In this document: piece after piece, positions 1-64,000 of the stretch
Position numbering within the stretch: position 1 is the first letter of the stretch
How the letters are laid out: every line of letters starts with the position of its first letter
Assembly (NCBI GenBank): GCA_033182465.1
Contig: CP137327.1
Location: 310,001-374,000, forward strand
DNA length: 64,000 nt
Direction of reading: 5' to 3'
Source: Sanghuangporus weigelae
Taxonomy: Eukaryota; Basidiomycota; Agaricomycetes; Hymenochaetales; Hymenochaetaceae
Translations under genes and position numbers: made by a program
The notes under the pieces: generated by a model
Databases searched by the model: none
Told to the model about the DNA's origin: nothing
The model's input: only the letters and a program-made list of their open reading frames with translations

Positions 1-75
1 AGGTTTTTCGTTATTCGTATTTCGTTTTGTTTCGTTTTGTATTTCGTATTTCGTATTTCGTATTTCGTATTTCGT
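1..75. repeat. TTCGTATTTCG-type microsatellite
   Basis: Short tandem array built on the units TTCGTA and TTCGTTTTG at the window edge. A related TTCGTA run occurs at about 10190-10206. Simple repeat without coding potential. Confidence 0.8.
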
Positions 76-559
76 TGAGCGTCGCTTGATGTTCGCGTGA
101 GGTGTAGAATAAAGTAGAGCAGAGTAGAGCAAAGTAGAGTGGTGAGCTGTGAGGCACTGAGGATGAGATCGAGATGATGCGTGTACATGTGTACATACAG
201 TAGTCTAGTAGTGAACGAACGTAGTGAAGGATGATTTCTTTCACTGGCAGCTTCTTCAGGCTCCTCAGCTTGTTCTTGTTATTGACGTTCATTAATATTC
301 GATACCAACCAACCAACCAACCAACCAGCCAAGCTAAAATAAACAAATGACTACCAGACCACCAGACCACCAGCTTACCGCTACCACTTCCGCCGCCGCC
401 GCCATCCATTATCATCAGGGCTAGCTAGCAGTACGCACGGCTAGTAGGCTCTAGTAGGCTATCGTGCGTGCTGCGCTCATGGAAATGAAATCAGAAAAAT
501 GATATGCATCACCTGAATCTCTCCTCGTCCGTCCCGCTGCCAAGCACAGCGGATATCAT
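76..559. other. Non-coding stretch, no gene seen
   Basis: Contains only simple-sequence tracts, such as an ACCAACCAACC run near 304-330 and a CCGCCGCCGCC run near 390-405. Open frames here translate to low-complexity sequence and resemble nothing I recognise. Confidence 0.6.
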
Positions 560-1960
560 CTCCAGACTCGATCTGTTATGTTTCGGGACTGGATGGGTTT
601 CACCTCACCGCAAGAGTTCAGTGCACTCGTACGTACGCACAGAACTAATATTAATCACCCGCATGTACTGATACAATGTGTGTCCGCATCACTAATAACA
701 CTTAGGGATTGATGCCATGCAGCCAAACCGAAACGAAATGACCACCAGACCGCCAGCCTACCACTACCACCGCCACAGCCGCCACAGCCATTATTAGTCG
801 CTAGCAAGCAGTGTACGCGCGAAATGATCCATGACTACATCCATTGCTGATAATCTAAGCGGGTTAATAAATTGTGGACTGGACACGGGCATCCGACCGT
901 TCATCATGAGTCTGAGCCCATCCTAGGCCAAGGCATAGTTTCGTCGGTGGCAAGGTAAGAATGATCTTCGACGACTCTTGAAGAGGAGAGGAAGATATCG
1001 ATGTTCTAAACTGCGTGAGTGTGATATGAGCGCAATGAGCGCATCCATGACCTCCTGCGCGACTCATTGCAGACACGACACAGTATTGAGTGTACGTAGG
1101 TCGCTCGATATCAACCCGCACGCAATCCGGTGGGCAGCATGCAAATCATATTTTCATTTCGCTTCATACATGCTCTCTGTTCGACTCAAGTTTAAATCCC
1201 CAAGTAACACATAGATTGTATTAGTACTAGCGGTGATTGGTTCGGTACTCATGCAAACGCGTACGTGCGAGTACACTGAACTCTTGCATGGATATCTGCT
1301 GTACTTGGCAATGGGACGAGGAGAGATTCGGATGATGCATATCATATCATATCATTCCCATGAACGTCAGTACGTACGGTAGCCTTCTAGCACTAGCCGT
1401 ACCATTTAGCATACGCTGGATACGTACGTACAAGTTTGTTTGCATGCGCACCCTTAGGGATTCAAGCTCGGATCGAAATGCATGAAGCGAAATTTATCAA
1501 CTTGTCATCGGATTGGGTGCGGGTTGATACCGAGTGACCTACGTACGCTGTGTCATGTCCGCAGTGAGTCGTGCAGGAGGTCTTGTATCAGTTACGCTCG
1601 CATCACATACGCGCAGTTTAGACATCTTTTCCTTCGAGAGTGACCGAAGATCATTCTTGCCTTGATCGGCTCGGGCTCAGGCTCGCGAACCAATACTCTG
1701 TATCAATGCGTTTAAATATCGGGACTAGGTGGGATGCACTGCACGCCATTATTGCACTCGTACGTACAGACGTGTTTGATGAATACCGAACCAATCACTG
1801 CAAGTTCTTATCATCACTTTAGGATTCAAGCTCAAATGAGTCTCGGAATAAGATAAAGTAAGTCTGACCTGCCTCCGGTGAGGATTGATGCCGAGCGAAC
1901 CCAAGCTACCTGTGTTTGCAGTAGTATGCCGCCACCATGGGTCCATTGCGCTCATCATAC
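560..1960. repeat. Cluster of diverged repeat copies, direct and inverted
   Basis: Several copies of one moderately diverged sequence can be aligned by eye. The block at about 940-1190 reappears as its reverse complement at about 1460-1665: both arms share GACCTCCTGC(G/A)CGACTCA, TATCAACCCGCAC and AAGAATGATCTTCG. A further direct copy of part of the second arm lies at about 1800-1960, recognised by TTAGGATTCAAGCTC and GATTGATGCCGAGCGA, and a fragment lies at about 700-770. No open frame spans the copies. It looks like a nest of non-autonomous element copies or a decayed inverted duplication. I cannot assign a family. Confidence 0.6.
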
Positions 1961-4900
1961 TCGCCCTTATCATTCTCTCTCATCATCGTTAATTGCCAAA
2001 TGAGCAAGCCGGTTCGCATGAAACGCAGCACAGACACATTTCCTCAAAGCACCGCCGACGATCAACGGACAGACAAACAGGACGGTATCCTCCAGCTAGC
2101 TATATATCTAGATACTAGGGCCTGATGAAACCCGAGGTAAGTGCACGCCTCTCGCCTTTAAAATTTACGTACCTGTGTGCGTGCCGAGCCAATCACGGTA
2201 ACCAATTAATATGCATTCTTATTCAAATCCTTCTTCATGTTCTTCTACCTCGTTGTCCTCGGAAGGAACGTATCACCACGCGCCGTCATTCTATTCGCCA
2301 TCAGCAGGCTTGCAGATTCGCATCAACGGCCCGCCAGCAGATTCTTTTCTTTTTTCTTCAGAAAGCTATGATCTTCATCGCCAAACAGCATGAAACTCTT
2401 GCCAGGATGCAATGTGGACCCACCAATCGGGGTAGCTGCAACCGCCAAGTGCCGACCTTAGCATGGTATCCATGCGTTTCTCCTCTGCATATTATTCAGC
2501 CAAGTATCCTAACCCCTGACCGGTAGAAGATGATTAGTTGGAGATTAGCTGGCCAGTGGAATAACGGAAGGGACGTTCCGTATGAACGTGTAAATACATT
2601 CCTTATTCCTCATACCAATCGGCTATCGCGAACGAGTCAATCTCCGATCCGAGTCGCGACATTCGAGAGGCTTTCCGCGGATCACGGAGGAGCCGAGAAC
2701 GTGGCTAGTGCGCTCACTTGTAAATGCTCTGCCTGGAAAGTAAGCATTGCCAAACGGCAAAATGTGCGCATAGAACACCAATTACAATACACTAGATTCC
2801 GCTGCCAATAGACGCTCGGGATGCCGGCAAGATTATTCAGAATGTACTGTCGATGATGAAATGAGTGGTAGAAGATCGATGCATGCAGCGTATGCATGGA
2901 AAATTGGAAATAGCTATGTGCCTTCAGTTCAATCGGCACGCTTCAGGAAGTGTATGGCAAGCGCACACGTACGTCGATTCCAGAGCGTCGGAAATGAATA
3001 TGAATGCGCATCAAATAACTGTCTTTGAGTTTTAGACAAGATGTAGGCGGTAGATGAAAAGTTATTGACCTCGATTATTTATTCATGGAAGATCAATAAC
3101 ATGAATATTTGCTTCGCTAACGATGCGCTCTTTACTCAAGGCTGGTCTTGGGCTTCGCTTGCTGAGTGACTTCGGTTATGTGCTTTTGAAATTACCTACT
3201 GTCAGTGATTTGAATAATGAAAAGACAATAATATTGATAAGTTGAGATACGAGGGACTTACGTGTAGTTGGCTTTTTGCGATTGGCAAGAAACTGAAAGT
3301 TGGTTGATTCGTATGACTTCCGCTAACCTTTTTCGCTCCGTGAAACCGTCCATCTAAGCCAGTCAGTGCTCCAAACCAGTGCCATGCCGGGATGAACTGG
3401 AACCTGACTTCCAAATCTGTATCCGAATCGTTTTTTGACGGGTCACACTTGAAGTCTCGGATTTTTGATTCTGTACAAAATGCATGAGCATTGCGCACAA
3501 ACAGAAGTCAGACAAGAACCGTACGCCAGTCGCATTGTGAGCGCATGAGCACTCTTTCCACAGGCATTGCTCTGCGAATGACATCCAGACTTGCATGCGA
3601 GCACTCCCAAATTTCACGCGTCATGCTTGTGAGCCGAAGACGTCCACCAGGTCCAGAATGAACGCAGTATCAAAAAAGTGGCATTCCAAAAAAACGAAAT
3701 GTACGGAGAGAGATGAATTTGATCAAGATCCAGCCGTCTAAGGACTGTCAAAGTCTCTTAGCCCTGTTCTAGCCTTTGGGGTGATTATATGGGTCAAAGA
3801 TGGAAGTCGTTCGCAAAGGACGTTGAAAGTGTGCGAATATATGAGTAAACCCGCCTTCAAACGAGAGGAAACAGGAGGAAACATGGAGTTCCTTCCATCG
3901 AGGCTCAGCCTCCAGAGGAAGATAAAAGATGACTGTTCCTGTCGGAAGTGTAACTTATGGCAATTCAGTTTAGAACTTGAGGACTTCAAGCTCGGTATCT
4001 CCACGAAACGCGTGTATCGTGAGAAGGAAAACACTCGTACAAATTCAACCAGAGCTCTTTAAGACTTCGGAAATATCGAAGGAGGTCAACCAGCACAAAT
4101 AGGTGATAACGGCTTCAACTTTTCCATGTAGGATCAATCGAAGAAAGGTAAAATGTCCATGCCAAGAAGAGGGAAGCATGGAGATAAAACCAGGAGCTCT
4201 CACACGACGTAGGACTTGCATGTCCCAGATCATCCTCATAAATTTGATAATACTCCATCCGCTGTCGCCTTGTTTCTAAACACGAAGCCAATTTCGAATC
4301 GAAGACGACCCTCAAAGTTCGAGCTATGATTATGTTTGAACTTAAAAGTTTTCGTTGAGATGTCGCAACCGACTTTTGTCTGCTTTGAAAGGACCACCTA
4401 CAGAGTCTATGCTTTTGTTCTAAAGGTAAAGGTACTCACAATGCACTCTGTGTGATTCGACTGCATAGAAGCACTGTTCAAATGTCGAGTCGTACTCACA
4501 TACGCTGTCCATGCAGATATTCGGGCACTCTGCTTTGCTCTTCTCTACACTTAGGCGTGGACGAAGGCAGATACCTATATCATTCCAGAGGATTGGGGTT
4601 TAAAGTGCAATGGCTCGAAAGTATCTATTGACTCGGGAGGTGGTGTCACAGATGCTCCAGGGAGGCAGCCTGCTCTGTTAGAAGAGAAAGATAGGAGCCA
4701 CCAATTGCGATATTTGCTATCGCTGTCAATTCATATCCGAATGATGGAGGATGAACGCGTCTTATCCATCTTGACCAGTTTGAAACGATCCAAAGTCTCG
4801 TCTTTCACGACAGCATTTTCTGCGAATGCAAGGAAATGGTAAGAGAAGAGAAGTCTAGTGACGCTTCATTATTGTGCTGAAGCCTAGTTGGCAGCACTAG

Positions 4901-5100
4901 TATGCTCAGTCGAGTGTGCAAAGGTCAAGGTAAAGCCCGAGAAGCCAATGTGAATGACAGTTGACCTCAAAGGAAAAAAGGGCGCGTGTCAAATAATCAT
5001 CGCTGTGACTACATGTGACCTCAGCTTCCTTTTCGGGCCGATGGCTGTAAACTTCAAATCAAACAATTGAATGTTAGTTCTGCGCTGACCGGGAGAATTC
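1961..5100. other. Long stretch without a recognisable gene
   Basis: Open frames on both strands are short, overlap each other, lack plausible splice chaining and resemble no protein family I know. The sequence is AT-richer and less structured than the gene-dense right half. Either intergenic DNA or decayed accessory sequence. Confidence 0.5.
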
Positions 5101-5841
5101 GACCATTGGCTAGCTCGTAGCGTGTCGACGAGGCCAGTGATCTACACGCGAGACCCGGCGAGTTCGTATCATCTAGAAACGATGTGCAACTTGACTGTTT
5201 CATGTGAGAAGTCTCCAGGGTGCCACTGTTTAGTTGTTTATAAGTACCGTTCATATATTTCTGATATTTCTAGGGATCTAGGAACGTGTTTGTACGTCCA
5301 TATCTATCCTCGAAAATAACGATGAAATCAGTCATTCTAAAGGAGTTAATGGTAACTATCTTTCTTGGGTTCTGATTCTATCTTGCACCCTCTTGTAACA
5401 GGCGAGACGACAGAAACGGGCACTATATGCTGTGAATTATGGGGCTACTGCGCTGCTCTATTCTATCTCCATGCCTGACAATACGTGCGGTGTCAATTAT
5501 TTCTGATACGTTGTTAGTACCGGTGGGCTGCTGCGTTGCACCTCCTGGGCGTCGGCGACGCGTTCAGACACAGGTACGTGTCGGCTGGATACGAAGGCTG
5601 CACAGTCTTCAGATACTTGTACGTATGGATCGGTGGCATTTGTTTTACAGTATAATTCTATCTGCCTAGCCTCACCAGATTTGTAGATGTAAGCAATAAT
5701 GACACACTCAAGGTCCAAGAGCAACCAGTTCAAAGAACGAGTGTACTACGTGTGGGCGGCCCTACGTGTCTTGCCGTGGCCGGGCGCACGCGTCACCTTC
5801 TCGCTAATTTCATGAACCTAACTGAACCAGGATGCACTTTT

Positions 5842-5850
5842 GTATATATA
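5842..5850 (+). promoter_or_regulatory. TATA-like box of SDR copy 1
   Basis: The sequence GTATATATA lies about 80 bases before the start codon at 5926. The 5' flank from about 5230 (including TATTTCTGATATTTC) is partly shared with the flank of the second SDR gene from about 7400, so the duplicated unit includes some promoter sequence. Confidence 0.5.
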
Positions 5851-5925
5851 ATTGCTCCGCTTTTAGCATCGTCCGTCTCTTCATACAACTCCCCATACAG
5901 TTGATACGTTCAGATATTACCCACC

Positions 5926-7123
5926 ATGGGCCAGACCATCACAGCCGTACGGAAGCTCTGGGACGAGAGTCGGCCTCCCAAGCCGAAATGGACCGCGACG
6001 GACATTCCTGATCTATCGGGGAAGGTCACCATTGTCACCGGAGGGTACACAGGCATTGGACTGGAGACCGTGCGCGCACTCCTGTCCAAGAATGCAAAAG
6101 TATACATCGCCGGGAGGAACAAGTCGAAAGCCGATACTGCAATCAACGAGCTGAAGAACGAGACCGGGAAGGAGGTGCTGTTCATTGAGCTGGATCTTGC
6201 TGATCTGAAGTCGGTCAAAAAAGCTGCGGAGGAGTTCAAGAGGTATGCTACAATATAATTTCCGTCCCTGTGTATGTCAGCTTACTGGTGATTCCCCTTC
6301 AGCAAGGAGACGCAACTTCACATACTATTCAACTCTGGGTGCGCAACTTCTGTCGGCGTTCATTTTAGACATCCACTGATTATCGTTTAGGGGTGTGATG
6401 GTACCACCTGTTGATCAGCTTACAGCTGATGGATATGATCTTCAATTCGGTACCAACGTGCTCGGTATGCTTCCTTTTCCCTCACTTCATTCTTGATAAT
6501 CCCATGCTAAAGGCGCCACTTTCCACCTCGTCCAGGACACTTCTATTTCACCAAACTTCTTCTGCCAGTCCTCTTGGAAACTGCTAAATCTGCACCTGAC
6601 AAGCACGTTCGGGTTGTGACAACGTCCTCTTCCGGTCATCTGTTCCAGAGTGGTCCTATCCAGTATGATACTCTTCGCGACTCATCTAAACGGAAGAAAC
6701 TTGGCATCACAAACCTCTATGAGCAGAGTAAATTTGGAAACATCTTGTTTGCAAAGGAATTAGCGAAAAGATATGCCGACCAGGGAATTGTATCTACCTC
6801 GCTCGACCCGGGAATTATCAAGTCGGAGTTAGGACGACATATTTCGACATTCCAGAAGAGGATTATGGTGAGTTCTGTTTCCCTTGTGTATCGTCCGAGT
6901 CTTGACAGACGGCAACTCTGCATCGCAGGATTTGATGCTCTTTCCGACTCCAATGGGTGCAATCACGCAGCTCTATGCAGGGACGGCTCCTGAAGCTGCA
7001 GATCTTAATGGTGCACACCTTATCCCTTGGGCGCGCGTTGGCGAGCCTCTTGCTCACGCAAAGGACCCCAAGGAGGCTGAAGAACTTTGGAATTGGCTGG
7101 AGGAGCAGGTGAAGGATATCTGA
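5926..7123 (+). CDS. Short-chain dehydrogenase/reductase (retinol dehydrogenase-like), copy 1
   Basis: NAD(P)-dependent oxidoreductase of the classical SDR family, resembling fungal retinol-dehydrogenase / WW-domain-oxidoreductase-like enzymes; the substrate cannot be inferred. Five exons: 5926-6242, 6303-6338, 6391-6464, 6536-6867, 6929-7123, giving 317 residues, normal for the family. Visible motifs are the nucleotide-binding TGGYTGIG near residues 38-45, the acidic DLADL segment, a serine-rich TTSSSGH strand and the catalytic YEQSK motif. No signal peptide; probably soluble. The start ATGGGCC follows CACC, a good fungal context. Splice sites were set by reading frame and match those of the tandem copy 2075 bases downstream. 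Exon 1 and the first introns are almost identical between copies, while exon 4 has diverged. Confidence 0.9.
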
Positions 7124-8000
7124 CTTCGCTGCTTTCTTTCCCTTTTGTATGCTCTTCCTCTTCCTGTATCGCGCTCCGCATCTGGAATAGTCGCTCGGTG
7201 ACGCACCGTCATACTTGTTCTATTATCAGTCTAGCCTGTCACTCGTAATGTCGCAAATTTGTTTGCAGTAAAATATCGATCATACCTGAGGGTGACGGTT
7301 GCCTATCACCAGCATATCGCAGAAGCTTCATCTACAGCGACACTTTCTTTTGGAAAAGACGTAGTAAATTGAAGAGATGGATGAACTTGCGTCTTTTCTA
7401 CATAAGTATCGTTGGCGTATTTCTGATATTTCCTGTAAGCAGTCTTGATACCTTCCAGGACATGGATCTGGGAGAGTACTGGTACGTTCGTGGCTAGCCT
7501 GGCAAATAACAATGAAATCGATTATTACGGAGAGGACAATGGTAAGTTAACCTAATATCTTTCTTGGGTCTTGGGTGCTGAGTCTAGCTTGTACTTACCA
7601 GGTGTGATGGCAGAAACGGAGGTTTATGCTGGGGGACTTACTTGGCTATTGCGTATGTCTGCTCTATCTCTGTGCCTGACGATACATGCGCTGTTGATAT
7701 ATGCAGTGCATGTTGTTTTTGATGCGGTGATGAGTCGGTGAGCTGCGGTGGCGACGACGCGCGTACGTACGTGGGAACGGATGTAAGTCTCGTATGTCTT
7801 GGCGACACCTTGCTATCTGCACAGCCTTGCATATATAAGCAAAAATGGCCTAGTCAAGACCATAAGAGTCTTGCCGCGGCCGTGCGAACACGTCACCTTC
7901 TCGATATATATCTGCTTTGCTTGCCTTAGCTTAGCATCATCCGTTTCTTCATACAACTCCCTGTACAGTTGATACGTTCAGAGTTCAGATTTTACTCACC
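7124..8000. other. Spacer between tandem SDR genes, part of the duplicated unit
   Basis: Holds the 3' flank of copy 1 and the 5' flank of copy 2. The segment near 7345-7395 (GAAGAGATGGATGAACTTGC) has a counterpart after copy 2 near 9460-9485. The segment at about 7400-7570 resembles 5235-5370. A TATA-like GATATATA lies at 7903-7910. No gene inside. Confidence 0.6.
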
Positions 8001-9187
8001 ATGGGCCAGACCATCACAGCCGTACGAAAGCTCTGGGACGAGAGTCGGCCTCCCAAGGAGAAATGGACCGCGAAGGACATTCCTGATCTATCGGGGAAGG
8101 TCGCCATTGTCACCGGAGGGTACACAGGCATTGGACTGGAGACCGTGCGCGCACTCCTGTCCAAGAATGCAAAAGTATACATCGCCGGGAGGAACAAGTC
8201 GAAAGCCGATACTGCAATCAACGAGCTGAAGAACGAGACCGGGAAGGAGGTGCTGTTCATTGAGCTGGATCTTGCTGATCTGAAGTCGGTCAAAAAAGCT
8301 GCGGAGGAGTTCAAGAGGTATGCTACAATATAATTTCCGTCCCTGTGTATGTCAGCTTACTGGTGATTCCCCTTCAGCAAGGAGACGCAACTTCACATAC
8401 TATTCAACTCTGGGTGCGCAACTTCTGTCGGCGTTCATTTTAGACATCCACTGATTACCGTTTAGGGGTGTGATGGTACCACCTGTTGATCAGCTTACAG
8501 CTGATGGGTATGATCTTCAATTCGGTACCAACGTGCTCGGTATGCTTCCTTTTCCCTTGCTTCATTTTGATTATCCCACGCTAAAGGCGCCACTTCCCAC
8601 CTCATTCAGGACACTTCTATTTCACCAAACTTCTTCTGCCAGTCCTCTTGGAAACTGCTAAATCTGCACCTGACAAGCACGTTCGGGTTGTGACAACGTC
8701 CTCTTCCGGTCATCTGTTCCAGAGTGGTCCTATCCAGTATGATACTCTTCGCGACTCACCTAAACGGAAGAAACTCGGCACCCAGAGACTCTACGCGCAG
8801 AGCAAATTTGGGAATGTCTTGTTTGCGAAGGAATTGGCCAAGAGATACGCCGACCAAGGGATCGTCTCTACGTCACTCAACCCGGGAAATATCAAGTCGG
8901 AGCTACAACGGCATGTTCCATCATTTCAGAAGAGAATTTTGGTGAGTACTAGTTTCGCCTGAGTTTTGACGAATGCTCACTCTGTATTGCAGGATTTGCT
9001 ACTCTTCCCGACCCCAATGGGTGCGATCACGCAGCTCTACGCAGGGACTGCTCCCGAAGCTGCAGATCTAAATGGTGCATATCTTGCCCCTTGGGCGCGC
9101 GTTACAGAGCCTATTGCTCATGCGAAAGATCCCAAGGCGGCAGAGGATCTTTGGGATTGGCTGGAGGAGCAGGTCAAAGATATTTAA
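8001..9187 (+). CDS. Short-chain dehydrogenase/reductase, tandem copy 2
   Basis: Paralogue of the gene at 5926 with the same five-exon layout: 8001-8317, 8378-8413, 8466-8539, 8610-8941, 8993-9187. It also encodes 317 residues. The cofactor motif TGGYTGIG is intact and the catalytic motif reads YAQSK. Residues encoded by exon 1 differ from copy 1 at only a few positions (for example PKPK to PKEK and ATDIP to AKDIP). Differences cluster in the C-terminal half of exon 4 (for instance [10 protein letters not shown] against [10 protein letters not shown], and [10 protein letters not shown] against [10 protein letters not shown]). Both copies look functional. The pair could serve overlapping substrates or different expression conditions, which cannot be told from sequence. 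Confidence 0.9.
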
Positions 9188-9599
9188 TTTCGTTGCATTC
9201 TTTCCCTCTTTTATGCTGTTCCTCTTCCTGTCTTTTACCTTCTGTATCGGGATAAGGCATTCGGTGATGCACGGTCGTGCCTGTTCCATTAATCTATCCG
9301 GGTTGTCTCATAATGCTGCCACTCTTGCTTGCCGTAAAACGTCAATGGTAACTGAAGGTAATAGCTGCCTCTATCCACATATGCGCATTGTGATATCACT
9401 ACCGTATTGTGAAGCTCCCGTCTACAAGGATACTTTCTTTGAAAGGAGTGGGACGTGGTCAATTGAAGAGACGGATGAACTTGCATCTGCATGCGTCTTG
9501 GGTCAAACCTTGTTCACTTCCCACACCTGTCGCACGCTGTGCGACTGCGCATTCAAATTATATACATTTATGCAAATCAGATTCTCGCAAGGAAGATTG
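9188..9599. other. 3' flank of SDR copy 2
   Basis: Contains the counterpart of the copy 1 3' flank (near 9350-9490) and nothing else recognisable. Confidence 0.5.
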
Positions 9600-9770
9600 A
9601 TTTAATCCACGGAGCTTTCTGCCAAAGATGTGCTATATATACTTTCTCTTTCATATCTTCTAACGGGAGCTTGGCAATCACGCCCTTGAGCTTATCAATC
9701 GGAGTGGCCGGGAATGACATGACTGTCTCGAATAGAGGTCCGTCCGATGAGGCTCGAAGAGCAAGAGAGT
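9600..9770 (-). pseudogene. Remnant of a hemerythrin (HHE) paralogue, C-terminal exon only
   Basis: Read on the minus strand, the segment encodes a peptide of the form GPLFETVMSFPATPIDKL followed by KGVIAKLP. It aligns with the C-terminal exon of the intact HHE gene just downstream (PPLETFAGFLAAPLDKLK, then DAFAKFP). A splice-acceptor-like CTTCGAG precedes it, as in the intact gene, but the upstream sequence (9770-9950) does not encode the four-helix hemerythrin core. It is therefore a truncated tandem duplicate or the tail of an otherwise lost paralogue. The reading frame runs on past the usual end, another sign of decay. Confidence 0.6.
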
Positions 9771-10255
9771 GAAAAAAAAAATCGCATCGGAATTGTCAAT
9801 TCCGAAAACCGAGAGAATTGATTGATACTGACCTCCGTATTTATATCCCTAACATCTACTTCCGATGTTGAATGCATTCAACCGTTGGCGGTTGAAATTG
9901 AGGCAAGTCGGGTGGATTGCATTAATATTACCACGTCTCTGTTGTGATGGGTATTGCTAGATATTCGGATGGTGAGTAGACTTGTAGAAGGCATGCGAAT
10001 TCATAACGTAGGCGTTTTATCAAAGTTGGTTGTTGAACTCTATTCTTATGGATTGAGCATACATAAGGATCGGATCAGCACATTCGATTCGACCTCGTCC
10101 CAAAGACGACCAAACAACTTACGACAGGTTACGCCATGGATTCATTCAAAAACGCAACAAATTGGATTACAGTAAATACAAGTACATTCGTATTCGTATT
10201 CGTATAAGTACAGTCCCACGTGCGTGCAAATTTTTACTTATCACTTTATCACAGC

Positions 10256-11162
10256 TCAAGATTTCACTTCATCTTTCATCTCCTGCGTCGGGAATTTAGC
10301 AAAGGCGTCCTTCAGCTTGTCAAGAGGCGCGGCCAAGAAGCCTGCAAATGTCTCGAGCGGAGGGTGGTCAGGAGCACTTGGATGAGGTCTACGTTACAAT
10401 TGAAAGAATTAATTCAGTGTCTTGTGGTCAAATAATGGGAAAGATTCAAAGCACTCACCTTGTTGGTACAAATTTCTTGGTCATCTTGAAGCTCTCCGCG
10501 GCCTTCTGGCTCCCTTCTGAGCCGATGACGGGCTCGAGCAATGGTAAGTCCTTCGTCTCTTCGCTATCGTTGTGCTGATGAAGATGCTCCATTATCTCTT
10601 CCAGAAGGGCATCGTACTCCTCCGAATCAACGCGTGCAGAATCCAGTTTGTACAACCTGTCCTTCACGAACTGTCGAAGGGGAATCAGCCAAATGTCATA
10701 ATGACCAAATCCCGGTAGGAAGCAAGTACACACCTGATGCTCACTCCTATCCTGGTCTGCAAGCCTTAATCCCTGCGCACCGAGGTGCTTTTCCATCAAT
10801 GGATAAACAACAATCTCTTCTCCAACAGCATGTCGAGCGACTTCCCAAATCAATTGTCGTGCCCAGCGTTCGGCTTTGTCATTATCCCCGGCAGAACGTG
10901 CTCGAGTGAAGGCATCGTAGTACTCGTACATCTCTTGATGATCCTCCGCTATTGCGGCAGTCAGGGGACCTTTGGGGGTCGAACCGGCTGGAGTAGTCAT
11001 TTTGTGGTGCGTAAAGCGGCGGTGATATACTAAAGTATCTGGATGAGTTGGACTGGATCTTGAGAGACGTGCTCGGGGAAACTGAGGAAGCTGACGAGAG
11101 TACTGGCGAGTCGACTGGAGCTTAATAAGTTGAGCTGAGGAGCGCAGCTGCGGGACGAACAT
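10256..11162 (-). CDS. Hemerythrin HHE cation-binding domain protein
   Basis: Probable di-iron hemerythrin-like four-helix-bundle protein; fungal members are linked to oxygen, NO or iron handling but this one has no assigned role. Exons on the minus strand: 11162-10734, 10670-10459, 10388-10256. The first intron (63 bases, 10671-10733) keeps the frame open, so it is easily misread as coding; removing it restores the helix SEHQFVKDRLYKLD. Metal-ligand candidates are the His in AIAEDHQEMYEYY, the His/Glu pair in HAVGEEIVVYPLMEKH, the His in SEHQ, and EHLHQHNDSEE. The start is ambiguous. ATG at 11162 adds an Arg/Ser-rich, nearly acid-free leader resembling a mitochondrial presequence (257 residues). 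ATG at 11000 (MTTPAGSTPKG) gives a 203-residue cytosolic form. Confidence 0.85.
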
Positions 11163-12199
11163 GAAATTTTTTATCCAAGAGGCGAGACATCGTTGAAGAT
11201 TTATATTGCAGCTGGCAGAGCAAGTACGTATAAAATGACGAGATATCTACTCCGCACCTGGATCTCGATTCTGAACTTCGCATCGCGGTGTCTCCGAGTG
11301 GTCGCGTGGTGGGTCCAAGTGGTCCGTCGGCAATCGCAATCGACGTCAGTACCGCTGCTTCCGTCCGTCGATCTAGGTCCACTTCCCGACGCCGATCACT
11401 GCTCCGTCCAATCACATCTCGGCGATTTCACTTGCTGTTGCACGTACCATCCGCTTGCCATGCATGCGCCAGTCCGTCTCGAAGCACCACGCCGAGCCCA
11501 AACCAGAAATATCATTCGCTTCGACTTCAAACACCCTCTGAATTAAATACAGCAAATTAGATGAGGTAATCCTGTAAGGCGAGTTCCTCATCAGAAATTG
11601 TATTACATTCTTGCGCAAAATATTCGTAGCTTCGTAGTGCTCTGCATTCTCTGTAGTATCATACTTCCGGGAGAGATCAGCATCATGAATACAGATTAGA
11701 CATTGTAGACTCAATCGAAGATGACAACACAGTAATCTGATCTTTCTCAAACTGTTATGTATCATAACTGACCACTATTCGCCATTAGTGCACTATTTAC
11801 TTTTTTTACAACCTAACGAAGTTGATAATTCAGTAGGTCATATTGCATCGCATTAATAAATATTGTGAAGAATGAGTATACAGAATTTAAATCTATTAGT
11901 GGTAATTTGTATGAGCGCAATTCAATCTAATGTCACCGTCCACACGTACAGAGGTAACAACCGTTTTCTCTCTTGTTGCATACTCTGGCAAACTGCGATT
12001 GACTCGAATGTAAACATCATTTCTCAATCTCCACGCCAAAATAACATAGATTATCATAAGGATTCATGCGTTCATGCAGTTTGATAATAAATCAACCGTA
12101 CTCGCCGCCCCTCCATCTATTGTGCTATTGTTAACAGCTAATCAACGGATACACTACGCAAAAAAGCTAGGTGAACAAAGAACACAGTAAAGTCGCTAT
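11163..12199. other. Intergenic region between the HHE gene and NLR copy 1
   Basis: The HHE gene's promoter side and the 3' flank of NLR copy 1. About 60 bases near 11465-11525, including CTCGAAGCACC and ATATCATTCG, resemble a block near 19715-19765 below another minus-strand gene. No convincing gene. Confidence 0.5.
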
Positions 12200-15100
12200 C
12201 TAGCTTTCCTGCTCGGAAGAAATGAAGCAGTCTGCCCATTGTTCACCAACGTACGCTCCTGTAAAATCAAGCTTGGTAGAGAACTCGCAGCTGGACACGA
12301 AGACGTTGCGAGGTCCGCAAAGTGTCCGACGAAGATCGGGAGGGATCCACAGAAGAAGGTCTTCGCTGTCGAGTCCGCCATATATCCACCCATAGTCACC
12401 TAAGTACCAGTCCGAGAAATCTCCGTCGATGAATGAAGACGTCGTTGCGTCCCCATTAGTGTCTGCTATGGGATGCTGAAAGTCCGATACATCCCATAGC
12501 CTGACTGTGTTATCCTGAGACCCTGAAATTATCCGCGAGCCGTCGGGGGACAAGGCAACGGTCTGTACGGAGCCCGTGTGGCTGTCGAAGTCGTGAATAG
12601 TCTGCCCGTTTTCCGCCACCCAAACTCGAATTGTGTTGTCCTCGGAGCCAGAGATTAAATATTCTCCGCTGTATGAGAAAAGGATGGATACGACCGCGCC
12701 GTGATGCCCTTCGAAATGGTCAGCAGAAATATGGCCGTTCTCCACGTCCAAGATGATGATGGTTCCATCGTCCATTCCACAGGCTATCTGCATATCATTT
12801 GGAGAGAAGCCGATGGAACAAATAGTCCCGAGTTGCCCAATTGAAAGTTCGGACATTGCTTCCCAAGTTCCTGTGTTCCAAATTTTAATGGTACTTTCTG
12901 AACATGACGCGAATTGTCTGCCCGTCGGCGAGAAAGCCACTGACATGATCGATGACGAGTGGACTAGTGACGGCCTAGCCACGTATTTGTCGATCGCTAT
13001 GTCCCATATTCGCATTTCATTGTCGATGGGGCCGAAGACAAGCACCGTGCCGCCTGGAGATAGAGCCATGCAAGTGTTCCCGGTCAATTCCCCTTCCAAA
13101 GGACCACAAACTACTTTGCCGAAATCTCCCTGCCAGGCTCTGATTGTCTTGTCCTTTGAACTCGATACTAGCACGCCGTCTGGCAAGAAAGCCACACCAG
13201 TAACAGCGTCCTTATGGCCCAGAAGAGGACCATTTACGACGTTTCCGGTCTCAGCGTCCCAGATTATGATCGAGCAATTCCACGAAGCTGACGCGATGCG
13301 ATTTCCATCCGGTGAAAACGTTACGGAGGTGACCGAATTAGTATGCCTTAGAGGTGACTCCGAACTGATCGCCATGGCCCTAGCATCCCAGATTCTGACG
13401 GTTCTATCGCCGGAAGCCGAGGCGATGGATTTTCCATCCGGTGAATATGAAACACAATTAATCCAATTTGTGTGACCCTCAAAAGGGCCTGAGGTAACCT
13501 TTCCACTTTTGGAATCCCAGACTATGATCGTCTCGTCCCAAGAACTAGAGGCGATGTACGATCCACAAGGTGAATATGTCACTGACATCACCGGGTGTGT
13601 GTGCCCTTTGAAAGTGGATATGGCGTTTCCGCTTTCTACCTCCCAGATTTTGATCGTATTATCATCAGAGCCGGAGGCGACATGCATGCCGTCTGGTGAG
13701 TAAGCGACAGACTGGACCAAATCAGAGTGGCCCTCGAAAGGCCCGTAAGCAAGGACTCCATTGTTCACGTCCCAGATTCCAATCGTATTGTCATACGAGG
13801 CCGATGCAAGTCGTGTACTGACAGGAGAAAAAGCAACGGAGGTGACGACTTCTGTGTGTCCAGTCAGCTTGAATATAGCACTTCCATCTGCAGCGTCCCA
13901 TATGATGATCGATTTGTCCCATGAACCCGAAGCCATCCTCCTCCCATCAGGAGACCATGCAACCGAGCTTACAGCGTCAGTATGGCCTTTCAACGTACCG
14001 AGAATCAACTTCCCGTTCCGAACATCCCAGACACTAACCGTCCCGTCCGAAGAACCTGACACGATGCAGCTCCCGTCAGGCGAAAAACAGGCAGTGCTCC
14101 CTTCTAATGGTTCGCCGATCACTTCTCCACTGTCAATGTCCCAAACTATGACAGTGTCGTCATCAGAGGCTGAAACGACGTGCCTTCCATTAGGTGAGAA
14201 GTCGACAGAGTTGGGCCTATCATCATGCTCTTCAAAGACCTTCAAACACAACGGCGGTCTTCTGATACCTTTGCGCTCCACCCGCACCGTAGAAGTCATG
14301 AATTTTGAGTAATGAGCTGCAACTTCTGAATCCTCATCTGCAATCGGAAGCATGGAGACATAAATATGCGGCATGCTCAGCATAATTGGCAAGGCAAACA
14401 GGGATGCAAGCTGACTGGCATTCCGCAGAAAGGATGCGAGGCTTGCATCATGCAGCTGAAATGCAGTCAGTTACCCGCACCCATGAACTTGCTGAATATC
14501 CTACCTCAGCCCAAGAGGAAACTCCAGGAAGTACACGAATAGCGACACGGCTGAATGCTTTCACCAAACTGAGCACCTCGAACCAGAATAAGAGATGACG
14601 ATGTGCGAAGTCCGAGAGCTTCTCAAGGAGATCGGAAGAATAGGGAGCGTCAAGAAGATGCTGGACCCAATGGAGGCACGCGTATTCCAGGTATGATGGT
14701 ATTTGAGATTTGATACGATCTGCAAGATCCGGTACATCATCATTGCGAACAAAGGACGATTTCAGGTCACAGATGTTGAATCGCAGAAGGTCCTTCATGA
14801 CAAGGAAACATCGGTCAATGATCAAACCTTTCGCCCTGGCAATGTCAATGAACCACAAATCGTTCGAGCGTTCAGGTGACATCAGGTAGTCCGAGAAGGA
14901 AGTGTGAAACAGGCTGACGGGACCTCCAGGGCTATATGTGAGAACACTTCGTAGATTCTGCAGAATAAGAATCGAAGACCTCTGAGGCGAAAGACCTAAG
15001 ATACCGTCTATGTCTCCACTCGACACCGGGACCTTGCTCAGCAGCACCAAAGCTAAAACTTTTCGGAATAGCTCTTTCGATCCATCATCACTCCACTTGA

Positions 15101-17384
15101 TGCCCGACGCACTGAGCACCGCAGCATATAGCGCATCCAGTCCGAATCCCGAGAGTGATCGCGAGTCCGATACAAGATGCTCGAGTCGATCCAATTTTGT
15201 GTTGCTATTCTCCACCATTTTCACCGCCGTAGATGCCCAAATAAATAACCCGCCTGCGGCATTTCCGAGCATCTCCATTTTCACTTCCCAAGGATAGCCA
15301 TTTGGTATCTCCACTTCCTCTCGAACAGCACGGTACATTTCGGTACGCAGATAAATAACGACATCCTCTTGACTGACCTTCGACGTGTAGTCTAACTCCA
15401 TCGCTCGCACATGATTCGGCTGCGACGAAAGGACTTTGTCAATGTCCGACTCCCGTCGACTCGCGATGAGGAATCGAAAAATGCTGGGAAGCTTCGAGAA
15501 TTCTCTCAGGAGGTCCATCAATCCACGTCGAGTGTTTGGAGTCCCGCATTCGTCGAGCGCATCAAGCACGATAACAATAGGTCCCGACATCGATGACGCG
15601 GAGGCAACAAGAGGCTGGAGTAGAAGTCTATTGAATTGGTGCACCGAAGATGCTGTAGCAACGTCTTGATCATCCTCGATCGCAGAAAGAATGCTCGATC
15701 CAATCGAAGAATCGAAAATTCCAAGCTTGTATGCGATTGTCCGTATCACCGACGACGGCTCGCTCTTCCCTCTCTCGAAGAAGAGAAACGCACCGAGACG
15801 TGACATGTCCCGGAAATGCTGCGCAATAGTCGAGCTGATCGTACTTTTTCCGGATCCTGCAACGCCGTACAGCCAAAAGACATTCTGCGTCGTCTCAGAA
15901 AACATCCATTCAATGATTTGCTGCCTGATTTCCAATCGCGTTCCAGGAAGGCAAAACGGACGCTCAAATGCATCGAAGTGTCCTGGGTTGAGGTATTGAT
16001 GCAACACTGAGTGAGAAAGCGGGGTCAGGGAACACTCTGAAATAAGATGAAGCACGGACGAAGCTTGTCAACGCCATGCACTGTTCGCATTGAAACGACG
16101 GCAGTGTGGATATTCACTCCAGAATCAATGTCGTTCTTGAGCTTAGCCAAAGTCCGTATAAATCGGTCTATCTTCTGAGATTTGTCCGCCTCAAGCATTC
16201 GACCTAGGGTAAACGATTTGTAGAATGAAAAATAGGAAAGCGGTGTGATTCACTCACCGACAAAACTGTGGCTTGTATACTCCCGGACAAAAATACAGCA
16301 TTCAATAGTCTGCTTGAGGAGCCTGTCTATGGATCGTTGTAGTCCGAAGGCTCTATTTCTGAGTGCTTGGACATCGCAAACAAACTCAAAAGCGTCGCTC
16401 ATAGTCCGTACAAGTTCAATGACCTTTTTGTCGGCTTGGAAGACATTCTTGACCGCCTTAGGGGCATTTACATATGAGCACAGTGCAGAAACAACGCAAG
16501 AGCACGCATTATCGACTCGCCTTGTACAAAGCAGATGTCAACGACCATACGATACTAACAAACGGATGTAACTGCGAAGACAGAATCAGTACCGATGACA
16601 GCACAGATTACAGATCGTTATCAAGGAACTCACTTCGGATAGAGCGTCAATGACTTTTCCAAATACTTCCAGCCTTTGTAACAGTTCACCGACGGCATTG
16701 TATAGCTCATCATGGCTTCCCGTTTGAGTAGCTCCATCATTGACTGACTGTGCGACGTTTGATGCATCTGCCGATTGAACGATTCCGGGTCGCCGAACAT
16801 CTTGGGCGACTCCTCTGATGCTTATATCGACTGCTTCCATGGCATCTATACCCGATAGTCGCAGGAAAATACGACCAATAAACTCTTCTCCACGCTTTGG
16901 CGATACAATATTAAGAGGGACTAAGAATAGGGCATGTTGAGTAAAGCAGGACTTCCGTTGAGATGAATCGCTACCTTCGGCAGAAGATCTTGCCAACAAA
17001 TCAGCAAGATTAATAGCACCCACGCCGACACATGAATCCGGGAGCAGTGTGGATTTATGCATCACTTGAATTTCTAGAGTCTCACTTTCAAAGGAAGCGA
17101 GGCTAGATATGGAGCGTTAGGCGAGAGAGTATTGAAGTGTGAATCCCACACGTACAACGTGATGACTTCATTCCAAGTAGGAGACCTGCTTCTCTCGGCT
17201 GTCCGAGTCCTTTTCGTGACATTTCCGATACTCAGTTCAACGAAAAATTTCGGATCTTTTCGATGCAAAAGATGCTTCCACTGTAGATCCTCCAAGCGAA
17301 TTACTAGAAATCAAGTATGCATCAGCATTCTTGGTCAAATTCATGGTATAAGGACGGACCTTTGAGGCTGTAATGAGTAGACAT
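12200..17384 (-). CDS. NLR-type receptor, C2 - helical (MLKL/HeLo-like) - NACHT - 14 WD40, copy 1
   Basis: STAND NTPase of the fungal NOD-like receptor class, thought to act in non-self recognition and regulated cell death; ligand unknown. Eight coding exons (minus): 17384-17360, 17303-17156, 17102-16634, 16571-16521, 16456-16258, 16203-16060, 16006-14505, 14455-12200; 1597 residues, all phases consistent. Residues about 1-160 form a C2 fold (RSPTWNEVITF, SETLEIQV, LPDSCVGVGAINLADLL). About 195-345 is a helical region with the KQTIECCIFVREY signature seen in basidiomycete MLKL/HeLo-like bundles. The NACHT P-loop GVAGSGKS is at about 393-400 and Walker B PIVIVLDALDEC at about 488-499. From about 917, 14 WD40 repeats fit two seven-bladed propellers, then a tail with LLLWIPPDLRRTLCGP and TKLDFTGAYVGEQW typical of basidiomycetes. 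The intron at 16520-16457 has a GC donor where copy 2 has GT. No frame damage seen. Confidence 0.9.
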
Positions 17385-17429
17385 AGTGTTCAGAGGGAAG
17401 GACAGCTTCATATCCTCAACTCACCAGCT

Positions 17430-18010
17430 ACTCATATATGCCGCCCAAGGCCCTGTGGACGTTGCTGTAGCGATAGACGCCGATACAGATTCAGCCCAAG
17501 TACAAGAGAAAGGGATACCAGTCGCCGAACTAATCATCCGGCGATCAGTACCTGGTGTTCAGAGCATTGACTGTTGAAGTTAGGGGAGTTAAGGTGGATT
17601 GGATCGTTACATCTCTTCGAGCGAAGATGGTATTGCTGCTTAGCCGGATGACACGTAGACGCGTTTCTAGACAAGGCATGCGGTTTCGCAATTACCGGAG
17701 GTCTTGCACCATGTTCTTGCGCGGAAAGCATAACAATAAAACGCTGTATCATATACGTTGCTCAAGGCCCGGTAGACGAGAAGTTGATGTATCGACAGAC
17801 GCTGGTACAAAATTAGCTCAAGTACAAGGAGAATAGGATTAGTCACCGCGTTTAGGGTGGATTTGATATTTACGTCTATTCGAACGAAGATGGCATTGCT
17901 ACGTACTCAGACGCGCTTCTAGACAAAGAAAGCGGCTCTCGTTGTTACCAGAGGTCTTGCACAATGTTCTTCTGTAAAAGCATAGCAACAAAGTGCTGTA
18001 GACATTGAGG
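17430..18010. repeat. Imperfect tandem duplication in the 5' flank of NLR copy 1
   Basis: Two direct units of about 320 and 260 bases start near 17433 and 17748. Shared markers are CAAGGCCC(T/G)G, GACGC(C/T)G(A/G)TAC, GTTTCTAGACAAGG against GCTTCTAGACAAAG, and GGTCTTGCAC(C/A)ATGTTCTT. One copy of the same sequence lies, inverted, upstream of NLR copy 2 at about 27880-28200, so it belongs to the shared 5' flank of the paralogues. It may be a decayed divergently transcribed gene; the longest frames carry GPVDVAVAIDADTDSAQVQ-like peptides but are not maintained. Confidence 0.65.
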
Positions 18011-18829
18011 TTGAATCGTGTCAGGTCGGGGGCCCACAATGGGCACGACAGAAGAAGTTACGTACTAAGCAATTCAGAATACCAATATTTGTCGTGAATG
18101 AGCTAGATGATGAATGAGGTAGATAAACCAGGCACAGTGATGGTTTGTAGGTGTTGTTGGATGGAGTGGCATGATGATGGTGACAAAAGGACAAGAGGCG
18201 ACACGTCAAGAACGCGTCAATTAGTTACTGTAGTATAGATGCGTAGCTCAATTAGGCAGAATAAATCAAATTACTCAACTCTCACTCTCACTATACATGT
18301 ATTATCTAATCACACTGAGCAAAGAAAGAACTGTAAAACCCCGAAATAACCAGATAACAACAAAGGCTTGAAACGGACATAATGAAAATATTTGAAATCC
18401 GTTCCACCACAACAAGATATGAAATTGATAGTAAAGGAACGTAAGCGTCTTTCCTTTTTTTTCTTATCGACTTTATTTGGAATCCCTTTGTTCCCAGAAT
18501 CCTTTTCGTTATTCCAAATCTAGTGTAGTTAAGCACTTCGCCAGGGAATGCATTGTATGTCTGAATTTCAAATCTTTATTGCCATCGCGCGCTACTCTTT
18601 TTTTCGGGTTTTTATTACTCCTTGCCTGCTATGGGATTCAACCAGCAAGTCACCTGGGCAAGACACAAGTTTTCGGTTAGGTGTTCTATGAAAAACGGAA
18701 AAACGTAATTTCTATGTGATCTAGTACAGACTCTACGCAGCAGACTACCTTATCTATGATGCAAGGGTCCATATTATTATATCCCAGCTCACGTTTTGAC
18801 TTCCTTTTTCACGTACAATCACAATTAGT
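18011..18829. other. Intergenic, no gene seen
   Basis: AT-rich sequence with short frames only. Nothing recognisable. Confidence 0.6.
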
Positions 18830-18979
18830 GTTCCGACCATATGCGTATAATGCGTATACGGCTTTCCGTATACGGGATACGGCCGTATCGTATAAGAGAA
18901 AAAGAAGAATATATACGGCCGTATCTGTATAAAAAAAGTCAAAAATTATCGTATACGGCTTATACCCCGTATACGGAAC
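18830..18979. mobile_element. Small palindrome-rich element A with GTTCCG...CGGAAC ends
   Basis: A 150-base block starting GTTCCGACCATATGCG and ending CCCCGTATACGGAAC, giving short terminal inverted repeats. The interior is packed with the palindromes CCGTATACGG and ATACGGCCGTAT. It has no coding capacity. It looks like a miniature inverted-repeat element or a decayed end of a larger DNA transposon; no clear target-site duplication is visible. Confidence 0.55.
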
Positions 18980-19298
18980 TTCACCTCGTGTGCCCTTTGG
19001 AAGGGTATTTGTCCCAGCCTTCCATGCAGGGAACAGATTGAGATTGCTTTCTTCACACATCATGATTCGGGTGTTACCAAGCATGGCGGGACGGTGTCAG
19101 TAAAGAATTTGGCAATATTCAACCAGATAAGTGATTATTCACACACAACCGGTGAGCACATATACACTGATCTGCTGATACCTATGAAAATCATCCCTAA
19201 ACACCATTAATATTATCAGTGAACAGAACCTTTATTGCACCGAGGTAAACTTTGAATACTTTGAAAAAATATTTCTTATTACGCCCTGATTCAGTAGA

Positions 19299-19400
19299 GT
19301 TCCGGAACCTCCGTATACGCCGTACGCCGTATACGGGTGTTCCGTATCCATATGAGAGCTTGACCACCAAATATACGGCCGTATTTTATACGGTCGGAAC
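19299..19400. mobile_element. Small palindrome-rich element B, sister of element A
   Basis: A 102-base block from GTTCCGGAACCTCCGTATACG to TTTATACGGTCGGAAC. It shares the ends and the ATACGGCCGTAT and CCGTATACGG palindromes with element A 320 bases to the left. The outermost ends of A and B (GTTCCGACC at 18830 and GGTCGGAAC ending at 19400) are exact inverted repeats, so A and B could instead be the two terminal regions of one 571-base non-autonomous element. Confidence 0.55.
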
Positions 19401-19857
19401 CGCACAATGATCACAGAAATTGTCACATGCATACATACATACATGCATCATCTCTATGATTACAAGCCGACTAAAGAGACACGAAAAGAAAACAGAAGAG
19501 AGAAAGAGAACAGCAGGAGGAAAAACTAAGTGGGGGTTCGAGAAGATGCAGCAACATTACAAGTAAGCAGTACAAACAGACGAACGCTGAAAAAGTTTAA
19601 ATTAAAAAAAAAGACGAGTAACTCAGAACACAACCATAAGCACCAGACACAATAGACAGATATCATCATCGTTCATATACACAGAGACGCCCACACTCCA
19701 TACCCCATCCAACCGCCATCCCTTCTCGAAGCACCGCACTGAACCCGAAGCAAAGGATATCATTCGTTCCAGACCCCAATAACTCTCACACACTCTCCGC
19801 AGAATAGGCGAGAAGAGTAGAGCCGGGAAGAGAAGAGGAGGAAAACGTAAGGAAACG

Positions 19858-20786
19858 TTATGACATGTTCCCATGTACCAGTGCGTCCCACGCCCGTGCG
19901 CTCTGGAGCGTCGCAATGTATGCGCCCAAGCCCCCGCGATGGCCTGGATGTTCGTGTTGATCCTGATGCTGCTGCGACTTCGCGAACTCTCGTTCACGTT
20001 TTTCTGTAATGTATTTGAGCTCTGCGGGCGTATCTGCGGTCTTGCTCTGAACGTTTCGCGATTCCTTGACGGATTGAGCTTGTTGAGCGGAGAAAGAGTG
20101 AACGTTGCTTGTTGTAAGAATGGGAGGAGCTGCGGAGTGATTGTGGTGCTGATCGTGCAGGTGCATCGAAGACGAGTTTGTGCGCTGTCACCAGATGGAT
20201 ATCATTAAACTCGATCTTTACAATATAGTACTAGTATATGAAAGACATACCTTCAAGATCGGACTAGACTTTGGCGGAGTGACTGGCTGGACATGTGCAT
20301 GCCCATTAACACTCGTCTCTTCATGTATCGTAGAGACAACGCCGCCATGATGCGAGACGTCCTCTGATTCTGCATGCGGATCTATCGGCGTGTGCAAGTG
20401 CGACGGACCTGGATGGTACGGATGTACGAGTCCAGGTCCGAAATGCGCTGGACAGGGCGATGCCGTGCCTGACGAGGCATGTGAGGATGGTGTCGAGAGA
20501 CGCTTCTGTAAGGGGAATGAGGGAATGTGAAGCGAGGAGAATGCAGGATGGAAGACGTACAGGGCTCAGTATACTCCCGAGGGCGTTTCGCAGCCCAAGC
20601 ACATCTTTCTCATGCTCCCGAGTATGCTCGCGCGGGATTGAGTGGTGATGCGGGCGTGGATGGTGCACTGCGATCGGTGCATGCTGCTGAGGATGATTTT
20701 CGGTCGAGCCGATGGTCTGCACGAAGTTCAGTCAGATCATTCAAGGACGAATGCTAAAGCTAAAGAACGAGAGACGGACGCACCAT
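19858..20786 (-). CDS. Histidine-rich protein of unknown function
   Basis: Four-exon model on the minus strand: 20786-20784 (the start codon alone plus upstream leader), 20716-20561, 20505-20251, 20184-19858. All introns are in phase 0, giving 246 residues. The protein is rich in His and Pro (PRPHHHS, HPYHPGPSHLH, LHDQHHNH) with a more structured C-terminus, ELKYITEKREREFAKS followed by GLGAYIATLQSARAW. No known domain, signal peptide or membrane span. The His clusters could bind metal but this is only inference. The one-codon first exon is the weakest part; all other junctions have clear GT and AG sites and keep an open frame. Confidence 0.6.
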
Positions 20787-22686
20787 CGCGGAGACACTAT
20801 ATTTACAAACAGTAATTCCTCTCCTTCGTCGCACCAGCGAGGTGCGTTAAGGTATGAGAAGTCACCAAGAGTAGATAGAGATGCAAGAAAGGGAAGAGGA
20901 GCAGCTAGCCAGCGCCGCGATCTTCTCGCTATCTAATACAGCACACTGCGACCGATGTCGATGTGAGTGGGCGTGTGCTGCTGGCCTGACTTCAAATAAA
21001 ACGTACACGTTTGAGAAACAAATTCCAATTCGAGCGGGGTCACGGACTCGTGGCGGTGGCAGCACGACACACTTGGCCTAAGACCCCTCACTTCCCAATT
21101 CGCTCATCAGCGCTACGGCCCGTTAACGACGACGAATCATGACGCACAGAAGCCAGAGTCCGAGAGCGAGCCAACCGTTCCGTCCCGATGTAATTCAGTA
21201 ATAGAATGTATGTATGTATCGTCCAATTACATACTATTCTGTAAACTACTTCGCATGATGATGATGGTAATTGAGACCGAAAGCCTACTTCAGCAGCTGA
21301 ATGACGCAAGAATCCGCCCAAAATTAGCACGATAGAGAAGATGATGCAACGTCCTATTCACCGACATTCGAGACTTTTCAGAGAAGAGAGAGGACCGACG
21401 ATTTGTCAGTGATTTGATTTGTCGCGCCAACAAAAGTGATCACAAGCTCGACGATGCACCCCACACACTAGTACTTCGGCCCGTGGGGAAATAAACTCTT
21501 GTAGCTTAGTCAGAGTCTGATCCCATCAATCAACCTGATCCTTTCCGATAAATTCGGACAGACTCTCTCGTTTGTTACTTCCCATCATCCCCTCGATGCT
21601 CGTGCTCGCAGGGGGCGTCGAGGAAGTCGGCATCGGCATGCATTGCTTCTCCTCTTTGTTCTATATGTGAATGCGGACTTTGACTCAGCGTCATCGTAAA
21701 GCCGCAGTCTGCTTCCTCTTCCTCTTCCATCCCTCCTCTCATTCTCGTCGAATGCAGCACCTGTGCAGAACCCGCGTTTTCGGAGTAGTAGAAAGAGACA
21801 CAGCCCGAACTATTTAACCTCTTTGTCAAGAGTGTCTTCCATTTTGGTCTGCACATCGACTAGGCAAATATGCCTGCGTGTGACATCCAAGGTGCTAGAT
21901 ACGTCTTGGACAGAGATTAAATGATTTGTGCTGTTCTTTCAACTTCTATATTGTGTGGCAGATGTTCTCGTACTCGAATCAGTCGAAACGGCTTGATATG
22001 GTGCAAACATTATTCGTTGATCAGCCTGTCTTTTTGGTTCTATTTTGTTTGCATAATTACCACCACTAATGTGCTAGCCAGGCTACAGTGCAATTTATGA
22101 AAACATACAATAGCATGAAGGCTTTGGCCTTCCTAGAAGGTCCAGTAGGTCGGATCTCTTTTGAAGAAGGACACCGTCGCTAAATGGACTAGATCAGAAG
22201 AAATCAACGTTCAGCATGACACCATGTAATCAAACTTCGAGCAAAACATATTTGGCTCTAGAAAATGTGAGTCTGGCATGTCTTCAAACCCGAGGGATCA
22301 CATGCTGAAAGCAAGTAGTATTTCATTTCATTCTGCCATGAAAACAGTGAGTTATTTTGAAGAGAGAGTGTGGTGGAGAGCCTGGACCGTTTAGGACAGC
22401 CAAGGCTTGTATATTTGGAAGGACCCTGGCCAAAATATATGAAAAGCAGAGGTTTTCTGAATGCGCTGTAATTTCTGAAGATGCTGTAATCGTCCAGCTG
22501 TCATCACTTTCATCAAAAGAGGCATTTGATGACTTACCGAGACTGGAAATTCTCACATACGCTTCGTCCGTCCAGTCCGCGCAGGCTGCCGCTCGCCGAG
22601 GTCTGACGCGTCGGATTACTCAGCGCATGGCAACTAATACTAGTGTCTACGAATTTATGACCAAAAAACATACCAGAATGGCATCG
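20787..22686. other. Intergenic region upstream of the aldo/keto reductase
   Basis: About 1.9 kb with no recognisable gene. A 93-codon frame on the minus strand at 21575-21856 has an acidic tract but no plausible homology or neighbouring exons. Confidence 0.5.
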
Positions 22687-22694
22687 TATAAATA
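22687..22694 (+). promoter_or_regulatory. TATA box of the aldo/keto reductase gene
   Basis: TATAAATA lies 109 bases upstream of the start codon at 22803, a normal distance for a basidiomycete core promoter. Confidence 0.55.
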
Positions 22695-22802
22695 CAGGCT
22701 CGGTCTGAATTGCGAGTGGCATATCAAGCAACCGACCTCTTTATCTGCTCCAGTCTCTCTGCGCTTTATCCTCTAGCTCCTACCTAACGAAAACAAAAAG
22801 AA

Positions 22803-24145
22803 ATGTCGCTCTGGGCTCCCGCTCCCACCCCGCCGACTCCCTTGGCCCGTTACCGCGTCCTCTCTCCGTTGGCGGGTGTGCGCGTGTCGCCCATCCAGCT
22901 GGGTGCTATGAGCATCGGCGACCAGTGGGGCAAACTCGGTATGGGCGAGATGGACAAGGAGTCGTCGTTCAAGCTCCTCGACGCGTTCTTTGATGCGGGT
23001 GGAAACTTTATTGATACGGCGAATAATTAGTACGTATTCATCTTGAGGTTTTTGTGAAGATAACACGAGCTGATTAGTTGATATGGGTTTGTAGTCAGGA
23101 AGAGACGTCCGAGTTGTTCATCGGAGAATGGGCAGAGAAGCGCGGTATTCGGGACCAGCTCGTTATTGCGACGAAGGTTTGTCGCTTTCTCTTATCTTTC
23201 TGTATGCATCTTGCTAATTTTTATTCCATTTTTAGTACACAACGAACTTCAAGCGCGTAGCTCAGGATGTGACGCACAAAGTCAATTACACGGGAAACAA
23301 CGCGAAGAGTCTCAAAGTCAGCGTTGAAGCGAGCTTGAAGAAGCTGCGGACGTCGTATATCGATATTCTCTATGTGCACTGGTGGGATTGGAACACGTCT
23401 ATCGAGGAAGTGATGGATCACCTGCATAACCTTGTTACTCAAGGCAAAGTTCTCTATCTTGGTATATCTGATTCTCCTGCATGGGTCGTCTCTGCTGCGA
23501 ATCAATACGCGAAGGACCACGCGAAGACGCCGTTCGTGATTTATCAAGGCGCGTGGAACGTCATGGATCGTAGTTTTGAGCGCGAGATTATCCCGATGGC
23601 ACGCAATCTTGGACTTGCTCTCGCACCATGGAATGTTCTTGCGTCCGGTCGTCTTCGTACGGACGCAGAAGAGCAGAGACGATTGGCCACCGGTGAAAAG
23701 GGACGCCTATTAAACCGTCCTGAATGGTTGCGTAATGAGAACGAGAAGAAGATGTGTGCCGCGTTGGAGAAGGTCGCGAAGGAAGTCGGCACGGAACATA
23801 TCACTGCTGTTGCGATTGCGTACGTGATGCAGAAGACGCCTTACGTATTCCCGATCATTGGAGGACGCAAGGTCGAGCACCTCATGGCGAATGTCGAGGC
23901 GCTGAAGATTTCGCTTTCTGACGAGCAGATCAAGTACCTTGAGAGTATTCTGCCATTCGACCCGGGATTCCCGTTGTACTTCATTGTAAGTCGAACTCTT
24001 TTCTTATCTTATCCCTCGCGCTGAATATAATTCATTTTTACAGGGCGACGGGACACCCGAAAGATCCGTGATGCTGTACGACCATGCTGCGCATTGGGAT
24101 CGATGGCCGTTGAAGCAGGCTATCCGACCTGGACCTAATGCATAA
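22803..24145 (+). CDS. Aldo/keto reductase, aryl-alcohol dehydrogenase type
   Basis: NADPH-dependent reductase of the AKR superfamily close to fungal aryl-alcohol dehydrogenases, which interconvert aromatic aldehydes and alcohols in lignin-related metabolism; the exact substrate is inferred from family only. Exons: 22803-23029, 23095-23176, 23236-23985, 24044-24145. The catalytic tetrad can be seen as Asp and Tyr in FIDTANNY (the Tyr codon is split by intron 1), Lys in VIATK and His in ILYVHWWDW. Cofactor-binding regions [11 protein letters not shown] and [11 protein letters not shown] are present, and the C-terminal [13 protein letters not shown] is typical. Soluble, no targeting signal. Length is normal for AADs and nothing is missing. 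Confidence 0.93.
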
Positions 24146-24445
24146 AAATATTGACAATTCGATAGGGTATTTGTAAATTAAAATTGTATTACCTGAACTG
24201 AAATTATAAGAGATGATCATGTGCGAAGTATAATTATCGGTCTTGCATCTAAGCATAATTTGAAATGAGGAATGTGTGTTGACCGCGGCAAGCACGTTGT
24301 GAACTGTACGGGTGTCCAGGAGTTGATGGTTACGTCTGAGGTGCACGTGCTCCTATTTCCTCCTCGACTTTCCGCTTTCCGCGTTCATTCTTATTTATTG
24401 CCTACTCCATCTCTCATTCTGACATCCAACATCTTGCTGGCACTC

Positions 24446-27047
24446 ATGCATCTTCAGGACTTACCCGTCGAGACAATCGCCCGCATATTCGCCTTTCTAG
24501 ACTGGCGGGACCTCCTCGTTGTCTCACAACTCAACACCTTCTTCCGCGATGTCTACCACTCCTTCCCCGAGTTGGAATATTCTTTTCAGCTCCAGGTATC
24601 CGGTATGGTCGACACCAACACTTACATTAACATAAAGAATAATGGATCCGGGGCGCTGGACGTCCGCAGTAAAGTCGAGGAGATAAGACGGCGAGAGCGG
24701 AGCTGGCGCATGATGGACCTCTCGCGCAACGTCACGCGGGTCATAGTGCCACATAGGACGTCGCATATATACGACCTATCTGGCGGTGTGTATCTTTTGG
24801 GAGATTGCAAACACTCGGTCATATCGCGCGATACGCACTCGTTGAGGTTCTTTGACCTAACTAGTTGTGCTGCCAGTGGTAAAGGTAGTACTAGTGGAAG
24901 TGGTAATGTCGATGCTGAACCCGGACCGGCTGTGAGAAGTGATCCGTGGCCGGAAATGAAGATCGAGGGCAATAATATCATCGATATCGGGTTTGGCTTG
25001 CAGGAGTTTGATCTCGTTGCTGTCGTCGGGATAAGACCTGGGTACGTACATACACTCACACACGTGGCATGGTTTGGTTTACTGAGACTTCAAAAATAAC
25101 TACTACTCTACTTCTTCAGGCAAAACGGAGAACCGGGCTCTATCATACTTTCACTTCGGGAGCTCTCTACGGGCGCTCCGCACCCTCTAGCGAAGAACCC
25201 GGACATTGTCGTTGATCCGGTCGAGAACAATCAGCTTCTCCAAGGAAAGTTGTCGATCATGCTGGAGATCGTCGGTCCGCGATTGCTGTTGCTGCTTACT
25301 TGGCACCGGACACTGCAAAGAATTCGTCAGCGAGATGAAGACAAGCTGTTGCTGTTCAATTGGTGGGAAGGCACGAAGGTCTTGGCACGTGGTATCTTTT
25401 AGGCTTTTGGGAAGCTGTCACTTACTTGAATTGTTACATTTTCTAGTCGGAGATTGCGCCGCAACAAACCTGGGACGGGTTCGTCTTCCTCTCGCCGGAG
25501 CTTGTTCTCCTTCCAGATCGCGAACGTGGACTTGAGATCATACGTCTACCAGACGTCACGAAAGGATATTCAGCAAAGGGCTTCGAGCGTGTCCTAAGGC
25601 TCACGCTACCTGCTCTCCAACCGCTCGTCAAAGTCGGTGCGATCCAGTGTCGGTCAGAACCAAATCCGATAGGTGAAACGCATCCGAGCTTGCTGGAAGG
25701 AAGGTCTGATTATGCACAGCGCATGCGCGAGAAGAAGCGCCCGCCCTTCGCACCGGATGCGAAGAAGGCGATTGTTCTGCTGCAAATATATTATCGTGAA
25801 TTCAACAATGAACCGCATGATATCTTCATGGGTCAGTGGGGTGTATTACGGCACAACGTTTCTCTTGTCGTGCATCGCGCGCTATTGCTCAAGCTTGTGG
25901 ACATGTGGGCTAATGAAGCAAGTCCATCGCCACCACCGTCGACCGCGTCGGAGAACGGAGCAGTGAATGCGGGAGCAGAGGGAGATGTGGCTAACGAGCA
26001 AAGAACTGCGGAGAACTTGGACAACGAGACCGAAGACAATGTGCCAGTTGTATCGTGGGCGTACTGGGGTCAACAGTCACACTGGATGGCAGACGACACG
26101 CACGTATCGAATTGGATCACCACAAGCGCGGGGCAAAGATATGTTGGGACAGACGAGGAGGGGCATATTGTCGTTAAGGATTTCAACCCAATTACTGTTC
26201 GGAAGGCTCGCGCGCGGATACTTGCTGCCACAGCCTGGGATTCTGACACCAATATCGTCTGGAATGGGTGTGATGATGACGACGAGATGATGATGAATGG
26301 ATGGCAGGAAGATGGATCGAAGTCCCGCTCTAGTGCAAACATCCCGGGAGGGTTTAATGGTTTGGACTCGGACTCAGACTCGGAGTCCGAGCCTGAGGGC
26401 CAGCAGGTACAGCCAGAATTGGGATCTGAACCACATACAACGGGACTTCCGGAGCTTGGGCTTATGGATGTGAACATGGCCTCCGAGTCTGGATCGCAGG
26501 GGACTGACGATGTGGACATGGCTGCCTCCACTTCGAGTTCCTCCTTCTCGTGGTTGACTCACCCTTCATCCTCATCCGTCGCAGGCGTTGCCTCATTCTC
26601 CTCCATTCCCAGTAACCTCCCACCTCTCTCGAGCCTTAAACGCTTATTCCAACGCCCAGCTCAAAACCACCCGCGAGAAAACCGAAACAAGAATTATCTC
26701 GCTGAACAGAAACAAAGAGAAGAAGAAGAAAAGGAAGAAGAGGATGCATCGTGGAAGAGTGTCCGCCTAATAGAGGGTTACAACGAGGTCGAAGATCTCG
26801 AGCTCCAGCAGCTGTTCAGTCAGGAGTGCAAATGGCCTCTGCCGTGTGTGGAGTACGTGTCGAAGAACCGATATGAGTACCATGGTCTGTTAATGGATGA
26901 AGAGAGGATTATTGGTCTGAAGGTCAGTTTCTACCCCCCCTTTTTCGTTCCTTTGGGAAATGCTGATGATATTGTTTGCTGTTGGTGTGTTTGTAGCATG
27001 ATGAACATACGGGCGCGATTGTAGAGTTTGACGTGTTCACGTTGTGA
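24446..27047 (+). CDS. F-box protein of unknown substrate
   Basis: Starts with a canonical F-box (LPVETIARIFAFLDWRDLLV, residues about 5-24), the Skp1-binding module of SCF ubiquitin ligases. Four exons: 24446-25041, 25120-25378, 25447-26922, 26997-27047, giving 793 residues. The second intron has a weak donor (AAG/GTCTTG) but is required by the phase on both sides. The middle of the protein is a beta-rich region common in basidiomycete F-box proteins (LLLLTWHRTL, WDGFVFLSPELVLLP). The C-terminal third contains disordered acidic and Ser-rich tracts (SDSDSESEPEG near 26375, EEEEKEEEDA near 26715) and closes with a short conserved exon ending VEFDVFTL. The substrate cannot be inferred. Confidence 0.85.
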
Positions 27048-27054
27048 TTCCCAC

Positions 27055-27360
27055 TCTGACACTTTTCCTCCTGAACTCATCGTTATAAGATTTTCGCATT
27101 CGTTAATGCATGTACATTTCGTTATTCTGCTGACTTTTCTTGTGATTTGGCTTTTTACTGTACGTTCATTCATTCATACATACATTCATAAATACATTCA
27201 CTCCTCATTCCTCACATCTTGTCTTACCTCCCATCTCTCCCCGCTTGCTCTTGACTCCCCACGCGATTCAAAACTCCAACTCAATTCTTGTACCATTCTT
27301 GCATGTATCAATAAAGTAATAGTCTTGCTTCTTGGCATGAATAGATGCATCTGTGAAATT
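27055..27360 (+). repeat. 3' flank of the F-box gene, repeated beyond NLR copy 2
   Basis: Direct repeat partner of about 34120-34355. Shared blocks include GCTGACTTTTCTTGTGATTTG against ACTGACTTTATGTGATTTG, TTGCATGTATC...AATAAAGTA, and the following TTGCTTC...AGATGCAT. The pair brackets NLR copy 2 and its 5' flank. Confidence 0.6.
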
Positions 27361-28228
27361 TACTACTACAAGAAGTTGGGAAAACCAGACCTACTTATAG
27401 TAACATATACGTACGTTGCAAGTTTCTTGGCTGCACCTCTAGGATGTCTTACTTTGCCAAGTTCCCGACGGATGGGATAAAGAACATCACAAAAATTTGC
27501 ACGAGATAATATAAGATTAACACCACGTACGGCGTTTATACAAGTGCATATAAGACGTCCAATTTGACATAATATTCGGCAAACTTGACATAATCTGTTA
27601 TAATATCGTGCAAATTCTTATGATGGAGGAAGCAAATTAGTAGTAAAGTTTACATGTAATTAGTGCGGACTGATAGAAAGTATTTGTATTTGTATTTGTA
27701 TTTGAAGCTTGATCCAATTTGTTACTTTAATTACATTACGTAACATATCGTGAGAACAGAACGATCAGGTTGTTTGGTCGCCTCGAACTTGCCACTTCCC
27801 AAGTACTGTCCTTAATGTCTGAATCCTGGAAGTACTTCGTACCTATTCGGTATCCGCAAGAACTGAGCCCAAGAGCTCTGGAAAAATTTCGCCTTGCAAA
27901 GTCGCATGCTTTGTCAAGAAACATGTCTACACATTTCCACGATATCAAGCAATACCCATCCCAATAGAGACGCAGTAATTCAGTCCACCCAAGTTCGACC
28001 ATCAGTGCTGAACTCGATAAACATTGGAAATAGATGTTATGGGAGGCACTGAATATCAGGTGACTCTTCCAGCGACTGATACCGGGCCTTCCTCCTTGCA
28101 TCTGATCTGATTTTGGACCAGTGTCTATTGATGCATCAGTTTCCCATCTATCGGACCTTGTACGGTGGATATAGGTAGTTGGACTTGGTGGGCTGAGGGC
28201 ATGAGACAGTCCTTCCTTTCTCACTACC
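27361..28228. other. 5' flank of NLR copy 2
   Basis: Contains a short TTTGTA pentamer-like tract near 27681-27705 and the flank shared, inverted, with NLR copy 1 (about 27880-28200). A 164-codon frame at 27736-28230 on the minus strand lies in this shared flank but is not conserved as a frame in copy 1. Confidence 0.55.
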
Positions 28229-31200
28229 ATGTCCAGTCACTATAGTCTCGAAGGTTTGTCCTTTTTCCGTAGCCCCGAGAAAGCTGATGCATATTGATTT
28301 CTAGTAATTCGCTTGGAGGATCTCCGATGGAAACGTACTTTTCATTGTATGGATCCGGCACTCTACGTTGCACTGAGTATTGGAGATATCACGGAAAGGA
28401 CACGGACGATTAAGAGAAACAGGTCTCCTACTTGGAATGAAACCATCACGTTGTGCGTGTGGGATTCACATTTCAATACTCTCGCCTAACGCTCCATATC
28501 TAGCCCTGCTTCCTTTGAAAGTGAGACTCTAGAAATTCAAGTCATACATGAATCCACACTGCTCCCGGATTCATGTGTCGGTGTGGGCGTTATTGATCTT
28601 GCTGATTTGTTGGCGAGATCTTCTGCCGAAGGTAGTGATTCACTTCAACGGAAGTCCTGCTTTACTCAACATAACCTGTACTTAGTCCCTCTTAATATTG
28701 TATCACGGAAGCGTGGAGCAGAGTTTATGGGCCGAATCTTACTGCGACTTTCCGATATAGGCACAATGAAGGCAGCTGATATGAGTATCAGAGGAGCCGC
28801 TCAAGCCGTTCAACGGCCCGGAATCGTTCAATCGGCAGATGCACCAAACGTCGTGCAGTCAATCGATGATGTAGCGACACAAACAGGTAACCAAGGTGAT
28901 CTGTACAAGGCCGTCGGTGAACTGTTACGAAGGCTAGAAGGATTTGAAAAGATCATGGACGCTCTATCTGAAGTGAGTCCCTCAATAACCGTGAGGAGCT
29001 CGCCTCGAAATCGCTGCCGACACCGCCTAGATACATCCGTTCTTGAGTATTGCATGCTCGTTGACGTCTGCTTTGTACAAGGTGAGCCCTTATCTCTGGG
29101 GGTTGCACTGTGCTCATTCAATATTGTTGCTCAGGCCGTTAAAAATGTCTTCCGATCTGATCAGAAGATTATTGAGCTTGTTCTAACTATGAGTGAGGAT
29201 TTTGAGTTCACAAGCGATGTTCAGACACTCTGCGACAAGTCCGTCACGCTACAACGATCTATAGACGGGCTTCTGAAGCAGACCATTGAATGTTGTATTT
29301 TTGTCCGGGAGTATACAAGCCACAGTTTTGTCGGTGAGTGAATCACACCGCTTTCCTATTTTTCATTCTACAAATCGTTTACCCTAGGTCGAATGCTTGA
29401 GGCGGACAAATCTCAGAAGATAGACCGATTTATACGGACTTTGGCTAAGCTCAAGAACGACATTGATTCTGGAGTGAATATCCACACTGCCGTCGTTTCA
29501 ATGCGGACAGCGTGTGGCGTTGACAAGCTTTGTCCGTGCTTCATCCTATTTCAGAGTGTTCTCTGACGCCGTTTTCTCAGTGTTGCATCAATACCTCAAT
29601 CCGGGACACTTCGATGCATTCGACCGTCCGATTTGTCTTCCTGGGACGCGTTCTGGAATCAGACAGCATATCATTGAATGGATGTTCTCTGAGACGACGC
29701 AGAATGTCCTTTGGCTGTACGGCGTTGCAGGTTCCGGAAAAAGTACGATCAGCTCGACTATTGCGCAGCATTTCCGGGACATGTCGCGTCTCGGTGCGTT
29801 TCTCTTCTTCGAGAGAGGGAAGAGCGAGCCGTCGTCGGTGATACGGACAATCGCATACAAGCTTGGAATTTTCGATTCTTCGATTGGATCGAGCATTCTT
29901 TCTGCGATCGAGGATGATCAAGACGTTGCTACAGCATCCTCGATGCACCAATTCAACAAACTTTTACTCCAGCCTCTTGTTGCTTCTGCCTCATCGATGT
30001 CAGGACCTATCGTTATCGTGTTTGATGCGCTCGACGAATGCGGGACTCCAGACACTCGACGTGGATTGATGGACCTCGTGAGAGAATTCACGAAGCTTCC
30101 CAGCATTTTTCGATTCCTCATCGCGAGTCGACGGGAGTCGGACATTGACAAAGTCCTTTCGTCGCAGCCGAATCATGTGCGAGCGATGGAGTTAGACTAC
30201 ACGTCGAAGGTCAGCCAAGAGGATGTCGTTATTTATCTGCGTACCGAAATGTACCGTGCTGTTCGAGAGGAAGTGGAGATACCAAATGGCTATCCTTGGG
30301 AAGTGAAAATGGAGATGCTCGGAAATGCCGCAGGCGGGTTATTTATTTGGGCATCTACGGCGGTGAAAATGGTGGAGAATAGCAACACAAAATTGGATCG
30401 ACTCGAGCATCTTGTATCGGACTCGCGGACACTCTCGGGATTCGGACTGGATGCGCTATATGCTGCGGTGCTCAGTGCGTCGGGCATCAAGTGGAGTGAC
30501 GAGGGATCGAAAGAACTATTCCGAAAAGTTTTAGCTTTGGTGCTGCTGAGCAAGGTCCCGGTGTCGAGTGGAGACATAGACGGTATCTTGGGACTTCCGC
30601 CTCAGAGGTCCTCGATTCTTATTCTGCAGAATTTACGAAGTGTTCTCACGTATAACCCCGGAGGTCCTGTCAGCCTGCTTCACACTTCCTTCTCGGACTA
30701 CTTGATGTCACCTGAACGCTCGAACGATTTGTGGTTCATTGACATTCCCAAGGCGAAAGATCTGATCATTAACCAATGCTTCATAGTCATGAAGAACCTT
30801 CTGCGATTCAACATCTGTGACCTGAAATCGTCCTTCGTTCGCAATGATGATGTACCGGACCTTGCGGATCGTATCAAATCTCAAATACCATCACACCTGG
30901 AATACGCGTGCCTTTATTGGGCTCAGCATCTTCTTGACGCATCATATTCTTCCGACCTCCATGACCAGCTCTCGTACTTTGCGTATCGCCAACTTTTATT
31001 CTGGTTTGAGGTACTCAGTTTGTTGAACTTATTTGGCCGTGTTGCCACGCGCTCTCTTCGCGAAGTCCTGACCTGGATTGTGGTAAAAAATCCGTCAAAT
31101 TCATGGGACCAGGAAACTGACTTCTTTTCAGCCAAAGGATGCAAGTCTTGCATCCTTTCTTCAGGACGCCAGTCGTCTTGCCTCCATGTTTTCCTCGCCA

Positions 31201-33396
31201 ATTATGCAAAGCACGCCACACGTTTATATCTCCATGCTTCCTTTCTGGGGTGACGATTCGGAGTTTGTAGCTCATTACTCGAAATGCATGGCTTCTATGG
31301 TACGGGTAGAGCACAGAGGTGTCAAAAGACCTCCATTGTGTTTGAAGGTTCTGGAAGGGCATTCCGGACGTGTGTCCTCCGCCGCCTTCTCGCCTAATGG
31401 GATGCACGTCGCCTCAGCCTGTAATGACAACACGGTCCTAGTGAGGGACATTGACAGCGGAGACGTGATTTACAGGCCATTAGAAGGGAGGACTGCCCGC
31501 TTTTCACCTGACGGGAGCCGCATCGTATCGGGTTCTAAAGACGGCACGCTTAGAGTATGGAATGCTCGAGACGGGAGTTTAATTCTTGGTCCGTTGGAGG
31601 GTCATACCAAGCTTGTGAACTCAGTCGCTTGGTCTCCTGATGGGACGAGGATCGCTTCGGGTTTACACGACAATACGATCATCATATGGGACGCTGCAGA
31701 CGGAAGGGCTATATTTAGACTGACCGGACACACAGACTGGATTAATTCTGTCGCCTTTTCTCCTGACAGTGCGCGTCTTGCTTCAGGCTCCGAAGACAAA
31801 ACTATTAGAATCTGGGATGTAAATAATGGTCTACTTGCTTTCGGGCCTTTCGAACACTCTTCAGAGGTTAAGTCCGTCGCATACTCTCCAGACGGCAAGC
31901 AAGTCGTCTCCGGTTCCGTTGATAGAACAATCAAAGTCTGGGAAGTGGAAAGTGGAAGTGTCGTTTCCACTTTCAAAGGACACACAGATTGGGTGATGTC
32001 AGCGGCGTATTCACCTTGCGGGTCGTACATAGTCTCTGGTTCCTTGGACAAGACAATCATAGTCTGGGATGCCAAAAGTGGAAATATTGCTTCTGGCCCT
32101 TTTGAGGGTCACACAGAATATGTCTATTGCGTTGCGTATTCACCAAATGGAAAATACATCGCCTCGGGTTCCGATGACAGAACGGTCAGAATCTGGGATG
32201 CTAGTTTCAAAGCGATTAGCTCAGAATCATCTCAAAAACATACAGCCTTCATCATGTCCCTCGCGTTTTCGCCGGATGGAAGGCGAATTGCGTCTGCTTC
32301 GGTTGACGGCTCGATCATAGTTTGGGACGCCCAGACAGGAGACATTGTAGCCGGGCCTCTACTGGGGCATACGAAGGCTGCTATTTGCGTGGCATTCTTG
32401 CAAGATGGCTTGCGGCTTGTCTCAGGTTCATCCGACAAGACGATCAGGATTTGGGGAGCAGGTTCATACGAAGTAGTCTGTGGTCCTTTGGAGGGAGAAT
32501 TGACCGGCACGACTTGCATGGCTGTTTCCCCAGACGGCATGACGCTCGTCTTCGGTCTCATCGACAAGGCAATGAGAGTATGGAGCATAGCGAGTGACAG
32601 TTTCATCGCTGGACCGTCTTTGTTCCACAAGAAGCTTGGCTCGATAGCCTTCTCGCCGGGCGGCAAGCAATTTGCATCAGGCTCGGGTAATATGATCAAA
32701 GTCTGGAACACAGAGACATGGAAAGTAACATCCGAACTTTCAATCAAGCAATCCGGGTCACTCAGTTCCGTTTGCTTCTCTCCAGACGATACGCGGATTG
32801 CCTGTGGCACAGACAGAGGAAACATCACTATTCTTAACACGGGGAATGGACATATCGTTGCTCGTCTTGTCGAATGGAAAGACGACCTGGTCACGTCTAT
32901 CCTTTACTCGCATGACGGGGGATATCTTATCACGGCGTCCGGGATCGCCAGAATTCGAATCTGGAACGTAGAAAATCACCAGATTCTTTGCAGTCTCGAA
33001 GACCACTTAGTCTGGATGAAGACTCTTGCCTTGTCCCTTGATGGTTCCCGAATAGTTGCACCTTCCTGTGATAATACAGTCAGGGTGTGGGATGTGTCAG
33101 ACATTCTCCAGCATCCTTCAGAGGACTCCAGAAATGCCGCGATGAGGTCTTCGTCAACCAATAGAGATTTTTCGGACTGGGTCCTAGGTGACAATGGGTG
33201 GATAAAATATGGCGGACCGAAAGGTGACGATCTTCTCCTGTGGATTCCTCCTGACCTTCGTCGAACGCTTTGTGGGCCTCGCAACATATCCGTGTTGAAC
33301 TGCGATTTCTCTACCAAGCTTGATTTTACAGGAGCGTGCCTTGGTGAACGATGGACGGACTGCTTCATTACTCCCGAACAACTTCAAGAAGAATAG
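28229..33396 (+). CDS. NLR-type receptor, C2 - helical (MLKL/HeLo-like) - NACHT - 14 WD40, copy 2
   Basis: Inverted paralogue of the gene at 12200-17384. Exons: 28229-28253, 28305-28452, 28504-28972, 29031-29081, 29135-29333, 29388-29531, 29581-31082, 31132-33396; 1600 residues. The first seven exons are the same lengths as in copy 1 (25, 148, 469, 51, 199, 144, 1502 bases). C2 signature: RSPTWNETITF and VGVGVIDLADLL. Helical region: KQTIECCIFVREYTSHSFV. The P-loop GVAGSGKS and Walker B PIVIVFDALDEC (Leu to Phe relative to copy 1) are intact. Fourteen WD40 repeats and the tail LLLWIPPDLRRTLCGP follow. By eye, NACHT is about 95% identical to copy 1, whereas C2 and WD40 repeats are roughly 65-75% identical. 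All splice sites are GT-AG here, including GTGAGC where copy 1 has GCGAGT. Both genes appear intact. Confidence 0.9.
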
Positions 33397-34119
33397 CAGA
33401 TCATGAGCTTACTGCCTTTTTTACCCCATGATTTTGTCTTGCACATTGTATTTACTGATCAGTTATTTGCAACGATGCGTAGAAGAGTAGAGAGCAGGTT
33501 CGAGAAGAAACAGCTCGAATGCATGAAAATGTTTGTTTTGTCGTGAGTAGGTTCCGTCGACCAAGTTCGAAAGCTTTCCGATCCTCAGAATCTCTGTCTA
33601 CTGTCTGGATCCCTGATGCCAAAGTCAGCGAAGTTACCGGTGACGCTCAATCACGCTTCCCCGGATCTACAGGACTACAGAACGAAATCTGAACCCTCTG
33701 GTCAATTTTTGCATTGCAAAAATCGCTTTATTTGTCTAGAAACAAGCCGAGTCCGCACCTACTTGAAATGTCTACTAGTAATGCCACTGTATTGGTACTG
33801 CGACAAACTTGTATATAATTCGGAGTACTGACGAAACGTCAGCTTCATCCTGAAGCCCTGGGGGATGATCAGTAGTCCGGTCCGGAAACGAGCATTGACG
33901 TTGACTCCGACCTGCATTTCCAACTTCTGATTGTCATATTTCTGGATTTTTCACTGAGGTAGCTCGTACCAAATCAGATGTGGTACAATATTAATATGCA
34001 TTGGACTCATTTAAAATGCATATTCACTCACTTGTACTGGCCCGGGCTTCGTCTCAACTTGCACCTCACTATTACTCGACCCCTGGCCTCAGACCTTCCC
34101 CTAAGATCCTTTGCCCACT
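33397..34119. other. 3' flank of NLR copy 2, no gene seen
   Basis: Short frames only, nothing recognisable. Confidence 0.55.
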
Positions 34120-34355
34120 GACATCCTTCCGTTGATCTCATCTCACACGTCCAGTGTCCATCCAAGCAGATTTACACGCCCTTGTTCTACTGACTTTATG
34201 TGATTTGATCTCGCCTTGGCCCGGTCTCCCCATCTTCTCTTGACTCACACGTCTCGCTACCCCAACTCATTCCTTGTAACATTTTTGCATGTATCACTAT
34301 CAATAAAGTAGCAATGTTGCTTCATTTGGCGTGACAATAAGATTAGATGCATTAC
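34120..34355 (+). repeat. Second copy of the F-box gene 3' flank
   Basis: Diverged direct copy of 27055-27360; see that entry. It has a six-base insertion (CTATCA) inside the GTATCAATAAAG block. No F-box coding sequence precedes it. Confidence 0.6.
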
Positions 34356-34642
34356 GCCCACGGTTAGTCAGGACAAAACGGAACTTACATATCTGCTCGC
34401 TTGACTGTAGGAAAAACCTAAGTGGAGCGAATTGATCTGAGGTACCATATCTTAATATTCCATCTACGTGTAACTGATTAGGCCAATTACTGTTCTTCTA
34501 CAGGTTATCTTCGTAATCATGTAAGTTCCAAGTCCATCAGACAGTCTATTCCAAACACCGACCAACGTTATAAAGTATATCGCTTTCGTAGGTGAATGGT
34601 TGACTCACAGGCGGAGATTCTACGAGCTTTTGCCTTTATTTT

Positions 34643-36176
34643 TCATGTCTCCGAGTTCGACTCCTCCCTTCCTCCTATCAACGCTATCATCTTCTCGTAC
34701 ACCGTGAAGACGATCCCTCCGCTCATCTGTATAAAAGTAATCAAAGCATGTTCAGTCATGAATTTCGGTCGCAAAGAGAGAATGTGAGAGAGAGAGAGAG
34801 AGGACGTACGACGAGTCTAGCTAATCGCGGAGTCGTGCCGGTCCAAAATCGCAGGACGCCCTCTTCGGTGAAGATGCGATAGGCGCAGTGGAAGGAGTTT
34901 CGGTACTGTTGTCGCGCTTCGAGAGATTGCATCCGCGTTTTGATAACACTGCCGACGCCAGAGATGTGAAAAGATAATAAATCACAGTACTAATATATAA
35001 TATAAACGCTAAGAAAGGACGCAAGATACGAACTCGAGAGGCATGGTAGTGTACACTGTGACGAGACCTGCGATAGCACCGATGGTGAAGGTTATGCTTG
35101 TCGGTATAGGTTGACCAGGTCGGGCATTCCCTTGAACGAATTGCTTCAGCGTCGTGTACGTCGTAAAGCGGACGGCGGAGTTGGCGCCTTGGCGCATCAT
35201 CTAATCAGACAGAAGACAGATCCAGTCGCACAGACGTTGTGAGAAATACATACGAATGAGACTTGAGAAAGATACGTACAACGGGGAATAGTCCACGATA
35301 TATCCCGAAGATCCCTTCCTGCCGGATAATGCTCATCGTCCCATGTATGAGCCCGCGGTATTGTGGATTTGGACGTTTAGAATCATGAATGAGCTTTGTT
35401 CTACGTACAAGATGGCACAACATTCAACGATTCGAAATGCCAAAAAGAAGTCATGAACGAACGTACTTTATTGTTTCGGAGGGCGTGACGGCGAAGATGG
35501 ACTCCATCACACCTGCCCCGAGTCCAGCTACATATGAAGACGAAGCCAAAGCGATGTTTAGGTTAACTTAAAGTCTGGATTCTACGGACGCGTTGAGAGC
35601 ACCTAAGAGGCTTCGAGGCGCACTGACTTTTCCCTACAGAATTACAGCAGATTTAAGCACAGGTCCATAAGAGGCGGCAACTCAGCAGCATAGAGTTGGT
35701 CTGAAATGGACAAAACTTGCAACATATGGAACGAGGCGAATCGAGGCAAAAAGCGGAGGACAAGGAAGAACGCACGCACCTCCCGATCCGCCAACATACT
35801 CTTAAATTGATCATAACTCAAGAACCGCACGCCTGCCTTGACAGCATTCCCAGTAATCAAAGCCGTACATCCCGAATATAACCCTGTTATCCCTCGTGTT
35901 CGTAATGTATTGCGAATGATTTCTATTGGTTTTTCTTTCTGCCAAGTAAGTCACTAGTGAGCAGATATTTGCATCATACGATCATTGATATTATGATGCA
36001 CCTCTCCGCCGAATTGAGATCGAGTCTTCACGAATTCCGTGGGATATGTTATGAGTCTGCCGTAGGTTGAACGTTCCAATGTGCGTGAAAGTACACGGTC
36101 AAACGCACGCTTCTATGCCACCTGCCGTAGCTCCCGCAACGAGAGAGTGAAGAGGCTTTTCTTTCTTTGCGACCAT
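34643..36176 (-). CDS. CTP1: Mitochondrial tricarboxylate (citrate) carrier
   Basis: Inner-membrane citrate transporter of the mitochondrial carrier family. Nine exons on the minus strand: 36176-36109, 36056-36002, 35938-35780, 35633-35603, 35527-35467, 35400-35280, 35200-35034, 34948-34810, 34726-34643. The triplicated carrier signature is visible as TYPTEFVKTRSQ, TPSETIKTKLIHD and MPLDVIKTRMQS; two of these are restored only after splicing. Each is followed by the expected loop and even-numbered helix (GLYSGCTALITGNAVKAGVR, GIYRGLFPVMMRQGANSAVR, RFWTGTTPRLARLV). The start MVAKKEKPLHSLVAG matches fungal citrate carriers. The gene is divergent from ERG24 across 227 bases. Confidence 0.92.
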
Positions 36177-36403
36177 TCCTGCCTGTATTCTAGGGATGAA
36201 AGAAAAGTAGGAAGAGCAGCTGATTTGCTCAAAAATTCGAGCTAATTGGTTAAAACGAGTCACGTGCGCGTCGTCATCAAGTTGTCGTATGAGATTCTTT
36301 GAAGCGCTGTTCACTCCCACCGCCGTCGTACGACATTATCATCCGCAGCCAAGCTCTTATAAGAGTGGTGGTTCAGGCAACCATCGCTTGATTTTCGTTC
36401 ATC

Positions 36404-37906
36404 ATGTCTTCATCTTCGTCTTCATCAAAAGAGCAAGCCAATGAGCTCAACCCACGCACGACCTCGTACGAATTCTTTGGTCCTCCAGGCGCACTCGCTG
36501 TATCTCTCGGTGTACCATTCCTAATCTATGCTCTCTACTTCTCCTGCTCTGAAGCTGCGGGCGGGTGTCCACCACCACTTCCCGTCCTGCTGGACAGGTT
36601 TACCTCTGCCGTCACAGATCTCAACTGGTGGAAGAGCCTCTGGGACACCGAAGCTACTCTGATGTACCTCGCGTGGTACACGTACTGTGTCGCTACTTGG
36701 GCCATCCTACCAGGCGATTGGATTGAAGGCATTCCGCTAAGAACAGGTGGAAAGAAGAAATATAAGATCAATGCGTTTTCGACTTTCTTGTTGACGATGG
36801 GCCTGGCTTCCGGGTATATTTATGCGAATGGACCTGCGAGCTTTACCTTTATATACGAAAAGTGGATCGGATTCGCTACAGCTTCGGTTTTGATGTCCAT
36901 GCTGCAGGCATTATACGTCTATATCGCTTCGTTTCGTCAGGGGAAGTTGCTTGCTCTGGGAGGTAACTCGGGTAACTTCATTTATGATGTAAGTAGTAAA
37001 CTCTTCCATCAGGATTAAGCTCTTCTCTAAACTTTTACCAAGTTCTACATCGGTAGGGAGCTTAATCCTTCGATCGGCTCCTTCGATATCAAATCCTTCA
37101 ATGAGCTACGACCAGGTCTCATCCTGTGGGCACTAATCGATATCAGCATGCTCTGTGAACAAGCCGTGCGTCGAGGCGGTTTCGATAAAGTGACAGGCTC
37201 AATGTGGCTCGTCCTCTTCTTCCAAGGACTCTACGTCGCAGATGCATTGTATAATGAGCCTGCGATTTTCACTACTATGGATATCACGACCGATGGATTT
37301 GGATTCATGCTGGCTGTAGGAGACCTTGCTTGGGTGCCATTTGTGTACTCCCTTCAGGCGAGATATCTGGTCTCTAACCAAGTCGAGCTCGGTTGGTTGG
37401 CGAGTGCGGCGATTCTGGCGGTCAATTTTGCTGGTTACTACATCTTTAGAGATGCGAATGGCGAGAAGAATGATTTTAGAAATGGCAGAAATCCAAAGAG
37501 TGAGTACCACGGCTGTATGAAGAGGTCGCGTTTTGAGCTGATATTTGTTAGACCTGCAATACTTTGAGACAGAGCGTGGTACGAAGCTACTTACAAGTGG
37601 CTGGTGGGGCCTCTCGCGACACCCGAACTATTTGTGCGTATCCTTTGCCTGTCCTTTACCTGCACAAAAAAAAAACTTACCACACGAACCTTCTTCGCGT
37701 TTAGTGGCGATCTGCTCATGGCGCTTGCCTGGTCACTTCCGACAGGCTTCAACACTCCCATCACTTACTTCTATGTCACTTATTTCGCCGGCCTCCTTGC
37801 GCACCGACAGATTCGCGACGATGAGAATTGTGAGAAGAAGTACGGGAAAGATTGGGAGAAGTATAAGAGTTTGGTGCCGTATAGGATTGTTCCGTATGTG
37901 TATTGA
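36404..37906 (+). CDS. ERG24: Delta(14)-sterol reductase
   Basis: NADPH-dependent C-14 sterol reductase of ergosterol biosynthesis, a multi-pass ER membrane enzyme of the ERG4/ERG24/LBR family. Exons: 36404-36988, 37043-37499, 37552-37633, 37705-37906, giving 441 residues, as expected. Signatures: [16 protein letters not shown] at the N-terminus, [17 protein letters not shown], then the C-terminal substrate/NADPH region [27 protein letters not shown] and [18 protein letters not shown], ending [11 protein letters not shown]. The C-terminal motifs favour ERG24 over ERG4. Several hydrophobic segments of about 20 residues fit eight or more membrane spans. The second intron ends in an AAG acceptor. 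Confidence 0.93.
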
Positions 37907-38930
37907 GGAGTGATTGAGTTGCGTTTGTCGATTCGTGACCAGTGAACAGAGGATGCCTATTCGAACATTCACTTTCCTCTGGCTCTTATGCATACAATGT
38001 TGTAAACTGACCTCTTGCCTCCGCTATCTTGCCTAGATTCGCATTTCTTGTCTGTCCTTTCCAATGTCTTGATATCTGCAGAATTAACGAATTAATGAAT
38101 GCTGATCATTGCTCGAGAGAATCCACGAAGTCGTTTCTGGAGTTATTTGGGATCATTTTGATGCTTCCTCCAAATCAAATTTCTTTTATAAAGAAAGACT
38201 TAAGAAAATGAATGCTTCTGGGACCATCGATCTATTCAAACGAGCTGCATGACTTCGAGACGGAAATCAGAAAACGAAAGCAAAGGGGAAATTTTATTCT
38301 GATTGATACTTTCAGTTCATTCAAGTCTATCTTCCATCTTCTTCCATTGCAATTTGCGTCGCATAAACTTACGCATAGTTTCATCCAAGTACAGAAGGTT
38401 CATAAGAGGTCAAAGGGAGCACCCTAGAACCTGAGCGCTGAACTGAACCGAAAGTGCCTTAGAAGCTCGCGGGAGAGAAGGAAGATAAGATTTAGACCAA
38501 ACTTGGAACAAAGTCATTGCCTAAGCGGTGTATTATGTCATCGAATCGACTCACTTACTACAACGAGTCCGCATTTCACCGCTGGACGTATCATCTATTG
38601 ACGACGAATGAAATAGAATCAAAGAAAAAACTTGGGTGCGGGAATACTTTGAATTACAATTAATTATCCGTTAATTATTGAGCAAAAAAGCTTCCGGGAA
38701 AAGTGATAGATCACTAAGAAGTTTCTCAAGGTTCCCTCGATCCGTTCGGCAGAACGCTGGCTGGAAATCAGTTTCTTCGACGAGACCGACGGTCACGGCC
38801 TCGTCTCACACTCGGGCTAATTCAAAATTGATAATGATAGCTGGGTGATCCCCGCCGGTCTTTCACTTTTCTGCCAGTGGCCCCATCATCGCGAGCGTCT
38901 GCCTGTCTGACATTGTCCTCGACGACCAGG
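37907..38930. other. Intergenic between ERG24 and HEM4
   Basis: About 1 kb containing only short frames. No recognisable feature. Confidence 0.6.
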
Positions 38931-40389
38931 ATGTCCCACGTCCTCCTCCTCCGTGCGCCCACAGACGGCAAAGCAGACGCAGGCAAGTCGGCATCAGATG
39001 CGACCGGGAAAGCAGGGGAAGATCCGTATGAGACGCTCCTCGCGCCAGCGACTTCGGTTCCTGTGTACGAAACGCAACACTCCCTGGAAGAGTTGCAATG
39101 GATACTCGAGACGGGCCCTGCGTTCCATGGATATAAAGGCGTGATTGCGACGAGTAAGAGAGCAGTGGAAGCTTGGGCGGCTGCGTCGAAGAAAGTCCCC
39201 GCGCCCGCCGATGAACGAGGTGTGTTGATCCTTTTTGGAAATCAAAGTAACTTGCATTGGCTGACTTGATCTGAAACGTATCTTTTCTTCCAGCTCATTG
39301 GACGGATATACCGTTCTATGCTGTCGGAGGTGCGACCGCCCAAGCCGTACGGGATCTCTCAAATGGCGGAGCACCCCATTTGGCGCCTCGCCAAGTCCTT
39401 GGAGGGGAAGATTCGGGCACAGGCGAGCAGCTCGCGCATTTCATTCTCACGCATTTGGCTGCGCAGAGAGACGCTGCATCAACGTATTCTATATCAGCAT
39501 CGAGTGTCCCAGGGTCGTACTCTAGCACAAGTCTCCCGCTCACAGGGTCGGTCTCGACGGACAATTTAAGCATCTTTACAAAGGGTGATGGGCAGCCTCA
39601 TGCGCACAGACAAACAACTCCGGAAAAGGATAGGCTTCTGAGCAACGGAGCACAAAACGGAACCGGAGAGGAAGAGGGACAGAAGAAGCCCCTGACAAGG
39701 CCGAAACGCTCACGCAGCCTTCATCGTCCCGTGAAGCTACTGTTTCTCGTAGGCGACAAGACACGCGACGCGCTCCCTGCGATCTTATCATCTGATGAGA
39801 GTATCGAACTTGATTCTGTTCAAGTATATGTGACGAAACCTTCGCCAAACTTCCCTAGCGCACTTAGAAGTGCTTTACACTCCCAATCGAAAGGTATGCA
39901 TGTTGTTTTATCACTCTTTTTTTACATCGCGGATTGAACGTTGTATTTTATGCTGTAGTGAAAGACTGGTGGATCGTAATCTTCGCACCCTCAGGCGCAG
40001 ACTATGCTATACCTTACCTCCGAGAACACTTCGCACTCCCATCAAGCTTCACCTCTTCCCCCGTTACTCCCTCTTCGGCATACTCCTCTGGGTCACCCAC
40101 ATACCCACCCTCAACTCCCACTACCCCATCTTCCACTTCGAACCTTAGTCCATCATCATCATCCAAGTCGAAGAAAAAGGACAGAAAGAAGGACAAGGAT
40201 AAGGACAAGAACAAAACTGCTGGTAGTGGAGGACAACCACTGCCGACTGCACGGTTCGCGGCAATCGGACCAACGACGGCGACCCACCTTAGGGAGGTAT
40301 GTAAGGTGGAGGTTGCAGCTGTTGCGGCGAAACCTAATGCGGAGGAGCTGGCTGCGGCGATAAAGGCAGCTTCGGCGTCCGCGAAGTAG
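38931..40389 (+). CDS. HEM4: Uroporphyrinogen-III synthase
   Basis: Cyclises hydroxymethylbilane to uroporphyrinogen III in haem biosynthesis. Exons: 38931-39219, 39294-39893, 39959-40389; 439 residues. Family landmarks: the N-terminal VLLLRAP strand, ATSKRAVEAWA, FYAVGGATAQAVRDL, VKLLFLVGDKTRDALP, WWIVIFAPSGADYAI and the C-terminal FAAIGPTTATHLRE...VAAVAAKPNAEELAAAI. It is much longer than the bacterial enzyme because of two low-complexity insertions: a Ser/Thr/Gly-rich linker with an RPKRSRS tract (about residues 150-230) and a Ser/Pro-rich plus Lys/Asp-rich stretch (KKKDRKKDKDKDKNK, near 40170-40215). ATG at 38931 is chosen because it begins directly at the conserved first strand. Confidence 0.88.
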
Positions 40390-40722
40390 CGCTTGATGCT
40401 ATATGAGCTACAGTGACGTGGAATGTTTCTGTTGGTTGGCTGTCGTTATGTTGTCATTACGATTTTGATTGAAGGCTTTTCTTCTTGGTAATGCTGCATA
40501 TTTGCAGTTTCTGATGATGTTATTCCCAATCGCTTATACACATGTATATGTGATGAACGGAAAACCTGGATTGTTCTTTGTCCTGCCTTGCCTCGCTTTC
40601 GTTTTCATCCTTGCTCCTTCTACGTCACTTCGCAACGTACCCTCGTTATTTCACCTTTTATACAACAATCTCGGACAAGGTCTGCAGTGGAAATAATGAT
40701 ATCTCTTATTATAAACAACCTG

Positions 40723-41205
40723 TTAGGTACCAATATGGACAAGATTAACCCATCTCTCTGTCATTACTTCCACTTCATTTCCATCGGGCCCCACGTCCTT
40801 CCTGTCCCTCAACCACAAAGCGGCTTCACGAACAGCCCCAGCAGCCCTCTTGAATCTAATTTCCCCTTCTTCCAGGTCCTCCGTGAGGCGGTGATAGACC
40901 ACTTCCGCGAGTACAGGGAAATCTCGGTCAAGCAATTGCCACATCGTACCAACGGCACTCCGGAACCCACGAAACTGCATTGCTGCAGCTAAGTGAAGCG
41001 TCTCATCCAATGCGAACTTGGAAACCTGTTCTGCAGTGTGGCAGGCAGACAGATACGCGAATTCTGCATTTGGGATGTTAGCGCGGACGATATCGAGCAA
41101 GGTGAGCCGTCCGTCCGGAAGTTTGAGTGAAGAATTGAAAGGCTCTTCGTCCAAGATCCCCCCTCGAGACCCAATGCTTGGAAACGGACACGCAAAAAGC
41201 GGCAT
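40723..41205 (-). pseudogene. CHAT-domain (caspase-like) gene remnant, C-terminal part
   Basis: The minus-strand frame encodes the C-terminal half of a basidiomycete CHAT peptidase domain. It has GRLTLLDIVRANIPNAEFAY, the catalytic-cysteine block LSACHTAEQ, LHLAAAMQFRGFRSAVGTMW and the characteristic ending RWVNLVHIGT. The region where the HFACHG histidine motif should lie reads LFACPFP, so that His is absent. The TPR or other N-terminal part expected of the family is not found; upstream frames to about 41549 have a possible intron but no convincing homology. Most likely a decayed host gene, less likely a short divergent member lacking activity. Confidence 0.6.
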
Positions 41206-41862
41206 AAAACGATCAGCATCTTGACTTTATCAGACTCGTCAAAAGAGATCTTTGTCGCTTGATGACTTCCGTAAGACTTTCTATGAATTGGAGATAGTGC
41301 CATGAACTCTCGAGCAGAAATTATATGAGTATCGGACGCTCTACTGATACTCGGACCTCTGGACAAGACACCTCCGTTGGTAGCAAGATCACAGAGCAAG
41401 ATGGTAGATACCCCTGAAAAGAATTGAGCGATGCTTCTCCATAGGCATTTGGACAGACTCGGGATACTCACCTCCACTGGGAAAATCAAGAGGTATCTTG
41501 CGGTACAGTTTTCAACGTGAAGGGTATGAACGACGCAGAGTGTCGACATTATCTAAAGGTAAGCGTTAATAAAGACACGGTCCGTACCACCAAGTAGGGA
41601 AAGGCGAATTGGATTTCTTGTTGCGACGAAAACTTTGCACCGCCACTGTTTGAGCAACTCGATCACGAGACCAGATCCCCGTGATATCCGAGTCCCCAGC
41701 CCAATTCTGTCTGCCACCGAATCCTCATTTACTTGCCTCTTCTTCCTATTCCACATCTTATTCCACAAATACCATTCGATCTCGCCTTCGCATCTGTGTC
41801 TCTTCTTGAAAACGAATATCTCCGATTCAAGAATCTAAAGCTCGCCGTCTCCTTCCTCTGCC
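41206..41862. other. Region upstream of the CHAT remnant, no clear gene
   Basis: Minus-strand frames at 41470-41549 and 41553-41768 could be decayed upstream exons of the CHAT gene, but they carry no recognisable TPR or other repeats. The region also holds the promoter of the next plus-strand gene. Confidence 0.4.
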
Positions 41863-42606
41863 ATGGTCACTCACTCAACAAGGTCCCGTCCGAAGGGCAA
41901 GAACTCAGGCTTGGATGCTGAACCTAAAGCTTTCTGGCCGCATCGCAAGCCTATGCCTGTCCTGGAATGCTTAGACTCAAACTCAGATATATTTCCTGAA
42001 CTCAGTTATGGCTCTTCCCCTTCAAATCCTCTGTCTCCTCTATCCAAGCGCTCTGTTTCTCCTGATCTACCTGGCGAAATTGAAGGGAACTCGATAGATA
42101 GCATAGTCTGGCCGAAAAGGCGCAAGCATTGTGCATGGATGGCTGGAAAAGTGTCGTTTGTGAAAGAGCATGAAAAATCAACTGCGGCGCGCGGGAAACG
42201 GAAAGAAGTGGACTCTAGTGTATTTCGAGATGAGATTGTCGGGTACGGCGTGCACCCTCCTACGGCCTCATCTTCACGCAAGGAATGCAGAGGCAAGCAT
42301 GGACAGAGAAGGACGAGATCGTCTAAGACGAGAAATGGGCGTACGACGAGTGCATCGCCTCAGGATACTACTTTAGTTGATACGAAACCGAAGGCAAACC
42401 GAAAGCCTCTTCGCGACATCACCAATTCTCTTGATAAGGACGGGAACGCGAACGAAACTCCATCAACGTCGCCCTCCTTTGTGCCTCGTCGTACCATTCC
42501 GGAGAGCTGGCACCGGGCAATACGTAGTCTTCTAACCCAAGGACGCGAAATGCCTTTCCCTTTCGGTGAAGCTTTGATCATGGACACCTCGCAGATTCAG
42601 GAATGA
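41863..42606 (+). CDS. Hypothetical disordered basic protein with a KPLRDITN motif
   Basis: Single-exon frame of 247 residues starting in a good context (GCCATGG). Composition is Ser, Pro, Lys and Arg rich with predicted disorder and several basic clusters (WPKRRKH, RGKRKEV, RRTRSSKTRN) suggesting nuclear location. The motif KANRKPLRDITN resembles the RKPL(R/A)DITN-type stretch found in several cell-cycle-regulated fungal and animal proteins, which is only a weak hint. The C-terminus RTIPESWHRAIRSLLTQGRE looks helical and is probably the conserved part. No family assigned. Confidence 0.6.
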   Translation: MVTHSTRSRPKGKNSGLDAEPKAFWPHRKPMPVLECLDSNSDIFPELSYGSSPSNPLSPLSKRSVSPDLPGEIEGNSIDSIVWPKRRKHCAWMAGKVSFVKEHEKSTAARGKRKEVDSSVFRDEIVGYGVHPPTASSSRKECRGKHGQRRTRSSKTRNGRTTSASPQDTTLVDTKPKANRKPLRDITNSLDKDGNANETPSTSPSFVPRRTIPESWHRAIRSLLTQGREMPFPFGEALIMDTSQIQE

Positions 42607-43480
42607 AGGCTCACTTGGCGTACCTTGGATCATGCATACCCGTTTTATTCTCCAACGACTCCTCTATTTGGTCACAGCCTCTACGTGTCAGGGCCTTTTG
42701 GCCTTTTCTATTCTCAATCAACAACCGATCTACACTATCCCTATTATTGGATGTCTTGTCGAAGAATTCTTCTCTTCTGAACCGTCTTAAGTCTCTACAT
42801 TCTTGTATGTATAGTTCCACCACCTTGTCTATGCGCTGCGGTCACTACGTTCTCGTGTACATGAACATACTATGTGATACTGCTCGGGATTGTCTAATAT
42901 TCTATTTCAAAGCTGGGCCTCGCAATACCTATCAGAATTCAATTGTACCTAGACTATATTAGTACATATATCATCAAGGAGCTTTTTGTGCTTAGCGTTG
43001 ATTTCTTGTTCAAACTCTGGCGGGTTGTCCACGCTGCTTCTCAATATATTGAATATGCAAGATCTCCTGCGAGTTAGCGACAATGCTCTCCATGTCTCGG
43101 TTGGAGTCTCTAATCAAAATCAAATTTAAAGAGTCTCTGGCTGAAATTGAAATTATGTCTCACCATCTCCCTTATTTGAAATGAATTTCTGAGTCCTATA
43201 GTATGCATTTGTTCGCGTTTTCCGTGGATTAGTACGTACAACTCTTAGTTCTTTGTATATTATTCCTCTCTTGTTAAGTCTGAGATCTCTGCTATTTCCG
43301 TTTATTTGACGTTCGTGACGTTCGTGGCGCTCAGCGACATCCGTTTTCAAAGAAAGGCAGTGATTCAGTATTTGCAACGTACGAGGCTATGCTGAGCACT
43401 TTCTTGTATACCAGTGCAAATGCTGTCGTTCGATATTGTTTGATTCGGCAATTGTAGGTGGATCCTGCTCTCTTGAAAAT
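42607..43480. other. Intergenic; 5' region of the pheromone gene
   Basis: No pheromone receptor or other gene could be recognised. Frames are short and AT-rich. Confidence 0.55.
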
Positions 43481-43488
43481 TATAAAAA
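43481..43488 (+). promoter_or_regulatory. TATA box of the pheromone precursor gene
   Basis: TATAAAAA lies 112 bases before the start codon at 43593. It is a strong core promoter element, consistent with a regulated, short, highly expressed gene. Confidence 0.6.
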
Positions 43489-43592
43489 CCGCATTGAAAA
43501 CCCTCAAGTTTTTCAACAGGTCTAGCACTCCCTATCGTCATTACTCTAAGCTAAACTCTACTGCTCATAACCCGGTCTCGTAACTCGCGTTA

Positions 43593-43826
43593 ATGGACTC
43601 CTTCAGCGGCTTTTCTATCGGCTCATCCTCCAAGGAAGAGTGCTCCTGCGGAGCAGGTGCTTCTAGCCGCGAAGAACAATCTCATAGGAGAAACTCGACG
43701 CGAGAACTTCATAATCAGGACTCATTCTTTTCGGTCGATTCAAGCGATCCAGAAATTAACGTGGAAAACGTGCCCGTAGATAAGGAGACTGGAGGAGATA
43801 GCTCTACATATTGCATTATCGCTTAG
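43593..43826 (+). CDS. Mating pheromone precursor (CaaX lipopeptide)
   Basis: A 77-residue intronless frame with the hallmarks of basidiomycete B-mating-type pheromone precursors: small size, the N-terminal MDSFSGF start (MDSF-type leaders are common in the family), a hydrophilic middle and a C-terminal CaaX box CIIA directed to farnesylation, AAX removal and carboxymethylation. The mature peptide probably starts at a charged pair such as EN, DK or ET upstream of GGDSSTYC, giving a peptide of roughly 10-17 residues. An unusual cysteine cluster (ECSCGAG) lies in the leader. No STE3-type receptor gene is visible within the window, so this could be a peripheral member of the B locus or an orphan pheromone gene. 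Confidence 0.8.
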   Translation: MDSFSGFSIGSSSKEECSCGAGASSREEQSHRRNSTRELHNQDSFFSVDSSDPEINVENVPVDKETGGDSSTYCIIA

Positions 43827-44585
43827 ATTGACTTAAGTCAATCTCCCTGAAGATTGAAAGTATGTGGTAACTTCTTTTGCCTTTGGTAGTTCCAGCTAAT
43901 CACTTTCTTCAAGTTCGTTTGTGGTCGGATTGGTAGGATCAATCGGATCAATCGGATCAATCGGAAAGTGATTAGAAGTCTATGATTTTCTCTGTTATGT
44001 ATTTTTGTATTAGCATTTCCAAAGTTCTCTTTTGTTTTTACTTCCTGTCGCGGTTTGCGAAATTCCGAATGACGATAGATTATACTACATAAAGAAGAGT
44101 GTTTTCTTTGCTGGTTAGTATCCACCTACAATCGGACATTGCCTTTTCCTTCCGTAACAAGTGCTCAATGATACTTCCGACGCCGAAGGATCAGCGCTGA
44201 CGCACTTGTGCTCCGAGTCTAATCCCGACTTCATCTCAACCGACAACCATCACTAGTACTAGTACTCCAACTGCTCGTCATAAACCAGCAGAATGATCCG
44301 AAATTTACTTCGAAACGCGGAAATTTTCCAATGACTTGGCTGAGGATGCGTCAGCAACACTGATTCTTGAGAACAAGAGCTCTATGATTGGTCCGCTGGT
44401 CCTGTTGCTCCACAGATTCAAATTGCCCTCATTCCTACTCATGCGTTTTGTTCATTCATGGCTGAATTAGTCGTAATGCTCTGCGTCATCCTTCGGTGGC
44501 TATTTGAAAGCTGTATCGGTCGCTTGTACTATATATTGTCCGTGGTGGCACCAATGCTTCGCAGAAACTTAGCCTTTTTTCGATC
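43827..44585. other. Intergenic with a short GATCAATCG triplication
   Basis: The only structure is three tandem GGATCAATC units at about 43936-43963. This is the 3' flank of the pheromone gene and the upstream region of the kinase gene. Confidence 0.6.
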
Positions 44586-46246
44586 ATGGGCTTGGTCGAG
44601 GTTAGACCCGATCTTAGGCATAACCGAACTGTTAGCAGCTGGTACAAGTGCGTCTTCGGTTTTATTCTTCAACTTTTAGACCTTCTAATATCACTTATCT
44701 TACAGTCTTCTTCCGTGCGAGAGTGCAAAGTTCTCCGCGAAGCCCAGCGTCTGTGTTCCTTACGAGAATCCCAAGGTCAGTTCGCTGACGCTATTTAGTT
44801 TCCGTCTGGAATCGTCCGCTCACTCTACACCTTTTTTTCTCTATGGATTCTCTAGCCGAAACGTGCGTTAACACCCGAAGATTTCGAATTCCTCAAACTC
44901 ATCGGTCGTGGAACATACGGACGCGTCTTCCAAGTACGCAAGAAGGATACCCGTCAAATACACGCCATGAAGGTGGTGTCGAAGAAGAAGGTCATCGCTG
45001 GCAGGGAGGTTACACATACGCTGGCAGAACGCAATATCCTACAGCAAAGTCAGAATTCTCCATTCCTTGTCGGACTCAAGTTCAGTTTCCAAACTGACAC
45101 GGATCTATTCCTCGTGACGGACTTTAAGAACGGCGGGGAGCTCTTCTGGCATTTACAGAAAGAAGCAAGATTCAGCGAAGAAAAAGTAAGGTTTTACATC
45201 GCAGAACTAGTCCTTGCTTTGGAACACCTTCATAAGTGCGATATCGTTTATCGGTGAGTTCGATTGATATTCCATCTCGTTTATTCCCTGAACAATGTTT
45301 AGGGACCTCAAGCCAGAGAACATTTTAATTGACGCAACGGGTCATGTTGCTTTATGCGATTTTGGGCTCTCAAAACTGGGCTTGAAGCAAGGTCAGCTCA
45401 CGAACACGTTTTGCGGGACATCGGAATACCTAGCTCCGGAAATGCTTGTTGATGAACGTGGACACTCCAAGCTGGTCGACTTTTGGTCTCTTGGTGTCTT
45501 GCTTTTTGAGATGTGTTTCGGCTGGAGTCCTTTCTACTCTGAAGACAAGGAAAAAATGTATGAAAACATTTGCTTCGCAAAGATCAAATTTCCGAAGAAT
45601 GTCCTAAGTACTGACGCTAAGCAGTTTGTAAAAGGAGTAAGTAGATAGCAATAATTTTATCTTATATACTTACAAATATTATTCTTAGTTATTGACACGG
45701 AATCCAAAGCAACGCTTGGGTGCTCAGCGAGACACTGAGGAGTTAAAGGAACATCCATTCTTCAAATCTGTTGATTGGGAAGCTCTCGCTGAGGAGCGAG
45801 TTACACCACCTTTCATTCCTTCTGCTGAATCAGACGAGTCGACGGAAAACTTTGACCCGACATTCACAAACGTTCGCTTGGGCGATAGCGGAGATATACT
45901 CCGTGCTGACCGCACATCGAATGGCGTAGTACCGGGGTGCGAAACGGACCTACAGAAGATGACCACGCTGTTCAAGCAGGAGGTTTCTGTAGCTGACCGA
46001 ATGGGAGCGACGGTCAAAGGCTGGCGGAGTCGACTACTATCCGAGCCTGTAAGCAGCCCCATAAACGAATCCGTTCAGGAAATGTTTCGTGGGTTTTCGT
46101 TTTCTGGCGAGGGCACCGTCGTCGAACCTACTCGGAATCTGGGAGAGCCAGGAGGACTGAATGGTTCCGCCGTGGATGAAGGGTATTCCTCATCATCAGA
46201 GAATGACTTCAATGATGATCGACCGACCGGAAGAACTGAAGGATAG
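44586..46246 (+). CDS. AGC-family serine/threonine kinase, Sch9/Ypk-like
   Basis: Exons: 44586-44647, 44706-44775, 44856-45253, 45303-45636, 45689-46246; 473 residues, phases consistent. Kinase motifs: glycine loop GRGTYGRV (about residue 60), AMKVV lysine, HRD-equivalent YRDLKPEN (split by the intron after CG), CDFGLSK, T-loop NTFCGTSEYLAPE with the PDK1-target Thr, and VDFWSLGVLLFEM. After the catalytic domain come the AGC tail ENFDPTFTN and a hydrophobic motif FRGFSF with a phosphorylatable Ser, as in TORC-regulated AGC kinases. There is no long N-terminal C2 domain as in Sch9, unless further exons lie upstream. The first exon (MGLVEVRPDLRHN) is chosen by splicing frame and is the least certain part. 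Likely in nutrient or stress signalling. Confidence 0.85.
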
Positions 46247-46628
46247 TCTGTTTTGGAGCTTGATACAACTGTTATTTCTTTCCCAAACCAAACGACATTG
46301 CCTTCTGTATCTATAATACCATTTTCATGGCCTTTGCATATTGCAATTTGCACTTCCCCTTACCACTGCTTCATTCTGCAATCACTTTTCCTTTTTATTG
46401 ACATTATTTGGTTAATACATGCTATACCTTCCCTGATATCAACTTACCGCAAATATTGTATTCATGTATCAGATCAGATCTCGTTATTATTTTACCATAT
46501 ACATTTTACAAGATAATTTTTAAAATAACGTAATAAGTGTTACCATACTCGGAAGGATCAACGATGAACGGTAAGAGGATCGGCATCACTGCCCAGCTCA
46601 AAGTTTTCGACACTGTTTTCTTTCCATC
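46247..46628. other. Intergenic between the kinase and DIM1
   Basis: 3' flank of the kinase gene and promoter of DIM1. Nothing else seen. Confidence 0.6.
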
Positions 46629-47817
<1,189 letters not shown>

Positions 47818-48319
47818 TTCGACTTTTTATCAGATTTCTCGGCATCTCTTATATCAATCCGGACTCCGTATATTCTTCGTCCATCGACCCAGGTGTTTTT
47901 TGCAGGAGTAGCGGCCGCTATAAGCGTGGATCTTGAAGGGCTTTCGGGTTTGGGCAAGTAAGCAAACCGAAAGAATACTTACAACCGGCCAGTTGTATTC
48001 TGCTGACGCCCATCAAGCGATCAATTCAGTCTACCGGCTATCTTTATCCGGAGTCAGAGACCAACATTGCGTAGGTCTGATACGGTATTCATACACCTCT
48101 TGCACGAGAACGCGGTATTTAGTCATCTCAACGTGCCCATGATTGACCATCAGATCTACCCCTATACCTGCCCTTTGCCTCATTCCCGATACCTCTCCAC
48201 ATTCACCGACGGTGACGGATGTGAACGCATCATTCTCCTCTCCTCTTTTCTACCATCTCACCACACTGCGAGTTGCTGAAGCCTCTGTCTTCAAGGCAGA
48301 AACTACTTTCAAGTTAATA
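47818..48319. other. Intergenic between DIM1 and phosphatidylserine decarboxylase
   Basis: A frame open into the next gene begins before its ATG but is not preceded by a start. Promoter region; nothing else recognised. Confidence 0.5.
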
Positions 48320-50144
48320 ATGCTTAACAGAACGTTAAACGCATTTACTCCTCGGCTTCAAAGCGGCATCGTCGAAGATGGTGGACTTTTAGTTCCAGCA
48401 GCAGCGAATAGTACGAGCGGCGGTATACGGAAGAGCGTTAGCTCTTCGAGGTCAGGTCCTTACCAAGCTACAAACATGCATTTGGCGACTTCTACTGCGG
48501 CACCTTCTATGCACTCGGCGGCTGCATCCACTACGGCGCTTGCACCAAGTGGGACCTCTAGAACCACAAGTGTCGCGAAGTATCTGTTGCCGCCTTCGTA
48601 TCGCGAGCAGCTACGCCTTGCGGACGCGTTGAAGATTCTTGTGACTAGATCGGGGATTCCGTCTTGCAGTAAGCACGAAGGTCTTTAAGAAGGACTACGC
48701 TTGATAAATAAAGTGGCTCTTTAGCTCTGGTTGGAGAAACTAGCCTCGCGATATCAACAAATAATGCGTGGCTCAAACCTGTGCTTTGGAAAGATGCTCT
48801 TGACAAGGTAACATGACTTCGATCATTCTCCCAAATAATCACTGATTACTTGATGTTCTATTATTATCCTAGTTATTTGCAGCTGACCATCTTGGTGAGC
48901 GTATTCGCACTGCGCGTCATGTTGCCCGAGTACTGACTAGATTATTCTCCTGAAGGTAACTTTGTTCTTGTACGATCTACTAGGCAAAAGATCTTCGAGA
49001 TAATGCCCCTCTATGCTCGTATTGGTATGCATTTACTCTTCCACGGACCAATAGAAGTATGTGCACGACGACTTTCACAACTTCTGTTGAGTCGTCATTC
49101 ATTCATGCTTTATCGCGAATAGATTCGCTTCCTTCGCTGGAGAGCAATTCGGAGCTTACTCAAGACAGAGTCTATACGACGTAAGAGTTCCATTCTCCGA
49201 GTTCACATGTTTGAGTCAGTCGTGGGACTGACGCATCTGCTCATTCAGAGGGTCTGATTTATGATTCGACGGATAGAGATGTAGTCCGTGGCCAGATAGC
49301 ATCCTTCATTAACACGTACCGAATCGATCTAACGGAGCTTGCGCAGCCGGACTTAACCGCGTACCAGGTATTGCAACTTGCAAAGACATAATGCCAAGAT
49401 ATTGATAATACTGCAGACATTCAACGAGTTCTTCAGTAGGAGGCTCCGGGCTAAAGCTCGGCTACCTGCTTCGCCGACGGATCCCTCCGTCATTGTCTCT
49501 GCGGCTGACTGTCGCCTGACGGTTTGGCCTACTTGGGATAGTGCACGGAAGATATGGTAGATTTGATGTCCTCCCTTTAGATCAATATTTGAGTAAGTAC
49601 GTTTTACTGTAGGGTCAAGGGACGGCGCTTCACTCTCCAGAACCTCGTCAAATCTCGCACCCTCGCTCGAGCACTCGGTTCTCGTCCTTCACTCGCGATA
49701 TTCCGACTTGCACCACAAGACTATCACCGTTTTCACTCTCCAGCTAAAGGTCTTCTTTCATCAATAACGCACATCCCTGGTGAATACTACACGGTCAACC
49801 CTGAAGCAGTCAACGAAGATCTGGATGTATTCACGGCCAATACGCGCTCAATAGCCGTCTTGCAAGCATCTATTTCCGCAAAGAGCAGTATGACGGAACT
49901 TCGAGTCGTGCCCATCGTAGTTGTTGCAGTCGGAGCTTTGCTGGTTGGAAGTATCAATTGGGAAAGGAAGAGGGGAGAGATTGTCGAGAAGGGCGAGCGA
50001 CTGGGGTATTTCAAGTATGGAGGGTCAACCGTAATCTGTATTTTTCCGGAGGGCGTCATTTGGGATGGCGATCTCGTACAGGGCTCTGAAGAGGGCATTG
50101 AAGTTCTTGTAAAGGCAGGAGAGAAGATTGGCACTTTTCCGTAG
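48320..50144 (+). CDS. PSD: Phosphatidylserine decarboxylase
   Basis: Converts phosphatidylserine to phosphatidylethanolamine; a pyruvoyl enzyme made by self-cleavage. Eight exons: 48320-48668, 48725-48807, 48873-48894, 48956-49056, 49123-49180, 49249-49367, 49417-49556, 49613-50144; 467 residues. Motifs: NEFFSRRLRAKARLP, VSAADCRL, YHRFHSPAKG, GEYYTVNPEA, and the self-cleavage site GGST within YFKYGGSTVI, followed by IFPEGVIWDGDL. There is no C2 domain, and the N-terminus (MLNRTLNAFTPRLQ, Arg present, no acids) could be a mitochondrial signal, pointing to the inner-membrane class. However, the Ser/Thr/Ala-rich linker makes the localisation uncertain. The region around exons 3-6 contains very short exons whose borders were set by phase and homology. 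Confidence 0.88.
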
Positions 50145-50569
50145 TTTGGATTCCTCTTACATAGGATTTATCTGTTCAGATATTAGGTGATAAAAACTTT
50201 ATAATATCATTTTGGATGTACTTTCGTACGGAAAGAGCGAAGTACAGAAAATATTTCTCCTATCGATTTCTCGTTTTGTTTCCGGGAGTATGTAATGCAC
50301 GTGCATGGCGCGTGCTAGACGCGTCTTCGCGTCTAATCCTCCCAGAAGGCAACCTTCTTTACGTTCCACTACCACCACCGTTTTTCAAACCAAGTACCTC
50401 TGTGCTTTCAGAGTTATTGCTTCATCGAAGAAAACGAGCAACCACAACACGTTGAGTATCGTCTTGATCAGCTGCTTTTGATATCATTGCTTCTTCATGA
50501 GTTCATGATGTCGGCAGAATTCCAGTGCTTGGGCGTCTACTCCTTTGAACGCGGAAGACGACTGGCGAG
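50145..50569. other. Intergenic between PSD and RTT106
   Basis: 3' flank and promoter; no other gene seen. Confidence 0.6.
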
Positions 50570-52180
50570 ATGAGCTTGGAAGTTGGTTTAACGTCAAAAA
50601 CTCCTTATCTCGATGCAGTATCAACGTCGCTACCTTCGGTCTTGAGCGACCTCTTGATGTCCTTCGACATCTTCACACGCGACAAGCTCGATACCCTCAT
50701 CCGGTTCTGCGCGGGCGGCGCTTGTCCAACACGCATCGCAGGACATGCCAACGCTTGGGCGAGCGGACAATCACGACTGCAACAGCGTCTGGCTGCGCTA
50801 GATCCTTCGACGGGCGAAAAGCGACTGCGAGCCGACGATGATGAAAATGGAGCAGCGGGAGGCTCACTGACGAACGGGAATGGTGTAGCAAACAAAAAGC
50901 CAAAATTGGCTGCAGCAGTAGAGGATGGTGTACACGATACGGAACCGCTATTTGCGCTTCATTCGCTCTCAATTACCGCGCCGATACGAAAGAAAGTTGA
51001 CATATCAATCACGTCGGAGGCCATTCGACTCACGAACCCGACAAACGGGAATCTCGAGGCTCGCGTTCCTTTATCAATTCTCAAACGCGCTTTTTTCGTA
51101 TCGAATCTCGGTAAAAACAAGAACAAAGAGCAATGGGCTGTGACGCTCATCTCTGCAGATAGCTATAATAAAAAGGGCGACGCGGCGAGTCAGGCTCAGC
51201 TTGCGTTCAATGTGGATAAAATTGTTCCGGGCGGGAAGGATGGGTTCAAAACAACGGCAGGTTCCGCTCAACAAGAATCGCATGCGAAAGGCGATGAGAC
51301 ACTACCACTCTTACAAGCCTTTCTCTCCCACTTACCTCCGCACATTGAAATGTACATTGCTGACAGAGGATCACAAGCCTTCAGGTCAAGCTCTGGACAG
51401 CCTTACGTTGATGCATATCTGGGAGCAAAAGAAGGTGCTTTGTGTTTCTTACCGCAAGGCATCTTATGGGCAAATGCGCGTCCATGCGAGTTCTACGCAC
51501 TGGAAGATTTGGCTCCGGACAGCGACACGCCAGGGATGGGTGGAGTGAAGACGCTAAGCGCAACGGGTCGCACGTTCTCCGTTTTTGTACGGCGGAAGTC
51601 CATACGATCTCCGGATGTGGGAGACGAAGAAGGGAGCGACTACGATGAGGCGGAGGAGGGAGAAGAAACCGAATTTGCTATGATTGACGGTCGAGAGTCA
51701 GAAAATGTCAATGCTTGGATCCGCAGATATCGCAGCCAGTTCGGAAGACCTCGAGATGTGAAAGGAAAGGGCAAGGCGCGTGCTGACCCACAGGACGAAG
51801 AAGCCATGCAACGGAACGACGATAGCGATGCGAGTGATGAAGACTATGCTGCACCGAGCGAATCTGATGGTGGAGAGCCATCGAGTGATGATGAGAGCTC
51901 TAACGATGATGACGGTACGCAGACTGTTGAAGACGAGGAAGCGGAGGGTACCGATGAGGAAGGCATAAATGATGATGATGAACACGAGGATGAAGAAGAG
52001 GAAGAACTCGATGCAGCAAGACACCCACTCCTTCGACCGGGAGCGATGCCGAAAATGAGCAAGGCCGCGATGGAAGCTGCCATTGCGATGGTCACTCAAG
52101 ATACGTTAGGCACTAAGGGAGGACATGCAGACGACGAAGAAGACGAAGGAGATGATGAGGAAGTGGATGAGCTGGAGTGA
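50570..52180 (+). CDS. RTT106: Rtt106-type histone chaperone
   Basis: Histone H3-H4 chaperone of the Rtt106/Pob3-like double-PH family, acting in replication-coupled nucleosome assembly and heterochromatin. Intronless, 536 residues. N-terminal helical part residues 1-60. The paired PH folds run from about residue 120 (LFALHSLSITAPIRKKVDIS) to about 370, with KRAFFVSNLGKNKNKEQW and the end EFAMIDGRESENVNAWI. The C-terminal about 150 residues are a long acidic tail with DDSDASDEDY-type repeats, normal for histone chaperones. A KKPKL nuclear signal lies near residue 108. Single exon structure contrasts with its intron-rich neighbours. Confidence 0.85.
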   Translation: MSLEVGLTSKTPYLDAVSTSLPSVLSDLLMSFDIFTRDKLDTLIRFCAGGACPTRIAGHANAWASGQSRLQQRLAALDPSTGEKRLRADDDENGAAGGSLTNGNGVANKKPKLAAAVEDGVHDTEPLFALHSLSITAPIRKKVDISITSEAIRLTNPTNGNLEARVPLSILKRAFFVSNLGKNKNKEQWAVTLISADSYNKKGDAASQAQLAFNVDKIVPGGKDGFKTTAGSAQQESHAKGDETLPLLQAFLSHLPPHIEMYIADRGSQAFRSSSGQPYVDAYLGAKEGALCFLPQGILWANARPCEFYALEDLAPDSDTPGMGGVKTLSATGRTFSVFVRRKSIRSPDVGDEEGSDYDEAEEGEETEFAMIDGRESENVNAWIRRYRSQFGRPRDVKGKGKARADPQDEEAMQRNDDSDASDEDYAAPSESDGGEPSSDDESSNDDDGTQTVEDEEAEGTDEEGINDDDEHEDEEEEELDAARHPLLRPGAMPKMSKAAMEAAIAMVTQDTLGTKGGHADDEEDEGDDEEVDELE

Positions 52181-52352
52181 AGAGAGCATAATACCATTTG
52201 TGGTTTGCAATTTGGTTTGTGAGGTTACTTGTAATTATTACAAATAGGCATGCGGTGGTATGGCACGAGAATAAATGGTATATCCATAGGACTCATCGGG
52301 TATCTAGAGGACATCATACAGTGAAGAGTTACATAAACGAACGACCAAAACC

Positions 52353-53549
52353 CTACACTGATGGTCTCAGTGTCTCAATAACCGCCGCCCGCGTACGCGC
52401 ACGTACGTCCAGCAACTTCACATGCAATTGCAAAGTCCCGGCAATGAATCCTCTCGCGGTAATTATAAACAACAGCTCGTCACCCCACAGGACGAACTCG
52501 TTCCTGTCACTCCACTCTCCTCTCGCCGAAGACTCCTCAAAGGGCGAAGGGAACGCGGAGTCGAATGTTCTTTCAGCTTCACGTTCGTCCGCCCGTGCAC
52601 CAGCACCGATGAATGCCGGTGCACGTCGCATACGCCACCAATGTGCGAAATGCTCGAAACGCAGTCGGGTGTCGTTGATGTGGAGATGAGAGTCAGGGAA
52701 GACGGAGACGATAAGTGAAGTGGGATCTGATTCGCAGAATTCGAATGCGCTGTAAGGTTGACGCTCGAGTTGGTCCTTTGTTGAGGAAGAGAGACAGAGG
52801 CGATAGGAGACTGTTGTGTCGTTCAGATCCGGCCGACCGTTTTTGTCCAGATCTCTGTTGCCTACGAGCCTGTGCGAATACAAGTAAAATCAGTAACAAT
52901 GATGATGCAATGATCTGTGCTTTGCTGCCAAAGGAACAGGCAAATCGTACTTACTTGAGTGTAAGATTCCGAGCAAAAATAATCACGGGTTTTACAACAG
53001 AACCACCATCAAAAGAGCAAAGCCCAGAAGTCGTATAGCTAACGCTCTCGGGAAAATTTCCCTGCAGGACATCCTCGAACCTCACGACACGTCCCGAGAA
53101 CCCCGTCCACGCAAAATCTATGTTAGGCTGACGTGGCATCGTGAGCTGGGCATGTAGGCGAGACAAGCCATAAAACGCAGCGTCGTCAGCAAGGTTGCGC
53201 AACGCAGTCTGCAAGTCCATCGTCCGTGGCAAAGCGCGCTCTGGTAGAGGAAGGATAGTGTACCCACTCAGGTATTCTACGATGATTGCGAATAGGTCTG
53301 GGTTGCGGTCAACATAGATTGTTGTATGGCCTGATTCTGCAAAGTCGCCGAAGAAGATAGCGGTGAAGTAATTTGGACTGGCGGAGAGTCAGTCCATCGT
53401 GTATCAGATCAGTCGGTGCAGTGCACTTACGCATCGAACTCCATTTGACTGCGCCGAAGCGTGAATTCTTCATCACGCACAAATATAGTATATTTTTGAG
53501 GTCGTGTCTTTGAGGCCGTCAAAGCAGATTGCATAGGGGAATCCGACAT
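52353..53549 (-). CDS. BTB/POZ (K+ channel tetramerisation type) protein
   Basis: Exons on the minus strand: 53549-53431, 53377-52955, 52869-52353; 352 residues. Residues about 20-110 form a T1/K_tetra-like BTB fold: KYTIFVRDEEFTLRRSQMEF, then PNYFTAIFFGDF, YVDRNPDLFAIIVEYLSGY. The rest is a fungal-specific domain with IIFARNLTLK, PYSAFEFCESD and WGDELLFIITARGFIAGT. Such proteins can be adaptors for Cul3 ligases, but no partner can be inferred. It is convergent with RTT106 (172 bases apart) and divergent from RPO41. The intron 1 acceptor CGCCAG and donor GTAAGT are clear. Confidence 0.85.
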
Positions 53550-54035
53550 GGATAAGAGCTTTGGAGAGAAGGGCAGATGTATGAAAGGCTCATCAAAATG
53601 CTAGAAGAGTCGAGTTTAAAAAACAATTAGAGCTCTTGATAGTAAGTCTCGAGGCACGGGGCGTCAATGTGTCGTGATAAGCAGACAGACAGAATAAGGA
53701 ATCAATGAAATCGGTGAATCTGAGAACGGACTCATTAGTTCATTTCATTTCACAGAAAACAACACCTGCCATCTATACTCACCTCGAAAATAATTTATGA
53801 TAATCTTATTCTGTTGTTTAAGGATAGTGTAGGAAATGCATAGGGAACGTACAATAGATGGAAGTCGTGTAAGCCAAAGGGGCAGCTGTCGATCATGAGA
53901 ATTGATCTACGCTCACGTGCTAATCGACGTTCCCAAAAGTGGGCCTTACTTCAGCATAGTTTTTCTGTCTTTCCGCTCTGCAGCGACGACTTCCATCCTC
54001 CCTCCTTCCTCGTCGTTGCATACGTACAAAATATC
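53550..54035. other. Bidirectional promoter region, BTB gene and RPO41
   Basis: 486 bases between the two divergent start codons. The frame of RPO41 is open to 53895, where another in-frame ATG occurs. Confidence 0.6.
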
Positions 54036-57000
54036 ATGATTCCATTGTCGCGACGGTCGACGTCGAGGAAGCTCGGGACGGCTTTGCTGTCATGTTCCCG
54101 TCAGGCCCTTCCTCGTCCTGCTCGTCTCTATTCCACCCCTTCAAAACCCGTCCATACACCCGCGTTGGCGACGGTCACCAAGCCTCCATCAGAGGATTAC
54201 GCCGTGCACATGAAAACTCGCCAGGCAGCGGCCGGTTCATCTAACGGCAGCACCTTGTCGGAAGGAATACATGACTTCTTGGATCGCAAGCTGCCATATA
54301 CGATTTTGCCTGCTCCAGTTCCAACCGACACGTCTTCTCCTCTGAACGAAATTGTATTCCCCGGCTCTCCTGTCCAGGAGTCACTCACCATCATCGATGC
54401 ATGTCTTCATGGATGCTACGATGTGCCCCGTGCACAATACATTTTCGACCAACTTCGCGGCACCAGTCGAGGCGCGGCGGTCATGCAACCTCGCATCTTC
54501 AATCTTTTTCTTGAGGTTTACTTGGAAATGGCTCTTGATAGAGACTTCGACTCTAGAGATGAATGGATGGAAAAGGCTTGGCAACTGTATGCTGGAATGG
54601 AAAACCAATGGGAAGCTGTTGCGCCGAATGCTGGAACATATGCGATTATGCTGAAAACTTGGTTGAGGTATAGCTTTTTCTAGCATGTCCCTTCTTTCTA
54701 GTTACTCATACAGCTTATGTAGGAGATCAACTATGAAATTTCCTCCGGACGTTCCTTCCGAACGATCACCTGATGACCTTTTACTGGCCATGTTGGATCG
54801 AAAAATTAGCCCTGTCCAGGTCGTCGCAGACCGGCTACTGTCCTCCGCCGATTCTGCGGATATCATTCAGCACCTTTGCCGTGCTGCCGCAAAGATGAAC
54901 ATGCATAATGTCATTAGCGACCTAGGCCAAGCGCAGGAAATTGCTGATCCGCTCGCGGACGTTCCTGAAGTAATGCCGGTTAAAGTGGTCAAGGTATGTC
55001 TCGTCCCGCTAGATGCCTGACTCAAATGCTCAGGCATGTTTTCGATAGCATATCGACTTGCCGCTCGCAAAAGATATTCCTCAGGAGACCCTGGATGCAC
55101 TTGCGCAGTCCGCGGAGACTAGAGATGTTACCGAAGAAACGCCATTCAATATTGCCAATCTTCGGAAACATTTAGCTGAAGTAGCTTATGCGCAAAGAGT
55201 ATTACCCGATGACATGGCAGCACGACAGAAGCTGTTGGAAGCATCTGTGTATGATCTCGCTGTAGAACGTCTTCGTCACGAGTCACTTAAGTTGGATGAA
55301 GTCGGCGTCGGCAAGGAACAGAAACTTCTCTCTGCGCAGTTACAGAAATGGATGTTTGACTGGCATGAAAAGCTGACAAGAAGACTGGCAGCGGAGATCG
55401 CTGAAGTGGTCTCGGAAGAGGCTCATGTTGGTATGTACTCGTTATACCTTGATTGAGCCATCTGAATTAACGCGTGGTTCAAGCTCCTAGCAAGAGAGAT
55501 ACCCTTCACTGTGCGAGACTTGGACCATTCTTGTCGCTTCTCAAGCCATCAAAACTTTCGCTCATCACTATCCTCGAGCTCATGCGTCTTCAAGGAACGG
55601 GAGGCGTAACGGAGGGTATGAAAACGGCGCGTGCTCTCCTGACAGTCGGGAAAGCAGTCGAAATGGAGTACAAAGCTGAAGTGCTCAAGAAAAACAATAT
55701 CCAAATTCCAACTGTTTCTGGTCGCCCGATGGAGTCGGGCTTTTTCACAAAGCGTGCTTATCAGGACTTAAGAGAGTGGCGCAAGTCTGCCGTGGATTTT
55801 TGGGAAGGAAACCAGGAGTGGACCGCTGAGTGGACGCACGCCGTTCGAGCTCGTGTCGGAAGCTTCTTGGTTGATTGTTTGATGGATGTCGCAATGGTAA
55901 CTCGAACTGCCATTGACCCACGAACGGGAGAGGAGATGTTAGTGACTATTTTTGGTGGCTACTCCTGCACCGCTGACTAGATGGGTTTATAGAACTGAGG
56001 ATCAGCCTGCTTTCTACCACTCTTACGAGTATCTTCGAGGACAGAAGCTTGGTGTGATACGTCTCAACCCCGTTGTCGCCGAACGGCTTCAAAAGGATGA
56101 TATACGAGCTACGCTGCATCCTCGACACTTGCCAATGTTAATTAAGCCGAAGGCCTGGATCAGTCATGATGAAGGAGGTTACATATACAACAAGAGTACG
56201 TTTAACAATATGAAATTCCGGTTTTCGACTTATAATCTTATGTCTCGCAGATTCTGTTATGCGAATTAAAGACACCCAAGAGCAATTGACATACCTTCGC
56301 TTTGCCTCCGCAGCGGGTCATATGGAGCACGTATATGCAGGTTTAGACGTACTCAGCAGTACTCCTTGGATAATTAACCGCGACGTTTTCGACATCGTCC
56401 TACAAGTTTGGAACTCGGGCGAGAAGTTCGTCAAAATTCCGGAAGCAGTCTATTCGGAACCAGAGCCAACAAAACCCGATGATTACGATACGAATGCCGA
56501 ATCTAAAGTGAAGTATCTATTGGCTTGGAAACGGTGGCATACGATAAAGGCAAACTGCCATTCGCACCGATGCAGCGTCAATTACAAGGTCGAAATTGCT
56601 CGCGCAGTAAGTTGCAGTCGATCATCTTTTCTCTTGAAGTTCGTAACTTATGGATTCCAATAAACCTGCAGTTCCTTGCCGATAAGTTTTACTTCCCTCA
56701 CAACGTCGATTTCCGAGGACGCGCCTATCCAATCCCTCCCCACCTGAACCACATTGGAGATGACTTGAGCCGAGGTCTCCTGAAGTTCGCGGAGAAGAAA
56801 CCCTTGGGTGCCAGCGGACTACGCTGGCTCCGAATTCACTTGGCTAACTTGTTCGGATTCGACAAGGGCAGCTTTGAAGAACGGTTGCAATTCGTGCAAG
56901 ATCATATGGCAGATATTTACGACAGTGCAGAGAAACCACTTGAAGGTAACAGATGGTGGACGAAGGCCGACGATCCATGGCAATGTTTGGCGGCTTGCAA

Positions 57001-58615
57001 GGAGCTACACAATGCACTGGAGTCGGGTGATCCGGAAGCGTACGAGACGAATCTGCCTGTGCATCAGGACGGGACGTGCAACGGTTTGCAGCATTATGCT
57101 GCGCTCGGTGGCGATGCGATGGGGGCGCGGCAGGTGAACTTGGATATCGCTGACCGACCTGCGGACGTCTACTCTCACGTCGCGGACATGGTAGATCAGA
57201 TGATTCAAGAGGATATGAACAATGGTCACAAACATGCGCGAATGCTCCACGGGAAGATCTCACGTAAAGTCGTCAAGCAGACAGTGATGACAACTGTGTA
57301 TGGTGTCACCTTTATTGGCGCGCGGGAGCAAATCGCGAAGCAGCTGAAGGACCGTGGGGACGTTGAAGCTCATGAGATCTGGTCGTGCTCATCCTATCTT
57401 GCGAAAGTTGTTATGGCTAGCATCGGAGATTTGTTCTCCGGAGCAAAGGCTATTCAGAACTGGCTGACGATCTCCGCGCGGTTGATTGCAAAGTCGATGC
57501 CAAGAGAGCGAATCGAGACTGCGATAGAGGAGTGCAACGAGAAGCTGAACATGCAGATGAAGAAAGCTGGGAAGAAGAACGTGCTAGAAGGAAGATTACC
57601 TCAGGCTTTGCCACTGTCGCGGCTGCCAAAGGAGCAGATGACGAGTGTCGTTTGGACCACTCCTCTTGGCCTCCCGATCGTCCAACCTTACCGGAAGACG
57701 AAGCGAAAGCAAGTTATGACGAGCATCCAGACGGTGTTTATCAGCGATCCGAATGCTCCCTCTGAGGTTAACGCTACGAAACAAGCAACTGCATTCCCGC
57801 CAAACTTCATCCATTCCCTCGATGCGACACACATGATGTTGACAGCACTCGAATGCAACAAGGCCGGACTGACTTTTGCGAGTGTTCACGACTCCTACTG
57901 GACGCATGCAGGGTCGATTAGCAGGATGAACGAGATTATTCGCGATACGTTCATCGCACTGCACTCGTCCAACGTTTTGCAGAAGCTTCGGGAGGAGTTT
58001 ATTGATCGATACAAAGATTATCAGATTCCTCTCCACAGTCTAAAAACCGCGAGCATACAAAAGCAGATGCAGAAGACTCAGGCAGAGCTGATGGAACTGG
58101 GTGTGAGAGGAGGCGAGAAGAGGCCGGAAGAGAGCACGAGCGCCGAGAACGCCGAGGAACTGCTGGCACAGGTCCAAGCTGAGGTGATCGATGCCGCTGA
58201 TGCTGAGGAAACTTCGAACGAGGAGCTCGACGAATCGTTGGACGCAACTATCGGTGCTGAAGCTTCTTTACCAGATGCATCGGAGGACATGTCCGTCGAT
58301 CTAAACAATATCCCCGGCGAAATGGCCGCTCTCATCGCCAAGGCGAAAGAAAAGGGGATTGTAGTTCACGAGGGTGATGAGAGACCAAGACGCAGGCACC
58401 GATCGAAGGAGGTGATTGCTGCTGAAAAACTCGCCAAGGAGAAGAGGAAGGGAGTGAGGGAGAGGGAGTATATGCAGCACAGGATGTCTGTGAATGGGGT
58501 TCAGGAGACCTTCGTGACTCGGTTCGTCAACGTCACGGATGTCATCCCCCCGCTCCCGAAGAAGGGCGAGTTCGACGTGAATAAGATCAAGGACAGCTTG
58601 TATTTCTTTTCGTAG
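54036..58615 (+). CDS. RPO41: Mitochondrial DNA-directed RNA polymerase
   Basis: Single-subunit T7-like polymerase that transcribes mitochondrial DNA. Seven exons: 54036-54667, 54723-54993, 55049-55430, 55484-55937, 55981-56195, 56251-56606, 56672-58615; about 1417 residues. The start at 54036 gives a presequence (SRRSTSRKLGTALLSCSRQA); an in-frame ATG at 53895 would lengthen it. Polymerase motifs: FPHNVDFRGRAYPIPPHLNH, VHQDGTCNGLQHYAALGGD (motif A region with catalytic Asp), RKVVKQTVMTTVYGVTFIGA (motif B), TFASVHDSYWTHA (motif C, HDSYWTH) and the terminal DSLYFFS. Unusual is a roughly 150-residue acidic/basic insertion (about 58060-58500) between the fingers/palm and the C-terminal foot. The exon 4 to 5 junction has two possible acceptors; GACTAG is preferred. 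Confidence 0.93.
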
Positions 58616-59442
58616 AAGCGCTTTGGTCGGGCTTCTTCCTCGTTCTGACGTTCTATTCTTGCCCGATTTTAGCTGGAGTGGTTTAACAGTCTTGCATTTC
58701 CCCCCACATGGCACTTCATCCCTCCCGTGCCGTTATCACGCTTACTCTATCTGACTAACATCCTTCCAGAATTACTTTCTCACACCTCACGTCCTCTCAC
58801 AAACCAACTCACCATCAACGTCCTTGCACCCCTTACCTTCGCGTATGTTTAATACATTCTCGCATATTGCTTTCGTCCTGGTCCCGGTATGCATCTCATA
58901 CGTACAGTACATATAATCGAAAAGGCATAGAATAGACGACACGAAATTCAGTCCAAACCAATATTAATATGAGATGCATAACGCCGAAATCTCGAGCGGA
59001 ACTGGTAACTTAGACGTCGATAACGCTCAACAAAAAATACTTGGTCGCGCTGATCGATTCATTTCGTAAAGACGTGGTCCCGGACTTGTGGTAGACTTTC
59101 GTCTTTTGGAAATTGTCCTCTTCACAAGGCGTGAATGATTTCATGAGGGCAGGAGCTGACTGGACATCGGATAAATTTATTTGCCTCATACATGTCCGTA
59201 TGTATGTATAAGCTTCATTGAATTTGAGCAAGACACGATACAATTAATGCGATTTCAGGGAAAGAGACAAATGAAATACATGACGAGCATGACATTTGCT
59301 GCATGGACGGACGAGAAACGACTAAGCTGGGTGAGCCAAAGCAAAGTTAGTCAATTCGCAGAACCAGAAGGAAAGGAAAGCAATGATGCTTACGATAAAT
59401 GTTTTCATGAAGACGCCAGAAGCATCGCCCCATCCAACGCGT
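58616..59442. other. Intergenic between the 3' ends of RPO41 and INH1
   Basis: Convergent 3' flanks. No gene recognised; frames are short. Confidence 0.6.
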
Positions 59443-59940
59443 TCACTCCTTCCCGTTTGATGCTTGCTCGAGCTTCTCTGCGTGTTCCTTCTCGAGGCTC
59501 TCTAGCTCAGCTCTCTTCTTCTCGATCTATCGCAAAGAGGTCAGCTCAGTCCGAAATGTTAACGAAACACAGATGGGGAAATGGGAAATGGTACTGACAT
59601 CTGCGCGGAGCCTCTTCAATTGTTCCATCTCGTGCTGCTTGACGAATTGATCTATGGATCGCAAGTTCAAAAGAATCAGGTCCAATTGTTCCTAGCTAGT
59701 GGATTCCGCAACAGTACCTTCGTGCGCTCTCTCCTTCTTCCTACAGCAAGCACCATCAATCGACGCAGCGAAGCGAATGAAGAAAGTGTATGCTTACGAG
59801 AACTCCTTGGACTGCGCGACGGAACCCTCGTTGTAGACATAAGTCATCGAGCGCGTGAACTGGGGTGTTGCTGCCATACGCGCAAAGGACGACGCTTGTG
59901 CGCCACGACGAATTGATGATGCGGTACGAGACGAAAGCAT
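59443..59940 (-). CDS. INH1: Mitochondrial F1-ATPase inhibitor (IF1)
   Basis: Small matrix protein that blocks ATP hydrolysis by F1 when the proton gradient collapses. Exons (minus): 59940-59798, 59740-59718, 59651-59599, 59526-59443; 100 residues. Residues 1-30 form an Arg/Ser/Ala-rich targeting presequence (SSRTASSIRRGAQASSFAR). The inhibitory region is GSVAQSKEFSKKERAHEDQF, and the C-terminal coiled coil is LKRLRADIEKKRAELESLEK. The very small 23-base exon is needed to keep the conserved KKERAHE block. It shares a 228-base divergent promoter with ATP14. Confidence 0.9.
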
Positions 59941-60168
59941 TGTGGTTGTGTTGTTGTGGTTAGTGGAAGGGTAGGTAGATGAGTACCCCAAGTAGTACTG
60001 TGAGAAGGCAATGATGGCAGCCCAGATCCAGACGGAGCCTATCGGGTAAGAACGTGACATGTGATGGATTACGGCATACAATCTCGTCACATTTCCTTGT
60101 GACCGGCCAACTTTCTCGCGCTCAGCAACTCTCATCTCAGTTAGCAGCGACGACGACGGCCAGCAGCC
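59941..60168. promoter_or_regulatory. Shared divergent promoter of INH1 and ATP14
   Basis: Only 228 bases separate the start codons of two genes for the same complex. The interval has no gene. Co-regulation is inferred from the layout alone; no specific binding site is claimed. Confidence 0.6.
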
Positions 60169-60809
60169 ATGTCTGCCATCCTCAGAGGCTCATCCCGCAT
60201 CGTAAGTATATCAATTCATTATCGCGTTTCCAAATGCTCATTCGCTCGTCGGTCATCGCGGTTGCTCTTAGGCCCGTCACGTCGCACCTTCTTCTCGCCG
60301 TCATTTCGCGAGCTCGTCCGCTGCGCGTAAAGGTCCGTACCCCCTATCATCCAGCACATGATCCTAGTCAAGGTCTTGTGAACTGATACGAGGCTGTGGT
60401 CGTTCCCATTTCGATACAGATATCGTACAAGAACTGTACCTCCAGGAGCTCAGAACCTACAAGCCTCCGCCAGCAGTACGCACCTAGTTCCATCCGTTCT
60501 CTCCACAGTTCCTTACTAATTTCATCTTCTTCGCATCCGGAATACTTTCGTGCACAGCCAAAAGATGCGCACGTAGGCGTCGTGAAAGCCCTCTCCGTCC
60601 CTCCGGCGCCGCAACCTCCTTCTCCACCGTCGGACCTTGCTTCCGAGCTCGCAGCATACGACGCGCAGGAGCCCACTCTTTCAGCTGACTCTCGAGTCAA
60701 AGCAGTTACTTCCGCGAGTTCGGATCTCGCAGATGACTCTGGTGCGGGCGCGAAGGAGTTCCTGGCGTTTTTGGAGGCCGATCTGCCCAAGCATGAAGCG
60801 CATCATTAA
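60169..60809 (+). CDS. ATP14: ATP synthase subunit h, mitochondrial
   Basis: Peripheral-stalk subunit of the F1Fo ATP synthase. Exons: 60169-60201, 60272-60332, 60421-60476, 60558-60809; 133 residues. Presequence MSAILRGSSRIARHVAPSSR, then the mature start around AARKDIVQELYLQELRTYK with the conserved PKDAHVGVVKALSVP block, and the C-terminus GAGAKEFLAFLEADLPK. Exon 2 ends in G and exon 3 begins AT, restoring Asp in KDIVQEL. Short exons and phases are all consistent. Confidence 0.9.
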
Positions 60810-61099
60810 TGAGGGAACTGGACGATGGGTTACCGAGGTTGTTGTGCCTTCGTTCCGTGTTTGTTAACCTGCTTGGAATTCATGGTAGATGCGGGGTGTA
60901 ACTCAAAACCTGAATAGAATTTGCGCCGCTAAGCGGCTCTTTTCCCTCGTTATGCTTCAATCAAACTGGAAAAATATTGAAATCCTTCCATAAGTACAAA
61001 GCACAATACCAATATAATTCTACATGCAATATGCAGTAGACACAGCAAAGCCAGGATGAAACCCATTTCACCAAGACCACAATTCTCCCAACAGAAAAA
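60810..61099. other. Convergent 3' flanks of ATP14 and the BBC1-like gene
   Basis: 290 bases, no gene. Confidence 0.6.
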
Positions 61100-63041
61100 T
61101 CAAATCGACAACGCATGAGGCGGAGCCTCGCACACCAACTCTTCAAATCCCAAATACGTCGCCATACTAACAGGTCTATAAATCCACACTTCACCCTCCT
61201 CAAACCTGTTCAAATCATACGTCCTACGAGCCGGCTCGGGCGGGTCGTTCAAGCTTTGTTCAACCACCTCCAACGATCTCAGGGCGCGCGGTTCGAGTGG
61301 TGCCCCATCGTATACCCCAAGTTGAGAAGAGTAAGGCACAGAATCGCGAGTGACGACGGCAGTGTGCTCCGGATCGCCTAGGATGGCGTACCCGCTCGGC
61401 GGGTCACCTACGCGTGCAATGCGCACACTCCGCCATTCGACGATATCCCCGCGCCGCACGCGGTCGTCCCCGCCTCTCCACTGGCCTTCTTGCCTCCCAC
61501 CCCGGGAAGCGCGCCCGACGAAGATCAAATGCCCGTGTGTCCGCCCTAAGCTCGGTATCGGCGCTGGTATAGAGGGTGAAGCCGAGGAAGTGACGAATTT
61601 GAGCGCTTCGGCTGCGAGGTCCCAGCATTCACCTCTTGCGCAGAACTGGCCTGACCCAAGGAAACTCTCCGCATAGCTTGCGATCGTCTCTCCGTACACC
61701 TCGCTAGCGCCCCTCAATTCTTCGCCGTTCAAAGGTTCTGGTACGTCTAGATACTTAGCGCTCCGCTCCGTGACTTTGGTAGTTGAGTTGGAGTACGAGA
61801 CCGAGACCCACGCAGCACTCAAGTCGCAGAATAGTACAGCAAAAGTGGTGGAACGCGCGTCTCCGCGCGATATCATCTGTGCTTTGTAGAGCCGATGAGG
61901 ATTGGTTTGGAGAAGGGGCGGTATGGCGTCCTGAGAAGCATACCAAGGCGTGTCCCACTCGGTTGACGGATGGAAGTAGCACGCTAAGTCGAGCGCTTGA
62001 GAACCATATGTTGTCGGAGGTGGATATGACGACTTGAACTCGACTTTAGGCTGCGAGTGATCATGAGAATATGAAGGTGTGACTTCGACAGTTGGTTTGG
62101 ACCAGGATCTTATAGGAGGCTACAGCGAATGTAATTAGATAATGCTAGAGATGCATGAAAAGAATGTGAAACGCGACTTACTGGACCTCCTCGACCAGAA
62201 GCCGCAGGCGCTTTTGAAGTAGGACGTACTGGCGGAGCCGGCGTTATAGCTGTTGGTAGTGGGGTTCCACGGCTGCGATTCCCTGTAGTATTTTCTACGA
62301 CTTTCACCTCTCCGCCTTCTGTTGAATTACCTTCCAAGTGAACGCCCCGCATCTTTTCAATGTACTGAGCGAAGAACTCATCGAGCCATCCAAAGAACGC
62401 TTCTTTATCTTTTGAAGAAAGATTGGCCCAGTCAATCTTGTCGATATCGGCATTGGCGTCAGCACTGTTGTTAATTGACGGTACTTGCGATGGTTTCGGT
62501 GCGGGTTGAGACCATCTCTGCGATGGCGTTCGTTGAAGGGCAGGAGGAGGGACAGCCGAAGAAGATGGCGAATGAGTAGAGTTATGAAACGCCTTTGCGC
62601 GTTCAAAGACAGACAGTCCGCGGGAGGGCGGAGGTGAAGACGGACTCGCAGAACGTGGATTCAAGCTCGGCTTCGTCGTCCTCGCAACTGGTGGGGGAGC
62701 TGCAAGCGTATCCCTACTATCATGCCCATACGCCTCGGCACCACTACCATCTTGCTCCAAACTACCCCGGCTCGCATTAAACGACCTCCTCGCACCCGGC
62801 GGGGGCGGAGGTGGGGGACTACCTGCTTTGGGCATATATCCCGCATCCGCAAACCGCGTTTTCGCCATCGGCGTGCTGGTATGCTTGTCCCGCGTATTCT
62901 GGATTTTGGCCGCCGTGGCATTCTTCGCTGAGACGGCCTTGTCTTTGATCGTTGCGACTGTATGTATGTACATGGATTGCCAGATTAGCATTGATTGTAG
63001 GTAGGAAGGAGATGAAGTATGAACGGACCGTTGAATGGCAT
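61100..63041 (-). CDS. BBC1/AIM3-type actin-patch protein with cysteine-proteinase-fold domain
   Basis: Exons on the minus strand: 63041-63029, 62957-62182, 62119-61100; 602 residues. The N-terminus (MPFNVATIKDKAVSAKNATAAKIQ) matches the short conserved start of fungal BBC1/AIM3-like proteins, which bind type I myosin and work at cortical actin patches in endocytosis. Residues about 60-260 are a Pro-rich disordered linker (GSPPPPPPPGARR, PSSPPPSRG) suited to SH3 binding. Within it is a helical patch, WANLSSKDKEAFFGWLDEFF. The C-terminal about 260 residues form the AIM3/BBC1 cysteine-proteinase-fold domain: Cys in RGECWDLAAEAL, His in RTHGHLIFVG and DIVEWRS. Whether it is catalytic is unknown. 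The canonical SH3 domain of yeast Bbc1 is absent. Confidence 0.8.
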
Positions 63042-63568
63042 GGCGAGATCCTTAGCTTCGATTCACTTATCCTCTGAGTATACGTTCAATTCAAAGATCC
63101 TGTAATGAAGTTCTGGGTAGCTTCAAGTTCAAGTTTGAAGAAAGATGAACAGGTATGAGATTCTACGACTTCTGTACCAAAGATTTTAAGTGCTTTCTTG
63201 CTGAACAATACGCAGGCCTGAGGCTCTGAGACTCTGAGAGAGATCAGGTATCTCCTCTGGGTTTAGGAAGAGGTAAGTAGGTCGATTGACTCGACTTGCA
63301 ATAATGAGCCCACGCTTGAGTGATCATTCCGACCAAGTAGCATCACGTGCACGACTCACTCACTGGCAGTGGTAAACCCTGAAATCATGTTTGACTTGGA
63401 AATGGAGTAAAGATTCAATTGCAATTGCAAAGGAGTGTTAGATTTTAGAGTATAAGACCCAAAGACCCAATCGTCGACTCAGACAAATTCAACGCCTAAA
63501 CTTTATAATCCTCTGTACGCCGTGCAAAGGTAGAAAGAACGTCCCCAAGAAGCAGGTATCAAATCTAT
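63042..63568. other. Intergenic between the BBC1-like gene and the histidine phosphatase
   Basis: No gene seen; promoter region of the minus-strand BBC1-like gene and 3' flank of the next one. Confidence 0.6.
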
Positions 63569-63965
63569 TTATGAATCGCAAGCTTCTAGCAAGTTTTCTG
63601 GCACAATACTCTCTAGCAACGCGATAAAGTCATCAAGGGAGACCCATTCCAGCGACCGCATTGGTGACCCTTCAAACAACACCCGGACGAAACGTTCTTT
63701 GCTCTTCGGTATCTCCCATACCTTTCCGGTTACAAGCAGGACGTAAGCATCTCGAAAAAATGAAGTACGAAAAATAAGGAACGGACCTCCATCACGATTT
63801 CCGATCCTAGCGCAGGCCATCGCAGAGGCGCCACTTTCCCGAAGCCGAGTCCGGAAGCGAGACGGATCATAGAGCCGTCATGCCCCACATAGAAACGTAG
63901 CTTGTGAGATTCCGTACCGGCTTTGAAAGAGTCGAAGTTCATCGCGAGTTCCATGAAGAGTGCTC
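63569..63965 (-). CDS. Histidine acid phosphatase family protein, C-terminal part (cut by window edge)
   Basis: Last two exons of a minus-strand gene: 63965-63787 and 63721-63569; the rest lies beyond position 64000. Features of histidine phosphatase branch 2: RFYVGHDGSMIRLASGLGFG carries the HD motif that supplies the second catalytic His and proton donor, and PLRWPALGSEIVMEVW is the typical strand following it, restored by the intron from 63786 to 63722. The tail MRSLEWVSLDDFIALLESIV fits extracellular or lysosomal acid-phosphatase-like proteins of basidiomycetes. The N-terminal RHG motif and any signal peptide are outside the window. Confidence 0.75.
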
Positions 63966-64000
63966 CTATTCGGGAGAGAGCAATCAAAATTATTGGACAA

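What the first reader, a model, noticed from the sequence alone, without database searches (positions are those of the whole stretch)
12200..33396. Inverted pair of intact NLR receptors with a converted NACHT core
Two full-length C2-helical-NACHT-WD40 genes lie head to head in inverted orientation about 10.8 kb apart. Coding exons 1-7 match in length to the base. A run of 111 residues in the NACHT exon (about 15163-15495 and 30096-30428) is identical, and the DNA there is nearly identical at silent sites too. C2, helical and WD40 parts differ at roughly a quarter to a third of residues. A sharp island of identity inside diverged genes is what ectopic gene conversion produces. It would keep the ATPase switch common while letting the sensor (WD40) and the N-terminal module drift apart. 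Sequence comparison is by eye.
Basis: partly seen in the sequence, partly recalled or inferred. Interest (0 to 1): 0.85.

Follow-up and report, generated by a model that had tools for sequence, protein, structure and literature searches.

The report
Fungal NLR pair with converted core
Two immune-receptor-like genes of a fungus share a recently copied stretch in the middle of their switch domain, and related genes in the same genome suggest that this stretch comes in a few very different versions that are copied within a version but hardly between versions.

Summary
A (17384-12200, -) and B (28229-33396, +) are intact nine-exon C2-helical-NACHT-WD40 genes, divergent, 10.8 kb apart; exons 1-8 match in length. 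A 112-residue run is identical, with 2 silent mismatches in 336 bases. Silent difference is 0.02 in the core and 0.45 in WD40; one intron is identical, 54/54; global permutation p=0.0005. Recent ectopic gene conversion is the best reading.

The wider story changes. Three paralogues (C, D, E) lie about 90-115 kb away. C and E show a second converted NACHT island; B's WD40 is nearer to C/D/E than to A. The identical run is not the Walker A/B switch but the segment behind it. Between classes (AB / CE / D) this segment is the MOST diverged part, at subfamily level, while the P-loop part is shared. A second NLR cluster repeats this; a third does so weakly. Core class and WD40 similarity are uncorrelated.

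Class-restricted NACHT conversion is published for zebrafish NLR-B30.2 genes; my searches found no fungal report. An oligomer-matching function is inferred, untested.

The parts
12200..17384 (-). Gene A, C2-helical-NACHT-WD40, coding span; exons 17384-17360, 17303-17156, 17102-16975, 16920-16634, 16571-16521, 16456-16258, 16203-16060, 16006-14505, 14455-12200; intron 5 has a GC-AG boundary
   Evidence: models; domains
28229..33396 (+). Gene B, same architecture; exons 28229-28253, 28305-28452, 28504-28631, 28686-28972, 29031-29081, 29135-29333, 29388-29531, 29581-31082, 31132-33396
   Evidence: models; domains
15159..15494 (-). A: 112-residue identical run (core segment, from just before sensor 1 into the following helical segment)
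   Evidence: 336 bases, 2 silent mismatches
30093..30428 (+). B: 112-residue identical run
14679..16292 (-). A: widest conversion-like fragment shared with B (A residues 268-770, 37 mismatches in 325 polymorphic third positions)
   Evidence: coordinates converted with the exon table
29299..30908 (+). B: widest conversion-like fragment shared with A
   Evidence: coordinates converted with the exon table
16086..16297 (-). A: 212-base exact match to B that spans the end of exon 6, intron 6 (54/54) and most of exon 7
29294..29505 (+). B: the same 212-base exact match
15456..15923 (-). A: Pfam NPHP3_N P-loop NTPase domain
   Evidence: residues 49-204 of the translated frame
29667..30131 (+). B: Pfam NPHP3_N P-loop NTPase domain
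   Evidence: residues 64-218 of the translated frame
12200..14455 (-). A: exon 9, WD40 repeats and C-terminal tail
31132..33396 (+). B: exon 9, WD40 repeats and C-terminal tail; codons 833-1389 nearer to C, D, E than to A

Best explanation
A and B are paralogous fungal NLR genes whose middle part (end of exon 6 to about three quarters of exon 8, centred on the segment behind the P-loop domain) was recently overwritten from one copy to the other by ectopic gene conversion [shown as far as sequence can; my odds 0.95]. They belong to a family of five on this chromosome (A, B, C, D, E) in which every gene is a mosaic. The core segment exists in deeply diverged classes (AB, CE, D) that are homogenised within a class and hardly exchanged between classes, whereas the P-loop part is homogenised across classes and WD40 sensors are related across classes; an independent NLR cluster on contig 6 shows the same [shown as a pattern; odds 0.8 that it is a general feature of this repertoire]. 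How it works, inferred [odds about 0.4]: the WD40 propeller is the sensor, its top face under diversifying selection; the core sets which NLR protomers can assemble with each other, so selection removes mixed cores while conversion within a class keeps protomers compatible; sensors can then be re-paired with any class.
For: dS of A-B by exon: NACHT exon 8 0.19, exon 7 0.03, WD40 exon 9 0.68; C-E 0.15 and 0.34. Silent differences in the core: AB 2/94, CE 5/91, between classes 0.60-0.86 of sites. GENECONV-like fragments AB and CE in NACHT, B with C/D/E in WD40, global p 0.0005-0.0015 for AB and CE in both site sets. Intron 6 of A and B 54/54 identical while intron 5 is 39/50: no coding constraint explains that. 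Genome search: B's NACHT is nearest to A (91% aa, next 73%), B's WD40 is nearest to three other genes (81-82% nt) and 74% to A. Control: between subfamilies (55 pairs) the core is no more diverged than WHD (nt identity 0.61, 0.62), so it is not simply fast; between F1 classes it stands at that same 0.61 while flanks are 0.86/0.71/0.80. Second family F2 (nine genes, 36 pairs): core pS above both flanks in 25 of 31 between-class pairs, below both in 4 of 5 within-class pairs. Core identity does not follow WD40 identity: Mantel r -0.09 (F1) and 0.03 (F2), but follows WHD, 0.96 and 0.53. WD40 top-face registers 7, 9, 25, 27: dN/dS 1.19 against 0.30 elsewhere among B-E, 2.0 against 0.22 for A-B, the positions named for HET-D/E in PMC1805685 (passage).
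Against: F2 classes were drawn from core identity itself, so 'low within class' is partly circular; the pairs are not independent. F3 (contig 7) is weaker: core above both flanks in 10 of 21 pairs, below in none. In the five-gene test the AB split is not rejected in WD40: the conflict there is in branch length, not in unrooted topology. Protein AU tests do not reject CDE in the core (p 0.138; nucleotides reject it, p 0.002 and 0.013), and no test rejects monophyly of A-E in the core (p 0.08-0.19). ABD is rejected in the P-loop part (p 0.030 protein, 0.039 nt; 0.052 on codon positions 1+2) but in WHD only on protein (0.007; nt 0.081 and 0.28). In C2 exon 3 C and E are not a pair (dS 1.06). Nothing here tests oligomerisation; the structure model failed (pLDDT 35.5). 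No reads, no second strain.
Confidence: 0.6

Rival explanations
1. Neutral, similarity-limited conversion. Paralogues convert wherever they are similar enough; once a core had diverged past the threshold for strand exchange it stopped converting and kept diverging, while P-loop and WD40 stayed convertible. No selection for matched cores is needed.
For: Bimodal core divergence (F1 pS 0.02-0.06 or 0.56-0.92) is what a homology threshold gives; same-class genes show the lowest, other-class genes the highest divergence.
Against: The core is not less constrained than WHD over the long term (pN/pS 0.37 and 0.36, nt identity 0.61 and 0.62 between F1 and F4, 55 pairs), so it is unclear why the barrier arose at the core in two families.
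Confidence: 0.35
2. Core import. C/E (and perhaps D) received their core by an older conversion from another NLR subfamily; the flanks are the true family history. Later A-B and C-E conversions are ordinary.
For: In the protein core tree A, B, D group with C6_1532 and C6_1565 (support 92) apart from C, E, while P-loop and WHD trees hold A-E together (96, 99).
Against: No close donor among the paralogues examined: best match to the C/E core is 0.64 nt; monophyly of A-E in the core is not rejected (p 0.08-0.19). The donor may be lost, or lie in another strain.
Confidence: 0.3
3. A and B are a working sensor/helper pair, as divergent NLR pairs in plants are, and the shared core is their common assembly face.
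For: Divergent orientation, both intact, matched core and P-loop part; PMC12258605 describes head-to-head plant pairs (passage).
Against: 10.8 kb with other open frames lies between them, no shared promoter; both have full C2 and WD40 parts; C and E, the other matched pair, are in direct order with D between them.
Confidence: 0.1
4. Recent duplication without conversion: the WD40 and N-terminal parts simply evolve faster.
For: WD40 top-face positions are under diversifying selection.
Against: Silent sites and introns differ between parts too; B's WD40 is silently nearer to C/D/E than to A.
Confidence: 0.03
5. Assembly artefact: the NACHT part of one copy was filled with reads of the other.
For: No reads were available to exclude it.
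Against: Island broken by mismatches, longest exact runs 212 (AB) and 245 (CE) bases, both frames open; two independent pairs; graded decline away from the core.
Confidence: 0.02

Closest known systems
Zebrafish NLR-B30.2 family (PMC4852459; passages and section 3.1, part 1 of 2, seen)
   Same: NACHT groups with low dS within (0.04-0.12 in the table passage) and saturated dS between groups; sensor domain related across groups; authors infer conversion within NACHT groups and suggest that only same-group proteins should multimerise.
   Different: Animal genes, B30.2 sensor, hundreds of genes; there the whole FISNA-NACHT exon marks the group, here a segment of about 125 codons inside one exon, with the P-loop part shared across classes.
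Podospora anserina NWD / HET-D, HET-E family (PMC1805685, abstract and passages)
   Same: NACHT-WD40 fungal NLRs; diversifying selection at the same four WD40 registers by spacing (7, 9, 25, 27); recombination among paralogues.
   Different: There WD40 repeats undergo concerted evolution within and between genes; here blades of one gene are only 47-50% alike in protein and keep their place; conversion hits the NACHT part. N-terminal HET domain there, C2 here.
Basidiomycete C2-NLRs (PMC4986451, passages)
   Same: The C2 N-terminal class is noted there as found in a few basidiomycota only.
   Different: No sequence comparison with those proteins was made here; the passages seen treat repertoires, not conversion.
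Plant NLR clusters and head-to-head pairs (passages of PMC12258605)
   Same: Clustered paralogues with conversion and unequal crossing-over proposed.
   Different: LRR sensors and NB-ARC domains; the fungal survey itself only raises conversion as a possibility in the passages seen.

Membership tests
Fungal NLR (STAND NTPase receptor) | NACHT-type P-loop NTPase domain with Walker A and B | tested here: met
   NPHP3_N 95 and 96.8 bits against 24.8; PF05729 NACHT itself 21.5 and 23.6, under its cut-off 26.7; GVAGSGKS and DALDEC present
Fungal NLR (STAND NTPase receptor) | C-terminal superstructure-forming repeats | tested here: met
   WD40 11 and 13 stretches
Fungal NLR (STAND NTPase receptor) | N-terminal effector domain that acts in immunity or cell death | tested here: inconclusive
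   C2 found over cut-off; its action is not testable here
HET-D/HET-E (HNWD) family | N-terminal HET domain | tested here: not met
   C2 in its place in A, B and D, the three scanned
HET-D/HET-E (HNWD) family | WD40 repeats of one gene nearly identical (about 85% aa, PMC4986451 passage) | tested here: not met
   mean 0.47-0.50 aa over seven blades in each of five genes, maximum 0.65; no WD40-length tandem array in B
HET-D/HET-E (HNWD) family | Diversifying selection at four top-face WD40 positions | tested here: met
   dN/dS 1.19 against 0.30 (B-E), best of 35 circular shifts; counting method only, seven blades, register matched by spacing
HET-D/HET-E (HNWD) family | Controls heterokaryon incompatibility | not testable with these tools
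   needs crosses or strain pairings
Ectopic gene conversion | Island of identity at silent sites and introns inside diverged genes | tested here: met
Ectopic gene conversion | Relationship of parts changes along the gene against third copies | tested here: met
   topology tests mixed
Ectopic gene conversion | Unconverted state seen in other strains | not testable with these tools
   the genome has no relatives in the collection
Class-restricted NACHT conversion as in zebrafish NLR-B30.2 | Low dS within, saturated dS between NACHT classes, sensor domain not following the classes | tested here: met
   F1 and F2; F3 weak

The most novel reading that the evidence does not exclude
This fungus runs its NLRs as a combinatorial two-part system: the core segment is an assembly code with a few classes kept identical within a class by gene conversion and kept apart between classes by selection, and the WD40 sensors are re-dealt among classes, so each sensor can be wired to any of several mutually insulated assemblies.
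Probability: 0.25. Interest if true: 0.85.

Novelty: new variant of a known kind. Interest (0 to 1): 0.6.

Why it matters
How large NLR repertoires avoid unwanted cross-activation while diversifying their sensors is open. A compact fungal family with a sharply bounded, class-specific segment, recurring in an independent cluster, would make the compatibility hypothesis (proposed for zebrafish) testable on a piece of about 110-125 residues. It also shifts the fungal picture: known concerted evolution of fungal NLRs concerns the WD40 repeats, here the homogenised piece lies in the NACHT part.

Tried and rejected
Recent duplication with faster sensors: rejected on silent sites and introns. 'Core is just less constrained': not borne out between subfamilies. 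RIP-like mutation as the cause of divergence: GC3 and TpA/ApT of the five genes show no outlier in the core (simple indices only). A close donor for the C/E core: none over 0.64 nt among the 37 NACHT sequences aligned. Structure of the NACHT part: AlphaFold on A and B alone gave pLDDT 35.5, pTM 0.25 and was not used; phmmer of B's NACHT exon against the PDB gave 0 hits at E 0.01. Species: not identified; Agaricomycetes is only a guess from C2-NLRs and short introns. Literature: eight searches; I opened passages of three fungal NLR papers and one zebrafish paper, the rest are listings only, and subscription papers are not held.

One search listed 68 match rows; 37 sequences were aligned and 33 used in the trees (C6_1512, C3_3051, C11_750 and C7_2113 dropped as partial). 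Four of nine stretches fetched (L064-L067) were not used. Seven of the 12 WD40 motif sites found entered the register count. One search also printed a mis-registered base comparison of the identical run; one search replaced it. One search's five registers were picked after seeing the data; one search repeated the count with the four published ones.
Full report
What was checked. The window is contig 10, 310001-374000, of a 33.87 Mb genome in 13 contigs. A self-comparison finds one large inverted repeat, 12210-17426 against 33380-28186, 81% over 5.2 kb, and base identity varies along it from about 0.55 to 1.00. Hand-made gene models give two intact nine-exon genes, with exon lengths 1-8 equal to the base. 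Domains: C2 at the N-terminus, a helical stretch without a Pfam match over its cut-off, NPHP3_N/NACHT and WD40. The 112-residue identical run lies at B 30093-30428 and A 15494-15159, with two silent mismatches.

Family. Searching the genome with B's NACHT exon gives 68 rows, best A (91% aa), then 73% and below. With B's WD40 DNA the best hits are three genes at contig 10, 434-454 kb (81-82%), and A follows with 74%. These three, C (439431-434334), D (448399-443286) and E (456989-451799), all on the - strand, are intact by the same gene model.

Conversion. By exon, A-B dS is 0.48 (exons 1-2), 0.18 (3), 0.46 (4), 0.79 (5-6), 0.03 (7), 0.19 (8), 0.68 (9); C-E is 0.14 (5-6), 0.26 (7), 0.15 (8), 0.34 (9). 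In the core (codon columns 480-620) silent differences are 2 of 94 (AB) and 5 of 91 (CE), but 56-79 of 91-94 for the eight other pairs. A GENECONV-like test on strictly silent sites (446) and on all variable third positions (964), 2000 permutations, gives AB and CE fragments in the NACHT exon with global p 0.0005 to 0.0015, and B-C, B-D, B-E fragments in WD40 with global p 0.0005 in the mismatch-tolerant version; in the strict version these are 0.0005 or 0.025 (BC), 0.71 or 0.004 (BD), 0.055 or 0.080 (BE); DE in WD40 gives 0.0005 tolerant, 0.059 or 0.30 strict. Intron 6 is 54/54 identical between A and B; intron 7 is 49/49 between C and E; A-B introns 4, 5 and 8 are 37/56, 39/50 and 36/49.

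The class pattern. Block means in family F1 (A-E): between classes (8 pairs) nt identity P-loop 0.86, core 0.61, WHD 0.71, HD2 0.80; within classes (2 pairs) 0.96, 0.98, 0.93, 0.90; between F1 and F4, a set of 11 other paralogues (55 pairs), 0.67, 0.61, 0.62, 0.69. So the core differs between classes of one family as much as between subfamilies, while over the long term it is no faster than WHD (pN/pS 0.37, 0.36). Family F2 (nine genes, contig 6, 2.12-2.34 Mb) shares little with F1 in sequence (0.49 nt in the P-loop block) and repeats the pattern: groups 2212/2303/2334, 2312/2327, 2123/2204, and 2318 and 2131 alone. Core pS exceeds both flanks in 8 of 8 between-class F1 pairs and 25 of 31 F2 pairs; it is below both in 2 of 2 and 4 of 5 within-class pairs (classes drawn from the core itself). 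F3 (seven genes, contig 7): above both in 10 of 21, below both in 0 of 21, so weak; C7_2268 is the clearest, with core best match 0.64 outside its family and flanks 0.79-0.81 inside. Along the clusters, same-class genes alternate with others (C-D-E; 2303-2312-2318-2327-2334 run a-b-c-b-a; places).

Trees. In protein trees of 33 paralogues A-E hold together in P-loop (96) and WHD/HD2 (99) with C, D, E as a clade (100, 100); in the core A, B, D form a clade (100), and {A, B, D, C6_1532, C6_1565} has support 92, apart from C and E. Tests are less sharp. AU for 'C, D, E together' in the core: protein p 0.138 (not rejected), nucleotides 0.002, codon positions 1+2 0.013. 'A, B, D together': P-loop 0.030, 0.039, 0.052; WHD/HD2 0.007, 0.081, 0.281. 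A-E monophyly in the core is not rejected (0.187, 0.136, 0.080). With five genes alone, the WHD segment accepts only AB|CE|D, the first WD40 segment rejects AB|CE|D but accepts AB|DE|C and three topologies without AB, and the second WD40 segment is nearly unresolved (12 of 15 accepted).

Sensor. Over seven WD40 blades, the registers that by spacing correspond to positions 7, 9, 25, 27 of PMC1805685 (passage) have dN/dS 1.19 against 0.30 elsewhere among B-E (six pairs), 2.0 against 0.22 for A-B and 1.04 against 0.20 for A with C, D, E, and are the best of 35 circular shifts. Counts for A-B are small (14 synonymous sites in the four registers). Blades of one gene are only 47-50% alike in protein, unlike HET-D/E. 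Core and WD40 identities are uncorrelated across pairs (Mantel r -0.09, p 0.79, five genes; 0.03, p 0.36, nine genes); core and WHD are correlated (0.96, p 0.008; 0.53, p 0.007).

Mechanism. Shown: a recent copy event between A and B at DNA level, a second between C and E, and different histories for P-loop, core and WD40. Inferred: the core is where protomers must match, the C2-helical part carries the output, the WD40 face senses. The zebrafish paper reaches a like proposal for its NACHT groups (section 3.1, part 1). The neutral rival, conversion limited by similarity, explains the bimodality without selection and remains serious; it does not by itself say why the same segment is affected in two families.

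Novelty. In eight searches I saw no report of conversion in the NACHT part of fungal NLRs; the Sordariales survey raises conversion only as a possibility in the passages seen. Many fungal papers are not held. I file it as a new variant of a known kind.

Noticed in passing
L036 (C6:1511140-1515039) and L038 (C3:3050356-3054255): Two partial NLR copies on different chromosomes are 96.5% identical over about 2.1 kb with unrelated flanks; the C3 copy has a stop in frame. It looks like a transposed fragment.
   Followed up: partly
window 5863-7394 and 7931-9488: Direct repeat of 1.5 kb, 86% identical; a frame in it (6511-6993) has a weak short-chain dehydrogenase match under the cut-off; no further full copy was reported in the genome search.
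   Followed up: partly
window 25447-27024 (+): Open frame of 525 codons just upstream of gene B without any Pfam match up to E=1.
   Followed up: no
window 16520-16457: Intron 5 of gene A begins GC instead of GT (GC-AG); B has GT there.
   Followed up: no
G000 C6:2303-2334 kb: Five neighbouring NLRs carry core classes in the order a-b-c-b-a, which simple tandem duplication does not give.
   Followed up: no
G000 C6:2032043-2032270 and C1:210683-210910: Two short NLR remnants on different contigs with the same length, score and stop pattern, perhaps carried by a repeat.
   Followed up: no
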